Below, one piece after another: positions 1 to 64,000 of a DNA stretch of 64,000 nucleotides (positions within the stretch are counted from its first letter, which is position 1; the number at the start of each line of letters is the position of its first letter). Where the stretch lies: assembly GCA_029263125.1 (NCBI GenBank), contig JAJCYD010000038.1, positions 62,001 through 126,000 on the forward strand, given 5' to 3'. This DNA comes from Solirubrobacteraceae bacterium. Lineage in GTDB: Bacteria > Actinomycetota > Thermoleophilia > Solirubrobacterales > Solirubrobacteraceae. The notes under the pieces are model-generated. The model made no database searches. It was not told the DNA's origin and saw only the letters and a program-made list of their open reading frames with translations. A program made the translations under genes and the position numbers.

Positions 1-919
1 CGCCGCAGATCAGGTCGCCGCGCGAGACGTCGATCTCGTCGTGCAGCAGCAGCGTCACAGACATCGGCGCGTACGCCTCGTCCACCGGCCCGTCGAAGGT
101 GTCGATGCACGCGATCCGCGACCGCGCGCCGGATGGCAGCACCTGGACCTCGTCGCCCGGGCGCAGGACCCCGCCGGCGACCTGGCCGGCGTAGCCGCGG
201 TAGTCGGTCTCGCCATCGCGGATGACCCACTGCACGGGGAAGCGCACGTCGTCGAGGTTGCGGTCGTCGGCGACGTGCACCGATTCGAGGTGTTCGAGCA
301 GCGGCACGCCGCCGTACCACGCCATCCGCTCGGAGCGCGCGACGACGTTGTCGCCGTGCTTGGCGGAGATCGGCATGTAGGCGATGTCGCGCACGCCGAG
401 ACCGCTCGCGAACTCCGAGAACTCGCGGACGATCGTGTCGAAGACCTCCTCGGAGAAGTCGACGAGATCCATCTTGTTGACGGCGACGGCCATGTGGGGG
501 ATTCCCAGCAGCGAGGAGATGTAGGCATGGCGCTTGGACTGCTCGAGCACGCCCTTGCGCGCGTCGACGAGGATCACCGCGAGGTCGGCAGTCGACGCGC
601 CCGTGACCATGTTGCGGGTGTACTGCACGTGGCCGGGCGTGTCGGCGATGATGAACGTGCGCCGCGCGGTCGCGAAATAGCGGTAGGCGACGTCGATCGT
701 GATGCCCTGCTCGCGCTCGGCTCGCAGGCCGTCGACGAGCAGCGAGAGGTCGACCTCGCCGTCGCCGCCGCGGCGCTTGGACGCCTCCTCGACGTGCTCG
801 AGCTGGTCGGTCAGCACCTGCTTGGAGTCAAACAGCAGGCGCCCGATGAGGGTGGACTTGCCGTCGTCGACCGAGCCGGCGGTTGCCAGGCGCATGAGAT
901 CGGCGGCTGCGAGCCCCAT
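1..919 (-). CDS. cysN: Sulfate adenylyltransferase subunit 1, GTPase (CysN), 3' end outside window
   Basis: GTPase subunit of ATP sulfurylase; with CysD it makes adenylylsulfate (APS) from sulfate and ATP, driven by GTP hydrolysis in the cytoplasm. The N-terminal 306 residues are present. The P-loop GSVDDGKST lies near residue 15, followed by the [15 protein letters not shown] switch segment, DTPGH and the NKMDLVD guanine-specificity motif, all typical of the EF-Tu-like CysN/NodQ family. The ATG at 919 shares its A with the TGA of cysD, so the two subunits are translationally coupled. The gene is cut by the left edge, so a C-terminal APS-kinase (CysC) extension cannot be excluded. Confidence 0.93.
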
Positions 920-1824
920 CAGAAGTACCCGGCGATCTTGCGGTCTTCCATCGCGGCTTCGCTGACGCGGTCGTCGGCGCGTGTCTCGCCGCGCTCGGTG
1001 ATCCGCGTCGACGCGATCTCGGCGACGACCGAGTCCAGGTCCGCGGCGGTCGAGCGCACCGCGCCGGTGCAGCTCATGTCGCCGACCGTTCGGTAGCGAA
1101 CCGAGGCGGTGAACGGCGTCTCGCCGTCTGCCAGCTCCACGTGGTCGCAGACCGCGTAGAGCATGCCGTCGCGCTCGAAGACCTCGCGCTCGTGGGCGAA
1201 GTACATGGCCGGAACCTCAAGGCGCTCGGTGGCGATGTACTCCCACACATCGAGCTCGGTCCAGTTGGAGATCGGGAACACGCGCACGCTCTCGCCGCGG
1301 CGGATGCGCCCGTTGTACAGCGACCACAGCTCGGGGCGCTGGTTCTTGGGATCCCAGCCGCCGAAGTCGTCGCGGAAGGAGAAGATCCGCTCCTTGGCCC
1401 GTGCGCGTTCCTCGTCGCGGCGCGCGCCGCCGAACGCCGCGTCGAAGCCGTGCGCCTCGATGGCGTCCAGCAACGTCGTGGTCTGCAGCTGGTTGCGGGA
1501 GGCGCGCGGACCGGTCTGCTCGCGCACGCGGCCCGCGTCGATCGAGTCCTGCACCGACGCGACGACCAGCCGCTCGCCGAGCTCCGCCACGCGCCGGTCG
1601 CGAAACGCGATGACCTCGGGGAAGTTGTGGCCCGTGTCGACGTGCATCAGCGGGAAGGGAAAGCGCCCCGGGCGAAAGGCCTTCTCCGCGAGGCGCAGCA
1701 GCACGATCGAGTCCTTGCCGCCGCTGAACAGCAGCACCGGCATGCTCAGCTGCGCGGCGACCTCGCGCATGATGTGGATCGCCTCGGATTCGAGCTCCTG
1801 CAGGTGAGTGAGCCGGGCCGTCAT
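919..1824 (-). CDS. cysD: Sulfate adenylyltransferase subunit 2 (CysD)
   Basis: Catalytic adenylyltransferase subunit (301 aa, usual family length) that works with CysN in sulfate activation. The PP-loop SGGKDS sits at residues 34-39, as in the PAPS reductase/ATP pyrophosphatase fold. The family C-terminal sequence EDRKIAGYF closes the protein. The ATG at 1824 overlaps the stop of the upstream permease gene by 4 nt (ATGA). It lies in the leftward sulfate-assimilation operon that begins with sulfite reductase. Confidence 0.95.
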
Positions 1825-2708
1825 GTTGCCGGCACCTCGGCCGGGCGCCGCGCACGTGCGAGCAGGTAGGCCAGCAGGCCGAACGCCGCGGGCAGCCCGA
1901 GCAGCGCGATCGGCGAGACATCCAGGCCCGCCTTGGACAGCACGCCGAGCGCGGCCGCCAGCAGCATGCAGCCCAGCGCCGGGCGCAGCGCGCCGGCGGG
2001 CACGTACTCGATGAGCTTCGTCCCGATCAGGACGCCGGGCAAGGAGCCGACGAGGATCGTCGCCATCAAGAGGAAGTTGACATTGCCGCTGACCAGATGC
2101 GCGAGGGCTGCCGCCCACAGCAGGATCGCCGCGTGGAAGACGTCGGTGCCGACGACGCGGTGGGGGGTCAGCTTGAAGACGAGGATCAGCGCGAGGCCGA
2201 TGAGCGCGCCGCTGCCGACCGACGTTACGCCGAGCAGGATCCCAAGCAACGCGCCGATCGACACCGCGGCGATCTTCGTGCGCCGCGTCTGCTGGACGGT
2301 CTCGCGCTCGCGCTCGGCGAGCTTGGGCATGAACAGCGCTCGTCCGAGGACCGTCAGCGCGACGATCAGCAGCGCGACGGCAATGGCGATCAGCAGCGCC
2401 GGCTCGAAGCTCGACCCGTAGGCGCCATGCAGGCGATGCAGCAGCCAGACGCCCAGCAGCGCGCCGGGCACGCTGCCGATGGCCAACCACTTCGACACGC
2501 CGAGGTCGACGCGGCCCTTGCGCAGGTGCCGCCAGCCGCCGGCGGTCTTCGTCACCGCGCCGTAGGCGAGGTCGGTGCCGATCGCCACGACGGGCGGGAC
2601 GCCCGCGAAGAGCACCAGGAGCGGGGTCATGATCGCCCCGCCCCCGATCCCCGTGAGGCCGATCAGGATGCCGACCCCCAGTCCGAAGGCGATGATCATC
2701 GGATCCAT
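1821..2708 (-). CDS. TauE/SafE-family sulfite/sulfonate permease
   Basis: Integral membrane protein of 295 aa with about eight hydrophobic helices and two Gly-rich repeats (GLTGIGGGAIMTPLL near residue 18 and GVTSVGSGALIG in the second half), the signature of the TauE/SafE (DUF81) family. Its place between APS reductase and cysD, with overlaps on both sides, argues for movement of a sulfur oxyanion. Family members export sulfite or sulfoacetate or import related anions, so the direction of transport is not shown by sequence. Confidence 0.85.
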   Translation of the reverse strand: MDPMIIAFGLGVGILIGLTGIGGGAIMTPLLVLFAGVPPVVAIGTDLAYGAVTKTAGGWRHLRKGRVDLGVSKWLAIGSVPGALLGVWLLHRLHGAYGSSFEPALLIAIAVALLIVALTVLGRALFMPKLAERERETVQQTRRTKIAAVSIGALLGILLGVTSVGSGALIGLALILVFKLTPHRVVGTDVFHAAILLWAAALAHLVSGNVNFLLMATILVGSLPGVLIGTKLIEYVPAGALRPALGCMLLAAALGVLSKAGLDVSPIALLGLPAAFGLLAYLLARARRPAEVPAT

Positions 2709-3325
2709 CAGCTATGCAGCCCGCACTCGGTCTTGGCGGACCCCGCCCAGCGTCCTTCGCGGCCGCCGCCCGGCTGCGTGCAGGGCGCACAGCCGATCGA
2801 CTCGTAGCCGGCGTCATGCAGCGGGTGATAGGGCAGGTCGCGCTCCTGGATGCGCGTCCACAGGTCGCGCTGCGTCCAGTGCGCCAGCGGGTTGAGCTTC
2901 GCGATCCCGCCGCGCTTGGCATCCACCTCGACGAGCTGCGTGCCCGCGCGCGTTGGGCCCTGCTCGCGGCGAAGGCCGGTGATCCAGGCGTCCGCGCCGG
3001 CCAGCGCACGCTGTAGCGCGGCGACCTTCGCGTCGCCGCAGCAGTGCTCCGGACCGGCCCACGGCGGCGAGCCGGTGGCGTCCTCGATCTCGACGCGGAC
3101 CCCAAAGCGCTGCTCGAACGCGCGCCACGTGGCGAGCGTCTCGTCGAACAGGACGCCGGTGTCGATCGTTACCACGCGCGCGTGAGGCGCGAGAGGCAGC
3201 AACTCGTCGAGGATCACCGACTCCTCCTTCTGAAAGGAGCACAGGACGACGAGCCGCGAGTAGGCGGCGGCCTCGCGCAGGGTCTCGCTCAGCGACCCAC
3301 CGAGTTCGGAGCTCAGACCGCGCAC
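2708..3325 (-). CDS. cysH: Adenylylsulfate (APS) reductase, [4Fe-4S] type (CysH)
   Basis: Reduces APS to sulfite with thioredoxin; 205 aa, close to the short bacterial family. The paired cysteines C95-C96 and C179-x2-C182 are the ligands of the [4Fe-4S] cluster that marks APS rather than PAPS reductases. The catalytic C-terminal ECGLH is at residues 200-204. The GTG start at 3325 overlaps the 3' end of the sulfite reductase gene by 13 nt. Substrate preference for APS fits the absence of an APS kinase in the visible part of the operon. Confidence 0.92.
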   Translation of the reverse strand: MRGLSSELGGSLSETLREAAAYSRLVVLCSFQKEESVILDELLPLAPHARVVTIDTGVLFDETLATWRAFEQRFGVRVEIEDATGSPPWAGPEHCCGDAKVAALQRALAGADAWITGLRREQGPTRAGTQLVEVDAKRGGIAKLNPLAHWTQRDLWTRIQERDLPYHPLHDAGYESIGCAPCTQPGGGREGRWAGSAKTECGLHS

Positions 3326-5127
3326 TCGCCCTCGCCACGGACGACGGCGAACGGCACGTCGCGGTTCCAGTCGATGAACGTGTTCATCGTCTCGGCGTTG
3401 AACTCGACGGGCAGCGACAGCTCGCGCACCTTGTCCTCGAAGGCCTTGGCCCCGACGCGGCCGGCGAAGTCGTTGAACGCCTCGCCGTGCTTGCGCTCGT
3501 CCTCATACCAGCGCAGCCAGCGCTCCACCGCATCGGGGATGCGCTTGGAGGGCAGGCGCACCTTCAGGCGCGTGCCGTAGACGATCTCACCGCCGTCGAA
3601 GTTGCCGGCGATGTGGGCGACGTAGGCGGGGATCGTGTGCTTGCCGACCTTGATCGACGCGCCGTAGAAGCCGATGTTCGCGATGTGATGCTGGCTGCAG
3701 CCATTCGGACAGCCGCTCATCTTGATGTGGATCGCGCGCGTCAGCGGATCGGTGATCGCCATCTGCTCCAGGCGCTGCTGCAGCGCGGCGTTGAGGCCCA
3801 TCGAGGACGTGATGCCCAGCTTGCAGGAGTCGGTTCCCGGGCAGGAGACGACGTCGGTGATCGTGTCGGGACCGGCGTCGGCGAGGCCGAGCTCGTCGAG
3901 CGCGTTGTAGACCTCGTAGACGGTCTCGTTGCGCACCCAGCGCAGCAGGAAGTTCTGATGGACTGTCGTGCGCATGAAGCCGCCGCAGTAGCGGCGCATG
4001 ATGTCCCCGACTCCGCGCAGCTGCTCGGGCGTCAGGTCGCCGCGGGTGACCTTGACGTGGACGGTGCTGAAGCCGTGCTGGCGCTGGGCCGCCACGTTGT
4101 CGGTGCAGTAGCGCTCGAACGCCGACAGGTCGCCGTTGGGCGACGCGGCGGTGGCGGGCGCTGCGGGCGCGCCCGCCTCCTCGTCGATGTCGAAGCGCAG
4201 GCCGGCGACGTCGAAGTCGCGCTCGGCGACCCAGTCGCCGGCGAGCTCCTCGTCGACCATCTCGCGGAAGGCGTCCATGCCGACCTTGTCGACGAGCACC
4301 TTGATGCGCGCGCGGGCGCGGTTGACGCGCAGGAAGTCCGTGCGGTCGAAGATGCGAAAGCAGGCTTCGGCCACCTTGAGGTACTCGCCGTCGTCGAGGC
4401 CGACGAACTCATACAACGTCGGGGCGATGCGCGGCATGATCGACGTGCCGCCGCCGACGCGCACCTCGACGCCGCGCACGCCGTCGCGTTCGCGGGCGAG
4501 GAAGGCGATGTCGTGGATGCCGGTCAGCGAGCGGTCGGCGGTGGGCGCGCCGTCAAAGGCGGTCTTGATCTTGCGCGGCATCATCTGCGTCGTCGGGTGG
4601 CGGACGAAGTAGCGCACGTAGGCGCCGGCGTAGGGGGTCAGATCGAAGAGCTCGTCGTGCGCGACGCCGGCCCACGGGTCGCCGGTCACGTTGCGCACGG
4701 TGTTGCCGCAGCCCTCGCGCGAGGACAGGCCGGCGTCCGACAGCTCGCGGATCGCCGCGGCCGCGTCGGGCAGCGGGACGTGATGCAGCTGGATGTTCTG
4801 TCGCGTGGTGATGTGCCCCTTGTTCAGCGGCACGTACTTCTCGATGACGTCGGCGAAGGCATCGAGCTGCTCGGGGGTGATGCCGCCGAAGGGCAGCTTC
4901 ACGCGGATCATCTGCACGGCCGCCTGGCGCTGGCCGTAGACGCCCTGCTTGAGGCGGAACTTGATGAACTCGGTCTCTTCGACGTCGCCGCGCAGGAAGC
5001 GCTGGGACTCCGTGTCGAAGTCGTCGAACTCGCGCTGGATGATCGGGATGATGTAGCCGGGGACGTCCTCGCGAACCTCGGGGTTCTCGAGCGTTCCGGG
5101 GCGACCGGCGGTCGTGCTGGGCTCCAT
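3313..5127 (-). CDS. Ferredoxin-dependent sulfite (or nitrite) reductase, siroheme/[4Fe-4S]
   Basis: One-chain siroheme reductase of 604 aa with the usual duplicated ferredoxin-like half and siroheme half. Cluster and siroheme ligands C429-x5-C435 and C473-x3-C477 are intact, and the TTRQNIQLHH segment near the N-terminus contributes basic siroheme contacts. The family covers sulfite and nitrite reductases; the downstream APS reductase and cysDN make sulfite the likely substrate. ATG 5127 is chosen because a GGAG box lies 11 nt upstream and residues before it do not look like protein. First gene of the operon. Confidence 0.92.
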   Translation of the reverse strand: MEPSTTAGRPGTLENPEVREDVPGYIIPIIQREFDDFDTESQRFLRGDVEETEFIKFRLKQGVYGQRQAAVQMIRVKLPFGGITPEQLDAFADVIEKYVPLNKGHITTRQNIQLHHVPLPDAAAAIRELSDAGLSSREGCGNTVRNVTGDPWAGVAHDELFDLTPYAGAYVRYFVRHPTTQMMPRKIKTAFDGAPTADRSLTGIHDIAFLARERDGVRGVEVRVGGGTSIMPRIAPTLYEFVGLDDGEYLKVAEACFRIFDRTDFLRVNRARARIKVLVDKVGMDAFREMVDEELAGDWVAERDFDVAGLRFDIDEEAGAPAAPATAASPNGDLSAFERYCTDNVAAQRQHGFSTVHVKVTRGDLTPEQLRGVGDIMRRYCGGFMRTTVHQNFLLRWVRNETVYEVYNALDELGLADAGPDTITDVVSCPGTDSCKLGITSSMGLNAALQQRLEQMAITDPLTRAIHIKMSGCPNGCSQHHIANIGFYGASIKVGKHTIPAYVAHIAGNFDGGEIVYGTRLKVRLPSKRIPDAVERWLRWYEDERKHGEAFNDFAGRVGAKAFEDKVRELSLPVEFNAETMNTFIDWNRDVPFAVVRGEGECAV

Positions 5128-5167
5128 GGCGTTCAGGGCTCCGTGGTGGCGTGCGGGGCGAACGCGC

Positions 5168-5203
5168 ACTATATAGCCTAATACGGGTCCGCTTTCATAA
5201 TAT
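5168..5203 (-). promoter_or_regulatory. Candidate promoter of the sulfate operon
   Basis: The 133-bp gap between divergent genes contains an AT-rich block unusual for this DNA. On the minus strand it carries overlapping -10-like boxes TAGGCT (5175-5180) and TATAGT (5168-5173). TAGGCT recurs at this role in front of several other genes here. No convincing -35 was found. Confidence 0.35.
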
Positions 5204-5260
5204 TCGCGCGCGCCGAGTGGTTGATCAGGCGTGCCAATCTGCGAGTAGGAGCGTCTACGC

Positions 5261-6208
5261 GTGCCCGATCTTTGCATCCTCGATCACGAAGCAGTGCTGG
5301 AAGCGGTGTCGCCGGTCGCTGCGATCGCGGCCACTCGCGCCGGGTTCCTGCATCACCATCGTGACGAGTGGACGATGCCGGCGAAGGTCTACCTCGACAG
5401 TTCGCCGCACGGCGACTTTCGCGCGATGCCGGCCCTCGGCGACGGCTTCGCGCTGCTGAAGTGGGTCACGTCGTTTCCGGGCAACCCTGCGCGGGGGCTG
5501 CCGACCGTCACCGGCGTCGTCTGCCTGTCGGATGCGACGACGGGTGTGCCGCTGGCGCTGCTCGACGCCTCCGCGATCACCACCCTGCGCACCGGCGCCG
5601 TCGCAGCGGTAGCTACCCGCGCGCTCGCACGCGAGGGTGCGAGCGGCGTCGGTCTCGTCGGCTGCGGCCCCAACGGCGCTTCGGCCGCGCGCTGCATGGC
5701 GGCGGTCGGCTACGGTCCGGGCATCTGTTGCGACCCGCGCACCGAGGTCGCCGAGGCGCTGGCGGCCGAGTTGGGATGGAGCGTCGGGGGCCGCTCGGAG
5801 GCGCTCGCCTGCGACATCGTCTGCTGCGTGACCCCCGGCGCGCAGATCGTCGTCGACGTCGACGACCTGCACGCGGGCCAGCACCTCAACATGCTCGGCG
5901 CCGACGGCTCGGGCAAGGCCGAGGCCAGCCTCGAGGCCGTGCTCGCGTGCGAGCTCTACTGCGACCAGTGGGAGCAGGCCGCACATGGCGGCGAGCTCGC
6001 GGGCGCCGTCGAGGCCGGCCTGGTCACGCGCGACCGGGTCACCGCGCTGGGCGCGGTGCTCGCAGGCGACGCGCCGGGTCGCTCCAGCGCCGATGCCATC
6101 ACGATGTTCGACTCGACGGGCCTGGCGATCCAGGACCTGGCCGTTTCGGCTGTGGCGCTGCGAGCGGCGCGCGCCGGGCTCGTCACGGCGGGCACGCTGC
6201 ATCTCTGA
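5261..6208 (+). CDS. Ornithine cyclodeaminase / mu-crystallin family protein
   Basis: 315-aa NAD(P)-dependent family that includes ornithine cyclodeaminase, alanine dehydrogenase (archaeal) and ketimine reductases. The C-terminal Rossmann half has GLVGCGPNGASAARC (glycine-rich dinucleotide loop near residue 130), and the N-terminal half has the substrate-binding WTMPAK and ALLKWVTSFPGN segments. GTG 5261 is supported by an AGGAG box at 5247-5251. It is monocistronic and divergent from the sulfate operon. The exact substrate cannot be read from sequence. Confidence 0.85.
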   Translation: MPDLCILDHEAVLEAVSPVAAIAATRAGFLHHHRDEWTMPAKVYLDSSPHGDFRAMPALGDGFALLKWVTSFPGNPARGLPTVTGVVCLSDATTGVPLALLDASAITTLRTGAVAAVATRALAREGASGVGLVGCGPNGASAARCMAAVGYGPGICCDPRTEVAEALAAELGWSVGGRSEALACDIVCCVTPGAQIVVDVDDLHAGQHLNMLGADGSGKAEASLEAVLACELYCDQWEQAAHGGELAGAVEAGLVTRDRVTALGAVLAGDAPGRSSADAITMFDSTGLAIQDLAVSAVALRAARAGLVTAGTLHL

Positions 6209-6263
6209 CCCGCGCGGCGCCCATCGAGCATGCCGCGGTCAGGACGCCACGCTCGGTCGCCCT

Positions 6264-6641
6264 TCAGACCGGCAGCAGCGGGATGTCGCCGAATACTGCC
6301 CAGGCGGCGATGGCCGCGCACGCGAGCAGGCCGGCGGTCAGCGTCAGCAGGCGTTCGGCGCGCGTCGTCTGCGCGGCCTTGCGCCTGGCCACCTCGGCCT
6401 GTTGCAGCGCCTTGCCGAGCAGTCGCTCGGCCCACATGAACTCCAGCGACAGGATCGCCAGGCCGATCGGAATGACGACGAACGCCGGCCCGGGCGTGAT
6501 GAGCATGATGGCGCCGGCGAGCAGCAGCGTGAACCCCCCGACGACGTATAGCGCCCGCACCGCCTTGGCACGCTGCCGGTGGCGATCACGCTGGGCGCGC
6601 AGCCGGTCGACGAGCGGCGGCTTGGCGGGTTCGGTGGCCAC
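6264..6641 (-). CDS. PGPGW-motif small membrane protein
   Basis: 125-aa protein with a basic N-terminus, a hydrophobic pair of helices around the motif ITPGPAFVVIPIGLAILSLEF, and a third helix at the C-terminus. The TPGP...PIGLAIL pattern is that of the PGPGW putative transmembrane family, whose function is unknown. GTG 6641 is preceded by a TACGCT box exactly 7 nt upstream, which suggests a leaderless transcript and fixes the start. Confidence 0.75.
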   Translation of the reverse strand: MATEPAKPPLVDRLRAQRDRHRQRAKAVRALYVVGGFTLLLAGAIMLITPGPAFVVIPIGLAILSLEFMWAERLLGKALQQAEVARRKAAQTTRAERLLTLTAGLLACAAIAAWAVFGDIPLLPV

Positions 6642-6648
6642 TGCGGGC

Positions 6649-6654
6649 AGCGTA
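6649..6654 (-). promoter_or_regulatory. -10 box TACGCT for a leaderless PGPGW-protein mRNA
   Basis: TACGCT on the minus strand ends 7 nt before the GTG at 6641, the spacing expected when transcription starts at the first base of the start codon. Confidence 0.45.
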
Positions 6655-6676
6655 TCGGCCGTCCGGCCGGGCTCCG

Positions 6677-8329
6677 TCAGGCGGCGAACACGGGATCCGA
6701 CGCGACGCCGTCCGTCGTGCCCGGGGCCGTGCCCGCGCCGGGCACGAAGCTCATCGCTCGCTCGGCCAGCGCGGTGATCGTCAGGCTCGGGTTGACGCCG
6801 ACGTTCGCCGGCACGACCGACCCGTCGCAGACGAGCAGGTTCTCGTAGCCGAAGACGTGATGTCGCGCGTCGACGACGCCCTCCTCGGGAGAGCGGCCGA
6901 TGACCACGCCGCCGAGAATGTGGGCGGTCGTCGGGATCGACGCGAGCGCCTCGAGGATCGAGCTCTGCGGGATGCCGTCGATCTCCTTGGCGATCCAGTC
7001 CGCCGCCTCGTTGGCGATCGGGATGAACGTCGGGTTGGGCTTGTCGGCGTTCTGCTCGGTCTGCAGGCGCATCGCCCCGAAGCGGCCCGGTCGCGGGCGC
7101 AGCGCGATCGCGTTGTCCAGCGTCTGCATGACCAGCAGGATGATCGTGCGCCGCGACCACGCGCGCGGGTCCAGCAGTCGGGCGCATCGCAGCGGGTGGC
7201 GCAGCGATGCCGCCAGCAGCTTCAGCGGGCGCGTGACGCGCGTGCCGTCGCCGACGAGCAGCGTGTGCAGCAGGCTCATGCCGTCGCCCGCGTGGCCGTA
7301 GCTGACCGTCTCGATGTGCGTGTTCTCGTCGGGGTAGATCGAGCCGCTGATCGCCACGCGCTTGGTGAAGTCGACGCTGTCGTCCTTGGCGGTGACCGCC
7401 AGGATCGCCTCGCTGTTGGTGCGCACGAGCTCGCCCAGCCGACCGGAGACCTTCGGCAGCGAACCGTTGTGGCGGCAGCGTTGCAGCAGCTTGTTCGTGC
7501 CCAGTGGACCGCCGGAGAGCACGACGGCGCCCGCGGTATGGGTGCGGCGCTCCTTTCTCAGCCAGGCGCCCGTGCGCTCGGTGACGACCTCGTAGCCATC
7601 GGCTCCGTCCGTCGCTCCGAGCGGGCGCACGTCGACGACGGTCCGATCGGGGACGATCTGCGCGCCCGCGCGCTCGGCGAGCCACAGGTAGTTCTTGGGC
7701 AACGTGTTCTTCGCGCCCGTCGGGCAGCCGACCATGCAGCGCCCGCAGCCGATGCAGCCCGTGCGCGGGGGGCCTTCGCCGCCGAAGTACGGGTCGTCGA
7801 CCCGCACGCCCGGCTCGCCGAAGTACACGCCCACCCGCGTCTTGGCGTAGCTCTCCTGCGCGCCGATGTGCTCGCCGAAGGAGCGCAGGAGGTCGTCGGC
7901 CGGGTCGTCGGTGGTGACGGTCGCGACGCCGAGCATGCGCTCGGCCTCGTCGTAGTGCGGCGCGAGCGCCGCCTCCCAGTCCTCCTCCAGGCCCGACCAC
8001 TGCGCGTCCTCGTAGAAGCGCGATCGTGCGCGGTAGAGCGTGTTGGCGTAGCCGAGGCTGCCGCCCCCGACGCCGGCGCCGCTGACGACCGACACGTGCT
8101 TGAACAGCGACAGCCGGAAGATCCCCCGCAGGCCCATGCGAGGGGCGAAGAAGTAGCGGCGCAGGTCCCAGGTCGAGCGGGCAAACTCATGGTCTTCGAA
8201 GCGCCGGCCGGACTCGAAGACGCCGACGCGATAGCCCTTCTCGGTCAGCCGCAGGGCCGAGACGCTGCCGCCGAAGCCCGACCCCACAACGACCCAGTCG
8301 TAGTCGTGCTTTGGGGCCGCGCGAGGCAT
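6677..8329 (-). CDS. GMC-family oxidoreductase, cholesterol-oxidase-like, with ferredoxin-like Cys cluster
   Basis: FAD-dependent oxidoreductase of 550 aa. The FAD loop GSGFGG is at residues 16-21, a GAGVGGGSLGYAN flavin-contact segment near 85, and the GMC C-terminal signature (VCDGSVVPANVGVNPSLTI) near the end. Residues 192-202 hold C-x2-C-x2-C-x3-C (CIGCGRCMVGC), the layout seen in actinobacterial ChoD-like oxidoreductases. The substrate is probably a sterol or other hydrophobic alcohol, by family only. ATG 8329 sits 7 nt after a TAGGCT box. Monocistronic. Confidence 0.85.
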   Translation of the reverse strand: MPRAAPKHDYDWVVVGSGFGGSVSALRLTEKGYRVGVFESGRRFEDHEFARSTWDLRRYFFAPRMGLRGIFRLSLFKHVSVVSGAGVGGGSLGYANTLYRARSRFYEDAQWSGLEEDWEAALAPHYDEAERMLGVATVTTDDPADDLLRSFGEHIGAQESYAKTRVGVYFGEPGVRVDDPYFGGEGPPRTGCIGCGRCMVGCPTGAKNTLPKNYLWLAERAGAQIVPDRTVVDVRPLGATDGADGYEVVTERTGAWLRKERRTHTAGAVVLSGGPLGTNKLLQRCRHNGSLPKVSGRLGELVRTNSEAILAVTAKDDSVDFTKRVAISGSIYPDENTHIETVSYGHAGDGMSLLHTLLVGDGTRVTRPLKLLAASLRHPLRCARLLDPRAWSRRTIILLVMQTLDNAIALRPRPGRFGAMRLQTEQNADKPNPTFIPIANEAADWIAKEIDGIPQSSILEALASIPTTAHILGGVVIGRSPEEGVVDARHHVFGYENLLVCDGSVVPANVGVNPSLTITALAERAMSFVPGAGTAPGTTDGVASDPVFAA

Positions 8330-8336
8330 GAGAGCA

Positions 8337-8342
8337 AGCCTA
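8337..8342 (-). promoter_or_regulatory. -10 box TAGGCT for a leaderless GMC oxidoreductase mRNA
   Basis: TAGGCT on the minus strand is 7 nt before the ATG at 8329. A perfect inverted repeat lies just upstream, where a -35 element would be. Confidence 0.5.
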
Positions 8343-8350
8343 TCCAAAAG

Positions 8351-8366
8351 GTGACGGGGGCGTCAC
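8351..8366. promoter_or_regulatory. Inverted repeat GTGACG-N4-CGTCAC, candidate operator
   Basis: Two perfect 6-bp arms separated by four G on the plus strand. It lies about 9 bp upstream of the TAGGCT box of the GMC oxidoreductase gene, so a dimeric regulator bound there would cover the -35 region. Confidence 0.4.
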
Positions 8367-8377
8367 GATTGGACCGC

Positions 8378-9874
8378 TCAGCGCGTTGCGACGAGCAGCG
8401 CCGCGGGCTTGCCGTCCAGTCCGAGCGCCACCGAGCCGCTGGCCACCGGCAGCGGAGCCGGGGCCCGCAGCCGCAGCACGGTGAACGACTGCGCCTCGGT
8501 ACGGTCGACCAGGACGAAGCCGGGGGCCGGCATCGGCGCAGGATCCGGGCGCGGAGGGGTGCCGCGCCTGCCCACCCGATGCTCCGACAGGGCGACGAAG
8601 TCGATCTCGGACGTCAGGATGGCGTCAGCGACGAGCGGTCTGACACCAGGCAGGTAGTAGCGCAGGGGCGCCAGGCCCGAGGATGGGGTTGCGGCAAGCA
8701 GGCGTTCGCCGTCGGCATGTCCGAGGGCGGCCACCGCGCCGCGCCAGTCATCGCGCTGGTTGTCGGGGTCGGAGTTGACGCCGATCACCGCGACGAGTCC
8801 GAGCACGCATCCGGCCGCGATCGCAGATCGGCCAAGCCACGGCAGGCGCCGCGCGCGCGAGCGCGCGACCGCCCCGAGTCCAGCGCCCGCGAGCGCCGCC
8901 CCGAGCGGAGCCACGGCGAGCAGGTTGCGCGTGATGAGATGGTCCTCGCCCGCGATCGCCGCGAGAACCGGCAGCACGATCGCGGCGGCGGTGATCGCCG
9001 CGAGCGGCCCGACGTCCGACGAGCCGTGGGCGCGCACGATGAGCACCACCCCCCCGATCGCCACCACCAGCGCGAGCGTGAGCAGCACCGACAGCACGAC
9101 CTCGCCGGGTGCGTCGTAGCCGACGAGCAGCTGCTTGGGAAGCTGGGCCGTTCGCGTCAGCAGCGAGCTGTCGCCGATGAATGCCGCGCCGTCGTTGGCG
9201 CGCTGAGCGAGTGCCAGCGGCGCCAGCGCGGCGAGCCCGAGGATCACCGGCGCGAGCGCGGTGGTGCGGAGGCGCACGGTGGGCAGGCGTACCGCGAGCC
9301 AGAGCGCCATCGGCCCGACGAGGAAGACCGCGTAGTAGTGCGTCGCCAGCGCCAGCACGGCGACCAGGCTCCAGGCCGCCGCGTAGCGCGGCTTGGGCTG
9401 CGCCAGCACCCTCAGCCACAACAGCGCCGCCAGCGCCGCCAGCAGTGCGAGAAGCGCATAGGCACGCGCCTCCTGGCTGAACCACACCAGCATCGGGTTG
9501 GCCGCGGCCAACGCTGCGGCGATGACGGCCGCTCGCTTGCCGCCCAGGCGCCGTCCCAACGCCCACACGACGGCGATCGTCGCCGTCCCCAGCAGGGCCG
9601 ACAGCGAGCGCATGCCGATCTCGCCGGTGCCGAAGACGTGCGTCCAGAACCACGCAAGCAGGTAGTACAGCGGCGGCGTGGACTCGCTGTCGGGGATCGC
9701 ACGCAGCAGCCCACCGAGATCCATCGCCAGCAACTGGGCGGTGATCGCCTCGTCGTACCACAGGCTCTGCACGTCGAGCGTGAAGAAGCGCAGCGCTGCT
9801 CCGACGGCGCACACGAGCGCGAGCACGGGCGGAATCCGCCGGATCAGGCGACCCATCAGTGCAGGATGGACCAC
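8378..9874 (-). CDS. GT39-type membrane glycosyltransferase (ArnT/PMT-like)
   Basis: Polytopic membrane protein of 498 aa with about ten or more hydrophobic helices and a soluble C-terminus. The first extracytoplasmic loop has SLWYDEAIT, the acidic catalytic motif of the GT-C fold dolichyl/polyprenyl-phosphate sugar transferases, and QEARAY follows in the next loop. The expected reaction is transfer of a polyprenyl-phosphate-linked sugar on the outer face. GTG 9874 directly abuts the stop of the carboxylase gene; ATG 9856 is an alternative start. Cotranscribed with the upstream gene. Confidence 0.82.
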   Translation of the reverse strand: MVHPALMGRLIRRIPPVLALVCAVGAALRFFTLDVQSLWYDEAITAQLLAMDLGGLLRAIPDSESTPPLYYLLAWFWTHVFGTGEIGMRSLSALLGTATIAVVWALGRRLGGKRAAVIAAALAAANPMLVWFSQEARAYALLALLAALAALLWLRVLAQPKPRYAAAWSLVAVLALATHYYAVFLVGPMALWLAVRLPTVRLRTTALAPVILGLAALAPLALAQRANDGAAFIGDSSLLTRTAQLPKQLLVGYDAPGEVVLSVLLTLALVVAIGGVVLIVRAHGSSDVGPLAAITAAAIVLPVLAAIAGEDHLITRNLLAVAPLGAALAGAGLGAVARSRARRLPWLGRSAIAAGCVLGLVAVIGVNSDPDNQRDDWRGAVAALGHADGERLLAATPSSGLAPLRYYLPGVRPLVADAILTSEIDFVALSEHRVGRRGTPPRPDPAPMPAPGFVLVDRTEAQSFTVLRLRAPAPLPVASGSVALGLDGKPAALLVATR

Positions 9875-11446
<1,572 letters not shown>

Positions 11447-11454
11447 CGCGCACG

Positions 11455-11460
11455 ATGGTA
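11455..11460 (-). promoter_or_regulatory. -10 box TACCAT upstream of the carboxylase gene
   Basis: TANNNT box on the minus strand, 8 nt before ATG 11446 and no Shine-Dalgarno between them; a leaderless or near-leaderless start is likely. Confidence 0.4.
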
Positions 11461-11539
11461 GTGCTGGGCCTCCGCGCCACGGTGCCGGGGCCCGAGGAAT
11501 CCCAACGATCCGGGGGGCGTCTGCGGTGGTGAATCCGGG

Positions 11540-12205
11540 TCAGTCGCGCGAGAACGGCCGGTGGTGCGCGGCTCCGAGCTCGTCGAGCACGCCGCTGAGG
11601 ATGTCCATGGCATGCTCGGCGTCGGGCGCCTGGATCGACGGCGGAGACGGTGGCCTTGGGGTCGGAGTCGGCGGTTCGGGGTCCGGAGCGGGCGGGACGG
11701 GACCCGGGCTGGGCGCCGGCGCCGGTGGCGTCGGGTCGGGCGTCGGAGCGGGCGGCCCCGGAATCGCCGCCACGGGTGCCGTCGGCCTGCTCCGGCCCAA
11801 CAGGCGTGCGAGGAAGCCGCGCCGCGGCCGCCGATCCGAAGCCGCCGTGGGAGCGTCTCCGGTGGCGGTTGGCAGCTCGATCGCGGCCACGGGCCGCGCG
11901 TCGCCGGCCGGCGACGGCGGGGGCACATCGGCCGCCGGCTCGTCGGGCGGCGCGGGATCGGCGGCGAGCTGTGCGGCCGGCGTTGCGGTCAGCACAACCT
12001 TCGTGCCCCAGCCGGTCGGCGCCAGCTCCACCGTGCCGCTGATGCGGTCGCCCTCCCAGGCTACGGTGGTCTCTGGCTCGATCTCGGTGATCCGAATCTC
12101 GCCGAATCCGGCGAGATGGCGGTTGAGCACATCCTCGCTGCTGAGCTCCGCCCACAGCTCGGGCGGGGACTTCACGAGGCGGCGCGAGGCGGTGGTCTGC
12201 GTCAT
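11540..12205 (-). CDS. SRPBCC-like protein interrupted by a Pro-rich insert
   Basis: 221 aa. Residues 1-80 resemble the first part of small SRPBCC/START-fold proteins: a strand, then SPPELWAELSSEDVLNRHL and strands with a WEGDRISGTVELAP pattern. Residues from about 85 to 190 are low-complexity, rich in Pro, Ala and Asp with a short basic patch (RRGFLARLLGRSR). The last 25 residues (AMDILSGVLDELGAAH) look like the closing helix of the fold. Neighbours give no pathway. Binding of a hydrophobic ligand is a family-level guess only. Confidence 0.6.
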   Translation of the reverse strand: MTQTTASRRLVKSPPELWAELSSEDVLNRHLAGFGEIRITEIEPETTVAWEGDRISGTVELAPTGWGTKVVLTATPAAQLAADPAPPDEPAADVPPPSPAGDARPVAAIELPTATGDAPTAASDRRPRRGFLARLLGRSRPTAPVAAIPGPPAPTPDPTPPAPAPSPGPVPPAPDPEPPTPTPRPPSPPSIQAPDAEHAMDILSGVLDELGAAHHRPFSRD

Positions 12206-12384
12206 GGCGAGAGGTTCGCGTACCCGCTGCGGACTCCTGCCCGATCCGCGGTTACATGGTGCTGCAATCAGACGCCCGGCTTGGTGACCATCACGACGAT
12301 CGCCACGACGACGAGCAGCGTGACGACGCGGTGTTGGCGCGATTCCGCGTGCCGGCCGGGCTACGCTGGCATGCGGGCACTGCG

Positions 12385-12591
12385 ATGCTGACGATCCGCG
12401 TTCTTCACTGCAACAGCAACACCGTCGGCTGGACGGCCGACAGTCCCGACCTGGAGGGCTGGAGCGTGTCCACGTCGTCCTTCGGCGAGAGCAAGGCTGC
12501 CGCAGAGGAGGCCGTGCGAGCCAAGCTCCACGCAGATGCGTTCAGCGGCGACGCGCCCGAGATCACGCATCACATCGCCTGCTCGCGCTGA
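12385..12591 (+). CDS. Small HicB-like fold protein
   Basis: 68 aa. The pattern GWTADSPDLEGWSVSTSSF followed by an amphipathic helix (ESKAAAEEAVRAKL) is the beta-beta-alpha layout of HicB-type antitoxins and their stand-alone relatives, where a conserved PDLPG-like turn sits between strands. No HicA-like toxin gene is beside it, and no DNA-binding tail is present, so it is probably an orphan domain. ATG 12385 is preferred because the upstream in-frame residues are His/Asp-rich and not protein-like. Confidence 0.55.
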   Translation: MLTIRVLHCNSNTVGWTADSPDLEGWSVSTSSFGESKAAAEEAVRAKLHADAFSGDAPEITHHIACSR

Positions 12592-12671
12592 CCGCGGCGA
12601 GGTGCCACGACGTCCGTGGACGCCGGAGCCGGCGCGCTCAAGCCGCTGCGCGGGACTGACGATGGTTGGGC

Positions 12672-14042
12672 GTGTCCATCCGCTCGCTCGCTCTCTCGAT
12701 CGTCGTCGCGGCCGCTGCGCTGCTGGTCGCGCCGGTCGCCGCCTCCGCCGTCAGGACGTGCACGCTGCTGATCTTCTGCACGGAGACGCCGCCGCCGGCC
12801 CCCGCCCCGCCGCCGGCTCCGCCGCCCGCCCCCGCTCCGCCGCCGCCGCCGGCGGCGCTCCCCGGCCCGTCGCTTCCGCCCAGTGTCGCGCCTGGCCACG
12901 ACGCAGCGCTCGCGACGCCTCCCGCGGCGCCGGTCGCACTCGGGCGGCTGCGCCGCCGCTCAGGTGGCGCAGGCCCCGACACGATTCGCGGACGCAAGGG
13001 CGCCGACCTCCTGATGGGGCACGGCGGCGGTGACCGGCTCGCCGGCCGTGCGGGCCCCGACCAGCTCTTCGGCCAGACCGGCCCCGACCGCCTCGTCGGA
13101 GAATCCGGGCACGACTGGCTCGACGGCGCCTCAGGCGACGACACGCTGCTCGGCGGCAGCGGCGACGACGTCCTAAACGGCGGCTTCGGTCACGACCGCC
13201 TCTACGGGTCGACCGGCGACGATCTCCTCTATGGCGGCCCCGCGCAGGACCGCCTCGTCGGTGGCGCGGGCGCCGACATCCTGCATGGCGGATCGGGCAC
13301 GGACACGATCCTCGGCGGTTCGGGCCCCGACATGCTCTTCGCCGACTCCGGCCCCGATCGCCTCTTCGGCGGCTCCGGAGACGACACGATCTTCGCCAAC
13401 GACGGCGGCCGCCAGGAGCTCGTCGACTGCGGGCCCGGCAACGACACCGTCGTCCTGGACCCTCGCGGACGTCGCGGCGGCGTGTCGGACTCCCAGATGC
13501 GGCGAGGTGGTCGCGTGCGGGGCTGCGAGACGGTGCTCTACGCCCCCAAGCCGGTGGCGGATCCCAGCCGCGGCATCACGTGGCTGGCGCCGCGCAAGGG
13601 CGCGACGAAGCGCGGAACCAGCCGCGACGACACGCTGCTCGGAGCCACCGGCCCCGACCGCATCTACGGGCGCGGCGGCGACGACGTGATCTGGGGCAAC
13701 CAGCTGCACAGCGACCGCAGCACGGCGCTCGATCGCCTGTACGGTGGCGCGGGCGCCGACACGATCTACGGCAGCCCGGGACGCAACACGATCCGCGGCG
13801 AGGACGGCGACGACTTCCTGCAGGGTGGCTCGGGCCGCAACGCGATCTACGGCGGAAACGGCGACGACACGATCCGCCTGCGCGGCAAGGGGCCCAACCG
13901 CGTCAACGGCGGCCCGGGCAACGACACCGTCCACGCCTACGCGAAGGGCTCGACGGCGATCGCCTGCGGCCCGGGCTTCGACACCGTCTACGTCGACAAG
14001 GACGATCGCGTCAGCGACTGCGAGCGCGTGATCCGCCGCTGA
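12672..14042 (+). CDS. Secreted RTX (hemolysin-type Ca-binding repeat) protein
   Basis: 456 aa. A signal peptide (basic start, hydrophobic core, cut near ASA at about residue 27) is followed by a Pro/Ala-rich linker to about residue 85, then many nonapeptides of the type GGxGxDxLx (for example GGSGDDVLNGG, GGAGADILHGG, GGNGDDTIRL) in two blocks separated by a Cys-containing segment. Such repeats form Ca-bound parallel beta rolls. No type I exporter is nearby, and the Sec signal suggests Sec export, as in other Gram-positive RTX-repeat proteins. No enzymatic domain is visible. Start could also be TTG 12666. Confidence 0.8.
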   Translation: MSIRSLALSIVVAAAALLVAPVAASAVRTCTLLIFCTETPPPAPAPPPAPPPAPAPPPPPAALPGPSLPPSVAPGHDAALATPPAAPVALGRLRRRSGGAGPDTIRGRKGADLLMGHGGGDRLAGRAGPDQLFGQTGPDRLVGESGHDWLDGASGDDTLLGGSGDDVLNGGFGHDRLYGSTGDDLLYGGPAQDRLVGGAGADILHGGSGTDTILGGSGPDMLFADSGPDRLFGGSGDDTIFANDGGRQELVDCGPGNDTVVLDPRGRRGGVSDSQMRRGGRVRGCETVLYAPKPVADPSRGITWLAPRKGATKRGTSRDDTLLGATGPDRIYGRGGDDVIWGNQLHSDRSTALDRLYGGAGADTIYGSPGRNTIRGEDGDDFLQGGSGRNAIYGGNGDDTIRLRGKGPNRVNGGPGNDTVHAYAKGSTAIACGPGFDTVYVDKDDRVSDCERVIRR

Positions 14043-14061
14043 CGTGTGACGGTTCGCGCGG

Positions 14062-15672
<1,611 letters not shown>

Positions 15673-15679
15673 GCCCACA

Positions 15680-15685
15680 AGCCTA
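15680..15685 (-). promoter_or_regulatory. -10 box TAGGCT for a leaderless acyl-CoA mutase mRNA
   Basis: TAGGCT on the minus strand ends 7 nt before ATG 15672. Confidence 0.5.
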
Positions 15686-15697
15686 TTGGTGCCAGGG

Positions 15698-15726
15698 TTG
15701 ACCGGCTCTCGCCGTTTTCTTACGTG
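15698..15726 (+). promoter_or_regulatory. Candidate promoter of the HtrA-like gene
   Basis: TTGACC (15698-15703), a 17-nt spacer and TACGTG (15721-15726) lie just upstream of the protease gene in the divergent gap. The -10 is imperfect. Confidence 0.35.
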
Positions 15727-15744
15727 CGCGTCAGGGCCGCTTGA

Positions 15745-16845
15745 ATGCCCGTGAGTAGAACTGCTGTCATGTCCTCAAACTCCCGCCGCTCGAACTTCCT
15801 CGCCGCGCTGCTCGGCGCACTGGTCATCGCCCTGCCGATGGTGGGCCTGGCGATCGGCGGGGCGTTCTCCTCCGACACGACGACGTCGGCGGCCTCCGAA
15901 ACTGCTCCCGTCGTCGACACGAAGACCGCCCCCGCGCCCGAGCCGGCGCGCAGCGCCACCGACGTCTCCGCCCTCTACGAGCGGGTGAGCCCGGGCGTCG
16001 TGTCGATCCAGGTGCGCAGCACGCAGGGCGCCGGCACCGGATCGGGCTTCGTGCTCGACCGCGAGGGCCACATCCTCACCAACGACCACGTCGTCGATGG
16101 CGCGCAGACCGTGCGCGTGCAGTTCGGCGAGGGCAAGCCGATCAGTGCGCGGGTCACGGGCGTCGACCCGTCGACGGACCTCGCGATGCTGAAGATCGAC
16201 CCGTCGGCGCACGACCTCGCGCCGCTGTCGCTGGGCTCGTCGAAGAACCTCAAGGTCGGCCAGCCGGCAGTCGCGATCGGCAGCCCGTTCGGCCTCGACG
16301 GGACGCTGACGACCGGCGTCATCTCGGCCCTCGGGCGCTCGATCAAGGCGCCCAACAAGTTCGACATCGACAACGTCGTACAGACCGACGCCGCGATCAA
16401 CCCCGGCAACTCGGGCGGCCCGCTGCTGGACGCCAACGGCCAGGTGATCGGCATCAACGCGCAGATCGCGACGTCGACGCAGTCCAACAGCGGCGTCGGC
16501 TTCGCGATCCCGATCGACACGGCGAAGTCCGTGCTCGACCAGCTCAAGAGCGGCACCGAGATCAAGCGCGCCTACCTCGGCGTGACGACGATCAACTCGA
16601 CAACCGACACCGGCGCGCTCGTCGCCGGCGTCCAGCCCGGCGGCCCTGCCGACGACGCCGGGCTGCGTTCCGGCGACGTGATCGACTCGATCGGCGGCGA
16701 CGACGTGCAGGATCCCAACGACGTGTCGAGCGCCGTGCTGCGCGCCAGTCCCGGCGACACCGTCAAGCTCGGCATCCGCCGCGGCGGCTCGAAGCGCACC
16801 CTTGACGCGCAGCTCGGCACGCGGCCCCAGACGATCGCGGGCTGA
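15745..16845 (+). CDS. HtrA/DegP-type membrane-anchored serine protease with PDZ domain
   Basis: 366 aa. A basic N-terminus and one transmembrane or signal-anchor helix (about residues 18-38) are followed by an Ala/Pro linker, a trypsin-like domain with catalytic H115 (TNDHVV), D145 (STDLAML) and S223 (GNSGGP), and a PDZ domain over about 275-355 (AYLGV...GLRSGDVIDSIGG). It should act outside the membrane in protein quality control or signalling proteolysis. ATG 15745 has AGGG 8 nt upstream; ATG 15769 is an alternative that leaves the helix intact. Confidence 0.92.
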   Translation: MPVSRTAVMSSNSRRSNFLAALLGALVIALPMVGLAIGGAFSSDTTTSAASETAPVVDTKTAPAPEPARSATDVSALYERVSPGVVSIQVRSTQGAGTGSGFVLDREGHILTNDHVVDGAQTVRVQFGEGKPISARVTGVDPSTDLAMLKIDPSAHDLAPLSLGSSKNLKVGQPAVAIGSPFGLDGTLTTGVISALGRSIKAPNKFDIDNVVQTDAAINPGNSGGPLLDANGQVIGINAQIATSTQSNSGVGFAIPIDTAKSVLDQLKSGTEIKRAYLGVTTINSTTDTGALVAGVQPGGPADDAGLRSGDVIDSIGGDDVQDPNDVSSAVLRASPGDTVKLGIRRGGSKRTLDAQLGTRPQTIAG

Positions 16846-16904
16846 CCCCCGCGCATTGCGGCCCTGAGTGCCCTGCGCCCGGTAGCGTGGGCGCGCATGG
16901 TGCC

Positions 16905-16965
16905 CTGCTGCGGGCCGCGAGCGGTACATCTCCGGATGCGCGAACGCCTATTCGCGCCCGGGAGC
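16905..16965 (-). pseudogene. Short relic resembling the acyl-CoA mutase N-terminal segment
   Basis: Within the 143-bp gap, the minus strand reads HPEMYRSRP, matching the mutase HPQMYRSRP. At DNA level 16913-16939 matches 15483-15509 at 26 of 27 bases. Sequence around it has no open frame of useful length, so it looks like a leftover of a duplicated or related mutase gene. Confidence 0.4.
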
Positions 16966-16988
16966 ATGCGCCGCGCTTGACCACGCGG

Positions 16989-18236
16989 TCAGAGCAGCTC
17001 GGCGCCCTGCGCCTGCATCCCGCGAGTGACGCCGCGCAGGTCGAGCGTTCGCGGCGACCGGGCGACCACGTCTGCGTGATCGACATCGCCGTGGGCCGTG
17101 ACGATGACCGCGATGTCTGCTTCTGCGAGCACGGTATCGAGCGGCTGGTGGACGAGTCCGAAGTCGGGAAGCGCGTCCACGAACCGGTCGTGGTAGGCGA
17201 CGTGGGCCCCGAGCGCCTGAAGCAGGGTGATGATCTTCAGTGCGGGTGACTCGCGGATGTCTCCCACGTTGGGCTTGTAGCTGACCCCGAACAGCGCCAC
17301 TCTTGAGCCGTTCACTGCCAGACCGGCGCTATTGAGCGCGCGCTCGAGACGGCGCACGCAGTGGTAGGGCATCTGTTGATTGATCTTGCCGGCGAGTTCG
17401 ATGAACTCCGTCGCCATGTCGAACTCGCGCGCTCGCCAGGAGAGGTAGAACGGGTCGACCGGTAGGCAATGGCCGCCCATGCCGGGCCCGGGCTCGAAGC
17501 GCATGAAACCGTAGGGCTTCGTAGCGGCGGCGTCGACGACCTCCCAGATGTCGATACCCATGCGGTCGGTCAGCAGCGCCAGCTCGTTGACCAGCGCGAT
17601 GTTCACCGAGCGGAAGATGTTCTCGAGCAGCTTGGTCAGCTCGGCGGCCTCCGGCGTGGACACGCGCGCGAGCTGGTCGCAGACCTCGCCGTACAGCGCC
17701 TCGGCTCGGTCACCGCATGCCTGCGTGAGCCCGCCCAGCACCTTCGGCGTGGTACGCAAGGTGAAGTCGGTCCTGCCGGGGTCGACGCGCTCCGGCGAGT
17801 AGGCGACGCTGAAGTCGATGCCCGCACGCATGCCGGACTGCTCGAGAATCGGCACGAGGCGCTCACGCGTGGTGCCGGGATAGCTTGTGGATTCGAGCAC
17901 GACGAGCTGACCCTCCTGCAACCCCTTCGAAACGCTGCTGCCAGCGCTGATCAATGGCCGCAGATCGGGCTCCCGGTTCGCAGTCAGCGGCGTGGGCACG
18001 CAGATGATGATCGCGTCGCAGTCCTTGAGGTCGTCGTAGCTGACACTGGCAGTGATCCGCGGCTGGACAGCGGTTAGCCGCTCAGATGGGATGTCCTCGA
18101 TGTAGGAGGTCCCGGCGCGCAGCGACTCGATCTTGCGCTCATCGATGTCGACCGCGACCACGTTTCGTCCCGCTTCAGCGAACGCGACTACGAGTGGCAG
18201 ACCGACGTAGCCAAGTCCAACGACACCGACGCTCAT
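16989..18236 (-). CDS. UDP-glucose/GDP-mannose dehydrogenase family (UDP-ManNAc dehydrogenase-like)
   Basis: 415-aa four-electron nucleotide-sugar dehydrogenase. The NAD loop GLGYVGLP begins at residue 5; STSYPGTT and SPERVDPG follow in the N-domain, and the catalytic-Cys motif GPGMGGHCLPVDPFYL lies near residue 255. The C-terminal domain has GVSYKPNVGDIRESPA. It overlaps the UDP-GlcNAc 2-epimerase gene by ATGA, so the pair most likely converts UDP-GlcNAc via UDP-ManNAc to UDP-ManNAcA (WecC role). Related WbpA-type GlcNAc dehydrogenases are an alternative. Confidence 0.87.
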   Translation of the reverse strand: MSVGVVGLGYVGLPLVVAFAEAGRNVVAVDIDERKIESLRAGTSYIEDIPSERLTAVQPRITASVSYDDLKDCDAIIICVPTPLTANREPDLRPLISAGSSVSKGLQEGQLVVLESTSYPGTTRERLVPILEQSGMRAGIDFSVAYSPERVDPGRTDFTLRTTPKVLGGLTQACGDRAEALYGEVCDQLARVSTPEAAELTKLLENIFRSVNIALVNELALLTDRMGIDIWEVVDAAATKPYGFMRFEPGPGMGGHCLPVDPFYLSWRAREFDMATEFIELAGKINQQMPYHCVRRLERALNSAGLAVNGSRVALFGVSYKPNVGDIRESPALKIITLLQALGAHVAYHDRFVDALPDFGLVHQPLDTVLAEADIAVIVTAHGDVDHADVVARSPRTLDLRGVTRGMQAQGAELL

Positions 18237-19348
18237 CCGGCAGCAGTGCAGGTGGCGGGGGCGACGGGGGTCGATTCGAGCACATCTGCGAGTCGTCGCG
18301 CCGCGCAGCCATCCCAACCTGTGGGAAGCGCCCAACGACGCTCGCGCACGTGGGCGATGAGCTCCGGCACCTCTGCGATGCGCTTGGGATCCAGGCCCAG
18401 CAGCAGGTTGGTGCCCTGCTCGATGGTGACCGGGCGCTCCGTGTTCGCGCGCAGCGTCAAGCACGGAACTCCGAGCGCCGTCGTCTCCTCCTGAATGCCA
18501 CCGGAGTCGGTGAGCACGCCGGACGCACCGCTGACCAGACCCAGGAACTCGATGTACCCAAGCGGTTCGACCAGCCGCAGTCGCTCCCCTCCCGGCTGAT
18601 GGCCGAGGCGTCTGATGGCGGCACGCGTGCGCGGATGCACGGGGAACACGACCGGCATGCTGCGGCTGACCTCCGTGAGCGCGGCGACCGCGTCGGCCAG
18701 CAGTGGTCCGTCGACGAGCGCGGGACGGTGAAGCGTCACGACGAGGTACTCGCTGCGCCTGACGCCGTGCGTGGCGGCGGCGGCATCGGGATCCAGCAGC
18801 TTGCGCATTGCCACGAGCGTATCGATCATCGTATTTCCGACTTCGTGGATAGCGACCGCGTCGCAGCCTTCGCGAAGGAGGTGCCCCCGCGCCTCCGGGG
18901 AGTGGGTGAACAGCAGGTCGGAGATCTGGTCGGTGAGCACGCGGTTGATCTCCTCGGGCATCGAGCGGTCGAAGGACCGCAGCCCGGCCTCGACGTGGCC
19001 GACCGCGACGCCGAGCTTGCTGGCCGTCAGCGCGGCCGCAAGGGTCGAGTTCACATCACCGGGCACGAGGACGATGTCCGGTCGCCAGTCGATGAGGATC
19101 GGCTCGAGACGCTCCATCACCCGAGCCGTCTGCGTGGCGTGCGTTCCCGAACCTACGCGCAGCATGTGCTGCGGTTCGTCGACACCGAGCTCATCGAGGA
19201 AGATCTGTGACATCTGCTCGTCGTAGTGCTGGCCGGTGTGCACGAGCAGATGCTCAAACCCGGCGCGATCCTGCAACTCGGCGGCGACCGGCGCCATCTT
19301 GACGAAGTTGGGGCGGGTGCCCACGATCGAGATGACACGCACCGCCAC
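18233..19348 (-). CDS. wecB: UDP-N-acetylglucosamine 2-epimerase, non-hydrolysing
   Basis: 371-aa GT-B fold epimerase that interconverts UDP-GlcNAc and UDP-ManNAc. Family motifs: GTRPNFVKMAP at the start, TGQHYDEQMS, GDVNSTLA, GHVEAGLRSFD, MPEEINRVLTD, and in the C-domain SDSGGIQEETTALGVPCLT-like residues with RANTERPVT. GTG 19348 follows TACCAT by exactly 7 nt, indicating a leaderless transcript that starts the two-gene unit. Confidence 0.93.
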   Translation of the reverse strand: MAVRVISIVGTRPNFVKMAPVAAELQDRAGFEHLLVHTGQHYDEQMSQIFLDELGVDEPQHMLRVGSGTHATQTARVMERLEPILIDWRPDIVLVPGDVNSTLAAALTASKLGVAVGHVEAGLRSFDRSMPEEINRVLTDQISDLLFTHSPEARGHLLREGCDAVAIHEVGNTMIDTLVAMRKLLDPDAAAATHGVRRSEYLVVTLHRPALVDGPLLADAVAALTEVSRSMPVVFPVHPRTRAAIRRLGHQPGGERLRLVEPLGYIEFLGLVSGASGVLTDSGGIQEETTALGVPCLTLRANTERPVTIEQGTNLLLGLDPKRIAEVPELIAHVRERRWALPTGWDGCAARRLADVLESTPVAPATCTAAG

Positions 19349-19355
19349 CGACGGG

Positions 19356-19361
19356 ATGGTA
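19356..19361 (-). promoter_or_regulatory. -10 box TACCAT for leaderless wecB mRNA
   Basis: TACCAT on the minus strand, 7 nt before GTG 19348. Confidence 0.5.
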
Positions 19362-19433
19362 GCCGGGGCTCGGCTCGTCGACGGCTGACAGGGGCGCGGA
19401 GATCACCGCCGCCGCCGCCGCGGCGCGAGCTGA

Positions 19434-22358
19434 TCAGTGCGCCGGCGGAGGCGGGCCGTCGGCGTCCAGCGCCAGCGCGGGCTGCTCGACGGATCGCGCT
19501 CCGCGCTCCTCTCCCTCGCGCTCTGCCGTCCGCAGATCGATCGCTTCGAGCTCGTCGATACGCCGTTGCAGGCGGGCGACCGTGTCGCTAGCCGTGAGCA
19601 CCCCATGCCTGGCTGTCTCGGCCTCGGTATGGGCCAGATCGGCGCGCCGGGCCAGCTCGTTGCGCTCATCGGTGATCGCCTGTACGCGCGCCTCGAGCTC
19701 AGCACGTGCCCCAAGCTCCCGTTCGTGATCGACTTCGATGTCCGATGCACGGCTTCGGGCCTCGTCCCGGTCGCGCTCAAGCTCGAGCATGCGGCGCTGA
19801 AGCTCGTCGCGCAACCGCGTGGACTGAGCGCGAGCTTCATCGCGCTCGGCGGCGACGTCGTCCAGGCGAGCGGCATCAGCTGCTCGCGCCGCGAGCAGCT
19901 CGAGCAGCTCGGCGCGCTCGTGCTCGCGCTCGGCGCAGATGGCCCGAAGCTCCGAGAGGGCACTCTCGCGTTCGACCAGCAACGGATCGATCTCCGCGCG
20001 CGCCTCGTCGCGGGCCGTGCGTGCAGCCTCGAGCTCACCTGCCAGCAGACGTTGCTCCTCGCGCGCGACCGCGAGATCCTCCTGGAGCTGTGATCGGGCG
20101 GCGTCGCCGCCCGCGCTGGCCAGTTGCACGCGCTCCTCGAGCCCGGCCTGTGCCTCCGCGGCGGCCGCGAGTCGCTTCCTGAGGTCGACGACCTGCGCGG
20201 CCTGCTGCTCACCGCGCTCGGAGAGCTGCGCTTGCACACGCTCCAGCAGCTCGCGTTCCCCACGCCACTCCTCGGACTGTTGTTCGAGCCCGGAGGCGAC
20301 ATCGGCCGCAACGCGCTCGGCGGCTTCCAACTGCTCGGCGCGCTGGTTGGCCTGCGCGACCGCGTCATCGCGCTCGGCTCTCGATTGTTCGAGCGCCGCG
20401 CGCGTCTGCGTCTCGGCCGCTTGCGCCCGCGCGAGCGCATCGTCTGAGGCAGCGACCCGTTGAGCGAGCTGCTCGTTGGCCGCCCGCAGCTCCTCGAGCT
20501 CGCCGTCGCGTGCCGAGAGCTGCTCGGCGCGCTGCCCGGCGACAGCCTGCTCGCGAGCGCGCTCGGCGAGCGTGGCGGCGAGACCCAGCTCCAGGCCCTT
20601 GACGTACGCGTCCTGCGCTCGGTCCTGCTCGGCGGCCTCCTCTGCGGCTCGTTCCAACGCCTCGATGCGCTTGCCGGCGCGCTCGGCGGCCAGTGCGGCG
20701 GAGGCGGACGCCTGCTTGCGCGCCTGCTCGGCGGCGTGTCGCACCGTGGCGGTATGTCCTTCGGCCTCAGCGACCCGGCCTTCGAGCTCCGTGTAGCGTT
20801 GGGCTCGCTGGGCCAGCTGCCTGCGCAGATCGTCGCCGGTGTCGATCAGCGCGTCGCGCTCGCGCGTCAGGTCGCGACTCTGTGCCTGCAGCGTTGCGAC
20901 ACGAGCGACCTCCTCGTTTCGCTCTCTCTCGACGAGCTTCAGGCGCGCGGCCACGTCGTTGCGCCGGGCGGTGATGTGCTCTATGGCCTCATCGCGTTCC
21001 TGCTCGACGCGGGCGATCGCTTCGTCGCGCTCGCGCTGGGCGGCGGCGATCGCCTTGTCGCGCTGGGCGGTTGTCGCGGCGACGGTTTCGTCGCGTTCCT
21101 GCTGGATCGCGGCGACCGTCTCGTGGCGTTCCTGCTCGATGCGGGCGATCGCTTCGTCGCGCTCGCGATGGGCGGCGGCGATCGCCTTGTCGCGCTGGGC
21201 GGTTGTCGCGGCGACGGTTTCGTCGCGTTCCTGCTGGATGGCGGCGACGGTCTCGTCGCGTTCCTGCTGGATGGCGGCGACGGTCTCGTCGCGTTCCTGC
21301 TCGATGGCGATGACCGTCTCGTCGCGTTCCTGCTCGACGCGGGCGACCTCTTCGTCACGGTCGGCCGCCGCGGCTGCAATGGCTTCGCCCCGCTCCTCCT
21401 CAACGGCGGCAAACTGCGCCGTCACCTCCGCCTCGGTGCGGTCCGCCGCTGCCCGCAGTTCGGCGATCTCCGCCGTCGCAGCCTCATGCCTGACGCTCAG
21501 TTCAGCGCGTTCGTGCTCGATCCGCTCGACGAGCTCGCGGGCATCACCGAGCTCGGCGTCGAGCTCATTGACCCGGGTTGTGGCCATGCTCGCGTCCTGC
21601 TCGACCTCCTTCAAACGGGCGGCGGAGGCGGCGAGCTCGCGCTCCAGCTGGCCGACCAGCAGGACGTTGCGGTCGGTTTCGATCTGCTGCTCGCGGTGTC
21701 GGCGCAGGAGGTCCCCGCTGGCCGTTTCGAGCGCCAGGATCCGAGCAGCGGCAGCCTCTCGCCGGTCCTCGTACCAGTCCATGCGCTGCTGCTCTTCCTC
21801 GCGCTCGCGCGCCAGCAGCGCATCGAGCCGGCTGATCTCGGCGAGCGCGTCGATCACGGTGCGGTCGCGTGCGGCCGCCGCATGGCGGCCCGGTGTGCTC
21901 GCGGTCATCAAGCGCAGTTGGAGCTCTCGCATCGCCTCGTCGTTCTCGCTGGCGGGCTCGGAGGATCGACGCTCGGCGGCGGAGTCGGTCTCCAGCGGTG
22001 AGACCGGCTCGGTCGAGAAGCGGGCAGGCGTCATGTCGGGTGTGGGCAGGACGATGATGCCCCGCCCGGTCTCGAGCGCGAAGGTGAGGTTGGGATGCTC
22101 GAGCAGTTCGATCGCGATCGGAAATGCCCCACGCCAGGCCGGGGCATCCGGCGACGTATCGGGCGCTCTGTCGCCGGGTCCGATCAGCTGGCGGATGCGG
22201 TGGGTGTGCTGGTCCTCCCGTACCAGCAACACGGGAGGCTTCAGCCGCTCACGCGACTCCCCGCGCCACCGGCCCGTGATTCGCAGCAGCGCGCTGCTGG
22301 AACTCGCGTCAACGCGCTCGAAGCGCTGGAGCTTCAGCTGGGGTCGTGAAAAACTCAA
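19434..22358 (-). CDS. Large coiled-coil protein with N-terminal globular domain
   Basis: About 974 aa. Residues 1-110 form a compact beta-rich region that I do not recognise (SRPQLKLQRFERVDAS, then ALLRITGRW, PPVLLVRED and WRGAFPIAIELLEHPNLTFALE). The rest is almost unbroken coiled coil rich in Glu, Arg, Ala and Gln. In the middle are about twelve 11-residue repeats of type QQERDETVAAI. No membrane segment or enzymatic motif is seen, so a cytoplasmic scaffold is inferred. The start is unsure: TTG 22358 is the best candidate where protein-like sequence begins, without a clear ribosome site. It sits between nucleotide-sugar genes and another coiled-coil gene. Confidence 0.75.
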   Translation of the reverse strand: MSFSRPQLKLQRFERVDASSSSALLRITGRWRGESRERLKPPVLLVREDQHTHRIRQLIGPGDRAPDTSPDAPAWRGAFPIAIELLEHPNLTFALETGRGIIVLPTPDMTPARFSTEPVSPLETDSAAERRSSEPASENDEAMRELQLRLMTASTPGRHAAAARDRTVIDALAEISRLDALLAREREEEQQRMDWYEDRREAAAARILALETASGDLLRRHREQQIETDRNVLLVGQLERELAASAARLKEVEQDASMATTRVNELDAELGDARELVERIEHERAELSVRHEAATAEIAELRAAADRTEAEVTAQFAAVEEERGEAIAAAAADRDEEVARVEQERDETVIAIEQERDETVAAIQQERDETVAAIQQERDETVAATTAQRDKAIAAAHRERDEAIARIEQERHETVAAIQQERDETVAATTAQRDKAIAAAQRERDEAIARVEQERDEAIEHITARRNDVAARLKLVERERNEEVARVATLQAQSRDLTRERDALIDTGDDLRRQLAQRAQRYTELEGRVAEAEGHTATVRHAAEQARKQASASAALAAERAGKRIEALERAAEEAAEQDRAQDAYVKGLELGLAATLAERAREQAVAGQRAEQLSARDGELEELRAANEQLAQRVAASDDALARAQAAETQTRAALEQSRAERDDAVAQANQRAEQLEAAERVAADVASGLEQQSEEWRGERELLERVQAQLSERGEQQAAQVVDLRKRLAAAAEAQAGLEERVQLASAGGDAARSQLQEDLAVAREEQRLLAGELEAARTARDEARAEIDPLLVERESALSELRAICAEREHERAELLELLAARAADAARLDDVAAERDEARAQSTRLRDELQRRMLELERDRDEARSRASDIEVDHERELGARAELEARVQAITDERNELARRADLAHTEAETARHGVLTASDTVARLQRRIDELEAIDLRTAEREGEERGARSVEQPALALDADGPPPPAH
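20970..21372 (-). repeat. 33-bp tandem repeats encoding hendecads
   Basis: Roughly twelve imperfect in-frame copies of a 33-bp unit encode 11-residue repeats (EQERDETVAAI, QQERDETVAAT, TAQRDKAIAAA, RERDEAIARV-like). A four-unit block (132 bp) is itself duplicated, so the array grew at two levels. Hendecads give a near-straight coiled coil. Confidence 0.8.
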
Positions 22359-22558
22359 GACAATCGGTTGCGGGTATCGATCGCATACGTCGCGCAGGCC
22401 AACGCTACCTCTTTGAGCAGAGGGTCTGCGTGATCCTGACCCGTATCGTATGCTCAATCTTGTTATGGCTGGAGCCTGTGACCGAGTCCGGGCAACCGTG
22501 GGCAGGAGGCGTTCCGCGCCGGCAGTCGACGATGGCGGCGGGGGGCTTGTGAGCGATC

Positions 22559-24847
22559 GTGCGTCGTAAGGCAGGGTCGCGGGATCGCCGTTCGCGGTCG
22601 TCTGAGCCCGGAGCGAGCGTTCCGGAGGACCTAGCAGACGACACGCCGCAACCCCCTGGTGACGTTGCGCTAACCCCTCGCGAGGACGCCCCGTCCGATG
22701 GTCGACAGCATGAGGGCCCCGAGCCTGAGCGGGAAGTCGTGGAGCGCGCCCCTGAGGGTCATGACACCGAAACGCAGCCTCCCGAACCAGCGACCGAGTT
22801 TGCCGACAGCCAGGTCGCACAGCCGGCTGAAGACGATGCGGCGACCGTCTCCCTGAGAGAGCAACTGGCACAGGCGGAGTCCGCACGTCACGAGCTCGAG
22901 CAGCGACTGCGCCACAAGATGGAGTCCGCCGATCGGATCCGGGAGGCGCACACGGCCTTGGAGGGTCGCGTCGCCGAGCTTGAGGGCATGCTGACCGGCA
23001 CCGAGGCCGTTCGGGCACGCGCGCAGGCCGAACGCGAAGAAGTCGAGCGGCGCATGACGCTGGAGATGAGCGAGCTCCAGCGAGAGCACGATGAGCAGCT
23101 GAGCGCCGCGCAGTACCGGATCGACTCCCTGGCGCTGCTGCTGCAGAGCCAGGAGGAGGAGACCGGCCGAACGCGCGAGGAGCACTCACGGCAGCTGGAG
23201 ACGCTCGAGCGGCAGCTGGTCGAGGAGCAGGCGCAGGCGGCACATCAGATGGAAGGTCTGCGATCGGAGATCGAGCAGGCACGGGGCGATCTGAAGCCGC
23301 GCGCGGCGCGCAAGGTCGCCGCGCTGCAGGCGGAGCTCGACGGCGAGCGCGCACAGCGCGCCGAGCTCGAGCGCCAGGTCGCGAATCTGACGGAATCCCA
23401 GGGCGCGCTCGAGCAGGAGCTCGAGGAGCGGGGCGAGGTCGCGCGGGTGCGCATCGCCGAGCTCGAGCCGGCACTCGAGCAGGCCCGCAGCGAGTGCGAA
23501 TGGGCGGCGCGCGAGCTCGATGACCTGAGAGCTCGTTTCGCCGCGACGGATGCCGAGCGGCTCGAAAGCGAAGGTGACCGCGATAGTGCCGAGCTGCGTG
23601 TCGCGGAGCTCGAGCGGGACCTGCTGGAGGCACAGGAGCACACCGAGGTTCTGGAGAGCGCGCTTGAGACCGTCTCGACCGACCGTGATGGCATCGAAGC
23701 CGCGAGGCGCAGCCTCGAAGCGCGGATGGCGGCTCGCGACGAGGCCGACCAGGTGGCTGTGGCCGAGCGCGAGGCCGAGCGGCGCACCGCGCGCTCACAT
23801 GAGCTCCAGCTGACCCGAGCCGAGCGGAGAATGAGGGGTATCGCCAGCGATCTTGCATCGGGGATCGGCCGGCTCACAGCTCACACGAAGATCCCCGGCG
23901 CGCCCGAGCCGCCGGATGGATCGCCGCCCGCCGACGCTGCGGAATCGCCTCCGGCGCCCTCGCAACCCGGCGCCGATGTCCGATTCGATGAGGTGTCCGA
24001 TCCGCCGATATCCGGCGACGCCGCGGAGCCAGAACCAGACCCAGAACCAGACCCAGAACCAGAACCAGACCCAGAACCAGAACCGGACCCAGAACCGGAC
24101 CCAGAACCGGACCCCGCGACGCCCGGCGAGCGCACGATCGTGTCTGGATTCTTGGACTCGGCGCAGCGGTTTGCAGCCCAGCCTGCGCTGCGGATGGAGG
24201 GTGCCACGCTCAGCTATGCCGATCTGCGCGATCGTGCCGAGCGCATCGCCGCGACGCTGCTCCGCGAGCGCCCCGCCGACGACTCGCCGATGACGGCGGT
24301 CTTTGCTCGTCACAGCGCCACCGCGTTCGCGGGGCTGCTGGGGATTCTCATGCGCGGGCACGGATGCGTGCGGCTCGACCGCACGCTGTCGGTCGGGGAG
24401 ACGCGGTCCAGGTTCGAGCGTTCGGGATGTCAAGCGATTGTCGCCGACGCATCGTCGGCCCGGCTGCTACCAGAGCTGCTGGGAAGAGAGGCACGTGGTC
24501 TGCTGTTGCTCGTACCCGAACTCCAGGATCCGGGAGGACTGCGCCGGTCGCTGCCCGGCTGCCGCGTGCTCGCGGCCGACGAGCTGGAGCCGGCCGCGTC
24601 GTGGCGCCCGCTCCCGATCGCCCGTTCGGCGAGCGCCTATCTCGACTTCACCACTGCCGCGGGTGAGCTCGCGGGCGTGATGATGTCTCACGGGGATGTG
24701 CGGCAACACGTCGACTCATTGGCACACCGCTATGGCCTTGTCGAGGACGAATCGCAGGGAACGTCGTCGGCCGTCGCATTCGACGATTCGGTGTTCGATC
24801 TGTTCGTCGCCTGGGAGCGCGGTGCGTGCGTGGACGTTCCCAACTAG
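22559..24847 (+). CDS. Coiled-coil protein fused to a truncated AMP-binding (adenylation) domain
   Basis: 762 aa. Order: a polar low-complexity N-terminus (1-95), a long coiled coil (about 96-435), a Pro/Asp/Glu linker with EPDP repeats (about 470-520), then the N-terminal part of an adenylate-forming enzyme from about 525 (LSYADLRDRAERIA, AYLDFTTAAGELAGVMMSH in place of the phosphate-binding loop, and FDLFVAWERGACVDVP). The sequence stops before the ATP- and acyl-binding core motifs, and the P-loop has lost its SGSTG signature, so activation chemistry is not expected. Similarity seems to continue in another frame to 24996. GTG 22559 is chosen by frame; the ribosome site is weak. Confidence 0.72.
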   Translation: MRRKAGSRDRRSRSSEPGASVPEDLADDTPQPPGDVALTPREDAPSDGRQHEGPEPEREVVERAPEGHDTETQPPEPATEFADSQVAQPAEDDAATVSLREQLAQAESARHELEQRLRHKMESADRIREAHTALEGRVAELEGMLTGTEAVRARAQAEREEVERRMTLEMSELQREHDEQLSAAQYRIDSLALLLQSQEEETGRTREEHSRQLETLERQLVEEQAQAAHQMEGLRSEIEQARGDLKPRAARKVAALQAELDGERAQRAELERQVANLTESQGALEQELEERGEVARVRIAELEPALEQARSECEWAARELDDLRARFAATDAERLESEGDRDSAELRVAELERDLLEAQEHTEVLESALETVSTDRDGIEAARRSLEARMAARDEADQVAVAEREAERRTARSHELQLTRAERRMRGIASDLASGIGRLTAHTKIPGAPEPPDGSPPADAAESPPAPSQPGADVRFDEVSDPPISGDAAEPEPDPEPDPEPEPDPEPEPDPEPDPEPDPATPGERTIVSGFLDSAQRFAAQPALRMEGATLSYADLRDRAERIAATLLRERPADDSPMTAVFARHSATAFAGLLGILMRGHGCVRLDRTLSVGETRSRFERSGCQAIVADASSARLLPELLGREARGLLLLVPELQDPGGLRRSLPGCRVLAADELEPAASWRPLPIARSASAYLDFTTAAGELAGVMMSHGDVRQHVDSLAHRYGLVEDESQGTSSAVAFDDSVFDLFVAWERGACVDVPN
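24027..24115 (+). repeat. In-frame CCAGAAC/CCAGACC repeat encoding an Glu-Pro-Asp linker
   Basis: Short tandem units of 6 and 12 bp encode alternating EP and DP dipeptides. The run is likely to vary in length between strains, always in frame. It joins the coiled coil to the adenylation-like part. Confidence 0.8.
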
Positions 24848-24885
24848 GCGTGTCTTCCCGGAGCGCCATTAGGCTTGCCTTCCCG
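24845..24885 (+). repeat. Imperfect 16-bp direct repeat at the stop of the adenylation-like gene
   Basis: TAGGCGTGTCTTCCCG (24845-24860) and TAGGCTTGCCTTCCCG (24870-24885) match at 14 of 16 bases, 25 bp apart. The first copy supplies the TAG stop. The second contains a TAGGCT box that could serve as a -10 for the following gene. Confidence 0.5.
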
Positions 24886-24996
24886 CGCCGATGTGACCTG
24901 GCTGTCACGAACCACATGATCTCTGAGCTCCTCCGCTACGCCGACCTCGATCCCATTCGTTGCGCCGCGCTTGCCTGGAAGGCGGCTCAAACGTGA
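24847..24996 (+). pseudogene. Frame-shifted continuation of the adenylation-like domain
   Basis: Read one base back from the frame of the upstream gene, this stretch gives 49 residues (RRCDLAVTNHMISELLRYAD, then LDPIRCAALAW) that resemble the segment following the AWERGAC motif in acyl/amino acid-activating enzymes, where a TV-x-x-VPS-x-x-LL pattern leads to LRW. It ends at TGA 24994-24996, which overlaps the GTG of the next gene as GTGA. This suggests a former longer reading frame, but even restored it would be truncated. Confidence 0.45.
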
Positions 24997-25904
24997 GACC
25001 AGGGCCGGCACGTGGCCCGGAACATCGGCTGCGGCGCACGCTCGAGCTGCGCGGACGCCCGCTCAAGCTGAACGTCGGCCGCCTCCTCAAGGAGTTTCAG
25101 CATCAGGCGGCCGATTCCGGCGTGGGCGAGGCTATCGAGTCACGTCTGGCCGAGGTTGGCGTGCAGGTGCGTCCGAACCTGCACGATCTCACGGCAGACA
25201 TGATGGTCACGCTCGAGTTGACAGAACCAGAGCTCCCGGCCGCGCCGGACGCCGATGGCCCGCCGGCAGTGCCCGAGGCAGGGGGGCCCGCTGCCGAGGG
25301 GAGCGCACTCCAGCCGCCCGCAGATGCGCCGGAGCCGCCGACAGCTCGTTCACAGGGCGCCACGCCTGTGACGGACGGCAGTGCCGAAGAGCCGGCAACG
25401 CCGCCCGCTGAGCCCGCGCAGCCTGCCGACGAGGCCGCGCAGTCGCTGTTCGTGCGAGCGGCAGTCGAGGCCGAGCGTCACGTGCGCGACCGCCATGACC
25501 GTGCCAGGGATGCTGCCGCGGAGCGGATCGCGGTGCTCGAGCGCGAGCTCGCCGCCGAGCTCGAGGCCACGCAGCGAGCGCGCGACGAGCGCGACCAGCT
25601 CGAGCGACTCCTCCACGCAGAGCGCCGCGAGACCGCCGCGCGTGTCCAGGCGCTCGCGTCGGCCGAGCGCACCGCCCGCTCGCTGCTGGAGGCACAGCGC
25701 TCCAAGCTGACGAACCTCACGCACACAGTCCGCGTCTCGGCGGCCGTGAGCACGCAGGCTCGCGAGACGTTCGCCCAGGTGCACGGTCAGGTGGAGCAGA
25801 CGGCCTCCGAGATCCGCGCAACGCTGGATGCGCAGGCGGACGGAGTGATTGCCACGGAGCCTGAGCTGATGCCGGACGCGCGGCCAGAGGACGGGGATCG
25901 GTAG
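24993..25904 (+). CDS. Coiled-coil protein of the glycan locus
   Basis: 303 aa. Residues 1-70 form a small domain I cannot name (LKLNVGRLLKEFQHQA, VGEAIESRLAEVGV, then a polar ending). A Pro/Ala/Glu-rich linker follows (about 75-155), then a coiled coil of about 110 residues (AAERIAVLERELAAELEAT). No membrane segment. GTG 24993 has GGAAGG about 10 nt upstream and overlaps the frame-shifted remnant stop. Composition and gene order suggest that it works with the two larger coiled-coil proteins, but no partner motif proves it. Confidence 0.7.
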   Translation: MRPGPARGPEHRLRRTLELRGRPLKLNVGRLLKEFQHQAADSGVGEAIESRLAEVGVQVRPNLHDLTADMMVTLELTEPELPAAPDADGPPAVPEAGGPAAEGSALQPPADAPEPPTARSQGATPVTDGSAEEPATPPAEPAQPADEAAQSLFVRAAVEAERHVRDRHDRARDAAAERIAVLERELAAELEATQRARDERDQLERLLHAERRETAARVQALASAERTARSLLEAQRSKLTNLTHTVRVSAAVSTQARETFAQVHGQVEQTASEIRATLDAQADGVIATEPELMPDARPEDGDR

Positions 25905-25981
25905 GCCGGGCAATCCCCCCAGGGGTGTTGCGCCACGCAGGGCCGCGCAAGGCGCAGATCGAGCAGACGATTCGACCCGCT

Positions 25982-26926
25982 TCAGCGGGTAACGGCGATG
26001 GCTCCTCGGTAGGCTTCCGCTGTCCGCCGTAGACCGACTTCGAAGTCGACAGCGGGCTCATAGCCGAGGTACTTGCGAGCGCGCGAGATGTCGGCGAGTG
26101 AATGCTTGACGTCGCCGGGGCGGGGGGCGCAATGGATCGCCTTGACATCGGTCTCCAGCACGCGGTTGAGGATGCGGACGAGGTCGTTGAGGGAGCGTTG
26201 GCGCCCACAGGCGACGTTGAAGGCGCGGCCGCGCGCCTCGGGAGCGTCCAAGGCCAAGAGGTTTGCCTGCACGACGTCATCGATGAACGTGAAGTCGCGC
26301 GACTGCTCGCCGTCTCCGAAGATCTCCGGTGCCTGGCCCTGCTGCAGCGCGACGATGAACTTGGGGATGACGGCGCTGTACTGCGATTTAGGATCCTGTC
26401 GCGGGCCGAAGACGTTGAAATATCGCAGTGCCACGGTCTCCAGGCCGTAGACACGGTCGAAGCTCAGCGCATACTGCTCGGCGGCGAGCTTGGCCACCGC
26501 ATAGGGTGCGAGCGGGCTGGCCGCCATCGTTTCCACCCGCGGCAGGCCGGGCGTGTCACCGTAGATCGAGGATGACGACGCGACGACGACGCGACGCACG
26601 CCTTCGTCGCGGGCGGTGAGCAGCACATTGAGCGTGCCGCCGATGTTGGTCTCGCTGGAGGTCAGCGGATCCTGCACTGAGCGGGGAACGGATGGCAGCG
26701 CGCCCTGGTGCAGCACGACGTCGCACCCGCGTACGGCGGCGTGTACCCGCTCGTAGGAGCGCAAGTCGCCCTCCAGCATCTCGTACTCGCCATCGAGGCC
26801 CGCGAGGTTGCCGCGGAAGCCGGTGGAGTAGTTGTCGAGCACCCGAACCTCGTCGCCACGCCGCAGCAGCGCCGAGACGAGGTGTGACCCGATGAACCCT
26901 GCCCCGCCTGTAACCAAGACTCGCAA
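25982..26926 (-). CDS. NAD-dependent sugar epimerase/dehydratase (UDP-GlcNAc/GalNAc 4-epimerase-like)
   Basis: 314-aa extended short-chain dehydrogenase. TGGAGFIGSHL at residue 6 binds NAD; the catalytic set is SSSSIYGD with YAVAK (Tyr and Lys). RYFNVFGPRQDP and SRDFTFIDDVV are typical of WbpP/GalE-like polysaccharide epimerases. Probable role is 4-epimerisation of a UDP-hexose or UDP-HexNAc(A) for the glycan. TTG 26926 is used as start; TATACT is 8 nt upstream. Monocistronic or last gene after the sigma-like gene. Confidence 0.87.
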   Translation of the reverse strand: MRVLVTGGAGFIGSHLVSALLRRGDEVRVLDNYSTGFRGNLAGLDGEYEMLEGDLRSYERVHAAVRGCDVVLHQGALPSVPRSVQDPLTSSETNIGGTLNVLLTARDEGVRRVVVASSSSIYGDTPGLPRVETMAASPLAPYAVAKLAAEQYALSFDRVYGLETVALRYFNVFGPRQDPKSQYSAVIPKFIVALQQGQAPEIFGDGEQSRDFTFIDDVVQANLLALDAPEARGRAFNVACGRQRSLNDLVRILNRVLETDVKAIHCAPRPGDVKHSLADISRARKYLGYEPAVDFEVGLRRTAEAYRGAIAVTR

Positions 26927-26934
26927 GCGCGGCC

Positions 26935-26940
26935 AGTATA
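26935..26940 (-). promoter_or_regulatory. -10 box TATACT of the epimerase gene
   Basis: TATACT on the minus strand, 8 nt before TTG 26926; leaderless start likely. Confidence 0.45.
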
Positions 26941-27033
26941 GGCGTCACGAGCCCGATTGCCGCGGCCAAGACGCTGCGCCTCCCAAGCTCGCGTTCCGCA
27001 GTCCACGGTCGGCTCTCCGGCCCGGCACGTGTA

Positions 27034-28479
27034 CTAGTCGCCAACCGGCACCGGACGCGTCGTGGGGGCCGGCGGCTGAGAGGGCGACGTTGTCGTTGAC
27101 GGTGATGTGGACGTGACCGATGGCGTTGTCGTCGAGGGCGTCGTCGTTGAGGGCGTTGTCGTTGAGGGCGTTGTCGTTGTCGTCGAGGGTGTCGTTGTCG
27201 TTGAGGGCGTTGTCGTCGTCGTTGTCGTGGAGGGTGTCGTCGTCGTGGATGGTGACGTCACCTTCTTGGGTGGTGTTGCCACGGGTGGAGCCACGGGGCG
27301 GCGCTGAGCGGCGAGCTGCTCGCGCTCCCGCTCGGCGGAGGCAGGTTGCCGTCGCGCCTTGCGCCGCGCCTGCTCGGAGTCAGATCGCGCCGGCTCCGGC
27401 TCGGGCGTCGTGCCGGTGCGGGCCGATCCTCGCTTCCGTTTCTGTGACGACAATCGGTCGGCGGCGTCCTGGAGCGTGCCGTTGGTGGCTGCGGACCTTG
27501 GCACACTGGCTGCGGATGGCGCAGAGTCTGCGGAGGGCGGGGAAACGCCCAGCAACGTGCCGAGCACTGCGCCGGCGAGGAGTACTCCAATCAGCGCCAG
27601 AGCCAGTATCGCCGGGCTCACGTGGCCGACAAGGCCGCGGCGCCTGCCCCGAGGATCCCCGTATCGACGAGCCGTCATGCGCTGGCCGACATGCCCGAGC
27701 CTCGCGGCGAGGCCGGCCACGACGCCACCGGCCGTCGGAAGGCGCCGGCTCGGCGGTCGTGGTGGATGCATCTCGCGCCGTCCTGTGGGCTCGGCGGTCG
27801 CACGGTGGTCGTGCGGCGTAGAGGTCGCCTGCGGGCGCTGTAGTTCTGCTGGGCTGCGCACCGGATCGGTTGTGTCATTGGCGGGAACGGTTTCTGGCTG
27901 TCGCGCGGGCAGTCCGCCCCTCTCGAGGTTCGCCATGAGCGCGCTGTGAACAGCGGCGATATCGCCCGCAAGCGCGGTCACCGGTGCGGCTTCCAGCAGC
28001 GCCGACGCGATCAGCCGAGCGACGTTCGCGGGCAGCGGTGCGTCGGGCGGCCGTTCGTAGGCCCGTTCGGCGGCGTGGTGACGCCGCAGCGTGTAGCGGC
28101 ACTCAGAACAGGACGCGACGTGGTGGGTGACACGCTCAAGGTCGGCACTGGCGAGCGTCTGCTCTATCCAGTCGACGAGAAGGTGCCCGTCCGAGCACGG
28201 CTCTTCCTTCGCTGCTGGGCGCGATGTCTGAGCTGCCGCGGAACGGCGAGTTGCGCTGAGCAACGTCGCCTCCAGGTCGAGATCTGGGTCGTCCTCGGCC
28301 CAGACCCTCTCGCGAAACTCGCAGAAAGCATCCCTCGTTGCGCGCCTAGCCAGACCAGGCGCGGTGGCGTACTCACAATATGCGAGTACCGCTGCGCCCC
28401 GCGTCCTACAAAGTGCTGCGAGTGCGTCTGGATCGCCGTCCCGGATGCTCGCCGAGTCGATCGTCTCGAGCCCGCGCAC
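27034..28479 (-). CDS. Membrane protein joining a sigma-region-2-like domain to a zinc anti-sigma motif (paralogue A)
   Basis: 481 aa. Residues 12-82 (DGDPDALAALC, AFCEFRERVW) resemble region 2 of ECF sigma factors but no region 4 follows. H120-x3-C124-x2-C127 is the zinc motif of anti-sigma factors. After a polar linker there is one membrane helix (about 289-311), then a Lys/Arg-rich part and a Thr/Pro/Ser tail of TPSTTT repeats that would lie outside the cell. It aligns without gaps with the protein at 61,453 over the first 170 residues. GTG 28479 is fixed by a TATCCT box 7 nt upstream, also shared. Function unknown; a membrane signalling role is inferred. Confidence 0.75.
   Translation of the reverse strand: MRGLETIDSASIRDGDPDALAALCRTRGAAVLAYCEYATAPGLARRATRDAFCEFRERVWAEDDPDLDLEATLLSATRRSAAAQTSRPAAKEEPCSDGHLLVDWIEQTLASADLERVTHHVASCSECRYTLRRHHAAERAYERPPDAPLPANVARLIASALLEAAPVTALAGDIAAVHSALMANLERGGLPARQPETVPANDTTDPVRSPAELQRPQATSTPHDHRATAEPTGRREMHPPRPPSRRLPTAGGVVAGLAARLGHVGQRMTARRYGDPRGRRRGLVGHVSPAILALALIGVLLAGAVLGTLLGVSPPSADSAPSAASVPRSAATNGTLQDAADRLSSQKRKRGSARTGTTPEPEPARSDSEQARRKARRQPASAEREREQLAAQRRPVAPPVATPPKKVTSPSTTTTPSTTTTTTTPSTTTTPSTTTTTPSTTTPSTTTPSTTTPSVTSTSPSTTTSPSQPPAPTTRPVPVGD
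27115..27262 (-). repeat. Tandem repeats encoding TPSTTT tail
   Basis: Units of 12-18 bp such as GTCGTTGAGGGC (plus strand) repeat about ten times and encode Thr/Pro/Ser repeats at the C-terminus of the sigma-like membrane protein. Copy-number change would stay in frame. Confidence 0.75.
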
Positions 28480-28863
28480 CGATCCCAGGATAGCGGGCAT
28501 GAGCCGACTGAAATGCAGCCGTCTGAGGCAGGTGCGCTGCCCCTCGCGTGGAGCGCGAACAGGCTGTCGGTCGGTCCGACCGTGACCATGTGAGCGCCGT
28601 CGACGGCTGCGACTCGTGACGGCGGCCATGGAATCTCCCGGTACCGCGTGGCGCTGACGCTTCGCGACCGCGCGGTGGCGTCGGTCGTGATGGCCTGGAC
28701 CGCTCGTTGCGTGTGTTTGGTGGTGCGCCGACCTACGCGTTGACCGACATGTGGTCGTGCACAACTGCGAAGCGTCACAACAATCGAGCAGCCCACGCTC
28801 GCGCTGGAGCCGGACGACCTGCCGTTGGTGGAGCGGAGCTCTGAGCGAGTCCGAGCGGCGGCG
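28480..28863. other. 384-bp gene-free stretch with two palindromes
   Basis: No protein-like frame was found on either strand. It is the upstream region of the sigma-like gene and the downstream side of the LPXTG gene. It holds CGGTCGG-T-CCGACCG (28568-28582, perfect 7-bp arms) and the perfect 12-bp palindrome GCCGTCGACGGC (28596-28607), about 90-130 bp upstream of the GTG at 28479; both are candidate protein-binding sites. Confidence 0.5.
28487..28492 (-). promoter_or_regulatory. -10 box TATCCT for leaderless paralogue A mRNA
   Basis: TATCCT on the minus strand, exactly 7 nt before GTG 28479. The same box and spacing precede the paralogue at 62,853. Confidence 0.55.
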
Positions 28864-29358
28864 TCAGCGGGCGCTGCGACGCGGTATCCGGCGCAACACC
28901 AGGCCACCCGCCATCAGCAGAAGGCCGCCAATCGTCAGCGGGATCGCTGCATAGCCGGTGAAGGGAAGACTTGGCTGACCCGTGGCCTGGATCGGAACGA
29001 CGACATCCGGGTTCTCGGAGGGCTCGCCGGTGCCGGACGGAAGCTCGGGGGTGCTGCCCGGGAGCTCGGGCTCGCCGGTGGTCGGTGGCGTCAGCGTCGC
29101 CACGGGGGGTGCCGCCACGGGCTGGGAGGTTGGCGATGTCACGCCTGATCCGCCCGGAGGTGTAGTCGGTGTCGCAGTTCCGCCGCCGGGAGGAGTTCCA
29201 GGTCCGTCCCCGCCGCCGGGGGGAATGCCGGGTCCGCCGTACTGAGCCGCGGAAACGCTGGTCCGGTCTGAGATCGCCGTCGCGGCGAATGCGACATCGC
29301 TCCCAGCAACGGCGACGCCGAAGATGGCCGATACGACGATCACGGCTCGAAACCTCAT
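28864..29358 (-). CDS. LPXTG-anchored small surface protein
   Basis: 164 aa. A signal peptide (MRFRAVIVVSAIFGVAVAG..., cut near AFA at about residue 25), a Gly/Pro/Thr-rich middle (GGPGIPPGGGDGPGTPPGGG) and a sorting signal: LPFTG, a hydrophobic helix (IPLTIGGLLLMAGGLVL) and a basic tail RRIPRRSAR. This is the layout for sortase-mediated attachment to peptidoglycan. The middle has no fold I recognise. ATG 29358 has GAAAGG 10 nt upstream. No sortase gene is in the window. Confidence 0.8.
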   Translation of the reverse strand: MRFRAVIVVSAIFGVAVAGSDVAFAATAISDRTSVSAAQYGGPGIPPGGGDGPGTPPGGGTATPTTPPGGSGVTSPTSQPVAAPPVATLTPPTTGEPELPGSTPELPSGTGEPSENPDVVVPIQATGQPSLPFTGYAAIPLTIGGLLLMAGGLVLRRIPRRSAR

Positions 29359-29633
29359 ACAGCAACAGCCTTTCTTCATCTGCGAGCGCTTACCGGCGCT
29401 GCTCTGCGAACAGGCATACGCTCGGACAGACATCCCCCATTCAACGTGCTGGATGCTGCACCCTACCGCACCGAACGGCGTCTTGGCGACTCCGCGCCAG
29501 GAATTCGCCGGGTGCTCCGCGGCACCCAGCCTATGGGCGCTCAGCGGACTCCCCATCGATCCCTCGCGATGTCGCCAAGGTCGAGGTGCGCAGCACCAGA
29601 CGACCACCTGACCTTCGGTCCTGCGTCCTTGCG

Positions 29634-29663
29634 GGCACCGCCGGCGGCGAAGCCGGCGGTGCC
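29634..29663. repeat. Perfect 12-bp inverted repeat (hairpin)
   Basis: Arms GGCACCGCCGGC and GCCGGCGGTGCC flank the 6-nt loop GGCGAA. No T-run follows on either side. In a divergent intergenic region it is more likely a regulatory or structural element than a normal terminator. Confidence 0.6.
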
Positions 29664-29707
29664 ACCGGCATCCCGGCGTTCAGGCACAACATTCCTGGAC
29701 GACCCAC

Positions 29708-29713
29708 TAGGCT
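29708..29713 (+). promoter_or_regulatory. -10 box TAGGCT of the DUF354 glycosyltransferase operon
   Basis: TAGGCT lies 28 nt before ATG 29742, giving a leader of about 20 nt. The same hexamer serves in front of other genes here. Confidence 0.4.
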
Positions 29714-29741
29714 GCCACGGCGTGCGGGCCGGGGCCACACT

Positions 29742-30770
29742 ATGAGGGTCTGGATCGACATGGCCAATTCGCCGCACCCGCTGATGTTCGCGCCCGTGGC
29801 GCGCTGTCTGGAGAATCTGGGCCACGATGTCCTGATCACCGCACGCGACAACGCTCAGACGGTGTCGCTGACGCTCCAACGCTGGCCCGCAGCGACGATC
29901 TTCGGCGGCGAGAGCCCCCGTGGCCGCCGCGCGAAGGCGGCCAGCCTCGCGCGCCGGATCGCCGAGCTGCGCCGCTGGTGCGCTGATGCGCGGCCCGACG
30001 TCGCGCTGTCACACAACAGCTACGCGCAGATCGTGGCTGCGAGCTCCTTGCGCGTGCGCGTCGTCACCGCGATGGATTTCGAACACCAGCCCGTCAACCA
30101 CCTCGCGTTCCGGCTGGCATCGAGGATCCTGCTGCCACAGGCGCTGCCGGTCAGCCTGGTGCGCAGGCAGGGAGCCCGTCCCGGCAAGGTGCGCCACTAC
30201 GCCGGCCACAAGGAGGAGCTGTACCTGGCCGACTTCGAGCCCGACCCCGACGTCGAGCGGCGCCTGGGCGTCGAGCGCGATGCGGACACCGCGCTCGTCG
30301 TCGCTCGCACCCCGCCGAGTCGTGCCACGTACCACCGCTCCGGCAACCCACTCTTCGAAGCCGCGCTGCGCCGGGTCTGCGCGCAACCCGACGTCGTGTG
30401 CGTCGTCCTGCCGCGCCACGCCGAGCAGCGCGATGCGCTGGCGCAGCTGGGCCTCGAGCGTTGCGTCGTGGCCGACCAGCCGGTCGACTCGCGCTCGCTG
30501 ATGGCGGGCGCGGACCTCGTGCTCGGCGCGGGCGGGACGATGACGCGCGAGGCGGCGCTGCTCGGCGTCCCCGTCTACTCGCTGTTTGCGGGGCGACCCG
30601 CGGCGGTCGATGACGCGCTGATCCAGCGCGGACTGCTGACCCGGCTGCACGACGTGAATGCGATGGCGCCCGTTGTGCGCCTGGAGTGCCGGCAGTCCGG
30701 CCTGCAGGCCCTCGCTCGTCGCGGTGAGGCGATCCTGCAGACGTTCGTCGATGCGACGCTGACGCGGTGA
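29742..30770 (+). CDS. DUF354-family glycosyltransferase-like protein
   Basis: 342 aa of GT-B-like fold. The start MRVWIDMANSPHPLMFAPV and HDVLITARDNAQT are typical of DUF354 proteins, which resemble UDP-GlcNAc 2-epimerases and MurG-like transferases. The C-domain has GAGGTMTREAALLGVPVYS, the sugar-nucleotide-binding site. Likely a cytoplasmic glycosyltransferase of the glycan pathway; donor unknown. Its TGA overlaps the GTG of the next gene (GTGA). Confidence 0.8.
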   Translation: MRVWIDMANSPHPLMFAPVARCLENLGHDVLITARDNAQTVSLTLQRWPAATIFGGESPRGRRAKAASLARRIAELRRWCADARPDVALSHNSYAQIVAASSLRVRVVTAMDFEHQPVNHLAFRLASRILLPQALPVSLVRRQGARPGKVRHYAGHKEELYLADFEPDPDVERRLGVERDADTALVVARTPPSRATYHRSGNPLFEAALRRVCAQPDVVCVVLPRHAEQRDALAQLGLERCVVADQPVDSRSLMAGADLVLGAGGTMTREAALLGVPVYSLFAGRPAAVDDALIQRGLLTRLHDVNAMAPVVRLECRQSGLQALARRGEAILQTFVDATLTR

Positions 30771-31948
30771 CGGCGCTCCCACAGTCGGCCATCGCCAGTG
30801 CGAGGATCCTCGCCGACTGGGGGGAGGCGCGCGGCTGGGAGGGCTCGGATCCCTACGACGCGCTGAACGCAACGCGCCTGGTCGGCCCGCTGAAACGCAG
30901 CGTGCTGGGTCGCAGGCTGCTCACGCAGTCCGTCAAGCGCTCGCCGGTCAACCTGCGGCCGTTGCTGGGCATCCCGCCGCGACGCAACGCTGCGGCGATG
31001 GCCGACGTCGTGACGGCCTACGCGCTGGGCGGCGCGGAGCTCTCGGCGGCGTGGGAGGCGCGGCTGAAGCGTGCCGTCGAGCTGCTGATGGCCATGCGAT
31101 CGGAGGGCCGGGAGCAGCTGTGCTGGGGCTATCACTTCGACGTGCAGACGCGCGTCTTCTTCTATCCGTCCAGCAGCCCCAACACGATCGCGACCGCCTT
31201 CGCGGGCCTCGCGCTCGTCGACGCCTTCGAGTGCACCGGCGACGAGGCCATGCTGCGTTCGGCGACGAGCGTGGCGCGCTTCTTCGTCGAAGAGATCCCG
31301 CAGACCAGCAGTCCGCCCGGCGCGTACTTCGGCTACCTGCCCGGCAGCGACACGGCGATCCACAACGCCAACCTGCTCGCCTGCGCGGTGCTCGCGCGCG
31401 TGGCGGCTCACACCGGGGACGGCGATCTCGCCGAGGCCGCTCGGGAGGGCGTGCAGTACGCGGTCGCGCGTCAGCGCCACGACGGCTCGTGGCCCTACGG
31501 CGAAGAGCCCGGGCTGTCGTGGGTCGACAACTTCCACACAGGCTACGTCCTGGAGTGCCTCATGACGTGCGCGAGCGCGGGTCTGGACGTCGACGAGCGC
31601 GCGATCGCCGACGGGCTGGACTTCGCCCGCGATGCGTTGTTCGATCCCGACGGCACGCCGCGCTACCAGCCGCATCGCACGCATCCGATTGACATCCAGT
31701 GCGTCTCGCAGGCGATCAGGACCTTCTCGCTGGCGGCCGCCCGGTGGCCGGAGCGCGCCGAACAGGCGCAGAGGACCTGGGACTTCGCCCGCCGGCGCAT
31801 GCGGCGCGCCGATGGCGCGTTCGTCTTTCAGCGCGAGCGATGGGGCACCAACCGCATCGCTCACGTGCGCTGGGCGCAGACGCCGATGCTGCGCGCGCTC
31901 GTGACGCTGGCGGAGACGCAGCGGCGGACTGCGGCCGGCTCGGAGTAG
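30767..31948 (+). CDS. VpsJ-like polysaccharide biosynthesis protein (alpha/alpha-toroid)
   Basis: 393 aa. Repeated helical pairs with CWGYHFDVQTRVFFYPSSSP, HNANLLACAVLARV, HDGSWPYGEEPGLSWVDNFH and TGYVLECL match VpsJ-type proteins from exopolysaccharide loci, which have an alpha/alpha-barrel like terpenoid cyclases and some glycosidases. No signal peptide, so cytoplasmic. The biochemical role in the family is not established. Translationally coupled to the DUF354 protein. Confidence 0.75.
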   Translation: MTALPQSAIASARILADWGEARGWEGSDPYDALNATRLVGPLKRSVLGRRLLTQSVKRSPVNLRPLLGIPPRRNAAAMADVVTAYALGGAELSAAWEARLKRAVELLMAMRSEGREQLCWGYHFDVQTRVFFYPSSSPNTIATAFAGLALVDAFECTGDEAMLRSATSVARFFVEEIPQTSSPPGAYFGYLPGSDTAIHNANLLACAVLARVAAHTGDGDLAEAAREGVQYAVARQRHDGSWPYGEEPGLSWVDNFHTGYVLECLMTCASAGLDVDERAIADGLDFARDALFDPDGTPRYQPHRTHPIDIQCVSQAIRTFSLAAARWPERAEQAQRTWDFARRRMRRADGAFVFQRERWGTNRIAHVRWAQTPMLRALVTLAETQRRTAAGSE

Positions 31949-31963
31949 GCCTGCGCGGCGCGT

Positions 31964-31988
31964 CGCCGCCCGTCCTCGAGGGGCGGCG
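31964..31988. terminator. Candidate bidirectional terminator hairpin
   Basis: CGCCGCCC and GGGCGGCG form a perfect 8-bp stem with a 9-nt loop, between the convergent ends of the VpsJ-like and flippase genes. No T-run, as is common in GC-rich actinobacteria. Confidence 0.5.
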
Positions 31989-32030
31989 GCCGGCTCGTAT
32001 CCCAAGAACGTTGCCGGCGCGGACCGATCC

Positions 32031-33356
32031 TCAGTGATCCGCGGGCGTGCGGCGCAGCATCGCCAGCGCGCTGCGCGTCGCGATGGCGTTGATGGTCACG
32101 AACGTGATCAGCAACGCGAGCGCCGCGCCCTCGGCGTCCCACAGCGCCACCAGGGGCACCAGCAGCGCGACCTGCAGGACCGTCGCGAACACCGACAGCT
32201 TGGACACGAAGGCCGACCTGCCGGCGGCGAACAACAGCCCGCCGTTCCAGAACAGGCCGCTGTTGATGGCGTGGGCGAGCGCGCCGACGATCAGCACGGT
32301 CTGTGACGTGCGCACCGCCTCGTCGCCACCCAGCAGCGCCAGCGCGGGCTCGCGCGCGACGATGAGCAGCAGCGCGCAGGCGATCAACGCAGGCAGCGCG
32401 ACAAGGGCGACCGACCGCAGCAGCTTGCGCAGCGCGTCGTATGCCCCCTCCGACCACAATCGCGAGAGGCGGGGGAGGATCGCGGTGTACGCCGGGTCGC
32501 CGACCTTCGCGATCAACAGCGCCGCGGCCATGCCGATCTTGTATGCCCCGACTTGCAGCGGGCCGGCGAATGCGCCGATCAGCACGGTCGGCAGCTGCGT
32601 CTGGGCGGTCCGCGCGTAGGACACGACGTTCGTGTGCAGCATCATCCGCCACATCTCACGGCGTACGCCCGCGGCCTGGTCCAGGGCGGGACGCACGAGC
32701 GAGCTGCCGGTCGCCTGCCGGAACGTTCGCGACGCCAGCCAGGCGTTCAGGCACCCGCCGAACGTGCGGCCGACCACCATCGCCAGCACGGCTGCCGTCA
32801 GGGACTGAAAGACGATGACCGCGCCGACCACGGCGGCTACGCGGGTCAGCTCGACCGTCGTGTTGGCGGCGGCGATGAGCGGGAAGCGGTCGAACAGGCG
32901 CAGGATCGAGAACGAGGACTCGTCGACGGTCGACACGAGCAGCGTGATCGCGAACAGCACCATCAGGAGCATCCCGTCCTTGCCGACGAGCTCGGGACCG
33001 AGCCACGGCGAGAGCGCCGCGATGATCACGAACGCCACGATCCCCGTCGCGCCGTCGACGAGGTAGCTGAACTGGAACACCCCAGCGCAACGCTTGCGGT
33101 CCTCCTCGATCCGGCGAGCTCCGACGACGGTCGCCGCCACGCCGACCCGCAGATCGAAGAGCTGGCCGATGATCAGCACGGTCGCCATCGCCAGCGCCAA
33201 CCGGCCGTACTCCTCCAGGCCCAGGACGCGGGTGATGACGATGAGCTGCAGCAGGTCGGCGACCGTCGTGGCTCCCTGGTAGAGCGCGACGAAGAACGAG
33301 TCGCGGGCCAGACCGCCGGCCTGCGTGAGGCGCCACCGTGCATATCTGCCGCGCAC
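32031..33356 (-). CDS. Polysaccharide flippase (Wzx/MATE-like)
   Basis: 441 aa with about twelve membrane helices. The beginning DSFFVALYQGATTVADLLQLIVI and ITRVLGLEEYGRLALA are characteristic of the Polysaccharide_synt/Wzx family (first helix, then LG-x-x-EYG). Expected role is moving undecaprenyl-linked repeat units across the membrane. GTG 33356 is chosen because upstream residues are antisense-like and Pro/Arg-rich. It follows the aminotransferase gene by 17 nt in the same operon. Confidence 0.87.
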   Translation of the reverse strand: MRGRYARWRLTQAGGLARDSFFVALYQGATTVADLLQLIVITRVLGLEEYGRLALAMATVLIIGQLFDLRVGVAATVVGARRIEEDRKRCAGVFQFSYLVDGATGIVAFVIIAALSPWLGPELVGKDGMLLMVLFAITLLVSTVDESSFSILRLFDRFPLIAAANTTVELTRVAAVVGAVIVFQSLTAAVLAMVVGRTFGGCLNAWLASRTFRQATGSSLVRPALDQAAGVRREMWRMMLHTNVVSYARTAQTQLPTVLIGAFAGPLQVGAYKIGMAAALLIAKVGDPAYTAILPRLSRLWSEGAYDALRKLLRSVALVALPALIACALLLIVAREPALALLGGDEAVRTSQTVLIVGALAHAINSGLFWNGGLLFAAGRSAFVSKLSVFATVLQVALLVPLVALWDAEGAALALLITFVTINAIATRSALAMLRRTPADH

Positions 33357-33373
33357 CCGACGAGGCTCGATGG

Positions 33374-34549
33374 TCAGGCGGCCCCTGCGCCGCCCAGCCA
33401 GCACACCATCTGGCAGATCGTGTCGACCTCGCCGTCGGTGAGCCCGCCGTGAAAGGGCAGGCACAGGATCTGTTCCGCGATCATGTGGGCAACGGGCAGC
33501 GCCTGCGCGTCGGCCGAGGGCAGGTGGCGGTAGTGCGGGTAGTCGCTGCACAGCGGACGGAAGTACTTGCGCGCGAAGACGTTCATCGCTCGCAGTCCGT
33601 CGTAGACCGCGTCGCGAGTGGCGCCGAACGCCTCGGCGTCGATCAGCACGGGCATGTACTGCAGGCTGTCGGTCACGGGCTTGCCGGGAACGACGATGCG
33701 CAGCCCGTCGAGGTCAGACAGGCCGTGGAGGTACCGCTCGCGGACGCGCTCGCGAGCGCGCCGTTCGTCATCCAGCGCGTCGAGGTTCGCCAGGCCGAGT
33801 GCCGCATGCAGCTCGCTGAGCTTCCCGTTGACGCCGCTTGTGACGACCTCGTCCTCGCTGAGGATCCCGAAGTTGCGGTCCAGGTACAGCTCGCGCTCGA
33901 GCGCCGGATCGGTGAACGTGAGCGCGCCGCCCTCGGCGGTGTTGAACAGCTTCGTCGCGTGGAAGCTCAGCATCGTGCAGTCGCCGCTGGTGGCGAGCGA
34001 GCGGCCGTCGATGCGCGTGTCGAACGCGTGCGCCGCGTCGTAGATGACCTTCAGGTCACGGGCTGCCGCGAGGCGGCCGATCGCGTCGACGTCGCACGGC
34101 TGGCCGAAGACGTGCACGCCGAGCACGCCGGTCGTCTGCGGCCCGACGAGCTGCTGCAGCTGTGCGGGATCGATCGTCAGGGTCACGGGATCGATGTCGC
34201 AGAACACCGGCTCCAGGCCGCACATCGACAGGGCATGAACGGTCGCCGGGAACGTGAACGGGGTCGTGATGACGCTGCCGCGCAGGCCGAGCACGCGCAG
34301 CGCGCTGATGAGCGCCATCGTGCCGTTGGCGTACAACGCGACGTGCGGCACGTCGAGGTGACGGGCCAGGCGCTGCTCGAGCGTGCGGTGTTGCTGGCCG
34401 AAGTTCGTCAGCCATGCTGCGCCCCAGATCGGCGCCAGCCGCGTGCCGAAGTCCTCCAGCGACGGCAGCAGTGGGCGCGTCACGTAGATCGGTTGGGAGA
34501 ACGGCAGAGGTGCAACTGCCGGCGCCCGGCCCGAGGAGCTCCTGGACAT
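33374..34549 (-). CDS. DegT/DnrJ/EryC1-type PLP aminotransferase
   Basis: 391 aa. The PLP lysine is in SFHATKLFNTAEGGAL; ANGTMALISALR binds the cofactor phosphate and VIYDAAHAFD carries the PLP-ring aspartate. Such enzymes transaminate keto-sugar nucleotides (for example 4-keto-6-deoxy or 3-keto sugars). The partner dehydratase is not obvious nearby. ATG 34549 lies 6 nt after TACGCT; ATG 34570 is a less likely start. Confidence 0.87.
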   Translation of the reverse strand: MSRSSSGRAPAVAPLPFSQPIYVTRPLLPSLEDFGTRLAPIWGAAWLTNFGQQHRTLEQRLARHLDVPHVALYANGTMALISALRVLGLRGSVITTPFTFPATVHALSMCGLEPVFCDIDPVTLTIDPAQLQQLVGPQTTGVLGVHVFGQPCDVDAIGRLAAARDLKVIYDAAHAFDTRIDGRSLATSGDCTMLSFHATKLFNTAEGGALTFTDPALERELYLDRNFGILSEDEVVTSGVNGKLSELHAALGLANLDALDDERRARERVRERYLHGLSDLDGLRIVVPGKPVTDSLQYMPVLIDAEAFGATRDAVYDGLRAMNVFARKYFRPLCSDYPHYRHLPSADAQALPVAHMIAEQILCLPFHGGLTDGEVDTICQMVCWLGGAGAA

Positions 34550-34555
34550 GGCAGC

Positions 34556-34586
34556 AGCGTAGTGATGCATGGCAACGGCGTAGGAT
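34556..34586. promoter_or_regulatory. Back-to-back -10 boxes of two divergent aminotransferase-fold genes
   Basis: Minus strand TACGCT (34556-34561) is 6 nt before ATG 34549; plus strand TAGGAT (34581-34586) is 6 nt before GTG 34593. Only 43 bp separate the two start codons, so each -35 region lies inside the other gene. Confidence 0.45.
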
Positions 34587-34592
34587 CGGTCA

Positions 34593-35606
34593 GTGCCCGA
34601 GCAGCGGGACGTTCGCGTGATTGGCGGGGTCTTCGCCCTCGAGGCTCGCGCGTCGACGCCCTCGCCTCCTGACCTGCTGGCCGGCGGGCCGCTGATGCTG
34701 TGCAGTGGCCGTGCCGCGCTCGCCGCGGTGCTGGCGACGCTGGCGCCACGACGCGTGTGGCTGCCGGCCTTCGTGTGCGAGTCCGTCGTCGACGTCGTCG
34801 TGCCGAGCGCGCTGCGCTTCTACGGCGTCGGTGCCTCGCTGACCGAGCTCGACGTCGCGGACGTGCTCCCGGGCGACGCGGTCCTCGTCGTCGACTACTT
34901 CGGTTGGCCCGCGCCAGCGGGCCTCGTCGGTCAGCTGCGTGGCGCGGGCGCGATCGTGATCGAGGACGCCTGCCATGCGCTGCTGACCAGCGGCGTTGGC
35001 GCGGCGGCCGACTGGTGGATCGCCAGCCCGCGCAAGTTCCTGGGCGTTCCCGACGGCGGCCTGCTCGGTCCCCCGTCGCCGAGCGTGGACGCCGACGCTG
35101 GAGGGCCGCCGGGCGCGTGGTGGCTTGAGGCGCTGAACGCCTGCGTGGGACGGCGCGCGTTTGAGCATGGGGCCCCGGACCGGTCGTGGTTTGAGGCCTA
35201 CGGGCGCGCTGAGGCTGCCGTACCCGTGGCACCGCATGCGATGAGCGAGCTGACGCGGCTCGTGCTCAGCGAGGGCATCGACGCCCCGGCGATCGCCGCG
35301 GCGCGGCGGCGTAACTACGCCTGCCTGCACCAGCTGATCGGCGACCTCGGGCTGATGGGTCCGCTGGCCGACGGGGTCGTCCCGCTGGGGTTCCCGATCT
35401 GCCACGACGAGCGCGACCGGCTGCGGTCGGCGCTCTTTGAGGAGCAGGTCTTTCCGCCGGTACACTGGCCCGTCCCCGACGCCGTCCCGCAACGATTCGT
35501 CGCCGAGCGGCGGCTCGCGGCGAGCGTCATGACTGTGCCCTGCGACCAGCGTTACGACGAGTCCGACATGCGGCGCGTGGCCGAGCTGATCCGCGCGGTG
35601 CGATGA
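34593..35606 (+). CDS. DegT-like PLP-fold protein
   Basis: 337 aa, shorter than standard DegT enzymes. CSGRAALAAVLATLAP, IEDACHALL (PLP-ring Asp) and ASPRKFLGVPDGG (candidate PLP lysine) show the aminotransferase fold. The protein lacks the usual long N-terminal arm. It may aminate a sugar nucleotide for the acetyltransferases that follow. First gene of a four-gene unit; its stop overlaps the next start (ATGA). Confidence 0.72.
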   Translation: MPEQRDVRVIGGVFALEARASTPSPPDLLAGGPLMLCSGRAALAAVLATLAPRRVWLPAFVCESVVDVVVPSALRFYGVGASLTELDVADVLPGDAVLVVDYFGWPAPAGLVGQLRGAGAIVIEDACHALLTSGVGAAADWWIASPRKFLGVPDGGLLGPPSPSVDADAGGPPGAWWLEALNACVGRRAFEHGAPDRSWFEAYGRAEAAVPVAPHAMSELTRLVLSEGIDAPAIAAARRRNYACLHQLIGDLGLMGPLADGVVPLGFPICHDERDRLRSALFEEQVFPPVHWPVPDAVPQRFVAERRLAASVMTVPCDQRYDESDMRRVAELIRAVR

Positions 35607-36499
35607 CCGGCTACGCGAGTTCGCAGTACGTGCGGGCGCTCTCTGAGTGGGGCTCCCCGCGGCACCTGCCGGGTGCCGACGGCTGGCTGTTGGAGCGGCC
35701 GATCGCAGGAGCGCAGGGGCTGCGCGACGCGATGGGTCCCTACCCGCTCTTCGCGTGCGGTGACTGGTCGCGCTTGGAGGACGATCTGCGTGAACTGGAG
35801 GACCTCGTGTCGGTCACGCTCGTCACCGAGCCGTTCGCCGCGGTCAGCGAGACCGACCTGCGGCGCGCGTTCGATCACGTCGTCGCCTTCAAGGTCCATG
35901 TCGTCGTCGAGCTCGGGTCGACGTGGTCTCGCGGCGCGAGCAAGCACCATCGCTACGAGGCGCGCCGGGCATTGCGCAGCACAGCCGTTGAACGCGTCGC
36001 CGACCCGGCCCAGTACCTGGACCACTGGGATGCCCTGTACACGACGCTTGCCCAGCGCCACGCCCTGACCGGCATGCGGCGCTTCTCCCGGGCGTCCTTC
36101 GCCGCCCAGCTCGCCGTGCCGGGAATCGCGATGTTCGTCGCGCGCGAGGGCCGGTCGATCGTCGGGGCACACCTGTGGTATCTGGATGGCGACAAGGGCT
36201 ACAGCCACCTGCAGGCGGCCAGCGAGCGCGGCTATGAGCTCGGCGTCGCGTACGCCCTCTACTGGACGGCGCTTGAGGAGCTCGCGGGGGAGGTCGAAGT
36301 CGTCGATATCGGTGCGGGCGCGGGAGGGGGCGGCGAGCCCAGCGGACTGGACCGCTTCAAGCGCGGCTGGAGCGATGCTTCACCGATGCCCGTGCATCTG
36401 TGTGGGCGCACCATCGACGCCGGGCGCTACGCGAGCCTCGTGCCGGCCGACCCCGAGACGTCGTACTTCCCCGCCTACCGCGCACGGGAGTTCGCGTGA
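35603..36499 (+). CDS. FemAB/CelD-like acyltransferase (GNAT fold)
   Basis: 298 aa. The middle (SKHHRYEARRALR, then LTGMRRFSRASFAAQLAVPG and MFVAREGRSIVGAHLWYLDG) and the SHLQAASERGYELGVAYALYW segment match GNAT proteins of the FemAB/BcsL (CelD) type that acylate sugars or transfer amino acids in cell-envelope loci. No membrane segment. Coupled to genes on both sides by 4-nt overlaps (ATGA and GTGA). Confidence 0.72.
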   Translation: MTGYASSQYVRALSEWGSPRHLPGADGWLLERPIAGAQGLRDAMGPYPLFACGDWSRLEDDLRELEDLVSVTLVTEPFAAVSETDLRRAFDHVVAFKVHVVVELGSTWSRGASKHHRYEARRALRSTAVERVADPAQYLDHWDALYTTLAQRHALTGMRRFSRASFAAQLAVPGIAMFVAREGRSIVGAHLWYLDGDKGYSHLQAASERGYELGVAYALYWTALEELAGEVEVVDIGAGAGGGGEPSGLDRFKRGWSDASPMPVHLCGRTIDAGRYASLVPADPETSYFPAYRAREFA

Positions 36500-37041
36500 C
36501 CGTGCTCGAGGGCGACCTGGTGTTGCTGCGACCACTGGCTGCGGAGGATGCCGAGCGGGTCAATGCCTGGCACAACGATGGCGCGCTCTACGAGACGCTG
36601 CTCGGCGAGATGTACGGGCCGACGCCGCGCGAGACCCGCGCCTGGCTGCAGGACCGCATTGCCGCCCACGGCGCGGGCGAGCTGAACTTCGCCATCTGCC
36701 TGCGGGACGGTGGCGCTCACGTGGGCAACCTCTACATCCAGGACATCGATCCCGAGACCGGGATCGCCCGCTACCAGGGGATCTTTCTCGCGGCGGCGGG
36801 TGATCGCGCCGGGGGCCTCGGCCGCGAGGCGACAAGCCTGGCGATGGACTACGCGATGCGGACCTTCGGAATCCAGCGGATCTGGGGAGACCTGCTGGCA
36901 GACAACGCCCCCAGCCTGCGCGCGATGCAGGCGGTCGGCTTCGAGATCGAGGCGCGGTTTCCGGGGCAAGCAACCAAGCGTGGGCTGCCCAGGGACGTCG
37001 TGCGGATCGTCATGACCGTCCCATCGCGAGACGCGTCGTAG
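36496..37041 (+). CDS. GNAT N-acetyltransferase (RimJ/RimL-type)
   Basis: 181 aa. LVLLRPLAAEDAERVNAWHND at the start, acetyl-CoA-binding QGIFLAAAGDRAGGLGREA and the C-terminal NAPSLRAMQAVGFEIEAR fit the Acetyltransf_3 family. In this locus it probably acetylates an amino sugar nucleotide made by the neighbouring aminotransferase. GTG 36496 overlaps the previous stop; its TAG overlaps the next GTG by one base. Confidence 0.82.
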   Translation: MTVLEGDLVLLRPLAAEDAERVNAWHNDGALYETLLGEMYGPTPRETRAWLQDRIAAHGAGELNFAICLRDGGAHVGNLYIQDIDPETGIARYQGIFLAAAGDRAGGLGREATSLAMDYAMRTFGIQRIWGDLLADNAPSLRAMQAVGFEIEARFPGQATKRGLPRDVVRIVMTVPSRDAS

Positions 37042-38243
37042 TGGCCGGGTCAGAGGCGTCTGCGCCGGGCGCGGGCTCGCCGTTCTCGCTGGTGCGGATG
37101 TTGCCCAACCGGCCGCTGACGAAGGCCCGCTCGGATCCGGTTTCGATCGCAGCCCAGGCCCGCGCGTACGCGCGCACCGGGGCTTGTGTGGAGATCCTCG
37201 CTCCACGCTGGCGGGTGCTCGACGGGATCGCCTTCAGCGAGGCGGCCGCGTACTTCCGCATGCCCAGCGGTGTCACGATCCGCCATCTCGGTCCGCCACT
37301 GTCGGAGGATCTGCCGGCGAAGCTCCTGCGTGTGAGCCTCGCGATCCCGCCGCTGTTCGCGGGGCGCCGTCGAGGCCGCACGGTCATGTACCACCACAAG
37401 GACCCCCTGGCGCTGGTCGTCGCACGGCGCCTGGCGGGCACGCACATCCTCGATCTCACGTACCTGCCCGAGGACGCGCTGGGACGCGTGGCGATGCGCG
37501 TGACCGATGGCTGCGTCGCGTCCTCGCCGCTGCTCGCACAGGCCATCCAGGAGCACTTCCCTCGGCTGCGAGGACGGGTGGTCAGCATTCGTGGCGGCTT
37601 TGATCCCGACCTCGCCTCGTGGGGGGCGATCGACGCTGCACGGGTGCGGAGCAGCTACGCGGTCACTCCCGGCGAGCGCGTCGTGTGCTACTCGGGCAAG
37701 GTCACGCCGAGCACCAACGAGCTTCGGTGGATCCTGCGGGCCGGCGCAGGCCTTGACCTGACGTTCGTCGTCGTCGGCGTGACCGCAGACAGCGAGCAAT
37801 GGCTCGCGTCGCTGGTGCCCGCGGGCTGCCGACTGATCGCGATCCGCCACGTCCCGCCCGAGCAGCTCGCCGAGATCTACGCCGCGGCCGATCTGCTCGT
37901 CTCCTACTACGACAGCGCGCACACGACGCTCCAGTGGATCGATCCGGGCAAGTTCCCCATGTACCTGGCCAGCGGCCGGCCGATCGTCGCGGCCGATCAC
38001 GCAAGCTACGCGGACATGCTCCAGGACGGCGTCAACGCCGCGCTCGCCGCGCCCGACGACCCCGACGCCTTGCGAGCCGCCTACGTGCGGGTGCTCGGAG
38101 ACGACGCACTCGCTGACCGCCTGCAGCGCGCGGGGCGCGAGACCGCGGAGGCGACGACGATCGACCATCGCGCGCGCCGGGTGCTGTCGTTCGCCGCGAC
38201 GCTGCCCGCGCGGCGCGGGCCGATGACCGAGCGCGCGCGCTGA
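37041..38243 (+). CDS. Glycosyltransferase, GT4-like
   Basis: 400 aa with two Rossmann-like halves. The N-half has a substrate loop with MLPNRPLTKARSDPVSIAAQ; the C-half has VVCYSGKVTPSTNELRWIL, IRHVPPEQLAEIYAAADLLV and FPMYLASGRPIVAADH, the nucleotide-sugar site of GT-B retaining enzymes. The usual E-x7-E motif is weak, so donor and mechanism are not certain. Last gene of the unit starting at 34593. Confidence 0.8.
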   Translation: MAGSEASAPGAGSPFSLVRMLPNRPLTKARSDPVSIAAQARAYARTGACVEILAPRWRVLDGIAFSEAAAYFRMPSGVTIRHLGPPLSEDLPAKLLRVSLAIPPLFAGRRRGRTVMYHHKDPLALVVARRLAGTHILDLTYLPEDALGRVAMRVTDGCVASSPLLAQAIQEHFPRLRGRVVSIRGGFDPDLASWGAIDAARVRSSYAVTPGERVVCYSGKVTPSTNELRWILRAGAGLDLTFVVVGVTADSEQWLASLVPAGCRLIAIRHVPPEQLAEIYAAADLLVSYYDSAHTTLQWIDPGKFPMYLASGRPIVAADHASYADMLQDGVNAALAAPDDPDALRAAYVRVLGDDALADRLQRAGRETAEATTIDHRARRVLSFAATLPARRGPMTERAR

Positions 38244-38260
38244 TCGGACACGACCACGTC

Positions 38261-38286
38261 GGCCGCAGGGCGCTGCGCTGCCGGCC
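38261..38286. terminator. Candidate terminator between convergent genes
   Basis: GGCCGCAG pairs with CTGC-C-GGCC (one bulge) over a short loop in the 45-bp space between the GT4 gene and the opposing methyltransferase gene. Confidence 0.35.
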
Positions 38287-38288
38287 GG

Positions 38289-39053
38289 TCAGCTCGTCGC
38301 CGTGCTGCGCACGTCGTCGTACCCGCCTGCGGCCTGCAGCTCGAGCAGGTAGAGGCTGGCAAGCCAGGGAGGGCGTCGCGGTGTGCGCAGCAGCCGGTAG
38401 GCGGCTGGCGGCAGGCCGAAGTACGTGAGCGCTCGCGTTTGCATTCCAGCCGCGGCGAAGCGCTCTCGAGCGGTCTCCACGGCGTGTTCGCGGCGCCACA
38501 CGTCATGCTTCGGCCGCCGGATGCCCGCAGCGCGAAGGAGGCGCCCCAGCCTGCGATAGAGCGATCGCCGGTTGGCGAAGGAGACGAGCGCCGTGCCGCC
38601 GGGAGCCAGCAGCCGGCGGCACTGTGCGGCGAACTCCGTGTCGTCCTCGACGTATTCGATCACGCTGGAGACCACCAGCAGGTCGATGCTGCCCTGCAGC
38701 TCGGCCACAAGCGGCTCGGGGAGCGGCACCGCGGCATGACGCAGGTCGAGGCGCAGACCGGCGCCGGCGCCGGCGCTCGCGGCGAGCTCGAGCATGCGCC
38801 GGCTGCCGTCGATGCCCGTCGACGCGAAGCCGAGAGTGGCCGCGACGATCGTCAGCGTCCCGGGTCCGCAGCCGATGTCCAGGCTCCGTGGCGCAGCACT
38901 CGTGGTGCGCCGCAGCACATCGCGCATCCGTAGCTCGAACAACGCGAATCGCTCCGTGAAATCCGCGCTCACGTGCAGGTCGCGTGCGTAGGCCGGCGCG
39001 AGCTCGTCGAAGTACCTGATCGTCGCGCCGGTTCGATCGCCGATGATGGTCAC
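38289..39053 (-). CDS. Class I SAM-dependent methyltransferase
   Basis: 254 aa. SAM motif I is SLDIGCGPGTLTIVA (about residue 57), followed by an acidic end of strand 2 (TGIDGSRRML) and LLVVSSVIEYVEDD as motif II/post-II. C-terminal part is basic and hydrophobic. Acceptor unknown; O-methylation of the glycan or its carrier is possible. GTG 39053 follows TACTGT by exactly 7 nt. Confidence 0.83.
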   Translation of the reverse strand: MTIIGDRTGATIRYFDELAPAYARDLHVSADFTERFALFELRMRDVLRRTTSAAPRSLDIGCGPGTLTIVAATLGFASTGIDGSRRMLELAASAGAGAGLRLDLRHAAVPLPEPLVAELQGSIDLLVVSSVIEYVEDDTEFAAQCRRLLAPGGTALVSFANRRSLYRRLGRLLRAAGIRRPKHDVWRREHAVETARERFAAAGMQTRALTYFGLPPAAYRLLRTPRRPPWLASLYLLELQAAGGYDDVRSTATS

Positions 39054-39060
39054 CTTGGCT

Positions 39061-39066
39061 ACAGTA
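39061..39066 (-). promoter_or_regulatory. -10 box TACTGT for leaderless methyltransferase mRNA
   Basis: TACTGT on the minus strand, 7 nt before GTG 39053. The same hexamer and spacing occur in front of the phosphatase gene at 62,931. Confidence 0.5.
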
Positions 39067-39116
39067 TTTCGTGCTGGCTGCCCGCGGCACGGCGAATCGA
39101 GCAACCTGCCAACGGC

Positions 39117-39833
39117 TTGAGCCTTTCCGAACTGCATCGCTACCTGGAGGACTTTCGCGCCGAGCGTGGGCCGGTCAACGTCCTCGAGGCGGGATGCGGC
39201 CGGCGGACGCGCTTTGACCACACGGGCGCGTCACGGGTCGTGGGGATCGACATCTCCGCCCAGCAGATCGCGAACAACACGGTGATCGACGAGGGGATCG
39301 TCGGCGATGTCCAGACACACCCGATCTCCGACACGTTCGATCTGATCGTGACCTGGGACCTTCTGGAACATCTGGCTGACCCGATCGCGGCGCTGGACAA
39401 CCTGGCACGGGCGGTCAAGCCCGGAGGTGTCCTGGTGATCGGCATCCCGAATGTGGCGTCGGTGAAGGGGCTGGTGACGAAGTTCACCCCGCACCGCTTC
39501 CATGTCTGGTTCTTCCGCGAGGTGCGTAAGAGCCCGCGCGCAGGCGGCGCCGAAGGCCCGTTCCCGACGTACCTGCGCTGGTCGTTGCGAGGTCCGTCGC
39601 TACGATCCTGGGCGGCCACGCGAGGCTTCACGGTCGAGCTCGTCGTTGCCTATGAGTCCGAAATCCAGGCCAGCCTGAGGCAGCGCTACGGCGTGGTCGA
39701 CCGGCGCTGGACGCTCTTGAAAGCCGTGCTGAGGGGCATGACGCTCGGCCAGGTCTCCGCCGGCGATAGCGACCTCGCGATCGTTCTGAAATCGGCGGCT
39801 CGAGCGCCGCAACCAGGGCGGCTGGACACGTGA
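39117..39833 (+). CDS. Class I SAM-dependent methyltransferase
   Basis: About 238 aa. NVLEAGCGRRTRF is motif I, VVGIDISAQQI the acidic strand, and DLIVTWDLLEHLADP the motif shared with UbiG/type-11 and -12 methyltransferases. TTG 39117 is used because the sequence before it is antisense to the divergent methyltransferase; no ribosome site is seen, so the start is uncertain. Its TGA overlaps the GTG of the glycoside hydrolase gene. Confidence 0.78.
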   Translation: MSLSELHRYLEDFRAERGPVNVLEAGCGRRTRFDHTGASRVVGIDISAQQIANNTVIDEGIVGDVQTHPISDTFDLIVTWDLLEHLADPIAALDNLARAVKPGGVLVIGIPNVASVKGLVTKFTPHRFHVWFFREVRKSPRAGGAEGPFPTYLRWSLRGPSLRSWAATRGFTVELVVAYESEIQASLRQRYGVVDRRWTLLKAVLRGMTLGQVSAGDSDLAIVLKSAARAPQPGRLDT

Positions 39834-42800
39834 GAGCGGCGCTCGGCCGCGCGATCATGCTGCTGGGGGCTGTGCTGCTCGTCGGCGGGATCTACGCCCT
39901 GCTCAGCAATTCCGGCGAGCCCGACCGTCGGGGCGACGACCACGAGCGCAGAGCGTTCATCGGCACGTCACTCACCGCACTGAACTTTGAGGATGACAAC
40001 AACGCCAACGCGGGTCGCGCTTGGACGCCGTACTCCGGCGGTGACGCCCCCGCGGGCGGGTTCATCGGAGCCATGAAGCCCGGCATCGACCGGTTGACCG
40101 CGACCGTGAAGCTCGACGAGCCGCTGAAAGCAGCGAACTACCAGGCATCGGTCAAGGCGATCGACTATGACCACCACATGGCGGTCACGCTCTCAGCCGG
40201 CGGAGGCGAGGCAAAGCTGACGACCGACGATCGTGATGACAACGGCTACTGGACGCGGTCCGAGCCGATGCGGGTGGATGAATCCGGGGAGTTGACGATC
40301 ACCCTCGCCAGGCAGCCGGACACGCCGCCGGGCCCGGCGCGCCTGCTGCTCATGGGCATCTACCTGACGACGGACGCCGGCGAGACGCTGCGCGCCGACG
40401 ACCAGGTCGTGGACCTGACCTACCCGACGCAGCGCGACGGCAGCTCGCCTCGGCCCGGCAACCTGATACGCAACGGCAGCTTCGAGACGGGCGTTGGTCA
40501 CGGCTGGGGGTACACCAACGGACGGGCGTTCAGCGTTGTCTCGACATGGGATCCGAAGACCGCTCACGACGGGTCGGCGAGCCTGCGGATGCCGCTTGAG
40601 CCCAGCATCTACAACAAGGCGGTCATCGGCCTGGAGTCCTCCGCGTACGCCGTCGCGCCGAACAAGCGCCACACGCTGTCGCTGTGGGCGAGGACGGATG
40701 CGGGCAACACCGCCGCCGCCACGGTCAGCCTCGTCAACTCCTACGATCCGTCCACCGATGGCGCCCTGCCCGACGGTCAGCCTGCGCAGCCGAAGATCGC
40801 CAAGGCAGTCGAGGTCGGCGAGGCGTGGACGCGGATCGACGTGACCGGCGACCTGCTCGCCTATCCGAAGGCCGAGTACAGCGTGGCCGTGGTCGCCAAG
40901 ACCCAGCGCGGCAAGCACCTGTGGATCGACGGCGTGTCGTTGAACGAGGGCGGTCCGGCGCCCTACGCGCCGCGCGCCGCGCTGCAGGTCGGTCTGACCT
41001 CCAGCCAGCCGAGCAACGTCTTCTACGAGGACGAGCCCCAGCGAATGAGGCTGCGAGTGTCCAACGAGACGGCCGCCGGCCGAGACGCGGTCGTCCGCTA
41101 CGAGGTCTTCGACGAGCGCAACCGACGCGTGACGTCGGGCAAGCGGGCAGTGCGGGTCGCCGCGCACTCGACCGCGGGCCGGACGCTCGACGTCGCGACG
41201 GGCCGGCGCGGACCGTTTCGGATCGTGCTGTGGGCCGACGGGCTCGACGGGAGCGAGGAGGAGGTGCTCTACGGCGTCGTGCCGCGACCGCAGCGGGCAG
41301 GCGCCGACAGCACGTCCACGATTGGCACGCACTCCAACTTCCTCGGCTTCACCAACGCGGCGATGCGCAAGCTCGGCATCAAATGGGATCGCGCGCTCAG
41401 CCCCGCGGGGTTCTTCCGCTGGGCCGACGTGGAGCCTGCCGACGACGAGTTCGTCTGGTTCGACGAGCCCGTCGCCCGGGCCAAACGCCAGGGCGTGCGG
41501 ACGCTCGGGGTCATCGGGACCAACAACTACTGGCCGAAGTGGGCTGATCGTAACGGCCTTCCCGACCTCGACAAGTGGGAGGAGTTCGTCGCGCAGTCGG
41601 CCCGGCACTATCGCGGCGACGTCAGCGGCTGGGAGCTGTGGAACGAGCCGCTGCGCGTCTTCAAGGCGGACTTCTACGCCAAGATGCTCAAGCGCGGCGC
41701 CGAGGCCGTGCGCCGCTCCGATCCCAAGGCGATGGTCGTCGGGATGGCGGGCGCGGCGAGCCCGGCCGAGGTCAAGCTCGTCGTCGACGAGCTCGAGAAG
41801 CAGTTCCCGGACTGGCCGTGGCGGGACTTCGTGGACGTTCTGAGCATCCATATGTATCCCACGGGCGAAGCCGTTGAGCAGGGCGGCGCTGGTCAGTCGG
41901 CCAGCTACCGCCGCCAGGTCGTGCAGGCCTACGACAAGCCGACGTGGAACACCGAGACCGGGACCTGGGACCGCGGCTACTTTCACACCGACAACGCACC
42001 GGTCGCAAGCTGGGGACACCAGCTGCAGCCGTACAAGTCCGCTGCGCAGTTCACCGATGCCTCGCAGCTGGCGGTCGAGCGGCTGACGCGCAACTTCATC
42101 GAGAGCGTCGGAGATGGCCTGAGCAAGTTCTTCTACTACGACATGCGCGTGATCCTCTCCCCGACGTACGTCGACTCGCACCCGACGATGCTCGAGTACG
42201 ACGACAGCATCAGGCCCAAGGGCATCGCCTTCGCCGTGCTCGCCAAGCTCTTCGACCACGCCACCGGCCTGGGCAGGGTCTCGGTTGGCGACAAGGCGAC
42301 GCGGGCGTTTACGTTCAGGCGCGGCGACAGCGGGCTGCTGGCCGTCTACGCCGGCGATGGCAAGCGCCGTGCGATGAAGCTGCCCGGCATCGCCTCGCGC
42401 CGGCTCGTCGTGGTCGACAGCATGGGCAACAGGATTCCCAGATCCCGACGCGGGATCGTGTACGGGCGCCGTCCGGTCTACGTCAGCGTTGCGGGCGTCG
42501 GCGCCGAGCGGCTGCGGGCCGCGGTCAAGCGCGCCCGCCCCGTGCGGGTGCCCGACGAGACGGCGCCCAACGTGACGATCGACAGGGCTCCGCGCGGGCC
42601 GGTGCCCGGCCGGCCGCTGACGGTGCGCTTCAGCGCCGCCGACGACAACGACACGCTCAGCGCGGTCCAGCCACGGGCGGTCGTCTACTCCCACCGCCTG
42701 ACCGGGCCCGGCGATGACGGAGCGTGGTCGCCCTGGTCGGTCGTCAACACCGTGCAGCTCGGCACGCTGCAGCGCGGGCGACACGTGTTCTCGGTCAGGG

Positions 42801-42868
42801 CGCGCGATCGATCCAAGAACACATCGGCGATCGTCAGCCGGACGATCGTCGTCACGTCCGAGAAGTAG
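39830..42868 (+). CDS. Membrane-anchored glycoside hydrolase (clan A, GH39/GH5-like) with carbohydrate-binding region
   Basis: 1012 aa. One N-terminal helix (about 8-26) with a basic start acts as signal anchor. A beta-sandwich like CBM4/9 begins near residue 215 (NLIRNGSFETGVGHGW). The TIM barrel spans about 490-830; E606 in WELWNEP is the likely acid/base and E709 in WNTETGTW the likely nucleophile, as in clan A retaining glycosidases. The C-terminus adds a small beta domain and an Ig-like stretch. It probably trims or releases the exported polysaccharide. GTG start overlaps the methyltransferase stop. Confidence 0.85.
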   Translation: MRAALGRAIMLLGAVLLVGGIYALLSNSGEPDRRGDDHERRAFIGTSLTALNFEDDNNANAGRAWTPYSGGDAPAGGFIGAMKPGIDRLTATVKLDEPLKAANYQASVKAIDYDHHMAVTLSAGGGEAKLTTDDRDDNGYWTRSEPMRVDESGELTITLARQPDTPPGPARLLLMGIYLTTDAGETLRADDQVVDLTYPTQRDGSSPRPGNLIRNGSFETGVGHGWGYTNGRAFSVVSTWDPKTAHDGSASLRMPLEPSIYNKAVIGLESSAYAVAPNKRHTLSLWARTDAGNTAAATVSLVNSYDPSTDGALPDGQPAQPKIAKAVEVGEAWTRIDVTGDLLAYPKAEYSVAVVAKTQRGKHLWIDGVSLNEGGPAPYAPRAALQVGLTSSQPSNVFYEDEPQRMRLRVSNETAAGRDAVVRYEVFDERNRRVTSGKRAVRVAAHSTAGRTLDVATGRRGPFRIVLWADGLDGSEEEVLYGVVPRPQRAGADSTSTIGTHSNFLGFTNAAMRKLGIKWDRALSPAGFFRWADVEPADDEFVWFDEPVARAKRQGVRTLGVIGTNNYWPKWADRNGLPDLDKWEEFVAQSARHYRGDVSGWELWNEPLRVFKADFYAKMLKRGAEAVRRSDPKAMVVGMAGAASPAEVKLVVDELEKQFPDWPWRDFVDVLSIHMYPTGEAVEQGGAGQSASYRRQVVQAYDKPTWNTETGTWDRGYFHTDNAPVASWGHQLQPYKSAAQFTDASQLAVERLTRNFIESVGDGLSKFFYYDMRVILSPTYVDSHPTMLEYDDSIRPKGIAFAVLAKLFDHATGLGRVSVGDKATRAFTFRRGDSGLLAVYAGDGKRRAMKLPGIASRRLVVVDSMGNRIPRSRRGIVYGRRPVYVSVAGVGAERLRAAVKRARPVRVPDETAPNVTIDRAPRGPVPGRPLTVRFSAADDNDTLSAVQPRAVVYSHRLTGPGDDGAWSPWSVVNTVQLGTLQRGRHVFSVRARDRSKNTSAIVSRTIVVTSEK

Positions 42869-42980
42869 GGTCTTCGTCGCCCCCGGGTCAACCGGCGACA
42901 GCGCGTCCGATCTGACTGCATTGCCCACCGATACCCCGCCTCGTCCCGCCACGTCCGCTGCGCGAACGTTGTCTCAGTCA

Positions 42981-43931
42981 TTGTCGGGATACCTCTGCGG
43001 GACGCACTCCCGCATCCTGCGTCGCGGCCAGGGCGGTCACCCGAACGCTGAGGTCCTCGCTCGTGCATACGCGGCATTCGAGCCCACGCAGGCGGCGGTC
43101 GAGCCCAGCAGGCTCGGCGCGCGAAGCTGGCGGCCGCCCCCCGAGTCGCGGCGTCTGGCGGCGGGGCTGCGGGACCTGCTCGACGTGCCCGCGGTCGTCG
43201 ATCTGATCCTGTACGGCAGCCAGGTGCGCGGCGCCACCACGCCCTACAGCGATGTCGACGCGATCCTCGTTGTCAGCGATGCGGCGGCCGGCGATCCCGC
43301 GGTGCTCGCGACGCTACGCGGGCGGGTGCTGCGCGCCCAGCGGATCGTGCTCGAGCACCAGCCGATGCAGCACCACGCGTTCGAGGTCGCCACGCCCTCG
43401 CTGCTGCGCGACGGCGCGGCCGCCTTGAGCCTGCCGCCCCAGGCGCTCGAGCAGGCCGCGACGCTGCTGGGTCGCGGCTGCGACGCGGCCTTCGGCTCGT
43501 GGCTGACGCGCGACGCGCGTGCGCAGCTTGACGCGATGATCGACCAGCTCACGCGCTTGCGAGCGTGGCCGGCGCACCCATGGCTGGTGCACCGCCTGCT
43601 GTCGATGTTCGAGCTCGTGCCTGCGTTGTTCCTGCAGTCGTGCGGGCAGGCCGTCGCGAAATGGCGCTCGTTCGATCTCGCCCGCGAGCGGATCGGCGAG
43701 GCCTGGCGGCCCTACGACACGCTGCTGGAGGTGCGCGAGCGCTGGCCGCGGCGCCGCTACGGCACCCTGCGCGCGCTGCTGCGGATCTGCCCCAATCCCT
43801 GGGTCGCCATGGCCGTCTGGCGTCGCGCGCCGGTGGCGCTGGCCGGCGAGATCGCAGAGCTGCTCACACCCGCGGTGCTGGCGGACCTGCATCGTGTCCT
43901 CGGCGTGATGCGCGACGCCACGGCGAGATGA
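42981..43931 (+). CDS. Nucleotidyltransferase-fold protein
   Basis: About 316 aa. DLILYGSQVRGATTPYSDVD (GS at 79-80, D91 and D93) is the metal-binding signature of the Pol-beta nucleotidyltransferase superfamily, in the form GS-x10-D-x-D. A helical C-terminal half follows. Substrate unknown; related proteins nucleotidylate small molecules or proteins. The start is uncertain: TTG 42981 or TTG 42969, neither with a good ribosome site. Its stop overlaps the next gene by ATGA. Confidence 0.7.
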   Translation: MSGYLCGTHSRILRRGQGGHPNAEVLARAYAAFEPTQAAVEPSRLGARSWRPPPESRRLAAGLRDLLDVPAVVDLILYGSQVRGATTPYSDVDAILVVSDAAAGDPAVLATLRGRVLRAQRIVLEHQPMQHHAFEVATPSLLRDGAAALSLPPQALEQAATLLGRGCDAAFGSWLTRDARAQLDAMIDQLTRLRAWPAHPWLVHRLLSMFELVPALFLQSCGQAVAKWRSFDLARERIGEAWRPYDTLLEVRERWPRRRYGTLRALLRICPNPWVAMAVWRRAPVALAGEIAELLTPAVLADLHRVLGVMRDATAR

Positions 43932-44968
43932 GCACGCTGACGCGCGGGGTGCGCTACGTCAGCCTGCCCGAGCCACGGGAGCACACGGCCTACCGGGCCG
44001 CCTCCGAGGAGATCGAGGCATTGCTGTGCGAGCTTCCGGGGTTTGTGGCTCTGTACCGCCTCGGCTCGGTGCGCCATCCGGGAATCTCGGACCTCGACCG
44101 CATCGCGGTGGTCCGCGCTGCCGATCGGGTGCCGTCGATCTGGCCGCGGCTGTCGGCGGACGCGCGCTACATCGCCATGCACGGTCCGTTTCTCGTTGAC
44201 GCCGACACGTTCACGGCCCATCGCTGGTTCACGCATCTCGCGGGGCTCGAGCTCGTCGCGGGCGACGGCCCGGCCATCGAGCAGCCGTCCGATCCCGATC
44301 GCTGCGACCTGCATCTGGCTGCCGAGGGCCTCGCGTTGCTGGCGATCAAGCTCGTACAGCATGCGCGCACCGGGCGCGTCAAGGTGCGCTCGACGCTGTG
44401 TGAGTTCCACGCGATGCGCTTCTCACTTCGGCTCGCCGGCCTGGACGCGGAGGCGGCGCCGCGCGCGTTCGCGTTCGTCGACGCCGTCCGAGACACGCGG
44501 CAGGCATGGTTCGCCGGCCCGCGGCCGGGATCCGGGGCGACGGCGGCGCGGCTGATGGCCGATGCGCCGGCGGCGGTGCTGGACGCACTGCTCGCTCTGG
44601 ACCGCCGCCTGATCGACGCCATTTCCCTGGCGGACGGCGCCGACGTCGCCCTGCGGGGATCGGTCAGTCCGGTGCGGCTGGTCGCGTGCGGCGAGCCACA
44701 GATCCACGAGGCGCTCGCGGCGACGGTGAGGCCTGCACCCGGCGCCGCGCTGATCGGACGCGTCCGGCGACTCGGGGCGCTGCGCTGGAGGACGTCGAGC
44801 GTGCGCCTGCCGATGCCACCGCACGTGCTCGCGCTGCTGACGCAGACGCGCGAGGGCGCCACCGAGCTTCACCGGACCCGCCGCAGGGTGATCAGCGACT
44901 ACGCGCGCTTCCTGGGCACGCGCGGCCAGGGCTACTCGCAGATCGGCCTGGGCGGGCCGTTCGCGTGA
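43928..44968 (+). CDS. Second nucleotidyltransferase-like protein
   Basis: 346 aa. LYRLGSVRHPGISDLDRIAV (GS at 46-47, D55, D57) resembles the nucleotidyltransferase signature, with a Gly-Ser and spaced aspartates but with a shorter spacing than the neighbour. The rest is helical with no named domain. Coupled to both neighbours by 4-nt overlaps. A shared role with the previous protein in modifying a glycan or lipid carrier is inferred only from order. Confidence 0.6.
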   Translation: MSTLTRGVRYVSLPEPREHTAYRAASEEIEALLCELPGFVALYRLGSVRHPGISDLDRIAVVRAADRVPSIWPRLSADARYIAMHGPFLVDADTFTAHRWFTHLAGLELVAGDGPAIEQPSDPDRCDLHLAAEGLALLAIKLVQHARTGRVKVRSTLCEFHAMRFSLRLAGLDAEAAPRAFAFVDAVRDTRQAWFAGPRPGSGATAARLMADAPAAVLDALLALDRRLIDAISLADGADVALRGSVSPVRLVACGEPQIHEALAATVRPAPGAALIGRVRRLGALRWRTSSVRLPMPPHVLALLTQTREGATELHRTRRRVISDYARFLGTRGQGYSQIGLGGPFA

Positions 44969-46086
44969 GCGCGGCGCCCATGTCGGTCGTCCACGTGATC
45001 TGGGACGGGCGGATCGGCGGCATCGAGCGTCTCGTCCATCAGATGGCTCGCTGCCAGGTCGCGGCGGGCCTGCACGTGGTCGTGGCCTTCGCGCGGCCCG
45101 TCGGGGTGTTCGCCGACGCGCTCTCACGGGACGGCATCGATGTGCTCGACCTCCGTGTGGGCTCGGGATATGGGCTTGGGCCGGGCATGCTGCTGCGGGT
45201 CGCCAGGGCGCTGCGCGGCTTCGACGTCCTGCACATCCACGCCTTCAACGTTCCGCTTGGGATCGCCGCGGTGCTCAGCGGGCGGCCGGCGGTCTACACC
45301 GAGCACGGCAGCTTCGGCATCGGGCGCCGCTTCGGCGTACTCAAGCGCCGGCTGCAGAAGCTCTACCTGCGCCGGTCGTCGGTCGCCGTCGTCGCCAACT
45401 CGCGCGACACGGCGCGCCGGCTTGAGGCCTACTACGGCATCGCCGGCGAGCAGGTCGACATCGTCCTCAACGGCGTGGCGTTCGGGCCGGCGGCCGAGCA
45501 GCCGGCACGCGAACAGGCGGGCCTCGTCGTCGGCTTTGTCGGGCGCTGGGCGCCGACCAAGCGGCTGGATCGCCTGCTGCGCGCGGTCGCGCTCGCCCGC
45601 CCGCGCGCCGACATGCGGCTGGTGATGGTCGGCGGCGGACCCTACGAGGGCGAGCTGCGTCGCCTGACCGCCGAGCTTCAGATCTGCGACGCCGTCGAGT
45701 TCGTCGGTCCGAGGATCGAACTCGACGAGCTCGTCGACGGCATGGATGTCATCGTCCAGACCGGGATCGAGTCCTTCGGCCTGTCGATCGTCGAGGGCTG
45801 TGGACGAGGAGCGCTGCCGATCGTCTTCGCCGACGGCGGCGGCGCCGTGGAGGTGCTGCCGCCGGACGGCGTCATCGTCGATGGCGTGCAGGAGCTGGCC
45901 GACGCGCTCGTGGCGCTGTGCGGCTCTCCGGCGCTGGGCGCGCCGGCGCGGGCACTCCGCGCGGAGTGGGCGCGGGAGCGCTATGACATCGCGAGCACCG
46001 TGGCCGGCTATCGCCGGATCTACGACCGTGCCCTGGAGAACGGGCGCAGCCGTCGCCGCGCGCGCAGGCCGTCGATGACCTCATAG
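44965..46086 (+). CDS. Glycosyltransferase family 4
   Basis: 373 aa of GT-B fold. VVHVIWDGRIGGIERLVHQ at the N-terminus binds the acceptor side; TEHGSFGIGRRF, NSRDTARRL and VLNGVAF lead into the C-domain GRWAPTKRLDRLLRA, GGGPYEGELRRL and GIESFGLSIVEG, with the E-x7-E donor site. Retaining cytoplasmic sugar transferase. GTG start overlaps the previous stop. Its 3' end overlaps the opposing formyltransferase gene by 67 bp. Confidence 0.9.
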   Translation: MSAAPMSVVHVIWDGRIGGIERLVHQMARCQVAAGLHVVVAFARPVGVFADALSRDGIDVLDLRVGSGYGLGPGMLLRVARALRGFDVLHIHAFNVPLGIAAVLSGRPAVYTEHGSFGIGRRFGVLKRRLQKLYLRRSSVAVVANSRDTARRLEAYYGIAGEQVDIVLNGVAFGPAAEQPAREQAGLVVGFVGRWAPTKRLDRLLRAVALARPRADMRLVMVGGGPYEGELRRLTAELQICDAVEFVGPRIELDELVDGMDVIVQTGIESFGLSIVEGCGRGALPIVFADGGGAVEVLPPDGVIVDGVQELADALVALCGSPALGAPARALRAEWARERYDIASTVAGYRRIYDRALENGRSRRRARRPSMTS

Positions 46087-47711
46087 CGCTCGCCGGCGTC
46101 GTAGGTGTGCGTCGCGATCACGCCGTTCCTGCGGTCGGGGTCCATCCGCCCGAGCACCGTCTCACGGTAGTCGGTCGTCGTCAGGACGTCGATGCGGTGC
46201 AGGACGATCGCGCTGCCGTAGCGCCCCGCGCAGTCTTGCGCAGGGCGCAGCACATCGGCGCCGTTGCGGAAGATTCGCCCGGCCGGTCGTGCGCGCCGCA
46301 CGTCGGACACGACGGGGTTCATCGGATGAGCCGTCCACGCGGCGTCCGGTGCCGTCGCCCAGAAGACGAACAGCTCGTCGGTCGGCGCGGCCCCCGGCAT
46401 CGCGATCGCGGTGAACATCCACAGCAGCTCCCCGTCGTCGAAGATCGTCGTATCGCACGCGTCGACGCCCGTCATCAGGACGCGCTCTCGCACCCACCGG
46501 TCGGGCAGCCGCTCGGCACGGAAGAGCTCGATCGTCTGCGCGGCCGAGGTCTCGGGGACCATGTAGGCCTGGCCGCGCCAGGCGAACGCGAACGGATAGG
46601 ACAGATGGTGATCGCGCTGCAGCACCACTCGCGCAGGCTCGGGGGCCGCGGTCACCGGCAGGGGCAGGCACGAGATCACCCCCTTGCCGTCGGCATGGCG
46701 AAACTCCTCGAAGAGCAGGTGGTCGCCGAGCACGAAGGGGTCGGCGTAGTAGCGATCGGCGGGTGGAGTGATCTCCTCGAAGCCTTCGAGGAACCCGCCG
46801 TCCAGCGGTGAGCCGTCGCGGCGTCGGCGGTAGGCCAAGAACCACTGCTCGCGGGCGATCAGCCGGCGCAGCCTGCGCGCCGCGATGCCGCGCCCGATGC
46901 GGATCAGGAAGCGCAGCATCTGGCGGTTGGTGGGGCTGCGATAGATCGGCTTGTCGTAGGCGCACGTCTCGCGGTACTCCGGCAGCGCCTCCAGACGCTC
47001 CCACCCATGCTCGTGCAGCTCGCGCAGACGGCGGATGACGAAGTGCGCGCTCTTCCAGAAGGCGCGGTCTCGCCCGCGGTGCAGCGACACGGGATGCGTC
47101 GAGGACCACGACCGGTACAGCACGCCGCCGCCGTCGAGCTCGTCGGTCAGGCGTTGCAGGATCGTCCCGGACACCGGGTTGCCCTCGTACATCTCCCAGA
47201 AGAACGGCGGTGTGCCGCGGTAGTGGCGGTTGTCACCGTGGTGAAAGGACCACACGCCGTAGCGCGCGGCGTCGAGGATCTCGCCGCGGATGATGTTGAA
47301 GCCGAATCGCAGGAGGACGTCGAGGTCGGCGGCCCGGATCGCGGCGATCGTCTCGGCGTCGAAGCGGTGCTCGAAGCGCCGCGGCGCGAGCGGCACCGTC
47401 GACAGCCGTGGGACGGCGGCGAACTCCGCGTCCACGTCGACCGCTGCGGAGGCATCGGTGCCACCCGCGCCGAAGACGCGCTGGTCCACTCGCTTGTAGA
47501 GCTTGTAGGCGATCAGCGAGCGATTGCCCCGCAGGCGGTCGCGCCGCGACCGTGGCGGGGGCGTCTCGTCGTTGACGACGAACAGCGCCAGCTCGCTGAA
47601 TGCCGACGCCTCGATCTGGCGCAGGATCAGGGCTTCCCAGCTTGCCAGCGAGAAGCCGTTGACCATCACGCCGATGCGCAGCGGCGGCTTCTGCTCGGCG
47701 GCCGACGGCAT
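46020..47711 (-). CDS. Formyltransferase domain fused to a GINT1-N-like beta-propeller
   Basis: 563 aa. Residues 1-250 follow the folate-dependent formyltransferase fold: LRIGVMVNGFSLASWEALIL, RFGFNIIRGEILDAARYGVW, then SFHHGDNRHYRG at the catalytic site and LTDELDGGGVLY. The usual Asn of the N-x-H pair is Ser here; His and the later Asp remain. Residues about 300-560 (RYYADPFVLGDHLLFEEF, SYPFAFAW, GRIFRNGADVLRPAQDCAG) match the N-terminal domain of plant GINT1-like proteins found in bacterial glycan loci. May formylate or bind an amino sugar. Start is 4 nt after the stop of asnB. Confidence 0.72.
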   Translation of the reverse strand: MPSAAEQKPPLRIGVMVNGFSLASWEALILRQIEASAFSELALFVVNDETPPPRSRRDRLRGNRSLIAYKLYKRVDQRVFGAGGTDASAAVDVDAEFAAVPRLSTVPLAPRRFEHRFDAETIAAIRAADLDVLLRFGFNIIRGEILDAARYGVWSFHHGDNRHYRGTPPFFWEMYEGNPVSGTILQRLTDELDGGGVLYRSWSSTHPVSLHRGRDRAFWKSAHFVIRRLRELHEHGWERLEALPEYRETCAYDKPIYRSPTNRQMLRFLIRIGRGIAARRLRRLIAREQWFLAYRRRRDGSPLDGGFLEGFEEITPPADRYYADPFVLGDHLLFEEFRHADGKGVISCLPLPVTAAPEPARVVLQRDHHLSYPFAFAWRGQAYMVPETSAAQTIELFRAERLPDRWVRERVLMTGVDACDTTIFDDGELLWMFTAIAMPGAAPTDELFVFWATAPDAAWTAHPMNPVVSDVRRARPAGRIFRNGADVLRPAQDCAGRYGSAIVLHRIDVLTTTDYRETVLGRMDPDRRNGVIATHTYDAGERYEVIDGLRARRRLRPFSRARS

Positions 47712-47715
47712 CGTT

Positions 47716-49557
47716 TTAGATGTTGATCTCACACCACGCTGCGAGCGTGCCGATCGTCCACAGGGAGAACGACGCGTTGTCTGAGCGCCCGGCGCGCAGC
47801 GGCTCGATCGCCGTCTTGGACAGCAGGCCCTCGGCGACGAGTTGCGAGCTGGCCGTCAGGCGGTGGGCGAGCAGCGGCGCGGCCCAGTCGGCGACCGGCG
47901 GGCAGAAGCCCTGCTTGGGCCGCTGGGTGATGTAGGCGGGAAGCAGCGGCTTGACGGCCTGGCGAAACAGCGCCTTGGGCGCGTAGCCGGGAACCTTGAC
48001 GCTCTGAGGCAGCCGAAACGCCCACCGCGCCAGCTCGGGATCCAGCAGCGGCACGCGACCTTCGACGGAGTGGTTCATGCCCATCCGGTCCAGCCGTGTG
48101 AGGTAGTCGCCGAGCAGGTGTCGCTTGACCGCGACATAGGACATCCAGCCGAGGAAGTCGCCGTCGCGGGCACGCTTGTCGTAGCGCCGGCGCAGCGTGG
48201 CCAGCGGCGCCGCCGGTGAGCAGCCCGCGAGCGCCCGCTGCCCGGCCGGTCCCAACGAGCGGGCAAGGTCGTCGTCGTGAAATGGCCTGCTGCCGACGAA
48301 CAGCTCGCCGTTCTCGCTGGCCCGGCGCGCGATGTCGCCCGCCAGTCCGCCCGCGGCCCGGCGCGTCGCCAACCCGGCGGCGCGCCGCAGCGGCCGGGGC
48401 ACGCGCCGCCAGTAGCGCTCGTGAAAGCGTAGGTAGGTCATCCAGCGGTTGTAGCCGCCGAACAGCTCGTCGGCGCCGTCGCCGGAAAGCAGGACCTTGC
48501 CGCCGTCCTCGTGAACGGCGCCGGCGATCGCCGAGACCGCGATCCAGGTCGGATTGCTCGACGGCAGGTCCATCGCCGACAGCCACTGGTCCAGGTCCGC
48601 CTGAAGTGACTCCTGCGTCAGTCGAAGGTCGCGATGGCGAATGCCGAGGTCCCCCGCCAGGCGCCCTGCCGCGTGCGATTCGTCGGTCTCAAGGCCGAAG
48701 GAGACCGAGTACGCCGTCAGCTTGGACGGGTCGGTGTGACGGGCGGCGAGCGCCGCGATCACGCCGGAGTCAAGCCCGCCCGACAGCATCATCGATATCG
48801 GCACGTCCGCCACGAGCGACGCCCCGACCGCCTCGTCGAGCAGCCGGCGCAGCTCGGTCTCGGGCGGCCCTTCCGGCGCGGGACCGCCGTCGAGCACGTC
48901 CCAGTACTCGGCGACCTGCACGCCGCCGGCGCCGACACGCAGCAGGTGTCCAGGCTCGAGCTGGCGCACCCCTGCGATCAGCGTCCGGTCGTCGTTGGTG
49001 TGCCCGAAGGACAGGTACTCGATGACCGCGTGGTGATCGAGGTCGCGCGACAGCGCGGGGTGGGCGAGCATCGAGCGCATCTCGCTCGCGGCGACGAACA
49101 CACCGTCGCGCAGCGCCCAGTACAGGGGCTTGACGCCGAGCTGGTCGCGCACCGCAACGAGCTCGCCGGTCTGATGGTCGGCGAGGACCAGCGCGAACAT
49201 CCCTCGTAGGCGTGCGAATGCCGACTCGCCGAATGTCAGGTATGCGTGCAGCACGACCTCGGTGTCGGACTCGGTCTCAAAACGCACTCCCCGGCCGGCC
49301 AGCTCGGCGCGCAGCCGGCGGAAGTTGAAGACCTCGCCGTTGTAGACGAGGGTGTAGCGACCGCTGGGGTCGGTGAAGGGCTGGCTGGCCTGCGGGTTGT
49401 CGGGGTCGATGATCGCCAGCCGGCAGTGCTCCAGCACGAGCCCGGCGGATGTCGCGACCGCCTCACCGTCGGGTCCGCGGTGGCGCATCGTCGGCAGCGC
49501 CCACGGCATGGCGCGGCCGTCGCCACGCGTGTCGAACGTGACGCCTAGGCCGCACAT
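47716..49557 (-). CDS. asnB: Asparagine synthase (glutamine-hydrolysing), AsnB-type
   Basis: 613 aa. The N-terminal Ntn amidotransferase domain has the nucleophile C2 (MCGLGVTFD), RHRGPDG and YNGEVFNF; the synthetase domain has the PP-loop SGGLDSG and LLSGDGADELFGGYNRW. In glycan loci such paralogues usually amidate uronic acids of the polysaccharide, using glutamine and ATP, rather than making asparagine. The ManNAcA-type precursor from unit one could be its substrate; that is inference. The gene is inside the large leftward operon. Confidence 0.9.
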   Translation of the reverse strand: MCGLGVTFDTRGDGRAMPWALPTMRHRGPDGEAVATSAGLVLEHCRLAIIDPDNPQASQPFTDPSGRYTLVYNGEVFNFRRLRAELAGRGVRFETESDTEVVLHAYLTFGESAFARLRGMFALVLADHQTGELVAVRDQLGVKPLYWALRDGVFVAASEMRSMLAHPALSRDLDHHAVIEYLSFGHTNDDRTLIAGVRQLEPGHLLRVGAGGVQVAEYWDVLDGGPAPEGPPETELRRLLDEAVGASLVADVPISMMLSGGLDSGVIAALAARHTDPSKLTAYSVSFGLETDESHAAGRLAGDLGIRHRDLRLTQESLQADLDQWLSAMDLPSSNPTWIAVSAIAGAVHEDGGKVLLSGDGADELFGGYNRWMTYLRFHERYWRRVPRPLRRAAGLATRRAAGGLAGDIARRASENGELFVGSRPFHDDDLARSLGPAGQRALAGCSPAAPLATLRRRYDKRARDGDFLGWMSYVAVKRHLLGDYLTRLDRMGMNHSVEGRVPLLDPELARWAFRLPQSVKVPGYAPKALFRQAVKPLLPAYITQRPKQGFCPPVADWAAPLLAHRLTASSQLVAEGLLSKTAIEPLRAGRSDNASFSLWTIGTLAAWCEINI

Positions 49558-49572
49558 CGCAGGTCGGCCACC

Positions 49573-50664
49573 CTACTGGGCGGCGAGATCGCTCAACCAG
49601 CGCGCGAGCTGGCGGTCGGTGTGCTCCTGGGTGTACTGCGATTCGTAGCGCCGGCGCGCGGCGCGGCTCATGCGATCGCGCAGCCCGGGCTCGCCGAGCA
49701 GCGTGAGGATGCGCTCGGCCAGCTGGGATGGCACGGGATCGTCGAGGACGAAGCCCGAGGCGCCGTCGATCACCGTCTCGGCGATCGCCCCACGGTCAGT
49801 CGTGACGACCGGCAGCCCTGCCGCGAGCGCCTCGAGCACCACGCGCGGATGGCCCTCCGGCTCGGCGGGAGGAAACAGCAGGTATCCCGCCTGCGCCAAG
49901 ACGTCGCTCTTGCTCTGCCCGCTCACCGGCCCGCGGAACTCGATGCGGTCGCCGAAGTCGGCTGCCATGTCGCGCATCTGACGATCCAGCTGCGGGCTCT
50001 CGGGGCTGCCGGCGAAGATGAAGCGCGCCGTGGGCCGCTCGCGCAGCACCATGATCGCGGCCTCCAGCGCCTCGACGACGCCCTTGCGGCGACGCAGGTT
50101 GCTCAGGTAGAGGCCTGTCTCCCCGTGACGCTCGCCGGTGTCCAGCCGCAGGTCGGGCGTGCCGTTGACGACGACGGTGATCCGCTCTTCGGCGATCAGC
50201 CCCGCGAAGATCCAGTGCAGGCGCGAGCCCATGACAGCCATCGAGCTGACGCGGCGCAGCGTGCCACGGATCCACCAGCGCGCAACGCGCGACTGTGCGT
50301 CATAGAAGCCGCGGAACTCCGAGCCTCGCAGGTGCGCCGCGACCTTCCATCCACGCGCCGCGGCAAGCCGGACGTACAGTGAGTCGCGCAGCACGGCGAG
50401 CAGGCCCTGAGACAGGGGCAGGTACACGACGCCCCGCGGACCTCGCAGCTGGCGTGCGAGGTCCAGCAGGCTGCGCAGACCGATCCACACGTTCTGCACG
50501 TCCAGCCGGCCGATGTTCTGCGCGTCGCGACCGTCGCTGAGGTCGACGTGGCGCACGACGAACGCCTCGGCGAGATCCGGATTGGCGAGGACGAGCGAGG
50601 TCGAGATCGTCACACCGTGCAGGGGCGGCGGGAGTCCGCCGATGACCACCAGCCGCGGCTTCAT
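49573..50664 (-). CDS. Glycosyltransferase family 4
   Basis: 363 aa, GT-B fold. IGGLPPPLHGVTISTSLVL opens the N-domain (Gly-rich acceptor loop); the C-domain has LYLSNLRRRKGVVEALEA, FAGSPESPQLDRQM and FPPAEPEGHPRVVLEALAAG with the E-x7-E donor motif. ATG 50664 overlaps the stop of the polymerase gene. A cytoplasmic transferase that adds one sugar of the repeat unit. Confidence 0.9.
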   Translation of the reverse strand: MKPRLVVIGGLPPPLHGVTISTSLVLANPDLAEAFVVRHVDLSDGRDAQNIGRLDVQNVWIGLRSLLDLARQLRGPRGVVYLPLSQGLLAVLRDSLYVRLAAARGWKVAAHLRGSEFRGFYDAQSRVARWWIRGTLRRVSSMAVMGSRLHWIFAGLIAEERITVVVNGTPDLRLDTGERHGETGLYLSNLRRRKGVVEALEAAIMVLRERPTARFIFAGSPESPQLDRQMRDMAADFGDRIEFRGPVSGQSKSDVLAQAGYLLFPPAEPEGHPRVVLEALAAGLPVVTTDRGAIAETVIDGASGFVLDDPVPSQLAERILTLLGEPGLRDRMSRAARRRYESQYTQEHTDRQLARWLSDLAAQ

Positions 50665-52421
50665 GCGGTCACCCTTCGCGCGTTGAACTCCTTTGTCACG
50701 ACGGCGAAGACGATCCACGCCAGGAACGTCAGTCGCGTCACCTCGAACCAGTTCTCCAACACCGCCATCTGCAGCAGGACGAACATGCTGACGGTGCTCG
50801 CGCAGAGCAGCGCCGGCAACGGATCGCCGTCGCTCGCCGTCCGCACCGACGTCATCGTCATGCGCAGGGTGAACAGGAACGCCCACACGTAGAGCCCGAC
50901 GATCAGCGCGAACCCCAGCACGCCGACCTCCGCAAGGAGCGACAGATAGCTTGAGAACGGTGAGCTCAAGGCCCGCGAGCCGTCGACGACCTCCGCGTCC
51001 AGCAGCTGCGGGACGACGTACTTGTCTGAGACGTCGGTCGTGTACAGGCGACCGTTGGTCAGCGCCTTGACGTAGTCGCCGGCGACATTTGAGCCCGACG
51101 AGGAAATGGCGGCGCGCGCGAAGGTCTGCCAGCCGCGGCTGGAGTACGTGCCCGGCCCGGTTCCCGTCAGGATGAAGCGCGCGTCCTCGGTGTACAGCTG
51201 CCCCACGACCTGAGCGGGGCCGAGGCGCTGCTTGACGAAACTCGTCGGGTCGCCGCGCGATTGCTCGATCGCGGTGCCGAACTTCAGCTCGGGAACGTTC
51301 TGGGCGACGTACACCAGCGTGCACAGCAGCCCTCCCACCGCGAGGATCCCGATCAGCGCACCTCGCCCGCGGGCGAAGCTCAACACGGCGCCCAGCAGCA
51401 GGGTCGTCAGGAACGTCGTGATCAGCAGTGAGCGGTACTGCGCCAGGAAGATCACGACCATGACCGCAAGCAGCAGGAACGGCACGAGCTTTGAGACCAG
51501 ACGCCGCCGCTCGAACGTGAAGATGCCGGCCAGCAGGCCGACGCTGACCAGCAGGAAGAACACGAGCTGATAGGCGTTCTCGCCGAAGGTGCCGGCGATG
51601 ACGTCGGGGTTCTTCGTCGCCAGGTACTCCGGCAGCTGGACCCCGAAGGCGAGGACGAGCTGCAGCACGGTGATCACGACCAGCAACCGCGACAGTCGCA
51701 CGGCCGAGCCCGGGATCCACAGCCGGTGTACCGCGTAGAAGACGACGACGGGCCCGATGAAGCCGTAGAGGAACATCAGGGCGGGCGCCGGCTCGACCCG
51801 CGTGAGGTTCGTCATGGCCGCCAGCGCGAAGACTGCCAGGAACAGGAAGGCGATCACGAGCGCGGGCGCGGGCGCGCGTACCTGCTTGGTCGCAGGTGAC
51901 GAGAACGCCGCCGCGACGCCGAGTAGCACGAAGATCGGGATGTCGACGAAGTTCGCCGCTCGCGGCAGGACCGACAGCAGCTCGGTGAACGCCCGGATCA
52001 CGAGCAGCAGCGTCAGCGAGCCAAGCACGAGCACGGTCGGGAACCTCGCGCCGGGAGCAGTCCGCTCGGGCTCGGCGGCGCTGGACGGCGACGGCGCGCT
52101 TGCCGCGATCGGGGTGCGCTGGACGGTCTCCTGAAACCAGCTCACGGGGCGTCCGGTCGCGTCCGCGATCGCCAGCAGGTGGGGTGTGGCGTCGACGGCG
52201 TCGCGTTCCAGGCGTTGCACGTGCCACAGCGACAGCCCGATGCGGCGACCGAGCTCCTTGGCGGTGAGGCCGGCGCGGCGGCGTGCCAGCGCGATCCGGC
52301 TGCCGAGCTCTGGATCTGCGACGGACGCTTCGCCCGCGTTCGGGCCCTGCCTCCGGCCGCGGCCGCGAAGCGGGCCCAATCGTGAGCCGAAGGACCACGG
52401 GCCGGTCGCGGGCGTGGTCAT
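50661..52421 (-). CDS. XRE helix-turn-helix fused to O-antigen ligase/polymerase (Wzy-like)
   Basis: 586 aa. A short basic N-terminus, then at about 36-95 an XRE-type helix-turn-helix (GSRIALARRRAGLTAKELGR, RIGLSLWHVQRLERD), a Pro/Ser linker, and from about 130 roughly eleven membrane helices of the O-antigen ligase/Wzy type, with a large outer loop (FVKQRLGPAQVVGQL, GTGPGTYSSRGWQTF). Polymerises or ligates exported repeat units. The HTH faces the cytoplasm; it may bind DNA or protein. ATG 52421 overlaps the previous stop by ATGA, so the HTH is truly part of this gene. Confidence 0.82.
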   Translation of the reverse strand: MTTPATGPWSFGSRLGPLRGRGRRQGPNAGEASVADPELGSRIALARRRAGLTAKELGRRIGLSLWHVQRLERDAVDATPHLLAIADATGRPVSWFQETVQRTPIAASAPSPSSAAEPERTAPGARFPTVLVLGSLTLLLVIRAFTELLSVLPRAANFVDIPIFVLLGVAAAFSSPATKQVRAPAPALVIAFLFLAVFALAAMTNLTRVEPAPALMFLYGFIGPVVVFYAVHRLWIPGSAVRLSRLLVVITVLQLVLAFGVQLPEYLATKNPDVIAGTFGENAYQLVFFLLVSVGLLAGIFTFERRRLVSKLVPFLLLAVMVVIFLAQYRSLLITTFLTTLLLGAVLSFARGRGALIGILAVGGLLCTLVYVAQNVPELKFGTAIEQSRGDPTSFVKQRLGPAQVVGQLYTEDARFILTGTGPGTYSSRGWQTFARAAISSSGSNVAGDYVKALTNGRLYTTDVSDKYVVPQLLDAEVVDGSRALSSPFSSYLSLLAEVGVLGFALIVGLYVWAFLFTLRMTMTSVRTASDGDPLPALLCASTVSMFVLLQMAVLENWFEVTRLTFLAWIVFAVVTKEFNARRVTA

Positions 52422-53815
52422 CGCGCCGGCTTCCTGCGCGCGCGCGACAGGACGCCCAGGCGCAGTCCGGCGGTCATCGCGTCGACCGCGTGCTGGAGGG
52501 TCCAGCGCCGCGCGATCGTCTGGCGCGCCGCGTGCCCGATCGCGCCGCGACGCGTCGGATCCTCGACGAGATCGCGGATCGCCGCCGCCCAGTCGATCGG
52601 GTCGTGCCCATCCACGACGATGCAGTTCTCCCCGCTGAGCGCGAGGTCGGCGACCGCCCCAGCGGCGCTGGAGACCACGGTCGCCAAGCCGGCGCCCATC
52701 GCCTCGACGAGCACGAGACCGAAGACGTCCGAACGCGTCGGAAACAGGAAGATGTCGGCATCGGCGTACGCCCGCAGCGTGCGATCGGATGCGACCGCGC
52801 CCAGGAAGCGGACGTTGCTGGCGTTCCCGGCTCGCGCCTTGAGCGCAGCGAGCTCGCTGCCGTCGCCGATCACCGTCAGGCGGCATGGCGCGTCGCGCAG
52901 GCGCGAGCAGGCCTCGACGACGACGTCCAGTGCCTTACGGGGGATCGCTTGAGCGACGGCGAGCACCTCCACCACCTCCCGTGAGCTCGTGGCAGCGGTC
53001 TGGAGGGCAGGGATCAGAGCGGTGTTGCGGCCGTAGACGAGCGGCAACCGCGGCGCAAGCTCGCGCAGGTACTCCCCGCTGAGATGGCCGTAGGAGATCG
53101 CAAAGTCGGCGTAGCGCAGCAGCAGCCGGCGCTGACGGCGGCGTAGGCTCGAGACATCGGCGGGCGCCTGTTGGATGGCTCCGCTCCACACTCCGTAGGC
53201 GGCGTTTGAGACGCGGGCCGCCAGCGCCGCGCGCACGGCCACGGCGGGGGAGAATCCCGCCACGAGGACCAGCGTGGGCGTGGCGCGCCTGATCTGCCGT
53301 TCGAGCGTCAGCGGGGCATCGGTCGCACCGACCGGCAGGCGAACACTGCGCAGGAACTCGTGATCGAACACGATCGGCTCGGGCGCCATGAACGCCCGCG
53401 ACGTGGGCCAGATGCCGGTGAAGATCACGCGCAGCGTCGCGCCCGCGTTCTGAAGGCGGATGCTGAGCTGGTTGAGCAGGGGCACGCGGTAGTGGGTCGG
53501 GAGGTTGGTCACGATGACGATGCGCTCGCCGGCGAAGATCCCGTCGTCGCCGCGCCGCACGCTGGCGGGCTGCTCGCCGTCGTCGAGCGACCGCACGAGC
53601 TCAGCCATCGACGGCGGTGCGCGACGCGAGGCCGGCGACGGTGGCACGGCGCGGCCCGAGACCGGTGCCGTTCGCAGACGGGACTCGATGCCATATGCGG
53701 TGGCGAGCATCCTCAGCGCGCGGGCATCCCCGTTGGGGGCAGGGTCCGCCATCTGCACGTCGTCGGGCAGCTGAGCGAGGGCGTGCAACAGGACATCCGG
53801 TCGCTCGGTGAGCAC
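52418..53815 (-). CDS. Glycosyltransferase family 4 with extra N-terminal segment
   Basis: 465 aa. Residues 1-50 (LTERPDVLLHALAQLPDDV, RALRMLATAYGIESRLR) resemble the tail of another GT4 domain, then a Pro-rich linker leads to a full GT-B enzyme (IVIVTNLPTHYRVPLLNQLS, LAVAQAIPRKALDVVVEAC, FLFPTRSDVFGLVLVEAMGA with E-x7-E). The N-terminal remnant suggests loss of a first GT domain. GTG 53815 lies 2 nt after the kinase stop. Confidence 0.87.
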   Translation of the reverse strand: MLTERPDVLLHALAQLPDDVQMADPAPNGDARALRMLATAYGIESRLRTAPVSGRAVPPSPASRRAPPSMAELVRSLDDGEQPASVRRGDDGIFAGERIVIVTNLPTHYRVPLLNQLSIRLQNAGATLRVIFTGIWPTSRAFMAPEPIVFDHEFLRSVRLPVGATDAPLTLERQIRRATPTLVLVAGFSPAVAVRAALAARVSNAAYGVWSGAIQQAPADVSSLRRRQRRLLLRYADFAISYGHLSGEYLRELAPRLPLVYGRNTALIPALQTAATSSREVVEVLAVAQAIPRKALDVVVEACSRLRDAPCRLTVIGDGSELAALKARAGNASNVRFLGAVASDRTLRAYADADIFLFPTRSDVFGLVLVEAMGAGLATVVSSAAGAVADLALSGENCIVVDGHDPIDWAAAIRDLVEDPTRRGAIGHAARQTIARRWTLQHAVDAMTAGLRLGVLSRARRKPAR

Positions 53816-53817
53816 GG

Positions 53818-55383
53818 TCAGGACGGCGACTTGGCCTTGCGCGAGTCCGGCGCGTACCCGTACCCGTAGCCGTAGCTGCCCATGAACGCCTCGTCGGCCT
53901 CGGCGCCGGTCACCGCGAAGCCGAGCTTGGTCACCGGGGCTGTCTCGATCAGGCGGCGCAGCTCTTCCAGCGCCGGGCGCCGGATGCTCGAGATCTTCGT
54001 CAGGATGATCAGCGCGTCGACCTTCTGTGTGAGGTTGATGGCATCGCTGACCGCCAGCATCGCCGGAGCGTCGATCAACACGAGGTCGGCACGGTCCTCG
54101 AGGCGGGCCAGCACGTCGCTGAGGGCCTGTGAACGCACGAACTCCGACGGGTTGGGCGGCAGCGGGCCGGCCGGTAGCACCTCGAGCGTCCCGGCGGCCT
54201 CGTCGTGATGGCTCTGGCCAGGGGTGGGCTCGGAGATCGAGATCGGCACGAGCGCCTCTTCCAGCCACGCGCGCCCGAGTGCCACCTCGGTGATCCCGGC
54301 CTTGCCGCTGAGTCCGAAGAAGCGGTGGACCACCGGGCGGCGCAGGTCGAGGTCCACCAGCACTACGCGCTTGCCCGAGCGCGCGAAGGTCACGGCGAGG
54401 TTGGCGATCGTCGTGGACTTGCCCTCTGCCGGATTGGCGCTGGTGACCATGAACGAGCTCGCGCCGCAGTCGAGGTTGGCGAACTCGATGTTCGTCGCCA
54501 TCAACTGGAAGGCCTCGGTCTCGGGTGCGTCGGGCGTGACGATCATCGTCAGGGCATGGCGATTGCGCAGGTTCTTGGCGGGCTCATAGAGTCGTCCGAG
54601 CAGGGGCAGTCCGAGGACCCGCTCGACATCCTCGGCCGAGCGGACCTTCGTATTCAGCGCGTCGCGCATCAGCACGAGGCCGATGCCGAGGACGAGCCCG
54701 AGCACGCCGCCGAAAATGCCGTTGCGCGTCGGATGAGGTTGCACCTGTGAGGCAGACCGCGCCGGGCGTCCGAGCAGCGCAATCGAGTCGAGCAGCAGCT
54801 CGCGCTCGCGCAGGGTCTGATTGCGCGACGTCAGATCCGCGTAGACGTTGGAGTCCGTGCGGCCGCGATTGCGAAGGCCGCGCAGCTGCTCCTCGACCTC
54901 CAGCCGCGCCTTGCGCAGGGCGCCGGTGTCCAGCTTGCGCCGGTAGGCCACGTAGCGCTTGGCGTAGGTGTTGGTGAGCGTCGACGCCGCCTCGCGGCCG
55001 GGGTCGGTGACCGAGAAGGTCAGCACGTCCGCGCTGCGGCTCGCCACGACCGATGAGCGCGCCAGGAATGTGCTCAGATCCGGCGCGCCGGACTTCTTCA
55101 GCGTCGGCTTGACGATCGCGGGGACCCGAGCGACGAGCGCCTGGGTCTCCAGGACCCGCGCGGGCTGCACTCCCGTCTGCGACACGTCGGCCAGCGACGA
55201 GCCGACGTTCTTGGTGTCGATGAAGACGTCCGCCGTGGCCTGGTAGAGCGGTTGCTGACGGGAGGAGAGAAACACCGCGGTGCCGGCGAGGAGCACCGTC
55301 ACGAGCAGGATCAGCGGCACGCCTCGACGCAGGGTGCGGGCGGAGCGGCTGGCAACCGCGACGTCGGGATTGTTGAGGCTCAC
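53818..55383 (-). CDS. Wzz/CapAB-type chain-length protein and tyrosine autokinase (BY-kinase)
   Basis: 521 aa. A Wzz domain with two membrane helices (about 20-40 and 228-248) is followed by the ATPase part: Walker A SANPAEGKSTTIANLA, Walker A' VVLVDLDLRRP and Walker B LVLIDAPAML. The C-terminal tail SYGYGYGYAPD supplies the tyrosine cluster for autophosphorylation. Controls polymer length and export together with Wzy. The CpsB-type phosphatase at 62,931 would reverse it. GTG start overlaps the previous stop. Confidence 0.93.
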   Translation of the reverse strand: MSLNNPDVAVASRSARTLRRGVPLILLVTVLLAGTAVFLSSRQQPLYQATADVFIDTKNVGSSLADVSQTGVQPARVLETQALVARVPAIVKPTLKKSGAPDLSTFLARSSVVASRSADVLTFSVTDPGREAASTLTNTYAKRYVAYRRKLDTGALRKARLEVEEQLRGLRNRGRTDSNVYADLTSRNQTLRERELLLDSIALLGRPARSASQVQPHPTRNGIFGGVLGLVLGIGLVLMRDALNTKVRSAEDVERVLGLPLLGRLYEPAKNLRNRHALTMIVTPDAPETEAFQLMATNIEFANLDCGASSFMVTSANPAEGKSTTIANLAVTFARSGKRVVLVDLDLRRPVVHRFFGLSGKAGITEVALGRAWLEEALVPISISEPTPGQSHHDEAAGTLEVLPAGPLPPNPSEFVRSQALSDVLARLEDRADLVLIDAPAMLAVSDAINLTQKVDALIILTKISSIRRPALEELRRLIETAPVTKLGFAVTGAEADEAFMGSYGYGYGYAPDSRKAKSPS

Positions 55384-57584
55384 GATCGGCGATCTCCTGG
55401 CTCGGTGAGGGTGTCGCGATGGTTCGGGATGTCGCGCGCAAGCCCGAAGTACCTGCTCTGAACGGGCTGGCCGCTGCCCTCGCACGCCGCGTCCAAGGCG
55501 GCGAGAGCTGCCGCCATCGACACTAGAGGATCGAGCGCGTCTGCTGCCGTCGGATCGCCCGTCAATGCCTGGTGCAACCGGACGAACTGGCGTCGATGGC
55601 CCTTGTCCTGGACGCGCGAGCCGAGTCGCCGGCGCTTGGAGCCGGTGCGCAGCTCCAGGGTGCGGAAGTCGTCGAGGATCGCCGAGCGTCCGCCCGCATG
55701 GACCTCCACGAGCTCCTTGGGCAGCCCGCTGGCCCCACCGTCGGTGTACAGGATCGTCGCCATCGAGCCGTCGGCGAACTCCAACGTGACGGAGAACCGC
55801 TGGGCGCTCTGGATCGTCTCGCCCTTGCGCGGACGGATCACGCAGGAAACCCGCTCGGGTGCGGCGCCCACGATCCACGAGGCAAGGTCGATGAAGTGAC
55901 AACCTTCGCCCAGCAGCCGTCCGCCGCCCTCGTCGGGGTCGTTGAGCCAGTGGTCCGCTGTCAACCTGCCGGCGTTGACCCGGATCAGGATCTCCGCAGC
56001 GTGGCCGTCGCCGGTCGTGTGGGCACGCAGCTCGTCGACGAGCGGCGCGTGACGGCGGTTGAAGCCCACGAACAGCGTCTGCTTTGACGCGTCGCGCGCG
56101 TGTCGCAGATCGGCGAGCTCGTCCCACGTCAGGCACGGCGGCTTCTCGACGTACACGGCCTTGCCGGCCCCGAGTGCGCGAATGCCCAGATCGGCGTGGC
56201 TGGAGTGCCGCGTCGCGATGACGATCACCGACGTGGCGGGATCGTCGATGACGCTCTCGACGCTTGCCGCCCGCACGCCGCTAAAGCGCTCGGCGACGCT
56301 CGTCGCGGACAGCCCGCCGGCGCTCGCAACACAGACGAGCTGCAACCCGGCCGCGGCGAGGCCCGGCAGCAGGATCCGTGACGCGAAGCTCCCGGCACCG
56401 ATCAGCCCGAAGCGGGCGTCTGGAGTCCGTGCGCCGAGGGTCACGGGTGCGGCGGGCAGGATCGCGCCGGTGGCCGGGTACTCGATCACGATGCCCAGTG
56501 GCGAGGTTGCCGAGGACGCGAGGCGATCGTAGGCGTCGGACACGTCGCTGACGGGCACGCGCTCGGTGATCAGTGCGCCGACGTCCAGGCGCCCCGTGCC
56601 GACGAGCTCGACGAACGCCTGCATGTTGCGCCGTTCGGTCCAGCGCACGTAGCCGATCGGATAGTCGATCCCGCGTTCCTCGTAGACGTGGTCATAGCGA
56701 CCGGGCCCATAGGAGCGAGACAGCCGCAGGTCGATCTCCTTGTCGTAGTAGGGCGCGCGCGGAACGCTGAGGCCGACGTCGCCGACCACGACGACGCGGC
56801 CGCGGTCGCGGCACAGAGCCGCGGCAAGGCGTACCGGATCGTCGGATGGCGTGGCGGCGGCGATGATCACGGCGTCGCAGTCGCCGACGTCGGGTGCCGG
56901 GCTGGAGATGTCCAGCCGTTCGCGCGTCATTGCGACGTCGAGCGCTCCTGCGGCACGGGCGCGTTCCAGCAGGCCGACATCGAGGTCGACGCCGACGACG
57001 GTGCAGCCCGCGGCACGCAGGAGCATCCCGGCGATCTGACCCACCAGCCCCAGACCGATGACCGCTACGCGTTCGCCGAGGCGCACGTCGGCCTGGCGGA
57101 CGCCGTGCATGGCGATCGCGCCGACGGTCGCGAAGGCGCCATGCTCGAAGCTCACCGCCGCTGGCAGCCGTACGCAGAGGTTGCCTGGCACGTGCTCGAG
57201 CTCGGCGTGGACGGCGCTCCCGCCGCCGCACGCGACGCGATCGCCGGGGGCGAGGTCGCGCACGAGCGGGCCGACCGACAGGACGACGCCCGCCGATGAG
57301 TACCCCAGGACCGAGGGCTCGTCCAGGCGAGAGCGCACCGCGGCCACGGTGGCCTTGATCCCGTCGCGCTTGGCCTTCTCGAGCACGACGGCGACCTGGT
57401 CGGGGCGTGAGCGTGCCTTCTGCACGAGGTTCTTGCGGCCGGCCTGGACCTTGGTGCGCTCGGTTCCCGCGCTCAGCACGCTTGCGCGAACGTCGACCAG
57501 CACGCCTTCGGGCGATACGCTCGGCACCGGCACGTCGAGCACCTCCACCTGCCCGTCGCGCATCCGCTGAGTGACCTGCTTCAC
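55380..57584 (-). CDS. Two-domain oxidoreductase: Zn-dehydrogenase fused to Gfo/Idh/MocA
   Basis: 734 aa. Residues 1-365 are an MDR-type alcohol dehydrogenase (VLSAGTERTK, LGYSSAGVV, GLGLVGQIAGMLLRA as NAD loop); 390-734 are a Gfo/Idh/MocA enzyme (GLIGAGSFASRILLPGLA, VEKPPCLTWDEL with the catalytic Lys, GEGCHFIDLASWIVG). Such fusions occur in other bacterial surface-glycan loci and probably oxidise a sugar nucleotide or its linked sugar in two steps. 48 bp from the phosphotransferase gene; GTG start with GGTGA upstream. Confidence 0.88.
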   Translation of the reverse strand: MKQVTQRMRDGQVEVLDVPVPSVSPEGVLVDVRASVLSAGTERTKVQAGRKNLVQKARSRPDQVAVVLEKAKRDGIKATVAAVRSRLDEPSVLGYSSAGVVLSVGPLVRDLAPGDRVACGGGSAVHAELEHVPGNLCVRLPAAVSFEHGAFATVGAIAMHGVRQADVRLGERVAVIGLGLVGQIAGMLLRAAGCTVVGVDLDVGLLERARAAGALDVAMTRERLDISSPAPDVGDCDAVIIAAATPSDDPVRLAAALCRDRGRVVVVGDVGLSVPRAPYYDKEIDLRLSRSYGPGRYDHVYEERGIDYPIGYVRWTERRNMQAFVELVGTGRLDVGALITERVPVSDVSDAYDRLASSATSPLGIVIEYPATGAILPAAPVTLGARTPDARFGLIGAGSFASRILLPGLAAAGLQLVCVASAGGLSATSVAERFSGVRAASVESVIDDPATSVIVIATRHSSHADLGIRALGAGKAVYVEKPPCLTWDELADLRHARDASKQTLFVGFNRRHAPLVDELRAHTTGDGHAAEILIRVNAGRLTADHWLNDPDEGGGRLLGEGCHFIDLASWIVGAAPERVSCVIRPRKGETIQSAQRFSVTLEFADGSMATILYTDGGASGLPKELVEVHAGGRSAILDDFRTLELRTGSKRRRLGSRVQDKGHRRQFVRLHQALTGDPTAADALDPLVSMAAALAALDAACEGSGQPVQSRYFGLARDIPNHRDTLTEPGDRRS

Positions 57585-57632
57585 GACCGCATCACCGGTC
57601 GGGACGCGGCGCGGGCGACGGGGCGCCAGTGC

Positions 57633-59150
57633 TCAATTCGCACCACGACGAGCAAGCACGACCGGGAAGGTGTGCAGCACGAGCTTGACGTCTCCCCACA
57701 GCGACCAGTTGGTGACGTAGAGGTAGTCGAGCTTGACCATCTCGTCGAAGGGGATCGTCGTTCGGCCCAGCACTTGCCATAGGCCCGTCATGCCCGGCGT
57801 CAGGTCCAAGCGCGTGCGTGCCCACTCGCCCACCTGGCCGTCCTCTTCGGGGACCAGCGGTCGTGGGCCGACGAGGCTCATGTCGCCGGTCAGGACGTTG
57901 AGCAGCTGCGGGATCTCGTCGAGGCTCGTGCTGCGCAGGAAGCGCCCGACGCGCGTCGCGCGGGGATCGTTCTCCAGCAGCAGCCAATTCGGGTCGCGGC
58001 TGAGCTTCTGCAGCTCGCCGCGCTGTGCCTCGGCATCGACGACCATCGTGCGGAACTTGAAGATCTGGAACTCCGCGCCGCTCTTGCCCACCCGTCGCTG
58101 TCGAAAGAGTGTCGGTCCCTTGGAGTCGATCCTGATCGCCAGCGCGACGGCGACGAACACCGGTGCGAACAGCGTCATGAGGATCAGCGCTCCGACGACG
58201 TCCATACCGCGTTTCATCGCACGGGCAGAGCGTGGCAGGACGGGTGGGTTGACGCCCAGCAGCGTAATGCCGCCGACGTGGTCGACGGCCACGCTCGTGC
58301 CGAGCACCCCGAACGCGGCCGGCAGGAGGCTGACCTTGACCGACAGCTGCTTGCAGCGCTTGAGCAGGACAAGCACCACCTCGTCGGCGAACCCGGCCGC
58401 CTCGACGATCACCCGGTCGATTCGGTGCGTGGCGATCAGGGAGGCGATGTCGGTGTCCTCGAGCTCCCCGAGCGACTCCAGGCCGGCCGGTGCGGCGGCG
58501 CTCGCCGCGTCGGTGACGATGCCGACCGGTTCCAAGCCCAGCGACGGGCGGTCACGCATGCGCATCGCCAGCGGCGCCGTGCTGCGGCCGCTTCCGACGA
58601 ACAGCACCCGCTCGGGGCAGAACAGGCGGTTGACCGCGCTGCGGACCGACGCTCGCAGCGTGACGAGGCACACGCCGGCCGCGGTCGCGAAGGTGAGCAT
58701 CGTCCAGAACTCGACCTTCGTGGTCGGGGCCAGCTGGTAGTAGGCCCACATCGCACTCGTCCCGATGAGGATCGTGTGAAACAGCCCGGGCAACTCGTCG
58801 GCGCCGCTGTGGCTGATACGGCGCGCGTCGTTGCTGTAGAGGCCGTACACGTTCATCAGCAGCAGCCAGACGGGGATCGTCAGCAGCGCCCACAGGCCGT
58901 GGCTGGCCAGGTGGAACGGTCCCGTGGCGATCGCGGTGACCACCAGGCCGAGGAGCAGCGCCATGACGTCGGCCGCGACCAGCAGGCGGCGCATGTAGTA
59001 GTCGCGAGACACATGGCGATCGGCGACGACGGGCGCGCTGATGTCGGGAGCCAGGAGTTCGACGCGATCCAGGCCGGCGAGCGAGCGCCGGACGCGCTCG
59101 GTCATGGCGGCTCGGGAGCGTTCGCGAGTGGCGCTCTGGGTGTCGCTCAT
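57633..59150 (-). CDS. Polyprenyl-phosphate glycosylphosphotransferase (WbaP/CpsE-like)
   Basis: 505 aa. Four N-terminal membrane helices, a CoA-binding-like middle (RVLFVGSGRSTAPLAMRMRD), another helix, and the C-terminal bacterial sugar transferase domain: KRGMDVVGALILMTLFAPVF, GKSGAEFQIFKFRTM, RFLRSTSLDEIPQLLNVLTG and SLVGPRPLVPEE. Starts the glycan by moving a sugar-1-phosphate to undecaprenyl phosphate. ATG 59150 overlaps the stop of the Gfo/Idh gene (ATGA). Confidence 0.95.
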   Translation of the reverse strand: MSDTQSATRERSRAAMTERVRRSLAGLDRVELLAPDISAPVVADRHVSRDYYMRRLLVAADVMALLLGLVVTAIATGPFHLASHGLWALLTIPVWLLLMNVYGLYSNDARRISHSGADELPGLFHTILIGTSAMWAYYQLAPTTKVEFWTMLTFATAAGVCLVTLRASVRSAVNRLFCPERVLFVGSGRSTAPLAMRMRDRPSLGLEPVGIVTDAASAAAPAGLESLGELEDTDIASLIATHRIDRVIVEAAGFADEVVLVLLKRCKQLSVKVSLLPAAFGVLGTSVAVDHVGGITLLGVNPPVLPRSARAMKRGMDVVGALILMTLFAPVFVAVALAIRIDSKGPTLFRQRRVGKSGAEFQIFKFRTMVVDAEAQRGELQKLSRDPNWLLLENDPRATRVGRFLRSTSLDEIPQLLNVLTGDMSLVGPRPLVPEEDGQVGEWARTRLDLTPGMTGLWQVLGRTTIPFDEMVKLDYLYVTNWSLWGDVKLVLHTFPVVLARRGAN

Positions 59151-60184
59151 CGCGCGCTCCCAAGGTGCGCGCCGATCGGCACGTCGGCTCCGCCGGTGTT
59201 CAGCGAACGATCTGCGGCCTCGAGCAGCTGCACGACATCGCGGGCGAGCGCGAGTTCGCCGTCGTCCTCGCGCCTGCCGCGGCAGCGATCCAGGAACGCC
59301 TCGATCTCCGCGGCCAGCGGCTCCTCGGTTGAGAGCTTGGGCGACGTGATGTCGCCCGTGCGGTAGGACAGGTGGTACTGACCGAAGGTCGCGGGGTCCT
59401 CGTAGACGACGCCGTGGTCGAAGATGCGGACGGCCTCTGGATTGCCGTCCTCGTAGACGACCATCCGCTTGCTGCCGACGAGGACCGTTCTGCGCAGCTT
59501 GCTGGGCGCAAGCCAGCTGAGTTCGACGTTCGCCAACACGCCTGATGCAAATTCCATCGTCACGAAGGCCACATCGTAGATGCCGGGTACGACGGCAGCT
59601 CGTCCGGAGGCGCGCACGCTCGTGGGCATCTCGCCCAGCCATGAGAGCAGGATCGAGAAGTCATGTGGGCCGAGGTCCCAGATCACGCTGACGTCGCGCT
59701 GGTGCAGCCCGAGGTTCACGCGGCTGGAGGAGATGAAGTACAGCTCGCCGAGCACGTCGTCGCGCACCATCCTGCCGACCGCTCGCACGGGAGGGCTGTA
59801 GAGGAAGGTATGTCCGCACATCAGCGTGCGATCCGCCTCGTGGGCGAGGTGGATGAGGTCCTCGGCCTGTTCGGTGGAGGGCGCGAGCGGTTTCTCGACG
59901 AGCGTGTGCTTGCCCGCCTCCAGGCTGCGGCGCGCGAGATCGAAGTGCGTGAAGACGGGTGTGGCGAGGATGATCGCATCGACGTCGTCGTCGGCGTAGA
60001 GCTCTGAGACGTCGGTGGTGGTGCGCGCGGCGGGGTGCCTGCGGCTGATGCGGTCCAGGGCGCCCTGATCGAGGTCGCACAGCCATGCGACATCGACGTC
60101 CTCTCGTTCAGACAGGACCCTCAGGAGGTTGGGGCCCCAATAGCCCAACCCCACGATCGCGACGCGCATTCGTGCGCTACTCAT
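59147..60184 (-). CDS. Gfo/Idh/MocA sugar-nucleotide dehydrogenase
   Basis: 345 aa. RVAIVGLGYWGPNLLR binds NAD; VEKPLAPSTEQA has the catalytic Lys, and DLGPHDFSILL the conserved His. Similar to WlbA-type dehydrogenases that make a 3-keto sugar nucleotide for the DegT aminotransferase next to it. ATG 60184 is chosen because AGGGGG lies 9 nt upstream; ATG 60169 is possible. Confidence 0.87.
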   Translation of the reverse strand: MSSARMRVAIVGLGYWGPNLLRVLSEREDVDVAWLCDLDQGALDRISRRHPAARTTTDVSELYADDDVDAIILATPVFTHFDLARRSLEAGKHTLVEKPLAPSTEQAEDLIHLAHEADRTLMCGHTFLYSPPVRAVGRMVRDDVLGELYFISSSRVNLGLHQRDVSVIWDLGPHDFSILLSWLGEMPTSVRASGRAAVVPGIYDVAFVTMEFASGVLANVELSWLAPSKLRRTVLVGSKRMVVYEDGNPEAVRIFDHGVVYEDPATFGQYHLSYRTGDITSPKLSTEEPLAAEIEAFLDRCRGRREDDGELALARDVVQLLEAADRSLNTGGADVPIGAHLGSAR

Positions 60185-60269
60185 CGGTTCATGCCCCCTG
60201 GCGTTGTCGGTCTCCGACATCTGGCGGCCCCTGCCAACTCGTCGTGCCGGCACGCTCGGACATCGTTGA

Positions 60270-60298
60270 CGTTAGCGTCTGGTGAAAGCGAGCGCAAC
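60270..60298 (-). promoter_or_regulatory. Sigma-70-like promoter inside the operon
   Basis: On the minus strand TTGCGC (60293-60298), a 17-nt spacer and TAACGT (60270-60275). It sits in the 138-bp gap after the DegT gene, the longest gap in the operon, so expression of the downstream genes could be partly independent. Confidence 0.45.
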
Positions 60299-60322
60299 GA
60301 CCGAGGATCCCGGCCGCGGTGC

Positions 60323-61456
60323 CTACGCCGGGGAGAGATGGGCCACCACGCGCTCGATCTCGTCGACGGTGAGCTCTGCGGCCATCGGGAGGGACAGGAC
60401 CTCGGCTGCCCATGCGTCGGCGTTGGCCAACGACACCGGATGCGACGCCTTCCCGAGCGTCTCGAACGCCGGATGGCGATGCATTGCAGGTGAATAGTGA
60501 ATGCCGGTGGCGATGCCTTCGCTGTCCAACCGCGTCGCGAGCGCGTCGCGATTCCCACAGCGCACCGGATAGAGGTGATAGACGCATCGTGACCCCGGCC
60601 GCACGGGGAGGACGCGCAGCGAGGTGAGCGGCTCGATCAGGCGGTCATAGGTCGCGGCGTGCGCGCGGCGGGCCTGGTTGTAGGTGTCCAGGTGAGGCAG
60701 CTTTGCGCGCAGGAACGCGGCCTGCAGCCCATCCAGGCGCTCGTTGGCGCCGATCGACACGTGTTCGCCCTTGCGTCGCTGGCCGAGGTGGCGCAGCTCG
60801 CGCGCTCGTGCGGCGAGGGCGTCGTCGTCGGTGCAGATCGCGCCGCCGTCACCCAGGGCGCCGAGGTTCTTGCTCGGGTAGAAGGAGAAGGCGGCGCCGT
60901 CCCCGAGCGCTCCGGCACGACGATCGCCGTCAGACGCGCCGTGCGCCTGCGCCGCGTCCTCGAGCACGAACAGCCCGTGCCTGGCCGCGAGATCGCGGAT
61001 CTCTCGCATCTCGCAGACCTGGCCGTAGAGATGCACCGCAAGAATCGCTGCGGTACGCGCGGTGAGGACCTCGGCAGCCGAGCCGCCGTGCAACAGCCCC
61101 GACTGCGCGTCGACATCGGCGAAGACGGGCGTCGCGCCCGCGTGGATCACTCCGAGCGCCGAGGCGATGAACGTGTGTGCCGGCACGATGACCTCGTCGC
61201 CGGGGCCGACGCCCGCCGCGCCGAGGGCGATCGCGATGGCGGCGGTGCCGGAAGCGACGCCGACGCAGTGGGCCACCCCGCAATAGGCCGCGAAGTCGGC
61301 CTCGAATGCCTCGACTTCCGCTCCGAGGATGAACCCGCTGGACCCGACGACACGCTCGAAGGCCTCGCGCAGCTCGGGCATCAGGCGCTCGTGCTGGCGA
61401 TCGAGGGTCACGAACGGGACCGGGTCGATCGCGGTGGCGATCCTTTGCGGGCTCAT
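60323..61456 (-). CDS. DegT/DnrJ/EryC1-type PLP aminotransferase
   Basis: 377 aa. ASGTAAIAIALGAAGVGPGD, VIVPAHTFIASALGV, VLEDAAQAHGA (PLP-ring Asp) and SFYPSKNLGALGDGGAI (PLP lysine). With the Gfo/Idh dehydrogenase next to it, the pair fits 3-keto then 3-amino sugar formation (WlbA/WlbC-like). Its ATG overlaps the stop of the sigma-like gene (ATGA). Confidence 0.92.
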   Translation of the reverse strand: MSPQRIATAIDPVPFVTLDRQHERLMPELREAFERVVGSSGFILGAEVEAFEADFAAYCGVAHCVGVASGTAAIAIALGAAGVGPGDEVIVPAHTFIASALGVIHAGATPVFADVDAQSGLLHGGSAAEVLTARTAAILAVHLYGQVCEMREIRDLAARHGLFVLEDAAQAHGASDGDRRAGALGDGAAFSFYPSKNLGALGDGGAICTDDDALAARARELRHLGQRRKGEHVSIGANERLDGLQAAFLRAKLPHLDTYNQARRAHAATYDRLIEPLTSLRVLPVRPGSRCVYHLYPVRCGNRDALATRLDSEGIATGIHYSPAMHRHPAFETLGKASHPVSLANADAWAAEVLSLPMAAELTVDEIERVVAHLSPA

Positions 61457-62853
61457 GTCTCGCCGTCGAGCGTGAGCTCTCCGCCCGGCGGTTGGTGGTC
61501 AGCCTGCGGTGGCGGGGCGGTGACGGGGGGCGGGGCGGTGACGGGGAGCGGGGTCGCCGGCGCACCAGGGGAGGGTGGCTGCGGGTCGGGTGTGGTGCTC
61601 TGCGGCTTCGTCGTGGCGGGCGGAGGGGTAGTGGACGTCGGCGGAGCCTGCGCGGGACGGGGCCCGGCGGTCGCCTCGCGGCTGGGCGCCTGGCGAACCC
61701 CGGTGGTCTCGGAGGCCGAGCTCTTCTTCGAGCTCTTCTTCGAGCTCGTCCTCGCGGCCGGCTGTGACCGCGATGCATCGGACCTGGTGGACCGCTTGTC
61801 GGCCGCCTCCTTCAGCGTCCCCTTGGACGGGGTCGACCGCGTCGTCTTCGCCAGACGGTCTGCGGCGGCCGGCGACGGCTCCGGGGAGGACACGGCCGTG
61901 CTCAGCACGAGGACCAGCGAGGTGCCCGCGGTCAGCACCGTCACGGCCGCGATCGCCACGATCGCCGGCCTGCGACTGGAGTCCCGGTGGCGCATGCGGC
62001 GCGGATCGCCATAGCGGCCGACCGGGAGGAGCCCGGCGATGCTCGAGCGCAGGCTGGACAGGCGAGCGGCGGCGCTCCCGCCCGATAGCCCTCGCCGGCC
62101 CGAGCGCGGCGAGCGTGCTCGGTTGATGCGGAAGCGGGACGCCCGGCCGGCGGCGCTCGCGGCGACCCGGCCTGGCCCGCGCCGTCGCGGTCCGGATGGC
62201 GGTGGCTGTGTGGCCGGCTGCGCTGCGGAGCGCGACGGCGCAGCGACCGGCGGCGCCCACGCGCCCACGTTCCCATCACATGCCAGTCCAGCCACTCCGA
62301 GGCGCTGCAGCAGTGCATCGCGGACCGCCACGTCGTCGCCTTCGAGTGCGTTGACCGGCGCGGCAGCCAGCAGCGCGGAGACGATCAGGCGAGCGAACCC
62401 CGGCGGAAGCGGCGCGTTCGGCGGTCGCTCGTAGCCACGCTCGGCGGCCTGCAGGCGCACGAGCGCATCGCCGCAGGACGAGCATCCGGCAGCGTGATCG
62501 TCGATCGGCTCGCGCGCCGCTGGGTCATGCGCCCTGCGTGCCATCCAGCCGACGAGCGCGTGATCGTCCGGACACTGAGCGCTGCCCGCGCGGGCGCGTG
62601 ACGCTCGCGCGGCGGCGGACTGGCGCGTGACAGTCAGCAGCGTCGCGGCGAGATCCATGTCGGGGTCGTCCTCGGCCCAGACCCGTTCGCGAAACTCGCA
62701 GAAGGCCTCCGCGACCGCATCGCGCGCCTCGCCGGGTGCGGCCACGCATTCGCAGTAGGCGAGCACGGAGGAGCTGTGCCTCAGATAGAGGCGTGCGAGC
62801 GTGTCAGGGTCACCGTCCTGCACCCCCTGCGCCGTGACTGCGAGGCCATCCAC
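61453..62853 (-). CDS. Membrane protein joining a sigma-region-2-like domain to a zinc anti-sigma motif (paralogue B)
   Basis: 466 aa. Same architecture as the protein at 27,034: sigma-region-2-like part (DGDPDTLARLYLRHSSSVLA, AFCEFRERVWAEDDPD), zinc motif H120-x3-C124-x2-C127, basic linker, one membrane helix (about 290-315), then a Ser/Lys part and a Pro/Thr-rich tail predicted outside. No region 4. It is the first gene of the large glycan operon, coupled by ATGA to the DegT gene, so it may sense the envelope and control or tether the machinery. GTG 62853 lies 7 nt after TATCCT. Confidence 0.75.
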   Translation of the reverse strand: MDGLAVTAQGVQDGDPDTLARLYLRHSSSVLAYCECVAAPGEARDAVAEAFCEFRERVWAEDDPDMDLAATLLTVTRQSAAARASRARAGSAQCPDDHALVGWMARRAHDPAAREPIDDHAAGCSSCGDALVRLQAAERGYERPPNAPLPPGFARLIVSALLAAAPVNALEGDDVAVRDALLQRLGVAGLACDGNVGAWAPPVAAPSRSAAQPATQPPPSGPRRRGPGRVAASAAGRASRFRINRARSPRSGRRGLSGGSAAARLSSLRSSIAGLLPVGRYGDPRRMRHRDSSRRPAIVAIAAVTVLTAGTSLVLVLSTAVSSPEPSPAAADRLAKTTRSTPSKGTLKEAADKRSTRSDASRSQPAARTSSKKSSKKSSASETTGVRQAPSREATAGPRPAQAPPTSTTPPPATTKPQSTTPDPQPPSPGAPATPLPVTAPPPVTAPPPQADHQPPGGELTLDGET

Positions 62854-62860
62854 CGACGGC

Positions 62861-62866
62861 AGGATA
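62861..62866 (-). promoter_or_regulatory. -10 box TATCCT of the main glycan operon
   Basis: TATCCT on the minus strand, 7 nt before GTG 62853, identical in box and spacing to paralogue A. Confidence 0.55.
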
Positions 62867-62917
62867 GCGCCGTCCGTGGACCTGAATCTGGTCGTGCGAG
62901 CCGTTGCTCACGTGGGG

Positions 62918-62923
62918 TACTGT
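62918..62923 (+). promoter_or_regulatory. -10 box TACTGT for leaderless phosphatase mRNA
   Basis: TACTGT, 7 nt before TTG 62931, facing away from the operon promoter at 62,861. Confidence 0.5.
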
Positions 62924-62930
62924 CGACACC

Positions 62931-63671
62931 TTGATCGACCTGCACGCCCACGTCCTGCCCGGGATCGATGACGGCCCCGCGGACGTCGACGGGTCGCTCG
63001 CGCTTCTGCGCGTGGCCGCGGCGAGCCGCACGCGGCTGATCGTCGCGACACCCCACCTGCGGGCGGATTTCCCGGCGGTGTGTGTCGAGCACATCGCCGC
63101 CGCGTGCGCGGACCTTCAGGATCGGGTGCCGCCGGAATGGAACCTGCGGATCGTCCCTGGTGGCGAGGTCGATCTGACATGGGCCATGGACGCCGACGAC
63201 GAGCAGCTCGAGATGGCGTCGTTCGGCGGGCGCGGCACAGACCTGCTTGTCGAGACTCCGTATGGCCGGCTCGGCGACGACTTCGAGCAGCGCATCGACG
63301 AGGTCGCAGCGCGCGGCTTTCGCGTCCTGCTTGCCCATCCGGAGATGAGCCAGAGCCTGCAGCGCCGGCCCAAGCGGATTCTGGCGCTCGTCGATCGCGG
63401 CGTGTTGCTCCAGATCACGGCGACGTCGCTGCTGCGCGACCGCCGCAGGTCCAAGAGCGCGAGGCTCGCCCAGTGGCTGGTCGAGCATGGCCTCGCGCAC
63501 GTCATCGCCTCCGACGCGCACTCCGGCGGGGCGTGGCGTCCGCCGGGGCTTATGCAGGCGCTGCGCGCGGCGCGTGAACTCGCGCCCGGCCGGGCGATGT
63601 CGATGGTCAACGAGACGCCGGCGGCGATTCTCGCCGGCGATCAGATCGTCGCAGCGTCGCCAGTGGGGTGA
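62931..63671 (+). CDS. CpsB/YwqE-type tyrosine-protein phosphatase (PHP domain)
   Basis: 246 aa. IDLHAHVLPGIDDGP is the first metal-binding HxH motif of the PHP fold; ATPHLRADF, LLAHPEMSQSLQRRP and ASDAHSGGAWRPPG supply the remaining His/Asp ligands. Family members dephosphorylate BY-kinases, which fits the Wzz/BY-kinase at 53,818. TTG 62931 is set by the -10 box 7 nt upstream and places the HxH motif at the N-terminus, as usual. Confidence 0.9.
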   Translation: MIDLHAHVLPGIDDGPADVDGSLALLRVAAASRTRLIVATPHLRADFPAVCVEHIAAACADLQDRVPPEWNLRIVPGGEVDLTWAMDADDEQLEMASFGGRGTDLLVETPYGRLGDDFEQRIDEVAARGFRVLLAHPEMSQSLQRRPKRILALVDRGVLLQITATSLLRDRRRSKSARLAQWLVEHGLAHVIASDAHSGGAWRPPGLMQALRAARELAPGRAMSMVNETPAAILAGDQIVAASPVG

Positions 63672-63677
63672 GGCGAC

Positions 63678-64000
63678 CTACGCTGGTGGCCGGACCTCTC
63701 GTGCCCGCGTGCGCCACAGCGCCGGGTCATCGGTATCGAAGCGTCGAAGCAGCTCGACCGGACGAGGATCGCGCGGCCTCAGCCGCTTGGCGATCCGACC
63801 CTCGGGCCGCGGATCCAGTCCGGCTGACGCCCGGGCCACCGCAAGCCCGTAGTGCATCTCCCAGTTGTTGGGATCGCGTCGCAGCGCGCCGCTCAGCGCT
63901 CGCACGGCGAGGTCGCCGCGGCCCGCTTGGATGTCGCAATAGCCCGCCAGTACGAAGGGCTCCGGGCGCACGTCGAGGGCGTCGATCGAGTCTGCCGCCT
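63678..64000 (-). CDS. TPR-type C-terminal part of a protein starting outside the window
   Basis: The last 106 residues read through to the right edge without a stop. EPFVLAGYCDIQAGRGDLAV and ALRRDPNNWEMHYGLAVARA are two tetratricopeptide-like helical pairs, followed by a basic tail. It may be the end of an O-antigen ligase with TPR domain or another TPR protein of the locus. It converges with the phosphatase gene at a 6-bp gap. Confidence 0.65.
   Translation of the reverse strand, partial: AADSIDALDVRPEPFVLAGYCDIQAGRGDLAVRALSGALRRDPNNWEMHYGLAVARASAGLDPRPEGRIAKRLRPRDPRPVELLRRFDTDDPALWRTRAREVRPPA

Follow-up and report, generated by a model that had tools for sequence, protein, structure and literature searches.

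An XRE-type helix-turn-helix domain fused to a putative WaaL/Wzy-type polymerase in a Solirubrobacteraceae exopolysaccharide region, and its possible role in protein docking

What would a helix-turn-helix (HTH) domain of the DNA-binding type do at the N-terminus of a polytopic membrane enzyme? This question is raised by a gene on contig JAJCYD010000038.1 of a Solirubrobacteraceae bacterium, of which we analyzed a stretch of 64,000 nucleotides (referred to here as the window). The bacterium is a soil-type actinobacterium. The gene (50661..52421, minus strand; ATG at 52421-52419, stop codon at 50663-50661) is an open frame of 586 aa, and an HTH of about 60 residues and a membrane part lie in this one frame exactly as an earlier note on this DNA had described. 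Its start and the stop codon of the preceding glycosyltransferase gene overlap by 4 nt, as also described there; in the sequence this is the ATGA of gcgATGAcc (52418..52421, minus strand). Three parts can be delineated in the deduced protein, all on the minus strand: a predicted cytoplasmic XRE-fold HTH (residues 38-97; 52131..52310), a variable linker of about 30 residues (98-126; 52044..52130), and a membrane part with TM1-TM12 (50685..52043). The earlier note had left it undecided whether the protein is a one-component membrane regulator or an example of an HTH reused for protein contact, like that of RodZ.

One answer would be that the HTH does nothing at all, the fusion being a chance and neutral event or an assembly error. 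Its rarity is in keeping with this, with two full copies recovered when we searched genomes of the order, the class and the phylum, and so is the existence of a homologue that lacks the HTH. An orthologous fusion of 573 aa is nevertheless encoded by an independent metagenome-assembled genome (MAG) from another family, the Thermoleophilaceae MAG MGR_bin207 (contig JACCYP010000221.1), and is 48% identical to the window protein over residues 24-582. The gene order around it (Wzz-BY-kinase, GT4, HTH-Wzy, GT4) is the same as in the window, and the ATGA overlap is found there as well (positions 1534-1537 of locus L002). This rules out an assembly error and, as the earlier note had maintained, an artefact of gene calling, and it provides the same architecture in a second family of the order. 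Sequence identity between the two fusions amounts to 49% for the HTH, 49% for the enzyme and 33% for the linker; the upstream and downstream flanking glycosyltransferases are 49.5% and 50.7% identical to their counterparts, respectively, and the Wzz/BY-kinase has a 51% identical orthologue beside the second fusion. Since synonymous sites are far diverged, we left dS aside and used only dN, calculated with our own NG86 script. The dN value of the HTH (0.51) falls within the range of the enzyme parts (0.45-0.53), against 1.36 for the linker. Hence, as judged from substitution rates, the HTH is under constraint like the enzyme while the linker drifts, and this conservation largely refutes a chance or erroneous fusion, which we regard as very improbable.

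The fusion is thus real and conserved, and it is rare. No other full-length fusion was found in 232 genomes of the order, 399 of the class (searched twice) and 396 of the phylum, nor in the scanned contigs of 84,980 species, and plasmids and viral contigs yielded no relative. In the first class search, three candidates were scored per genome and these were crowded by ordinary XRE regulators; its repetition with the membrane part alone revealed no further close member. The two full-length fusions represent a lower bound, given that the contig scan picks up nothing beyond close relatives and that few candidates per genome were scored in the other searches. A further orthologue reaches the edge of a contig with its end part and is accompanied by the same downstream glycosyltransferase gene; its HTH region is not covered (G050). 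In a third family of the same class, a homologue without the HTH resides in a related cluster (G280), and that genome yielded no free-standing HTH of the subtype at an E-value of 1e-5. The earlier note had reasoned that relatives in which HTH and Wzy occur only as two genes would point to a local assembly error or a chance fusion; this genome does not show that pattern. Because the G280 homologue lacks it, the HTH appears to be an optional part of this enzyme family. Our literature search, the scope of which lay outside subscription journals and UniProt-type databases, found no description of an HTH-Wzy fusion.

Residues 38-96 of the protein match the Pfam models HTH_31 (E 2.3e-5; 25.1 bits, below the cut-off of 27) and HTH_3 (E 6.5e-5; 23.3 bits, just above the cut-off of 23). 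An AlphaFold2 model places five HTH helices at residues 39-49, 54-61, 65-72, 79-89 and 93-97, with mean pLDDT values of mostly 81-91 for blocks of ten residues up to residue 90. Fold comparison (VIA) retrieved XRE DNA-binding domains and repressors with Z-scores of 9-11, for example 7t8i (Z 11.0, rmsd 1.8, 64 residues). By its modeled five-helix fold, the domain falls into the XRE/HTH_3 superfamily.

The hydropathy profile of the window protein indicates 11 transmembrane helices and a probable twelfth (residues ~561-579); that of the orthologue indicates 12. Because of the odd helix count between them, the N-terminus with the HTH is predicted to lie inside the cell and the loop between TM9 and TM10 outside. 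This loop, delineated by hydropathy and conservation, comprises 125 residues (374-498; 50928..51302, minus strand) and contains the motifs GTGPGTYSSRGW and SSPFSSYLSLLAEVG. The label "O-antigen polymerase/ligase" given in the earlier note did not find support by hmmscan, where the fusion scores 9.7 bits with Wzy_C (E 0.91; cut-off 31.7) and the HTH-less homologue, likewise below the cut-off, 17.9 bits (E 0.0028), but it held up in profile-profile and fold comparisons. Hhalign of the membrane part against eight Wzy_C proteins encoded elsewhere in this bacterium gave probabilities of 94% in local and 97% in global mode, with 0.1% for the Wzx protein of the cluster as negative control. In models of low confidence (mean pLDDT 53-55; 53 for the membrane part modeled separately), the best match (VIA) among the solved structures that were aligned is WaaL (7tpg; Z 16.2, rmsd 5.0, 323 residues), followed by FtsW (Z 12.5-13.1) and RodA (Z 9.7-10.4) and, after a gap, by unrelated chains at Z ≤7.7. 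On these grounds we assign the membrane part as a remote, predicted WaaL/Wzy-type enzyme of the GT-C_B fold.

That WaaL is the closest solved structure would also suit an O-antigen-type ligase, an assignment compatible with any reading of the HTH, and the region holds two such enzymes, as a further Wzy_C protein, canonical and equipped with the histidine motif of ligases, is encoded directly beyond the end of the window about 12 kb from the fusion. Ligases retain two arginines and a histidine; polymerases belonging to this clan rely on Asp/Glu or on other positions (PMC10920833). In the global alignment, R330 (within AQYR) falls on the conserved SR arginine of the Wzy_C proteins, but F489 falls on the conserved histidine of the aHn.yl..lae.G motif, a position at which the three members of the family that cover it have Phe, Leu and Arg. 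Since this ligase histidine is replaced, the sequence is more in keeping with a polymerase than with a ligase; the neighboring Wzy_C protein, which possesses the histidine, is the better candidate for a ligase. We infer that the membrane part is more likely a polymerase, with a putative activity, and consider the ligase alternative unlikely. R399 lies near the second arginine of the family, with Lys at that place in the G280 homologue, and E560 and R563 at the outer end of TM11 are identical in all four sequences, making them candidates for a role in activity.

The fusion gene is situated in a Wzx/Wzy-type region, in which a Wzx, a co-polymerase and an initiating transferase are all present. 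It is flanked by two GT4 glycosyltransferase genes on the minus strand, upstream at 52418..53404 (the C-terminal part as scanned, the start lying up to ~53.9 kb; Glycos_transf_1 E 4e-27) and downstream at 49573..50751 (Glycos_transf_1 E 4.5e-25). Two genes upstream of the fusion, a protein with a Wzz co-polymerase part (E 2.5e-4, below the cut-off), a BY-kinase-type P-loop domain (AAA_31 E 4e-8) and a Tyr-rich tail is encoded at 53818..55347 (minus strand) as translated, with its true start further upstream. The region further contains genes for the initiating sugar-phosphate transferase (57633..59642, minus strand; Bac_transf E 2e-63), a Wzx-type flippase (32031..33551, minus strand; Polysacc_synt E 1.5e-21) and a CpsB/CapC phosphatase of the BY-kinase pathway (62904..63671, plus strand; PF19567 E 1.4e-31). 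Among the translated N-termini inspected by eye, neither the eight above-cut-off Wzy_C proteins of this genome nor the distant Wzy matches of the class carry an N-terminal HTH.

A regulator would read DNA. In this scenario the HTH of the membrane-tethered one-component protein would bind an operator in the exopolysaccharide cluster, so that the state or the substrate load of the polymerase is reported to transcription. The closeness of its fold to XRE repressors and a slightly basic net charge of the whole domain in the window protein (+2) are consistent with such a function, and HTH and RHH fusions to VanZ-type membrane enzymes of lipid and exopolysaccharide metabolism have been interpreted as possible transcriptional regulators (PMC12419801). 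The features of the recognition helix (residues 64-74, SLWHVQRLERD; 52200..52232, minus strand) and its surroundings point the other way. In an alignment with the 434 repressor, L65 and W66 fall on Q28 and Q29, and R70 falls on Q33. These three glutamines of the 434 repressor read operator bases. L65 and W66 are identical in both fusions, an invariance that rests on two sequences because only two full-length fusions are known, and position 70 is Arg or Gln. The charge check proposed in the earlier note, which we ran together with the structure prediction, showed no conserved positive charge: the net charge of the recognition helix is 0 in the window protein and -3 in the orthologue, and that of the whole orthologous domain is -2. 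Moreover, D74 and D77 are kept in both proteins and form part of an acidic loop after the recognition helix where the 434 repressor is basic, and Gln17 of the latter, which contacts phosphate, aligns with Ala in the window protein. A search for operators upstream of the initiating transferase gene (59739-60096) brought up imperfect inverted repeats only. The Leu-Trp pair, the charge and the acidic loop speak against sequence-specific DNA binding, and the HTH looks as if it had been rebuilt for contact with a protein rather than with DNA; we therefore judge the regulator scenario as doubtful. On its own, a Trp or Leu at base-reading positions is still compatible with DNA binding, and an ordinary-looking XRE protein (L105) also has a Trp at that position of its recognition helix.

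Among 48 distinct HTHs compared, a Leu-aromatic pair at these positions occurs only in both fusions and in four other sequences. Two of the latter, L017 and L018, consist of an HTH and a long coiled coil, judged from the sequence by eye; L019 is a protein of 157-181 aa without a clear coil, and L100 is a fragment frame of 57 aa. Together with L015, which has two HTHs, a coiled coil and Leu-Gly at the base-reading positions, L017, L018 and L019 belong to the closest HTHs that we recovered (43-48% identity over 54-60 residues). The HTH-coiled-coil relatives are from another family of the class, and the surroundings of their genes are mostly unrelated. L114 is the only one located near apparent glycosyltransferases and a Wzy_C end, as judged by eye. 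In the host genome itself we found no coiled-coil protein with the fusion-type HTH, the next-best HTH match scoring 28 bits; the earlier note had suggested a test for coiled-coil partners. Of the two functions that this note had envisaged, protein contact is favored, because of the Leu-Trp pair, the charge, the acidic loop and the fact that the nearest relatives with the hydrophobic pair sit on coiled-coil proteins.

We infer from sequence and analogy that the HTH docks to a protein. Our main reading, to which we assign a probability of roughly 0.55, is that the gene encodes a Wzy/WaaL-type polymerase whose former XRE domain now docks a protein partner in the manner of RodZ, with the Wzz/BY-kinase as the likeliest partner. 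The polymerase part would extend an Und-PP-linked exopolysaccharide outside the membrane, with the chemistry taking place in the outer loop, while the HTH would hang inside the cell on its flexible linker and anchor the enzyme to a partner in the cytoplasm or the membrane, much as RodZ is linked to MreB through its own HTH. With the Wzz/BY-kinase encoded two genes upstream as partner, kinase domains would be held beside the polymerase. This protein is a speculative first candidate, which we propose because its gene is near both HTH-bearing genes, because it is absent from the 26-kb contig with the HTH-less G280 gene (the kinases of that genome being on other contigs), and because in the ECA system Wzy sits inside the Wzz ring (PMC10030265). 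The adjacency is a comparison of two genomes with one, whose cluster is on a short contig, and could be due to chance. We find it tempting, if improbable as a whole, that the Wzy HTH plugs into the Wzz/BY-kinase and thereby couples the phosphorylation cycle directly, from the cytoplasmic side, to the polymerase, the same hydrophobic HTH subtype serving in related bacteria as a docking tag on coiled-coil scaffold proteins.

Docking might also require no separate partner. Many XRE domains dimerise, and dimerisation of the HTH could by itself cluster the polymerase. The invariant Leu-Trp pair would suit such a self-interface, this HTH subtype occurs in no other protein of the genome, and the RodZ HTH also binds RodZ (PMC6946637). 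We nevertheless consider self-association quite unlikely.

In Wzx/Wzy systems, the control of an extracytoplasmic polymerase by the cytoplasmic kinase cycle is, to our knowledge, not yet understood. A polymerase that carries a docking domain of its own on the cytoplasmic side, with homologues that have the domain and others that lack it, would offer a direct handle on this control. Should the docking function hold true, the fusion would join RodZ as another example of a membrane-associated XRE fold reused in the synthesis of an envelope polymer, and it would caution against annotating such HTH-bearing membrane proteins as regulators.

Compared with known systems, the membrane part shares with the WaaL/Wzy_C enzymes (CAZy GT121, 7TPG) the 12 transmembrane helices, a large outer loop toward the C-terminus, the G.G..tf and laE.G..G motifs and the first arginine, and WaaL is its best structural match; it differs from them in the missing ligase histidine, a Wzy_C score short of the Pfam cut-off and the added N-terminal HTH. 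With the GT-C1 polymerases (Wzy, GT125-GT129) and the SEDS proteins (FtsW/RodA) it has in common the fold class, a conserved arginine and the Wzx/Wzy-type cluster (PMC10920833), but the acceptor-activating Asp/Glu of these enzymes was not located in the fusion protein. VanZ-type Lipocone proteins likewise combine a membrane enzyme of the envelope with a cytoplasmic domain of the DNA-binding type, yet their membrane domain is from another family (PMC12419801). The HTH-coiled-coil proteins found elsewhere in the Thermoleophilia (L015, L017, L018) and, with them, L019 are devoid of transmembrane helices and of a membrane enzyme; L017-L019 resemble the fusion in the Leu-aromatic pair at the base-reading positions. 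The genome also encodes MreB and a separate, true RodZ. Membership of the fusion in the RodZ family is ruled out by its HTH_25 scores (17.6 and 19.4 bits, below the cut-off of 24.6), by the missing RodZ_C domain, and by 11-12 transmembrane helices with an enzyme in place of the single one of RodZ. Since HTH_25 stays below the cut-off and BLAST of the fusion HTH against the genome's own RodZ gave no match, the comparison is one of manner and not of membership. The XRE-family HTH of RodZ has MreB and RodZ as its ligands and does not bind to DNA (PMC6946637). In RodZ and in the fusion protein, an XRE-fold HTH at the cytoplasmic N-terminus is followed by a linker and a membrane part in the context of envelope polymers.

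The region holding the HTH-Wzy gene possesses a second polymerase/ligase, a canonical Wzy_C protein of 731 amino acids that is encoded just beyond the end of the window (positions 1679-3874 of locus L065, contig C38 of the same genome, G000). This protein has a His motif of the ligase type, extends into a long tail at its C-terminus and adjoins CpsB. Within the window, the N-terminal half of a 570-aa protein (46020-47732, minus strand) weakly matches formyltransferase and its C-terminal half matches GINT1_N, a plant glycosyltransferase N-domain. Beside the cluster, the sole domain match of a 1012-aa protein (39830-42868, plus strand) is a weak one to the carbohydrate-binding module CBM_4_9.

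Pfam analysis of the window protein encoded at 55380-57584 (minus strand) revealed a fusion in which a domain resembling zinc alcohol dehydrogenases is joined to a GFO/IDH/MocA oxidoreductase. Two other genomes, G058 with the orthologous HTH-Wzy fusion and G280 with the HTH-less homologue, have apparent homologues of this protein in their exopolysaccharide clusters (L063, 6682-8820; L064, 3147-5336).

Since an ordinary-looking XRE protein of 162 amino acids (L105, genome G050) has Val-Trp at the base-reading positions of its recognition helix, a Trp at these sites should be taken as proof of protein contact only with caution. In another Thermoleophilia family, XRE HTHs are joined to long coiled-coil-like proteins of up to about 1135 amino acids (L114 of G440, 2974-4101, with two HTHs in tandem; L115 of G435, 1332-4736; L116 of G452, 13106-14311), which possibly serve a scaffold or cytoskeleton-like role with a docking HTH.

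What the first reader, a model, noticed from the sequence alone, without database searches (positions are those of the whole stretch)
61453..62853. Sigma-region-2-like plus zinc anti-sigma motif in one membrane protein, twice in one glycan locus
The proteins at 27,034-28,479 and 61,453-62,853 both begin with a segment like region 2 of ECF sigma factors (DGDPD..., AFCEFRERVWAEDDPD), have an H-x3-C-x2-C zinc motif at the same residues (120, 124, 127), a single membrane helix and a low-complexity outer tail. They align without gaps over about 170 residues while the tails differ completely. Region 4 is absent, so they are not working sigma factors by known rules. They bracket the glycan section, and B leads the main operon. 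A fused sigma/anti-sigma membrane switch that regulates or tethers the glycan machinery would be a new type.
Basis: partly seen in the sequence, partly recalled or inferred. Interest (0 to 1): 0.75.

Follow-up and report, generated by a model that had tools for sequence, protein, structure and literature searches.

The report
Sigma-factor relics fused into membrane receptors
Two membrane proteins in a sugar-polymer gene cluster of a soil bacterium descend from a known kind of gene-switch protein, but have lost parts needed to run RNA polymerase while the rest is kept by selection, so the switch has probably been given a new job at the cell envelope.

Summary
Both window proteins have a sigma-region-2-like domain, a zinc anti-sigma domain (with an upstream Cys as fourth ligand), one membrane helix and a low-complexity tail. 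A third copy lies elsewhere in the genome. The family was found in one order, that of Solirubrobacteraceae.

Origin is well supported. The family aligns collinearly with full ECF sigma/anti-sigma fusions of the same order (hhalign E 4e-13), with region 4 as the missing piece. Fused sigma/anti-sigma membrane proteins are already known (ECF48/52/53). New here is a lineage without region 4 and with core and -10 contact residues largely gone (region 2.2 Gln 12/12 in fusions, 0/25 here; Trp/Tyr 12/12 versus 1/25). The domain is still under purifying selection (omega 0.14-0.29; linker plus tail 0.41-1.0). Two relatives beside a Wzc-type gene lost the zinc bundle but kept region 2 plus helix 4.

Neighbours are often glycosyltransferases, a Wzc-type protein or a sugar transferase, but in the commonest locus also proline dehydrogenase. 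Sister-family members add sortase or LytR_C.

Most likely this is a receptor or adaptor working by protein contacts rather than as a sigma factor. The mechanism is inferred.

The parts
61453..62853 (-). gene B: pseudo-sigma2 / zinc anti-sigma / membrane protein, 466 aa, GTG start
   Evidence: ORF; self match and paralogues
62605..62835 (-). B, sigma-region-2-like domain (residues 7-83)
   Evidence: hhalign of the family N-terminus to region 2 of fused ECFs, E 3.7e-9; AF2 helices 8-13, 16-37, 43-61, 68-88, block pLDDT over 90 for residues 11-80; sigmaE region 2 is top structural match
62425..62574 (-). B, zinc anti-sigma three-helix bundle, C94-H120-C124-C127
   Evidence: zf-HC2 at E up to 0.1 in 16 of 22 family members scanned, B itself not among them; family profile to RsiW 5wuq E 8.5e-4
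62338..62406 (-). B, helix 4 region of the anti-sigma domain (residues 150-172), the part that binds region 2 in class I anti-sigmas
   Evidence: AF2 helix 153-164; role of helix 4 from PMC7406223 passages; kept in L059/L060 where the bundle is deleted
61906..61962 (-). B, membrane helix (residues 298-316)
   Evidence: Kyte-Doolittle 2.38
61456..61905 (-). B, Pro/Thr/Ala/Ser-rich outer tail
   Evidence: composition
27034..28479 (-). gene A: paralogue, 481 aa from GTG 28479 (or ATG 28500)
28228..28458 (-). A, sigma-region-2-like domain (residues 8-84)
   Evidence: alignment to B and to the family
28051..28197 (-). A, zinc anti-sigma bundle, C95-H120-C124-C127
   Evidence: Pfam zf-HC2 E 2.4e-4, 21.6 bits against a cut-off of 22.2
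27964..28032 (-). A, helix 4 region (residues 150-172)
   Evidence: alignment
27553..27609 (-). A, membrane helix (residues 291-309)
27037..27552 (-). A, Thr/Pro/Ser-rich outer tail
60323..61456 (-). DegT/DnrJ aminotransferase, overlaps B by 4 bp (probable translational coupling)
   Evidence: Pfam E 2.8e-110; coordinates
62904..63671 (+). CpsB/CapC capsule phosphatase family, divergent from B with a 50-bp gap
   Evidence: Pfam E 1.4e-31; gap
25982..26926 (-). NAD-dependent sugar epimerase downstream of A (107-bp gap)
   Evidence: Pfam E 7.9e-64; gap
57633..59150 (-). initiating sugar transferase in the run of genes behind B
   Evidence: Bac_transf E 1.2e-63
53818..55383 (-). Wzc/CapD-like P-loop protein in the same run
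   Evidence: AAA_31 E 4.6e-8; same cluster as the Wzz-domain genes beside L059/L060 family members

Best explanation
A and B are descendants of ECF sigma/anti-sigma fusion receptors that deleted sigma region 4 and lost much of the region-2 surface that binds RNA polymerase and the -10 element. The remaining region-2 domain is most likely capped in the same chain by helix 4 of the anti-sigma domain, forming one stable cytoplasmic module on a single membrane helix with a variable outer tail. The module most likely works as a membrane receptor or adaptor: the state of the envelope, or of the tail, changes a protein-protein contact made by the cytoplasmic module with partners encoded beside it (glycosyltransferase, Wzc-type protein, EPS operon; in the commonest locus perhaps proline dehydrogenase). 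It does not direct transcription itself. Shown here: ancestry, domain order, loss of contact residues, purifying selection, neighbourhood. Inferred: capping in cis, the partner contact and the direction of signalling.
For: Collinear profile match to fused ECFs with region 4 as the gap: E 4e-13, probability 97.9; separately region 2 E 3.7e-9 and anti-sigma domain E 5e-12, shuffled controls nothing. Region-4-less proteins of both families form one group at 100/100 against the fusions, with A and B sisters at 100/99. Residues in 25 family versus 12 fused proteins: Gln of region 2.2 0/25 vs 12/12; second acid of the DAED motif D or E in 8/25 vs D in 12/12; Trp/Tyr of region 2.3 1/25 (a Tyr in L111) vs 12/12; Phe/Tyr two residues on 0/25 vs 12/12; the basic stretch after it is gapped in the family. 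DAED holds the acids that usually contact beta-prime (PMC8999054, passages). Omega of the region-2 domain is 0.14-0.29 in 9 of 9 pairs (several share a clade), linker plus tail 0.41-1.0. Two relatives beside a Wzc-type gene lack most of anti-sigma helices 1-3 and all zinc ligands but keep region 2 and helix 4; helix 4 binds regions 2.1/2.2 in known complexes (PMC7406223, passages). AF2 of B: pLDDT 88.4, pTM 0.86. Nearest gene on the 5' side is a GT4 in 7, GT2 in 3, Wzc-type in 2, sugar transferase in 1 of 26 family genes, against 15 GT4/GT2 genes among 781 control genes. Four of 4 sister-family proteins read end in sortase + peptidoglycan-binding (2) or LytR_C (2).
Against: No partner contact is shown. 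Contact maps of the AF2 model were not available to me, so capping in cis is inferred from homology and confidence values. The glycan association is partly one inherited locus, so the counts are not independent, and plain BLAST gave no significant excess. The same locus carries proline dehydrogenase (cluster in 8 of 29 fetched loci), and in L057/L058 the gene upstream is in a cluster whose one tested member is a response regulator. None of 4 sister-family loci showed a glycosyltransferase, Wzc-type or sugar-transferase neighbour with my profiles, though L163 has a hexapeptide-transferase gene just upstream. One sister-family protein has weak winged-helix matches at its N-terminus, which would point to DNA rather than to an enzyme partner. 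In 19 of 26 family rows the full zinc site is kept, so the bundle matters in most members.
Confidence: 0.5

Rival explanations
1. Sigma-factor mimicry or trans anti-sigma: the module still belongs to an ECF circuit. Either the zinc bundle captures region 4 of another ECF at the membrane, or the pseudo-region 2 titrates another anti-sigma, as PhyR does with NepR.
For: PhyR is a sigma-like domain with degenerate polymerase and promoter regions that titrates an anti-sigma (PMC8103513, passages). The zinc site is complete in 19 of 26 rows. The genome has 50 region-2 and 58 region-4 Pfam matches at E up to 0.001 (the latter probably include other HTH proteins) that could supply partners. One sister protein has weak winged-helix matches.
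Against: No Pfam region-2 or region-4 match, and no zf-HC2 match other than A itself, lies in the 64-kb window. L059 and L060 lost the region-4-binding bundle, yet their region 2 is under selection (omega 0.23).
Confidence: 0.25
2. The partner is metabolic: the family is tied to the proline dehydrogenase / aldehyde dehydrogenase operon, and the glycan link is secondary.
For: Proline dehydrogenase cluster c9 in 8 of 29 loci and the aldehyde-dehydrogenase-like cluster c13 in 6 (c13 named by eye), directly downstream with gaps of 2-29 bp; Pfam Pro_dh E 6.5e-81 for the one member tested.
Against: A, B, L059/L060, the GT4-coupled copies in L044/L045 and the soluble copies in L049/L053 show no such neighbour in the stretches held (L044 ends at the contig end).
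Confidence: 0.12
3. A working split sigma: region 2 is released by proteolysis and a separate protein supplies region 4, as in SigO-RsoA of Bacillus subtilis.
For: SigO-RsoA shows that regions 2 and 4 can be separate proteins (PMC8103513, passage).
Against: The region 2.2 Gln is gone in 25 of 25 and the region 2.3 Trp/Tyr in 24 of 25 members, and no region-4 match lies in the window.
Confidence: 0.05
4. A decaying relic, or a plain anti-sigma factor with a chance resemblance to region 2.
For: Pfam finds no sigma-2 domain and Foldseek E-values are weak (best 0.32).
Against: Profile E 3.7e-9 with clean shuffles; the first 18 structural rows are sigma chains (9n9q_C presumed); omega 0.14-0.29; one clade across two families.
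Confidence: 0.04

Closest known systems
ECF48/ECF52/ECF53 fused sigma/anti-sigma factors of Actinobacteria (e.g. SCO4117)
   Same: Sigma region 2, zinc anti-sigma domain, membrane helix, Pro-rich outer part, in that order; PMC8999054 and PMC5826349 passages
   Different: No region 4, region-2 contact residues largely lost, no carbohydrate-binding module found in A or B
Class I (zinc) anti-sigma factors: RsiW, ChrR, RsrA
   Same: C..H-x3-C-x2-C three-helix bundle plus helix 4; RsiW is the best solved sequence relative (5wuq, E 8.5e-4)
   Different: Carries its own sigma-2-like domain in the same chain; some members lost the zinc site or the bundle
PhyR sigma-like domain (sigma-factor mimicry)
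   Same: An ECF-like fold with degenerate polymerase and promoter regions used for protein contact (PMC8103513, passages)
   Different: PhyR has a full ECF-like domain and acts as a response regulator; here region 2 alone, fused to an anti-sigma domain in the membrane. Only a weak structural row for a PhyR (9by5, Z 2.6)
SigO-RsoA split sigma
   Same: A separate region-2 protein (PMC8103513, passage)
   Different: RsoA acts with region 4 in transcription; here the contact residues are largely lost and there is a membrane anchor

Membership tests
ECF sigma factor (group 4) | region 2 fold | tested here: met
ECF sigma factor (group 4) | region 4 | tested here: not met
   No region 4 in the chain; N profile vs region 4 0.3%
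ECF sigma factor (group 4) | conserved core-polymerase contact residues (DAED motif, Gln of region 2.2) | tested here: not met
   Gln 0/25; second DAED acid 8/25; B itself has E and D at the two DAED acid positions but Ala for Gln, A has neither acid
ECF52-type fused sigma/anti-sigma | zinc anti-sigma domain after the sigma part | tested here: met
ECF52-type fused sigma/anti-sigma | membrane helix and Pro-rich outer extension | tested here: met
ECF52-type fused sigma/anti-sigma | complete sigma2-sigma4 unit | tested here: not met
ECF52-type fused sigma/anti-sigma | carbohydrate-binding module outside (SCO4117) | tested here: not met
   No Pfam carbohydrate-binding match in A or B at E up to 10
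Class I zinc anti-sigma factor | HxxxCxxC bundle and helix 4 | tested here: met
Class I zinc anti-sigma factor | inhibits a cognate sigma factor | not testable with these tools
   needs binding and reporter assays; no sigma gene in the window
PhyR-like sigma mimic | sigma-like domain with degenerate polymerase surface | tested here: met
PhyR-like sigma mimic | titrates an anti-sigma factor | not testable with these tools
   needs binding assays

The most novel reading that the evidence does not exclude
A sigma factor turned into structure: region 2 locked by anti-sigma helix 4 has become a stand-alone, polymerase-independent module that Solirubrobacterales plug into membrane proteins (outer tails, sortase, LytR_C) to recruit or control envelope-glycan enzymes encoded next to it.
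Probability: 0.35. Interest if true: 0.78.

Novelty: new variant of a known kind. Interest (0 to 1): 0.6.

Why it matters
It would show a route by which a transcription factor and its inhibitor, once fused, can lose transcription and survive as a signalling or scaffolding module. The set of relatives gives natural steps: full fusion, region-4-less forms that keep some contact residues in the sister family, forms without the zinc bundle, tandem copies, and forms joined to sortase or LytR_C. It also means that annotation as 'anti-sigma' or 'sigma-like' could mislead for this lineage, and it offers candidate regulators of exopolysaccharide in a little-studied soil order.

Tried and rejected
Pfam and phmmer against the PDB with B alone gave nothing useful for the sigma part; profiles were needed. 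A single-protein genome scan found no relatives. Plasmids held none. BLAST of eight window glycan proteins was not significant: 7 of 29 loci versus 6 of 40 controls, p 0.37. I report it although iterated profiles gave 23 of 30 versus 9 of 40, p 9e-6. In one search the GT2 and ArnT-like seeds came from a family locus; without them 18 of 30 versus 9 of 40, p 0.0026 (counts by hand, test). The Wzx profile found only its seed and is uninformative. The 40 controls came from 13 of the host genomes, family segments were often shorter than the 19-kb controls, and orthologous loci are not independent.

Row sets differ by step. One search used 29 loci and one search used 30 (L052, a full-fusion locus, was added). 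From the 27 profile hits I dropped L052_08 (full fusion) and L051_10 (no region 2 aligned) before the residue counts, giving 25, and only L052_08 before the zinc and neighbour counts, giving 26. Family genes in L046, L049, L061, L153, L154 and L155 were missed by my gene caller and are in none of these counts. The 12 fusions were picked by me from hits, not at random; near-duplicates and forms without a clear zinc part were left out.

Foldseek gave 0 matches at E up to 0.001, and the tool warns that Z under about 13 is weak for helical bundles; I rely on the first 18 rows being sigma chains together with the sequence evidence. L059/L060 share a helix-4 extension with A and B, but the tree places them beside the third-copy type with weak support (92/49). 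The tandem reading of L107 spans a masked stretch; L108 does not.

Literature searches over an open-licence library listed no title or abstract opening that I recognised as describing a region-4-less fusion; one search returned nothing and searches listed 25 of 82. Most subscription papers are not held there. Matching the family's lost Trp/Tyr to W81 of M. tuberculosis SigH (PMC6411747, passages) is my inference from motif position.
Full report
WHAT IS THERE. Each encodes a region-2-like domain, a C..H-x3-C-x2-C zinc site, an Arg-rich linker, one clear membrane helix and a Pro/Thr/Ser/Ala-rich tail. They are 54-56% identical over the cytoplasmic domain. The genome holds a third copy on another contig, next to a GT4 glycosyltransferase gene. 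Relatives recovered by name are mostly Solirubrobacteraceae or Solirubrobacterales MAGs and Paraconexibacter antarcticus (9 loci).

FAMILY AND DISTRIBUTION. A profile of 22 members matched 37 of 232 genomes of the order at E up to 1e-8: 32 in the same family, 4 in family f2, 1 in f3; the f3 match and one f1 match (G023) cover only the anti-sigma part. An even sample of the phylum gave 5 of 396 genomes, all in the same family. At the loose cut-off of E 0.001, 94 of 146 genomes of the family match; many of these are short matches to the zinc part or to region 2 alone, and most of those I read were full sigma/anti-sigma fusions.

ORIGIN. Twelve fusions of the same order (region 2, region 4, zinc-type anti-sigma domain, zinc ligands lost in one) were aligned. 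The family profile aligns to them collinearly, residues 9-156 against 27-269, E 4e-13, and the middle left over is region 4. Split comparisons give region 2 E 3.7e-9 and anti-sigma domain E 5e-12; region 4 and five shuffles give nothing. In trees the region-4-less proteins and the fusions separate at 100/100, first with f1 members only (bootstrap not settled) and then with four f2 members added, where A and B are sisters at 100/99. The same genome keeps a full fusion (L063). Loss of region 4 from a fusion explains this better than a fresh joining of parts.

FOLD. AlphaFold2 on B residues 1-185 with nine relatives gave pLDDT 88.4 and pTM 0.86: four helices for region 2, three for the zinc bundle, then helix 4. 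A second model, on L034, gave 90.1 and 0.87. The best solved match is region 2 of E. coli sigmaE (4lup, Z 8.1, rmsd 2.7 over 92 residues; Foldseek TM 0.73 by target length but E 1.5), and the first 18 rows are sigma chains, 9n9q_C presumed. The zinc bundle with helix 4 of the second model aligns to RsiW (5wuq_D, Z 3.9, rmsd 8.6 over 69).

WHAT WAS LOST AND WHAT WAS KEPT. In 25 family proteins against 12 fusions, the region 2.2 Gln is 0/25 vs 12/12, the second acid of the DAED motif D or E in 8/25 vs D in 12/12, the region 2.3 Trp/Tyr 1/25 vs 12/12 and the following Phe/Tyr 0/25 vs 12/12; the basic stretch after it is gapped. B keeps both DAED acids, A neither. DAED holds the acids usually needed for beta-prime, and EcfP of group ECF43, which lacks it, needs phosphorylation (PMC8999054, passages). 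In SigH of M. tuberculosis a region-2 Trp stacks on the flipped -9 base (PMC6411747, passages). The hydrophobic pattern is kept. Nine close pairs, several from one clade, give omega 0.14-0.29 for region 2, 0.12-0.37 for the anti-sigma domain (8 pairs) and 0.41-1.0 for linker plus tail. The zinc site is complete in 19 of 26 rows.

A NATURAL DELETION. L059 and L060, copies in two same-genus genomes, lack most of helices 1-3 and all zinc ligands but keep region 2 and helix 4, with an extension (AAPVxALxGDxAAV) that A and B also have. In class I anti-sigmas, helices 1-3 hold region 4 and helix 4 holds regions 2.1/2.2, the clamp-helix site (PMC7406223, passages). With region 4 gone, the region-4 binder is dispensable while the region-2 binder stays. 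This is my main reason to infer a self-capped module.

NEIGHBOURS. B heads an EPS run (DegT, sugar transferase, Wzc-like, GT4s) and faces CpsB. Of 26 family genes, the nearest gene on the 5' side is GT4 in 7, GT2 in 3, Wzc-type in 2 and sugar transferase in 1; gaps of 2-10 bp or overlaps occur in L038, L044, L045, L053, L059, L060 and L111. A core glycan gene lies in 23 of 30 family loci versus 9 of 40 random segments from 13 host genomes (p 9e-6; 18 of 30 versus 9 of 40, p 0.0026 without two seed sets taken from a family locus); plain BLAST was not significant. Against a purely glycan reading, proline dehydrogenase (cluster 9) is in 8 of 29 loci; L057 and L058 follow a gene of a cluster whose tested member is a response regulator, and L112 and L159 of the same genus have an unidentified gene in the same overlap; the four f2 loci show no glycosyltransferase, Wzc-type or sugar-transferase gene by my profiles, though one has a hexapeptide-transferase gene next to it.

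FUSIONS IN THE SISTER FAMILY. Two f2 proteins continue into a sortase and a peptidoglycan-binding domain, two into LytR_C; one of the latter has weak winged-helix matches at its N-terminus. Three of the four read ADAVE where fusions have D-A-x-Q (by eye), which looks intermediate. Two f1 proteins carry tandem copies of the module (L107, with a masked stretch, and L108), and two copies end after the anti-sigma domain without a membrane helix (L053; the L049 gene).

HOW IT MOST LIKELY WORKS. See Best explanation: a membrane receptor or adaptor with a polymerase-dead, self-capped module. Ancestry I hold at about 0.9; the mechanism as a whole at 0.5. The main rival is a remaining role in an ECF circuit by mimicry or capture (0.25).

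NOVELTY. Fused sigma/anti-sigma membrane proteins and sigma mimicry are both known. I found no description of a region-4-less, polymerase-dead fusion lineage in the listings (open-licence library), so I rate it a new variant of a known kind.

Noticed in passing
window 50661-52421 (-): A multi-pass membrane protein (13 overlapping or separate hydrophobic segments in my scan; Wzy/ligase-like by topology only) with an N-terminal helix-turn-helix domain (HTH_31 E 2.3e-5) inside the EPS run: a DNA-binding-like domain fused to a probable polymer enzyme.
   Followed up: partly
window 28864-29607 (-): Frame upstream of A ending in LPFTG plus a hydrophobic stretch and Arg tail, i.e. a probable sortase-anchored wall protein; notable because sister-family relatives of A and B are fused to a sortase.
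   Followed up: no
L162:7640-9559 and L164:2215-4215: Region-2-like/zinc module fused across the membrane to a sortase and a peptidoglycan-binding domain.
   Followed up: partly
L161:8981-10810 and L163:1266-3140: Same module with LytR_C outside; winged-helix matches at the N-terminus, weak, in the first only.
   Followed up: partly
L107:3719-5182 and L108:3-1247: Tandem copies of the region-2-like/zinc module in one protein; L107 contains a masked stretch.
   Followed up: no
L043:6602-9426 and syntenic loci: The family gene directly precedes proline dehydrogenase and a probable aldehyde dehydrogenase in the commonest locus; the link is unexplained.
   Followed up: partly
L057:8596-9201: LuxR-type response regulator overlapping the family gene by 10 bp.
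   Followed up: no
L059:3467-3886: Outer region of the Wzc-linked copies looks like a folded domain but has no Pfam or PDB sequence match.
   Followed up: partly
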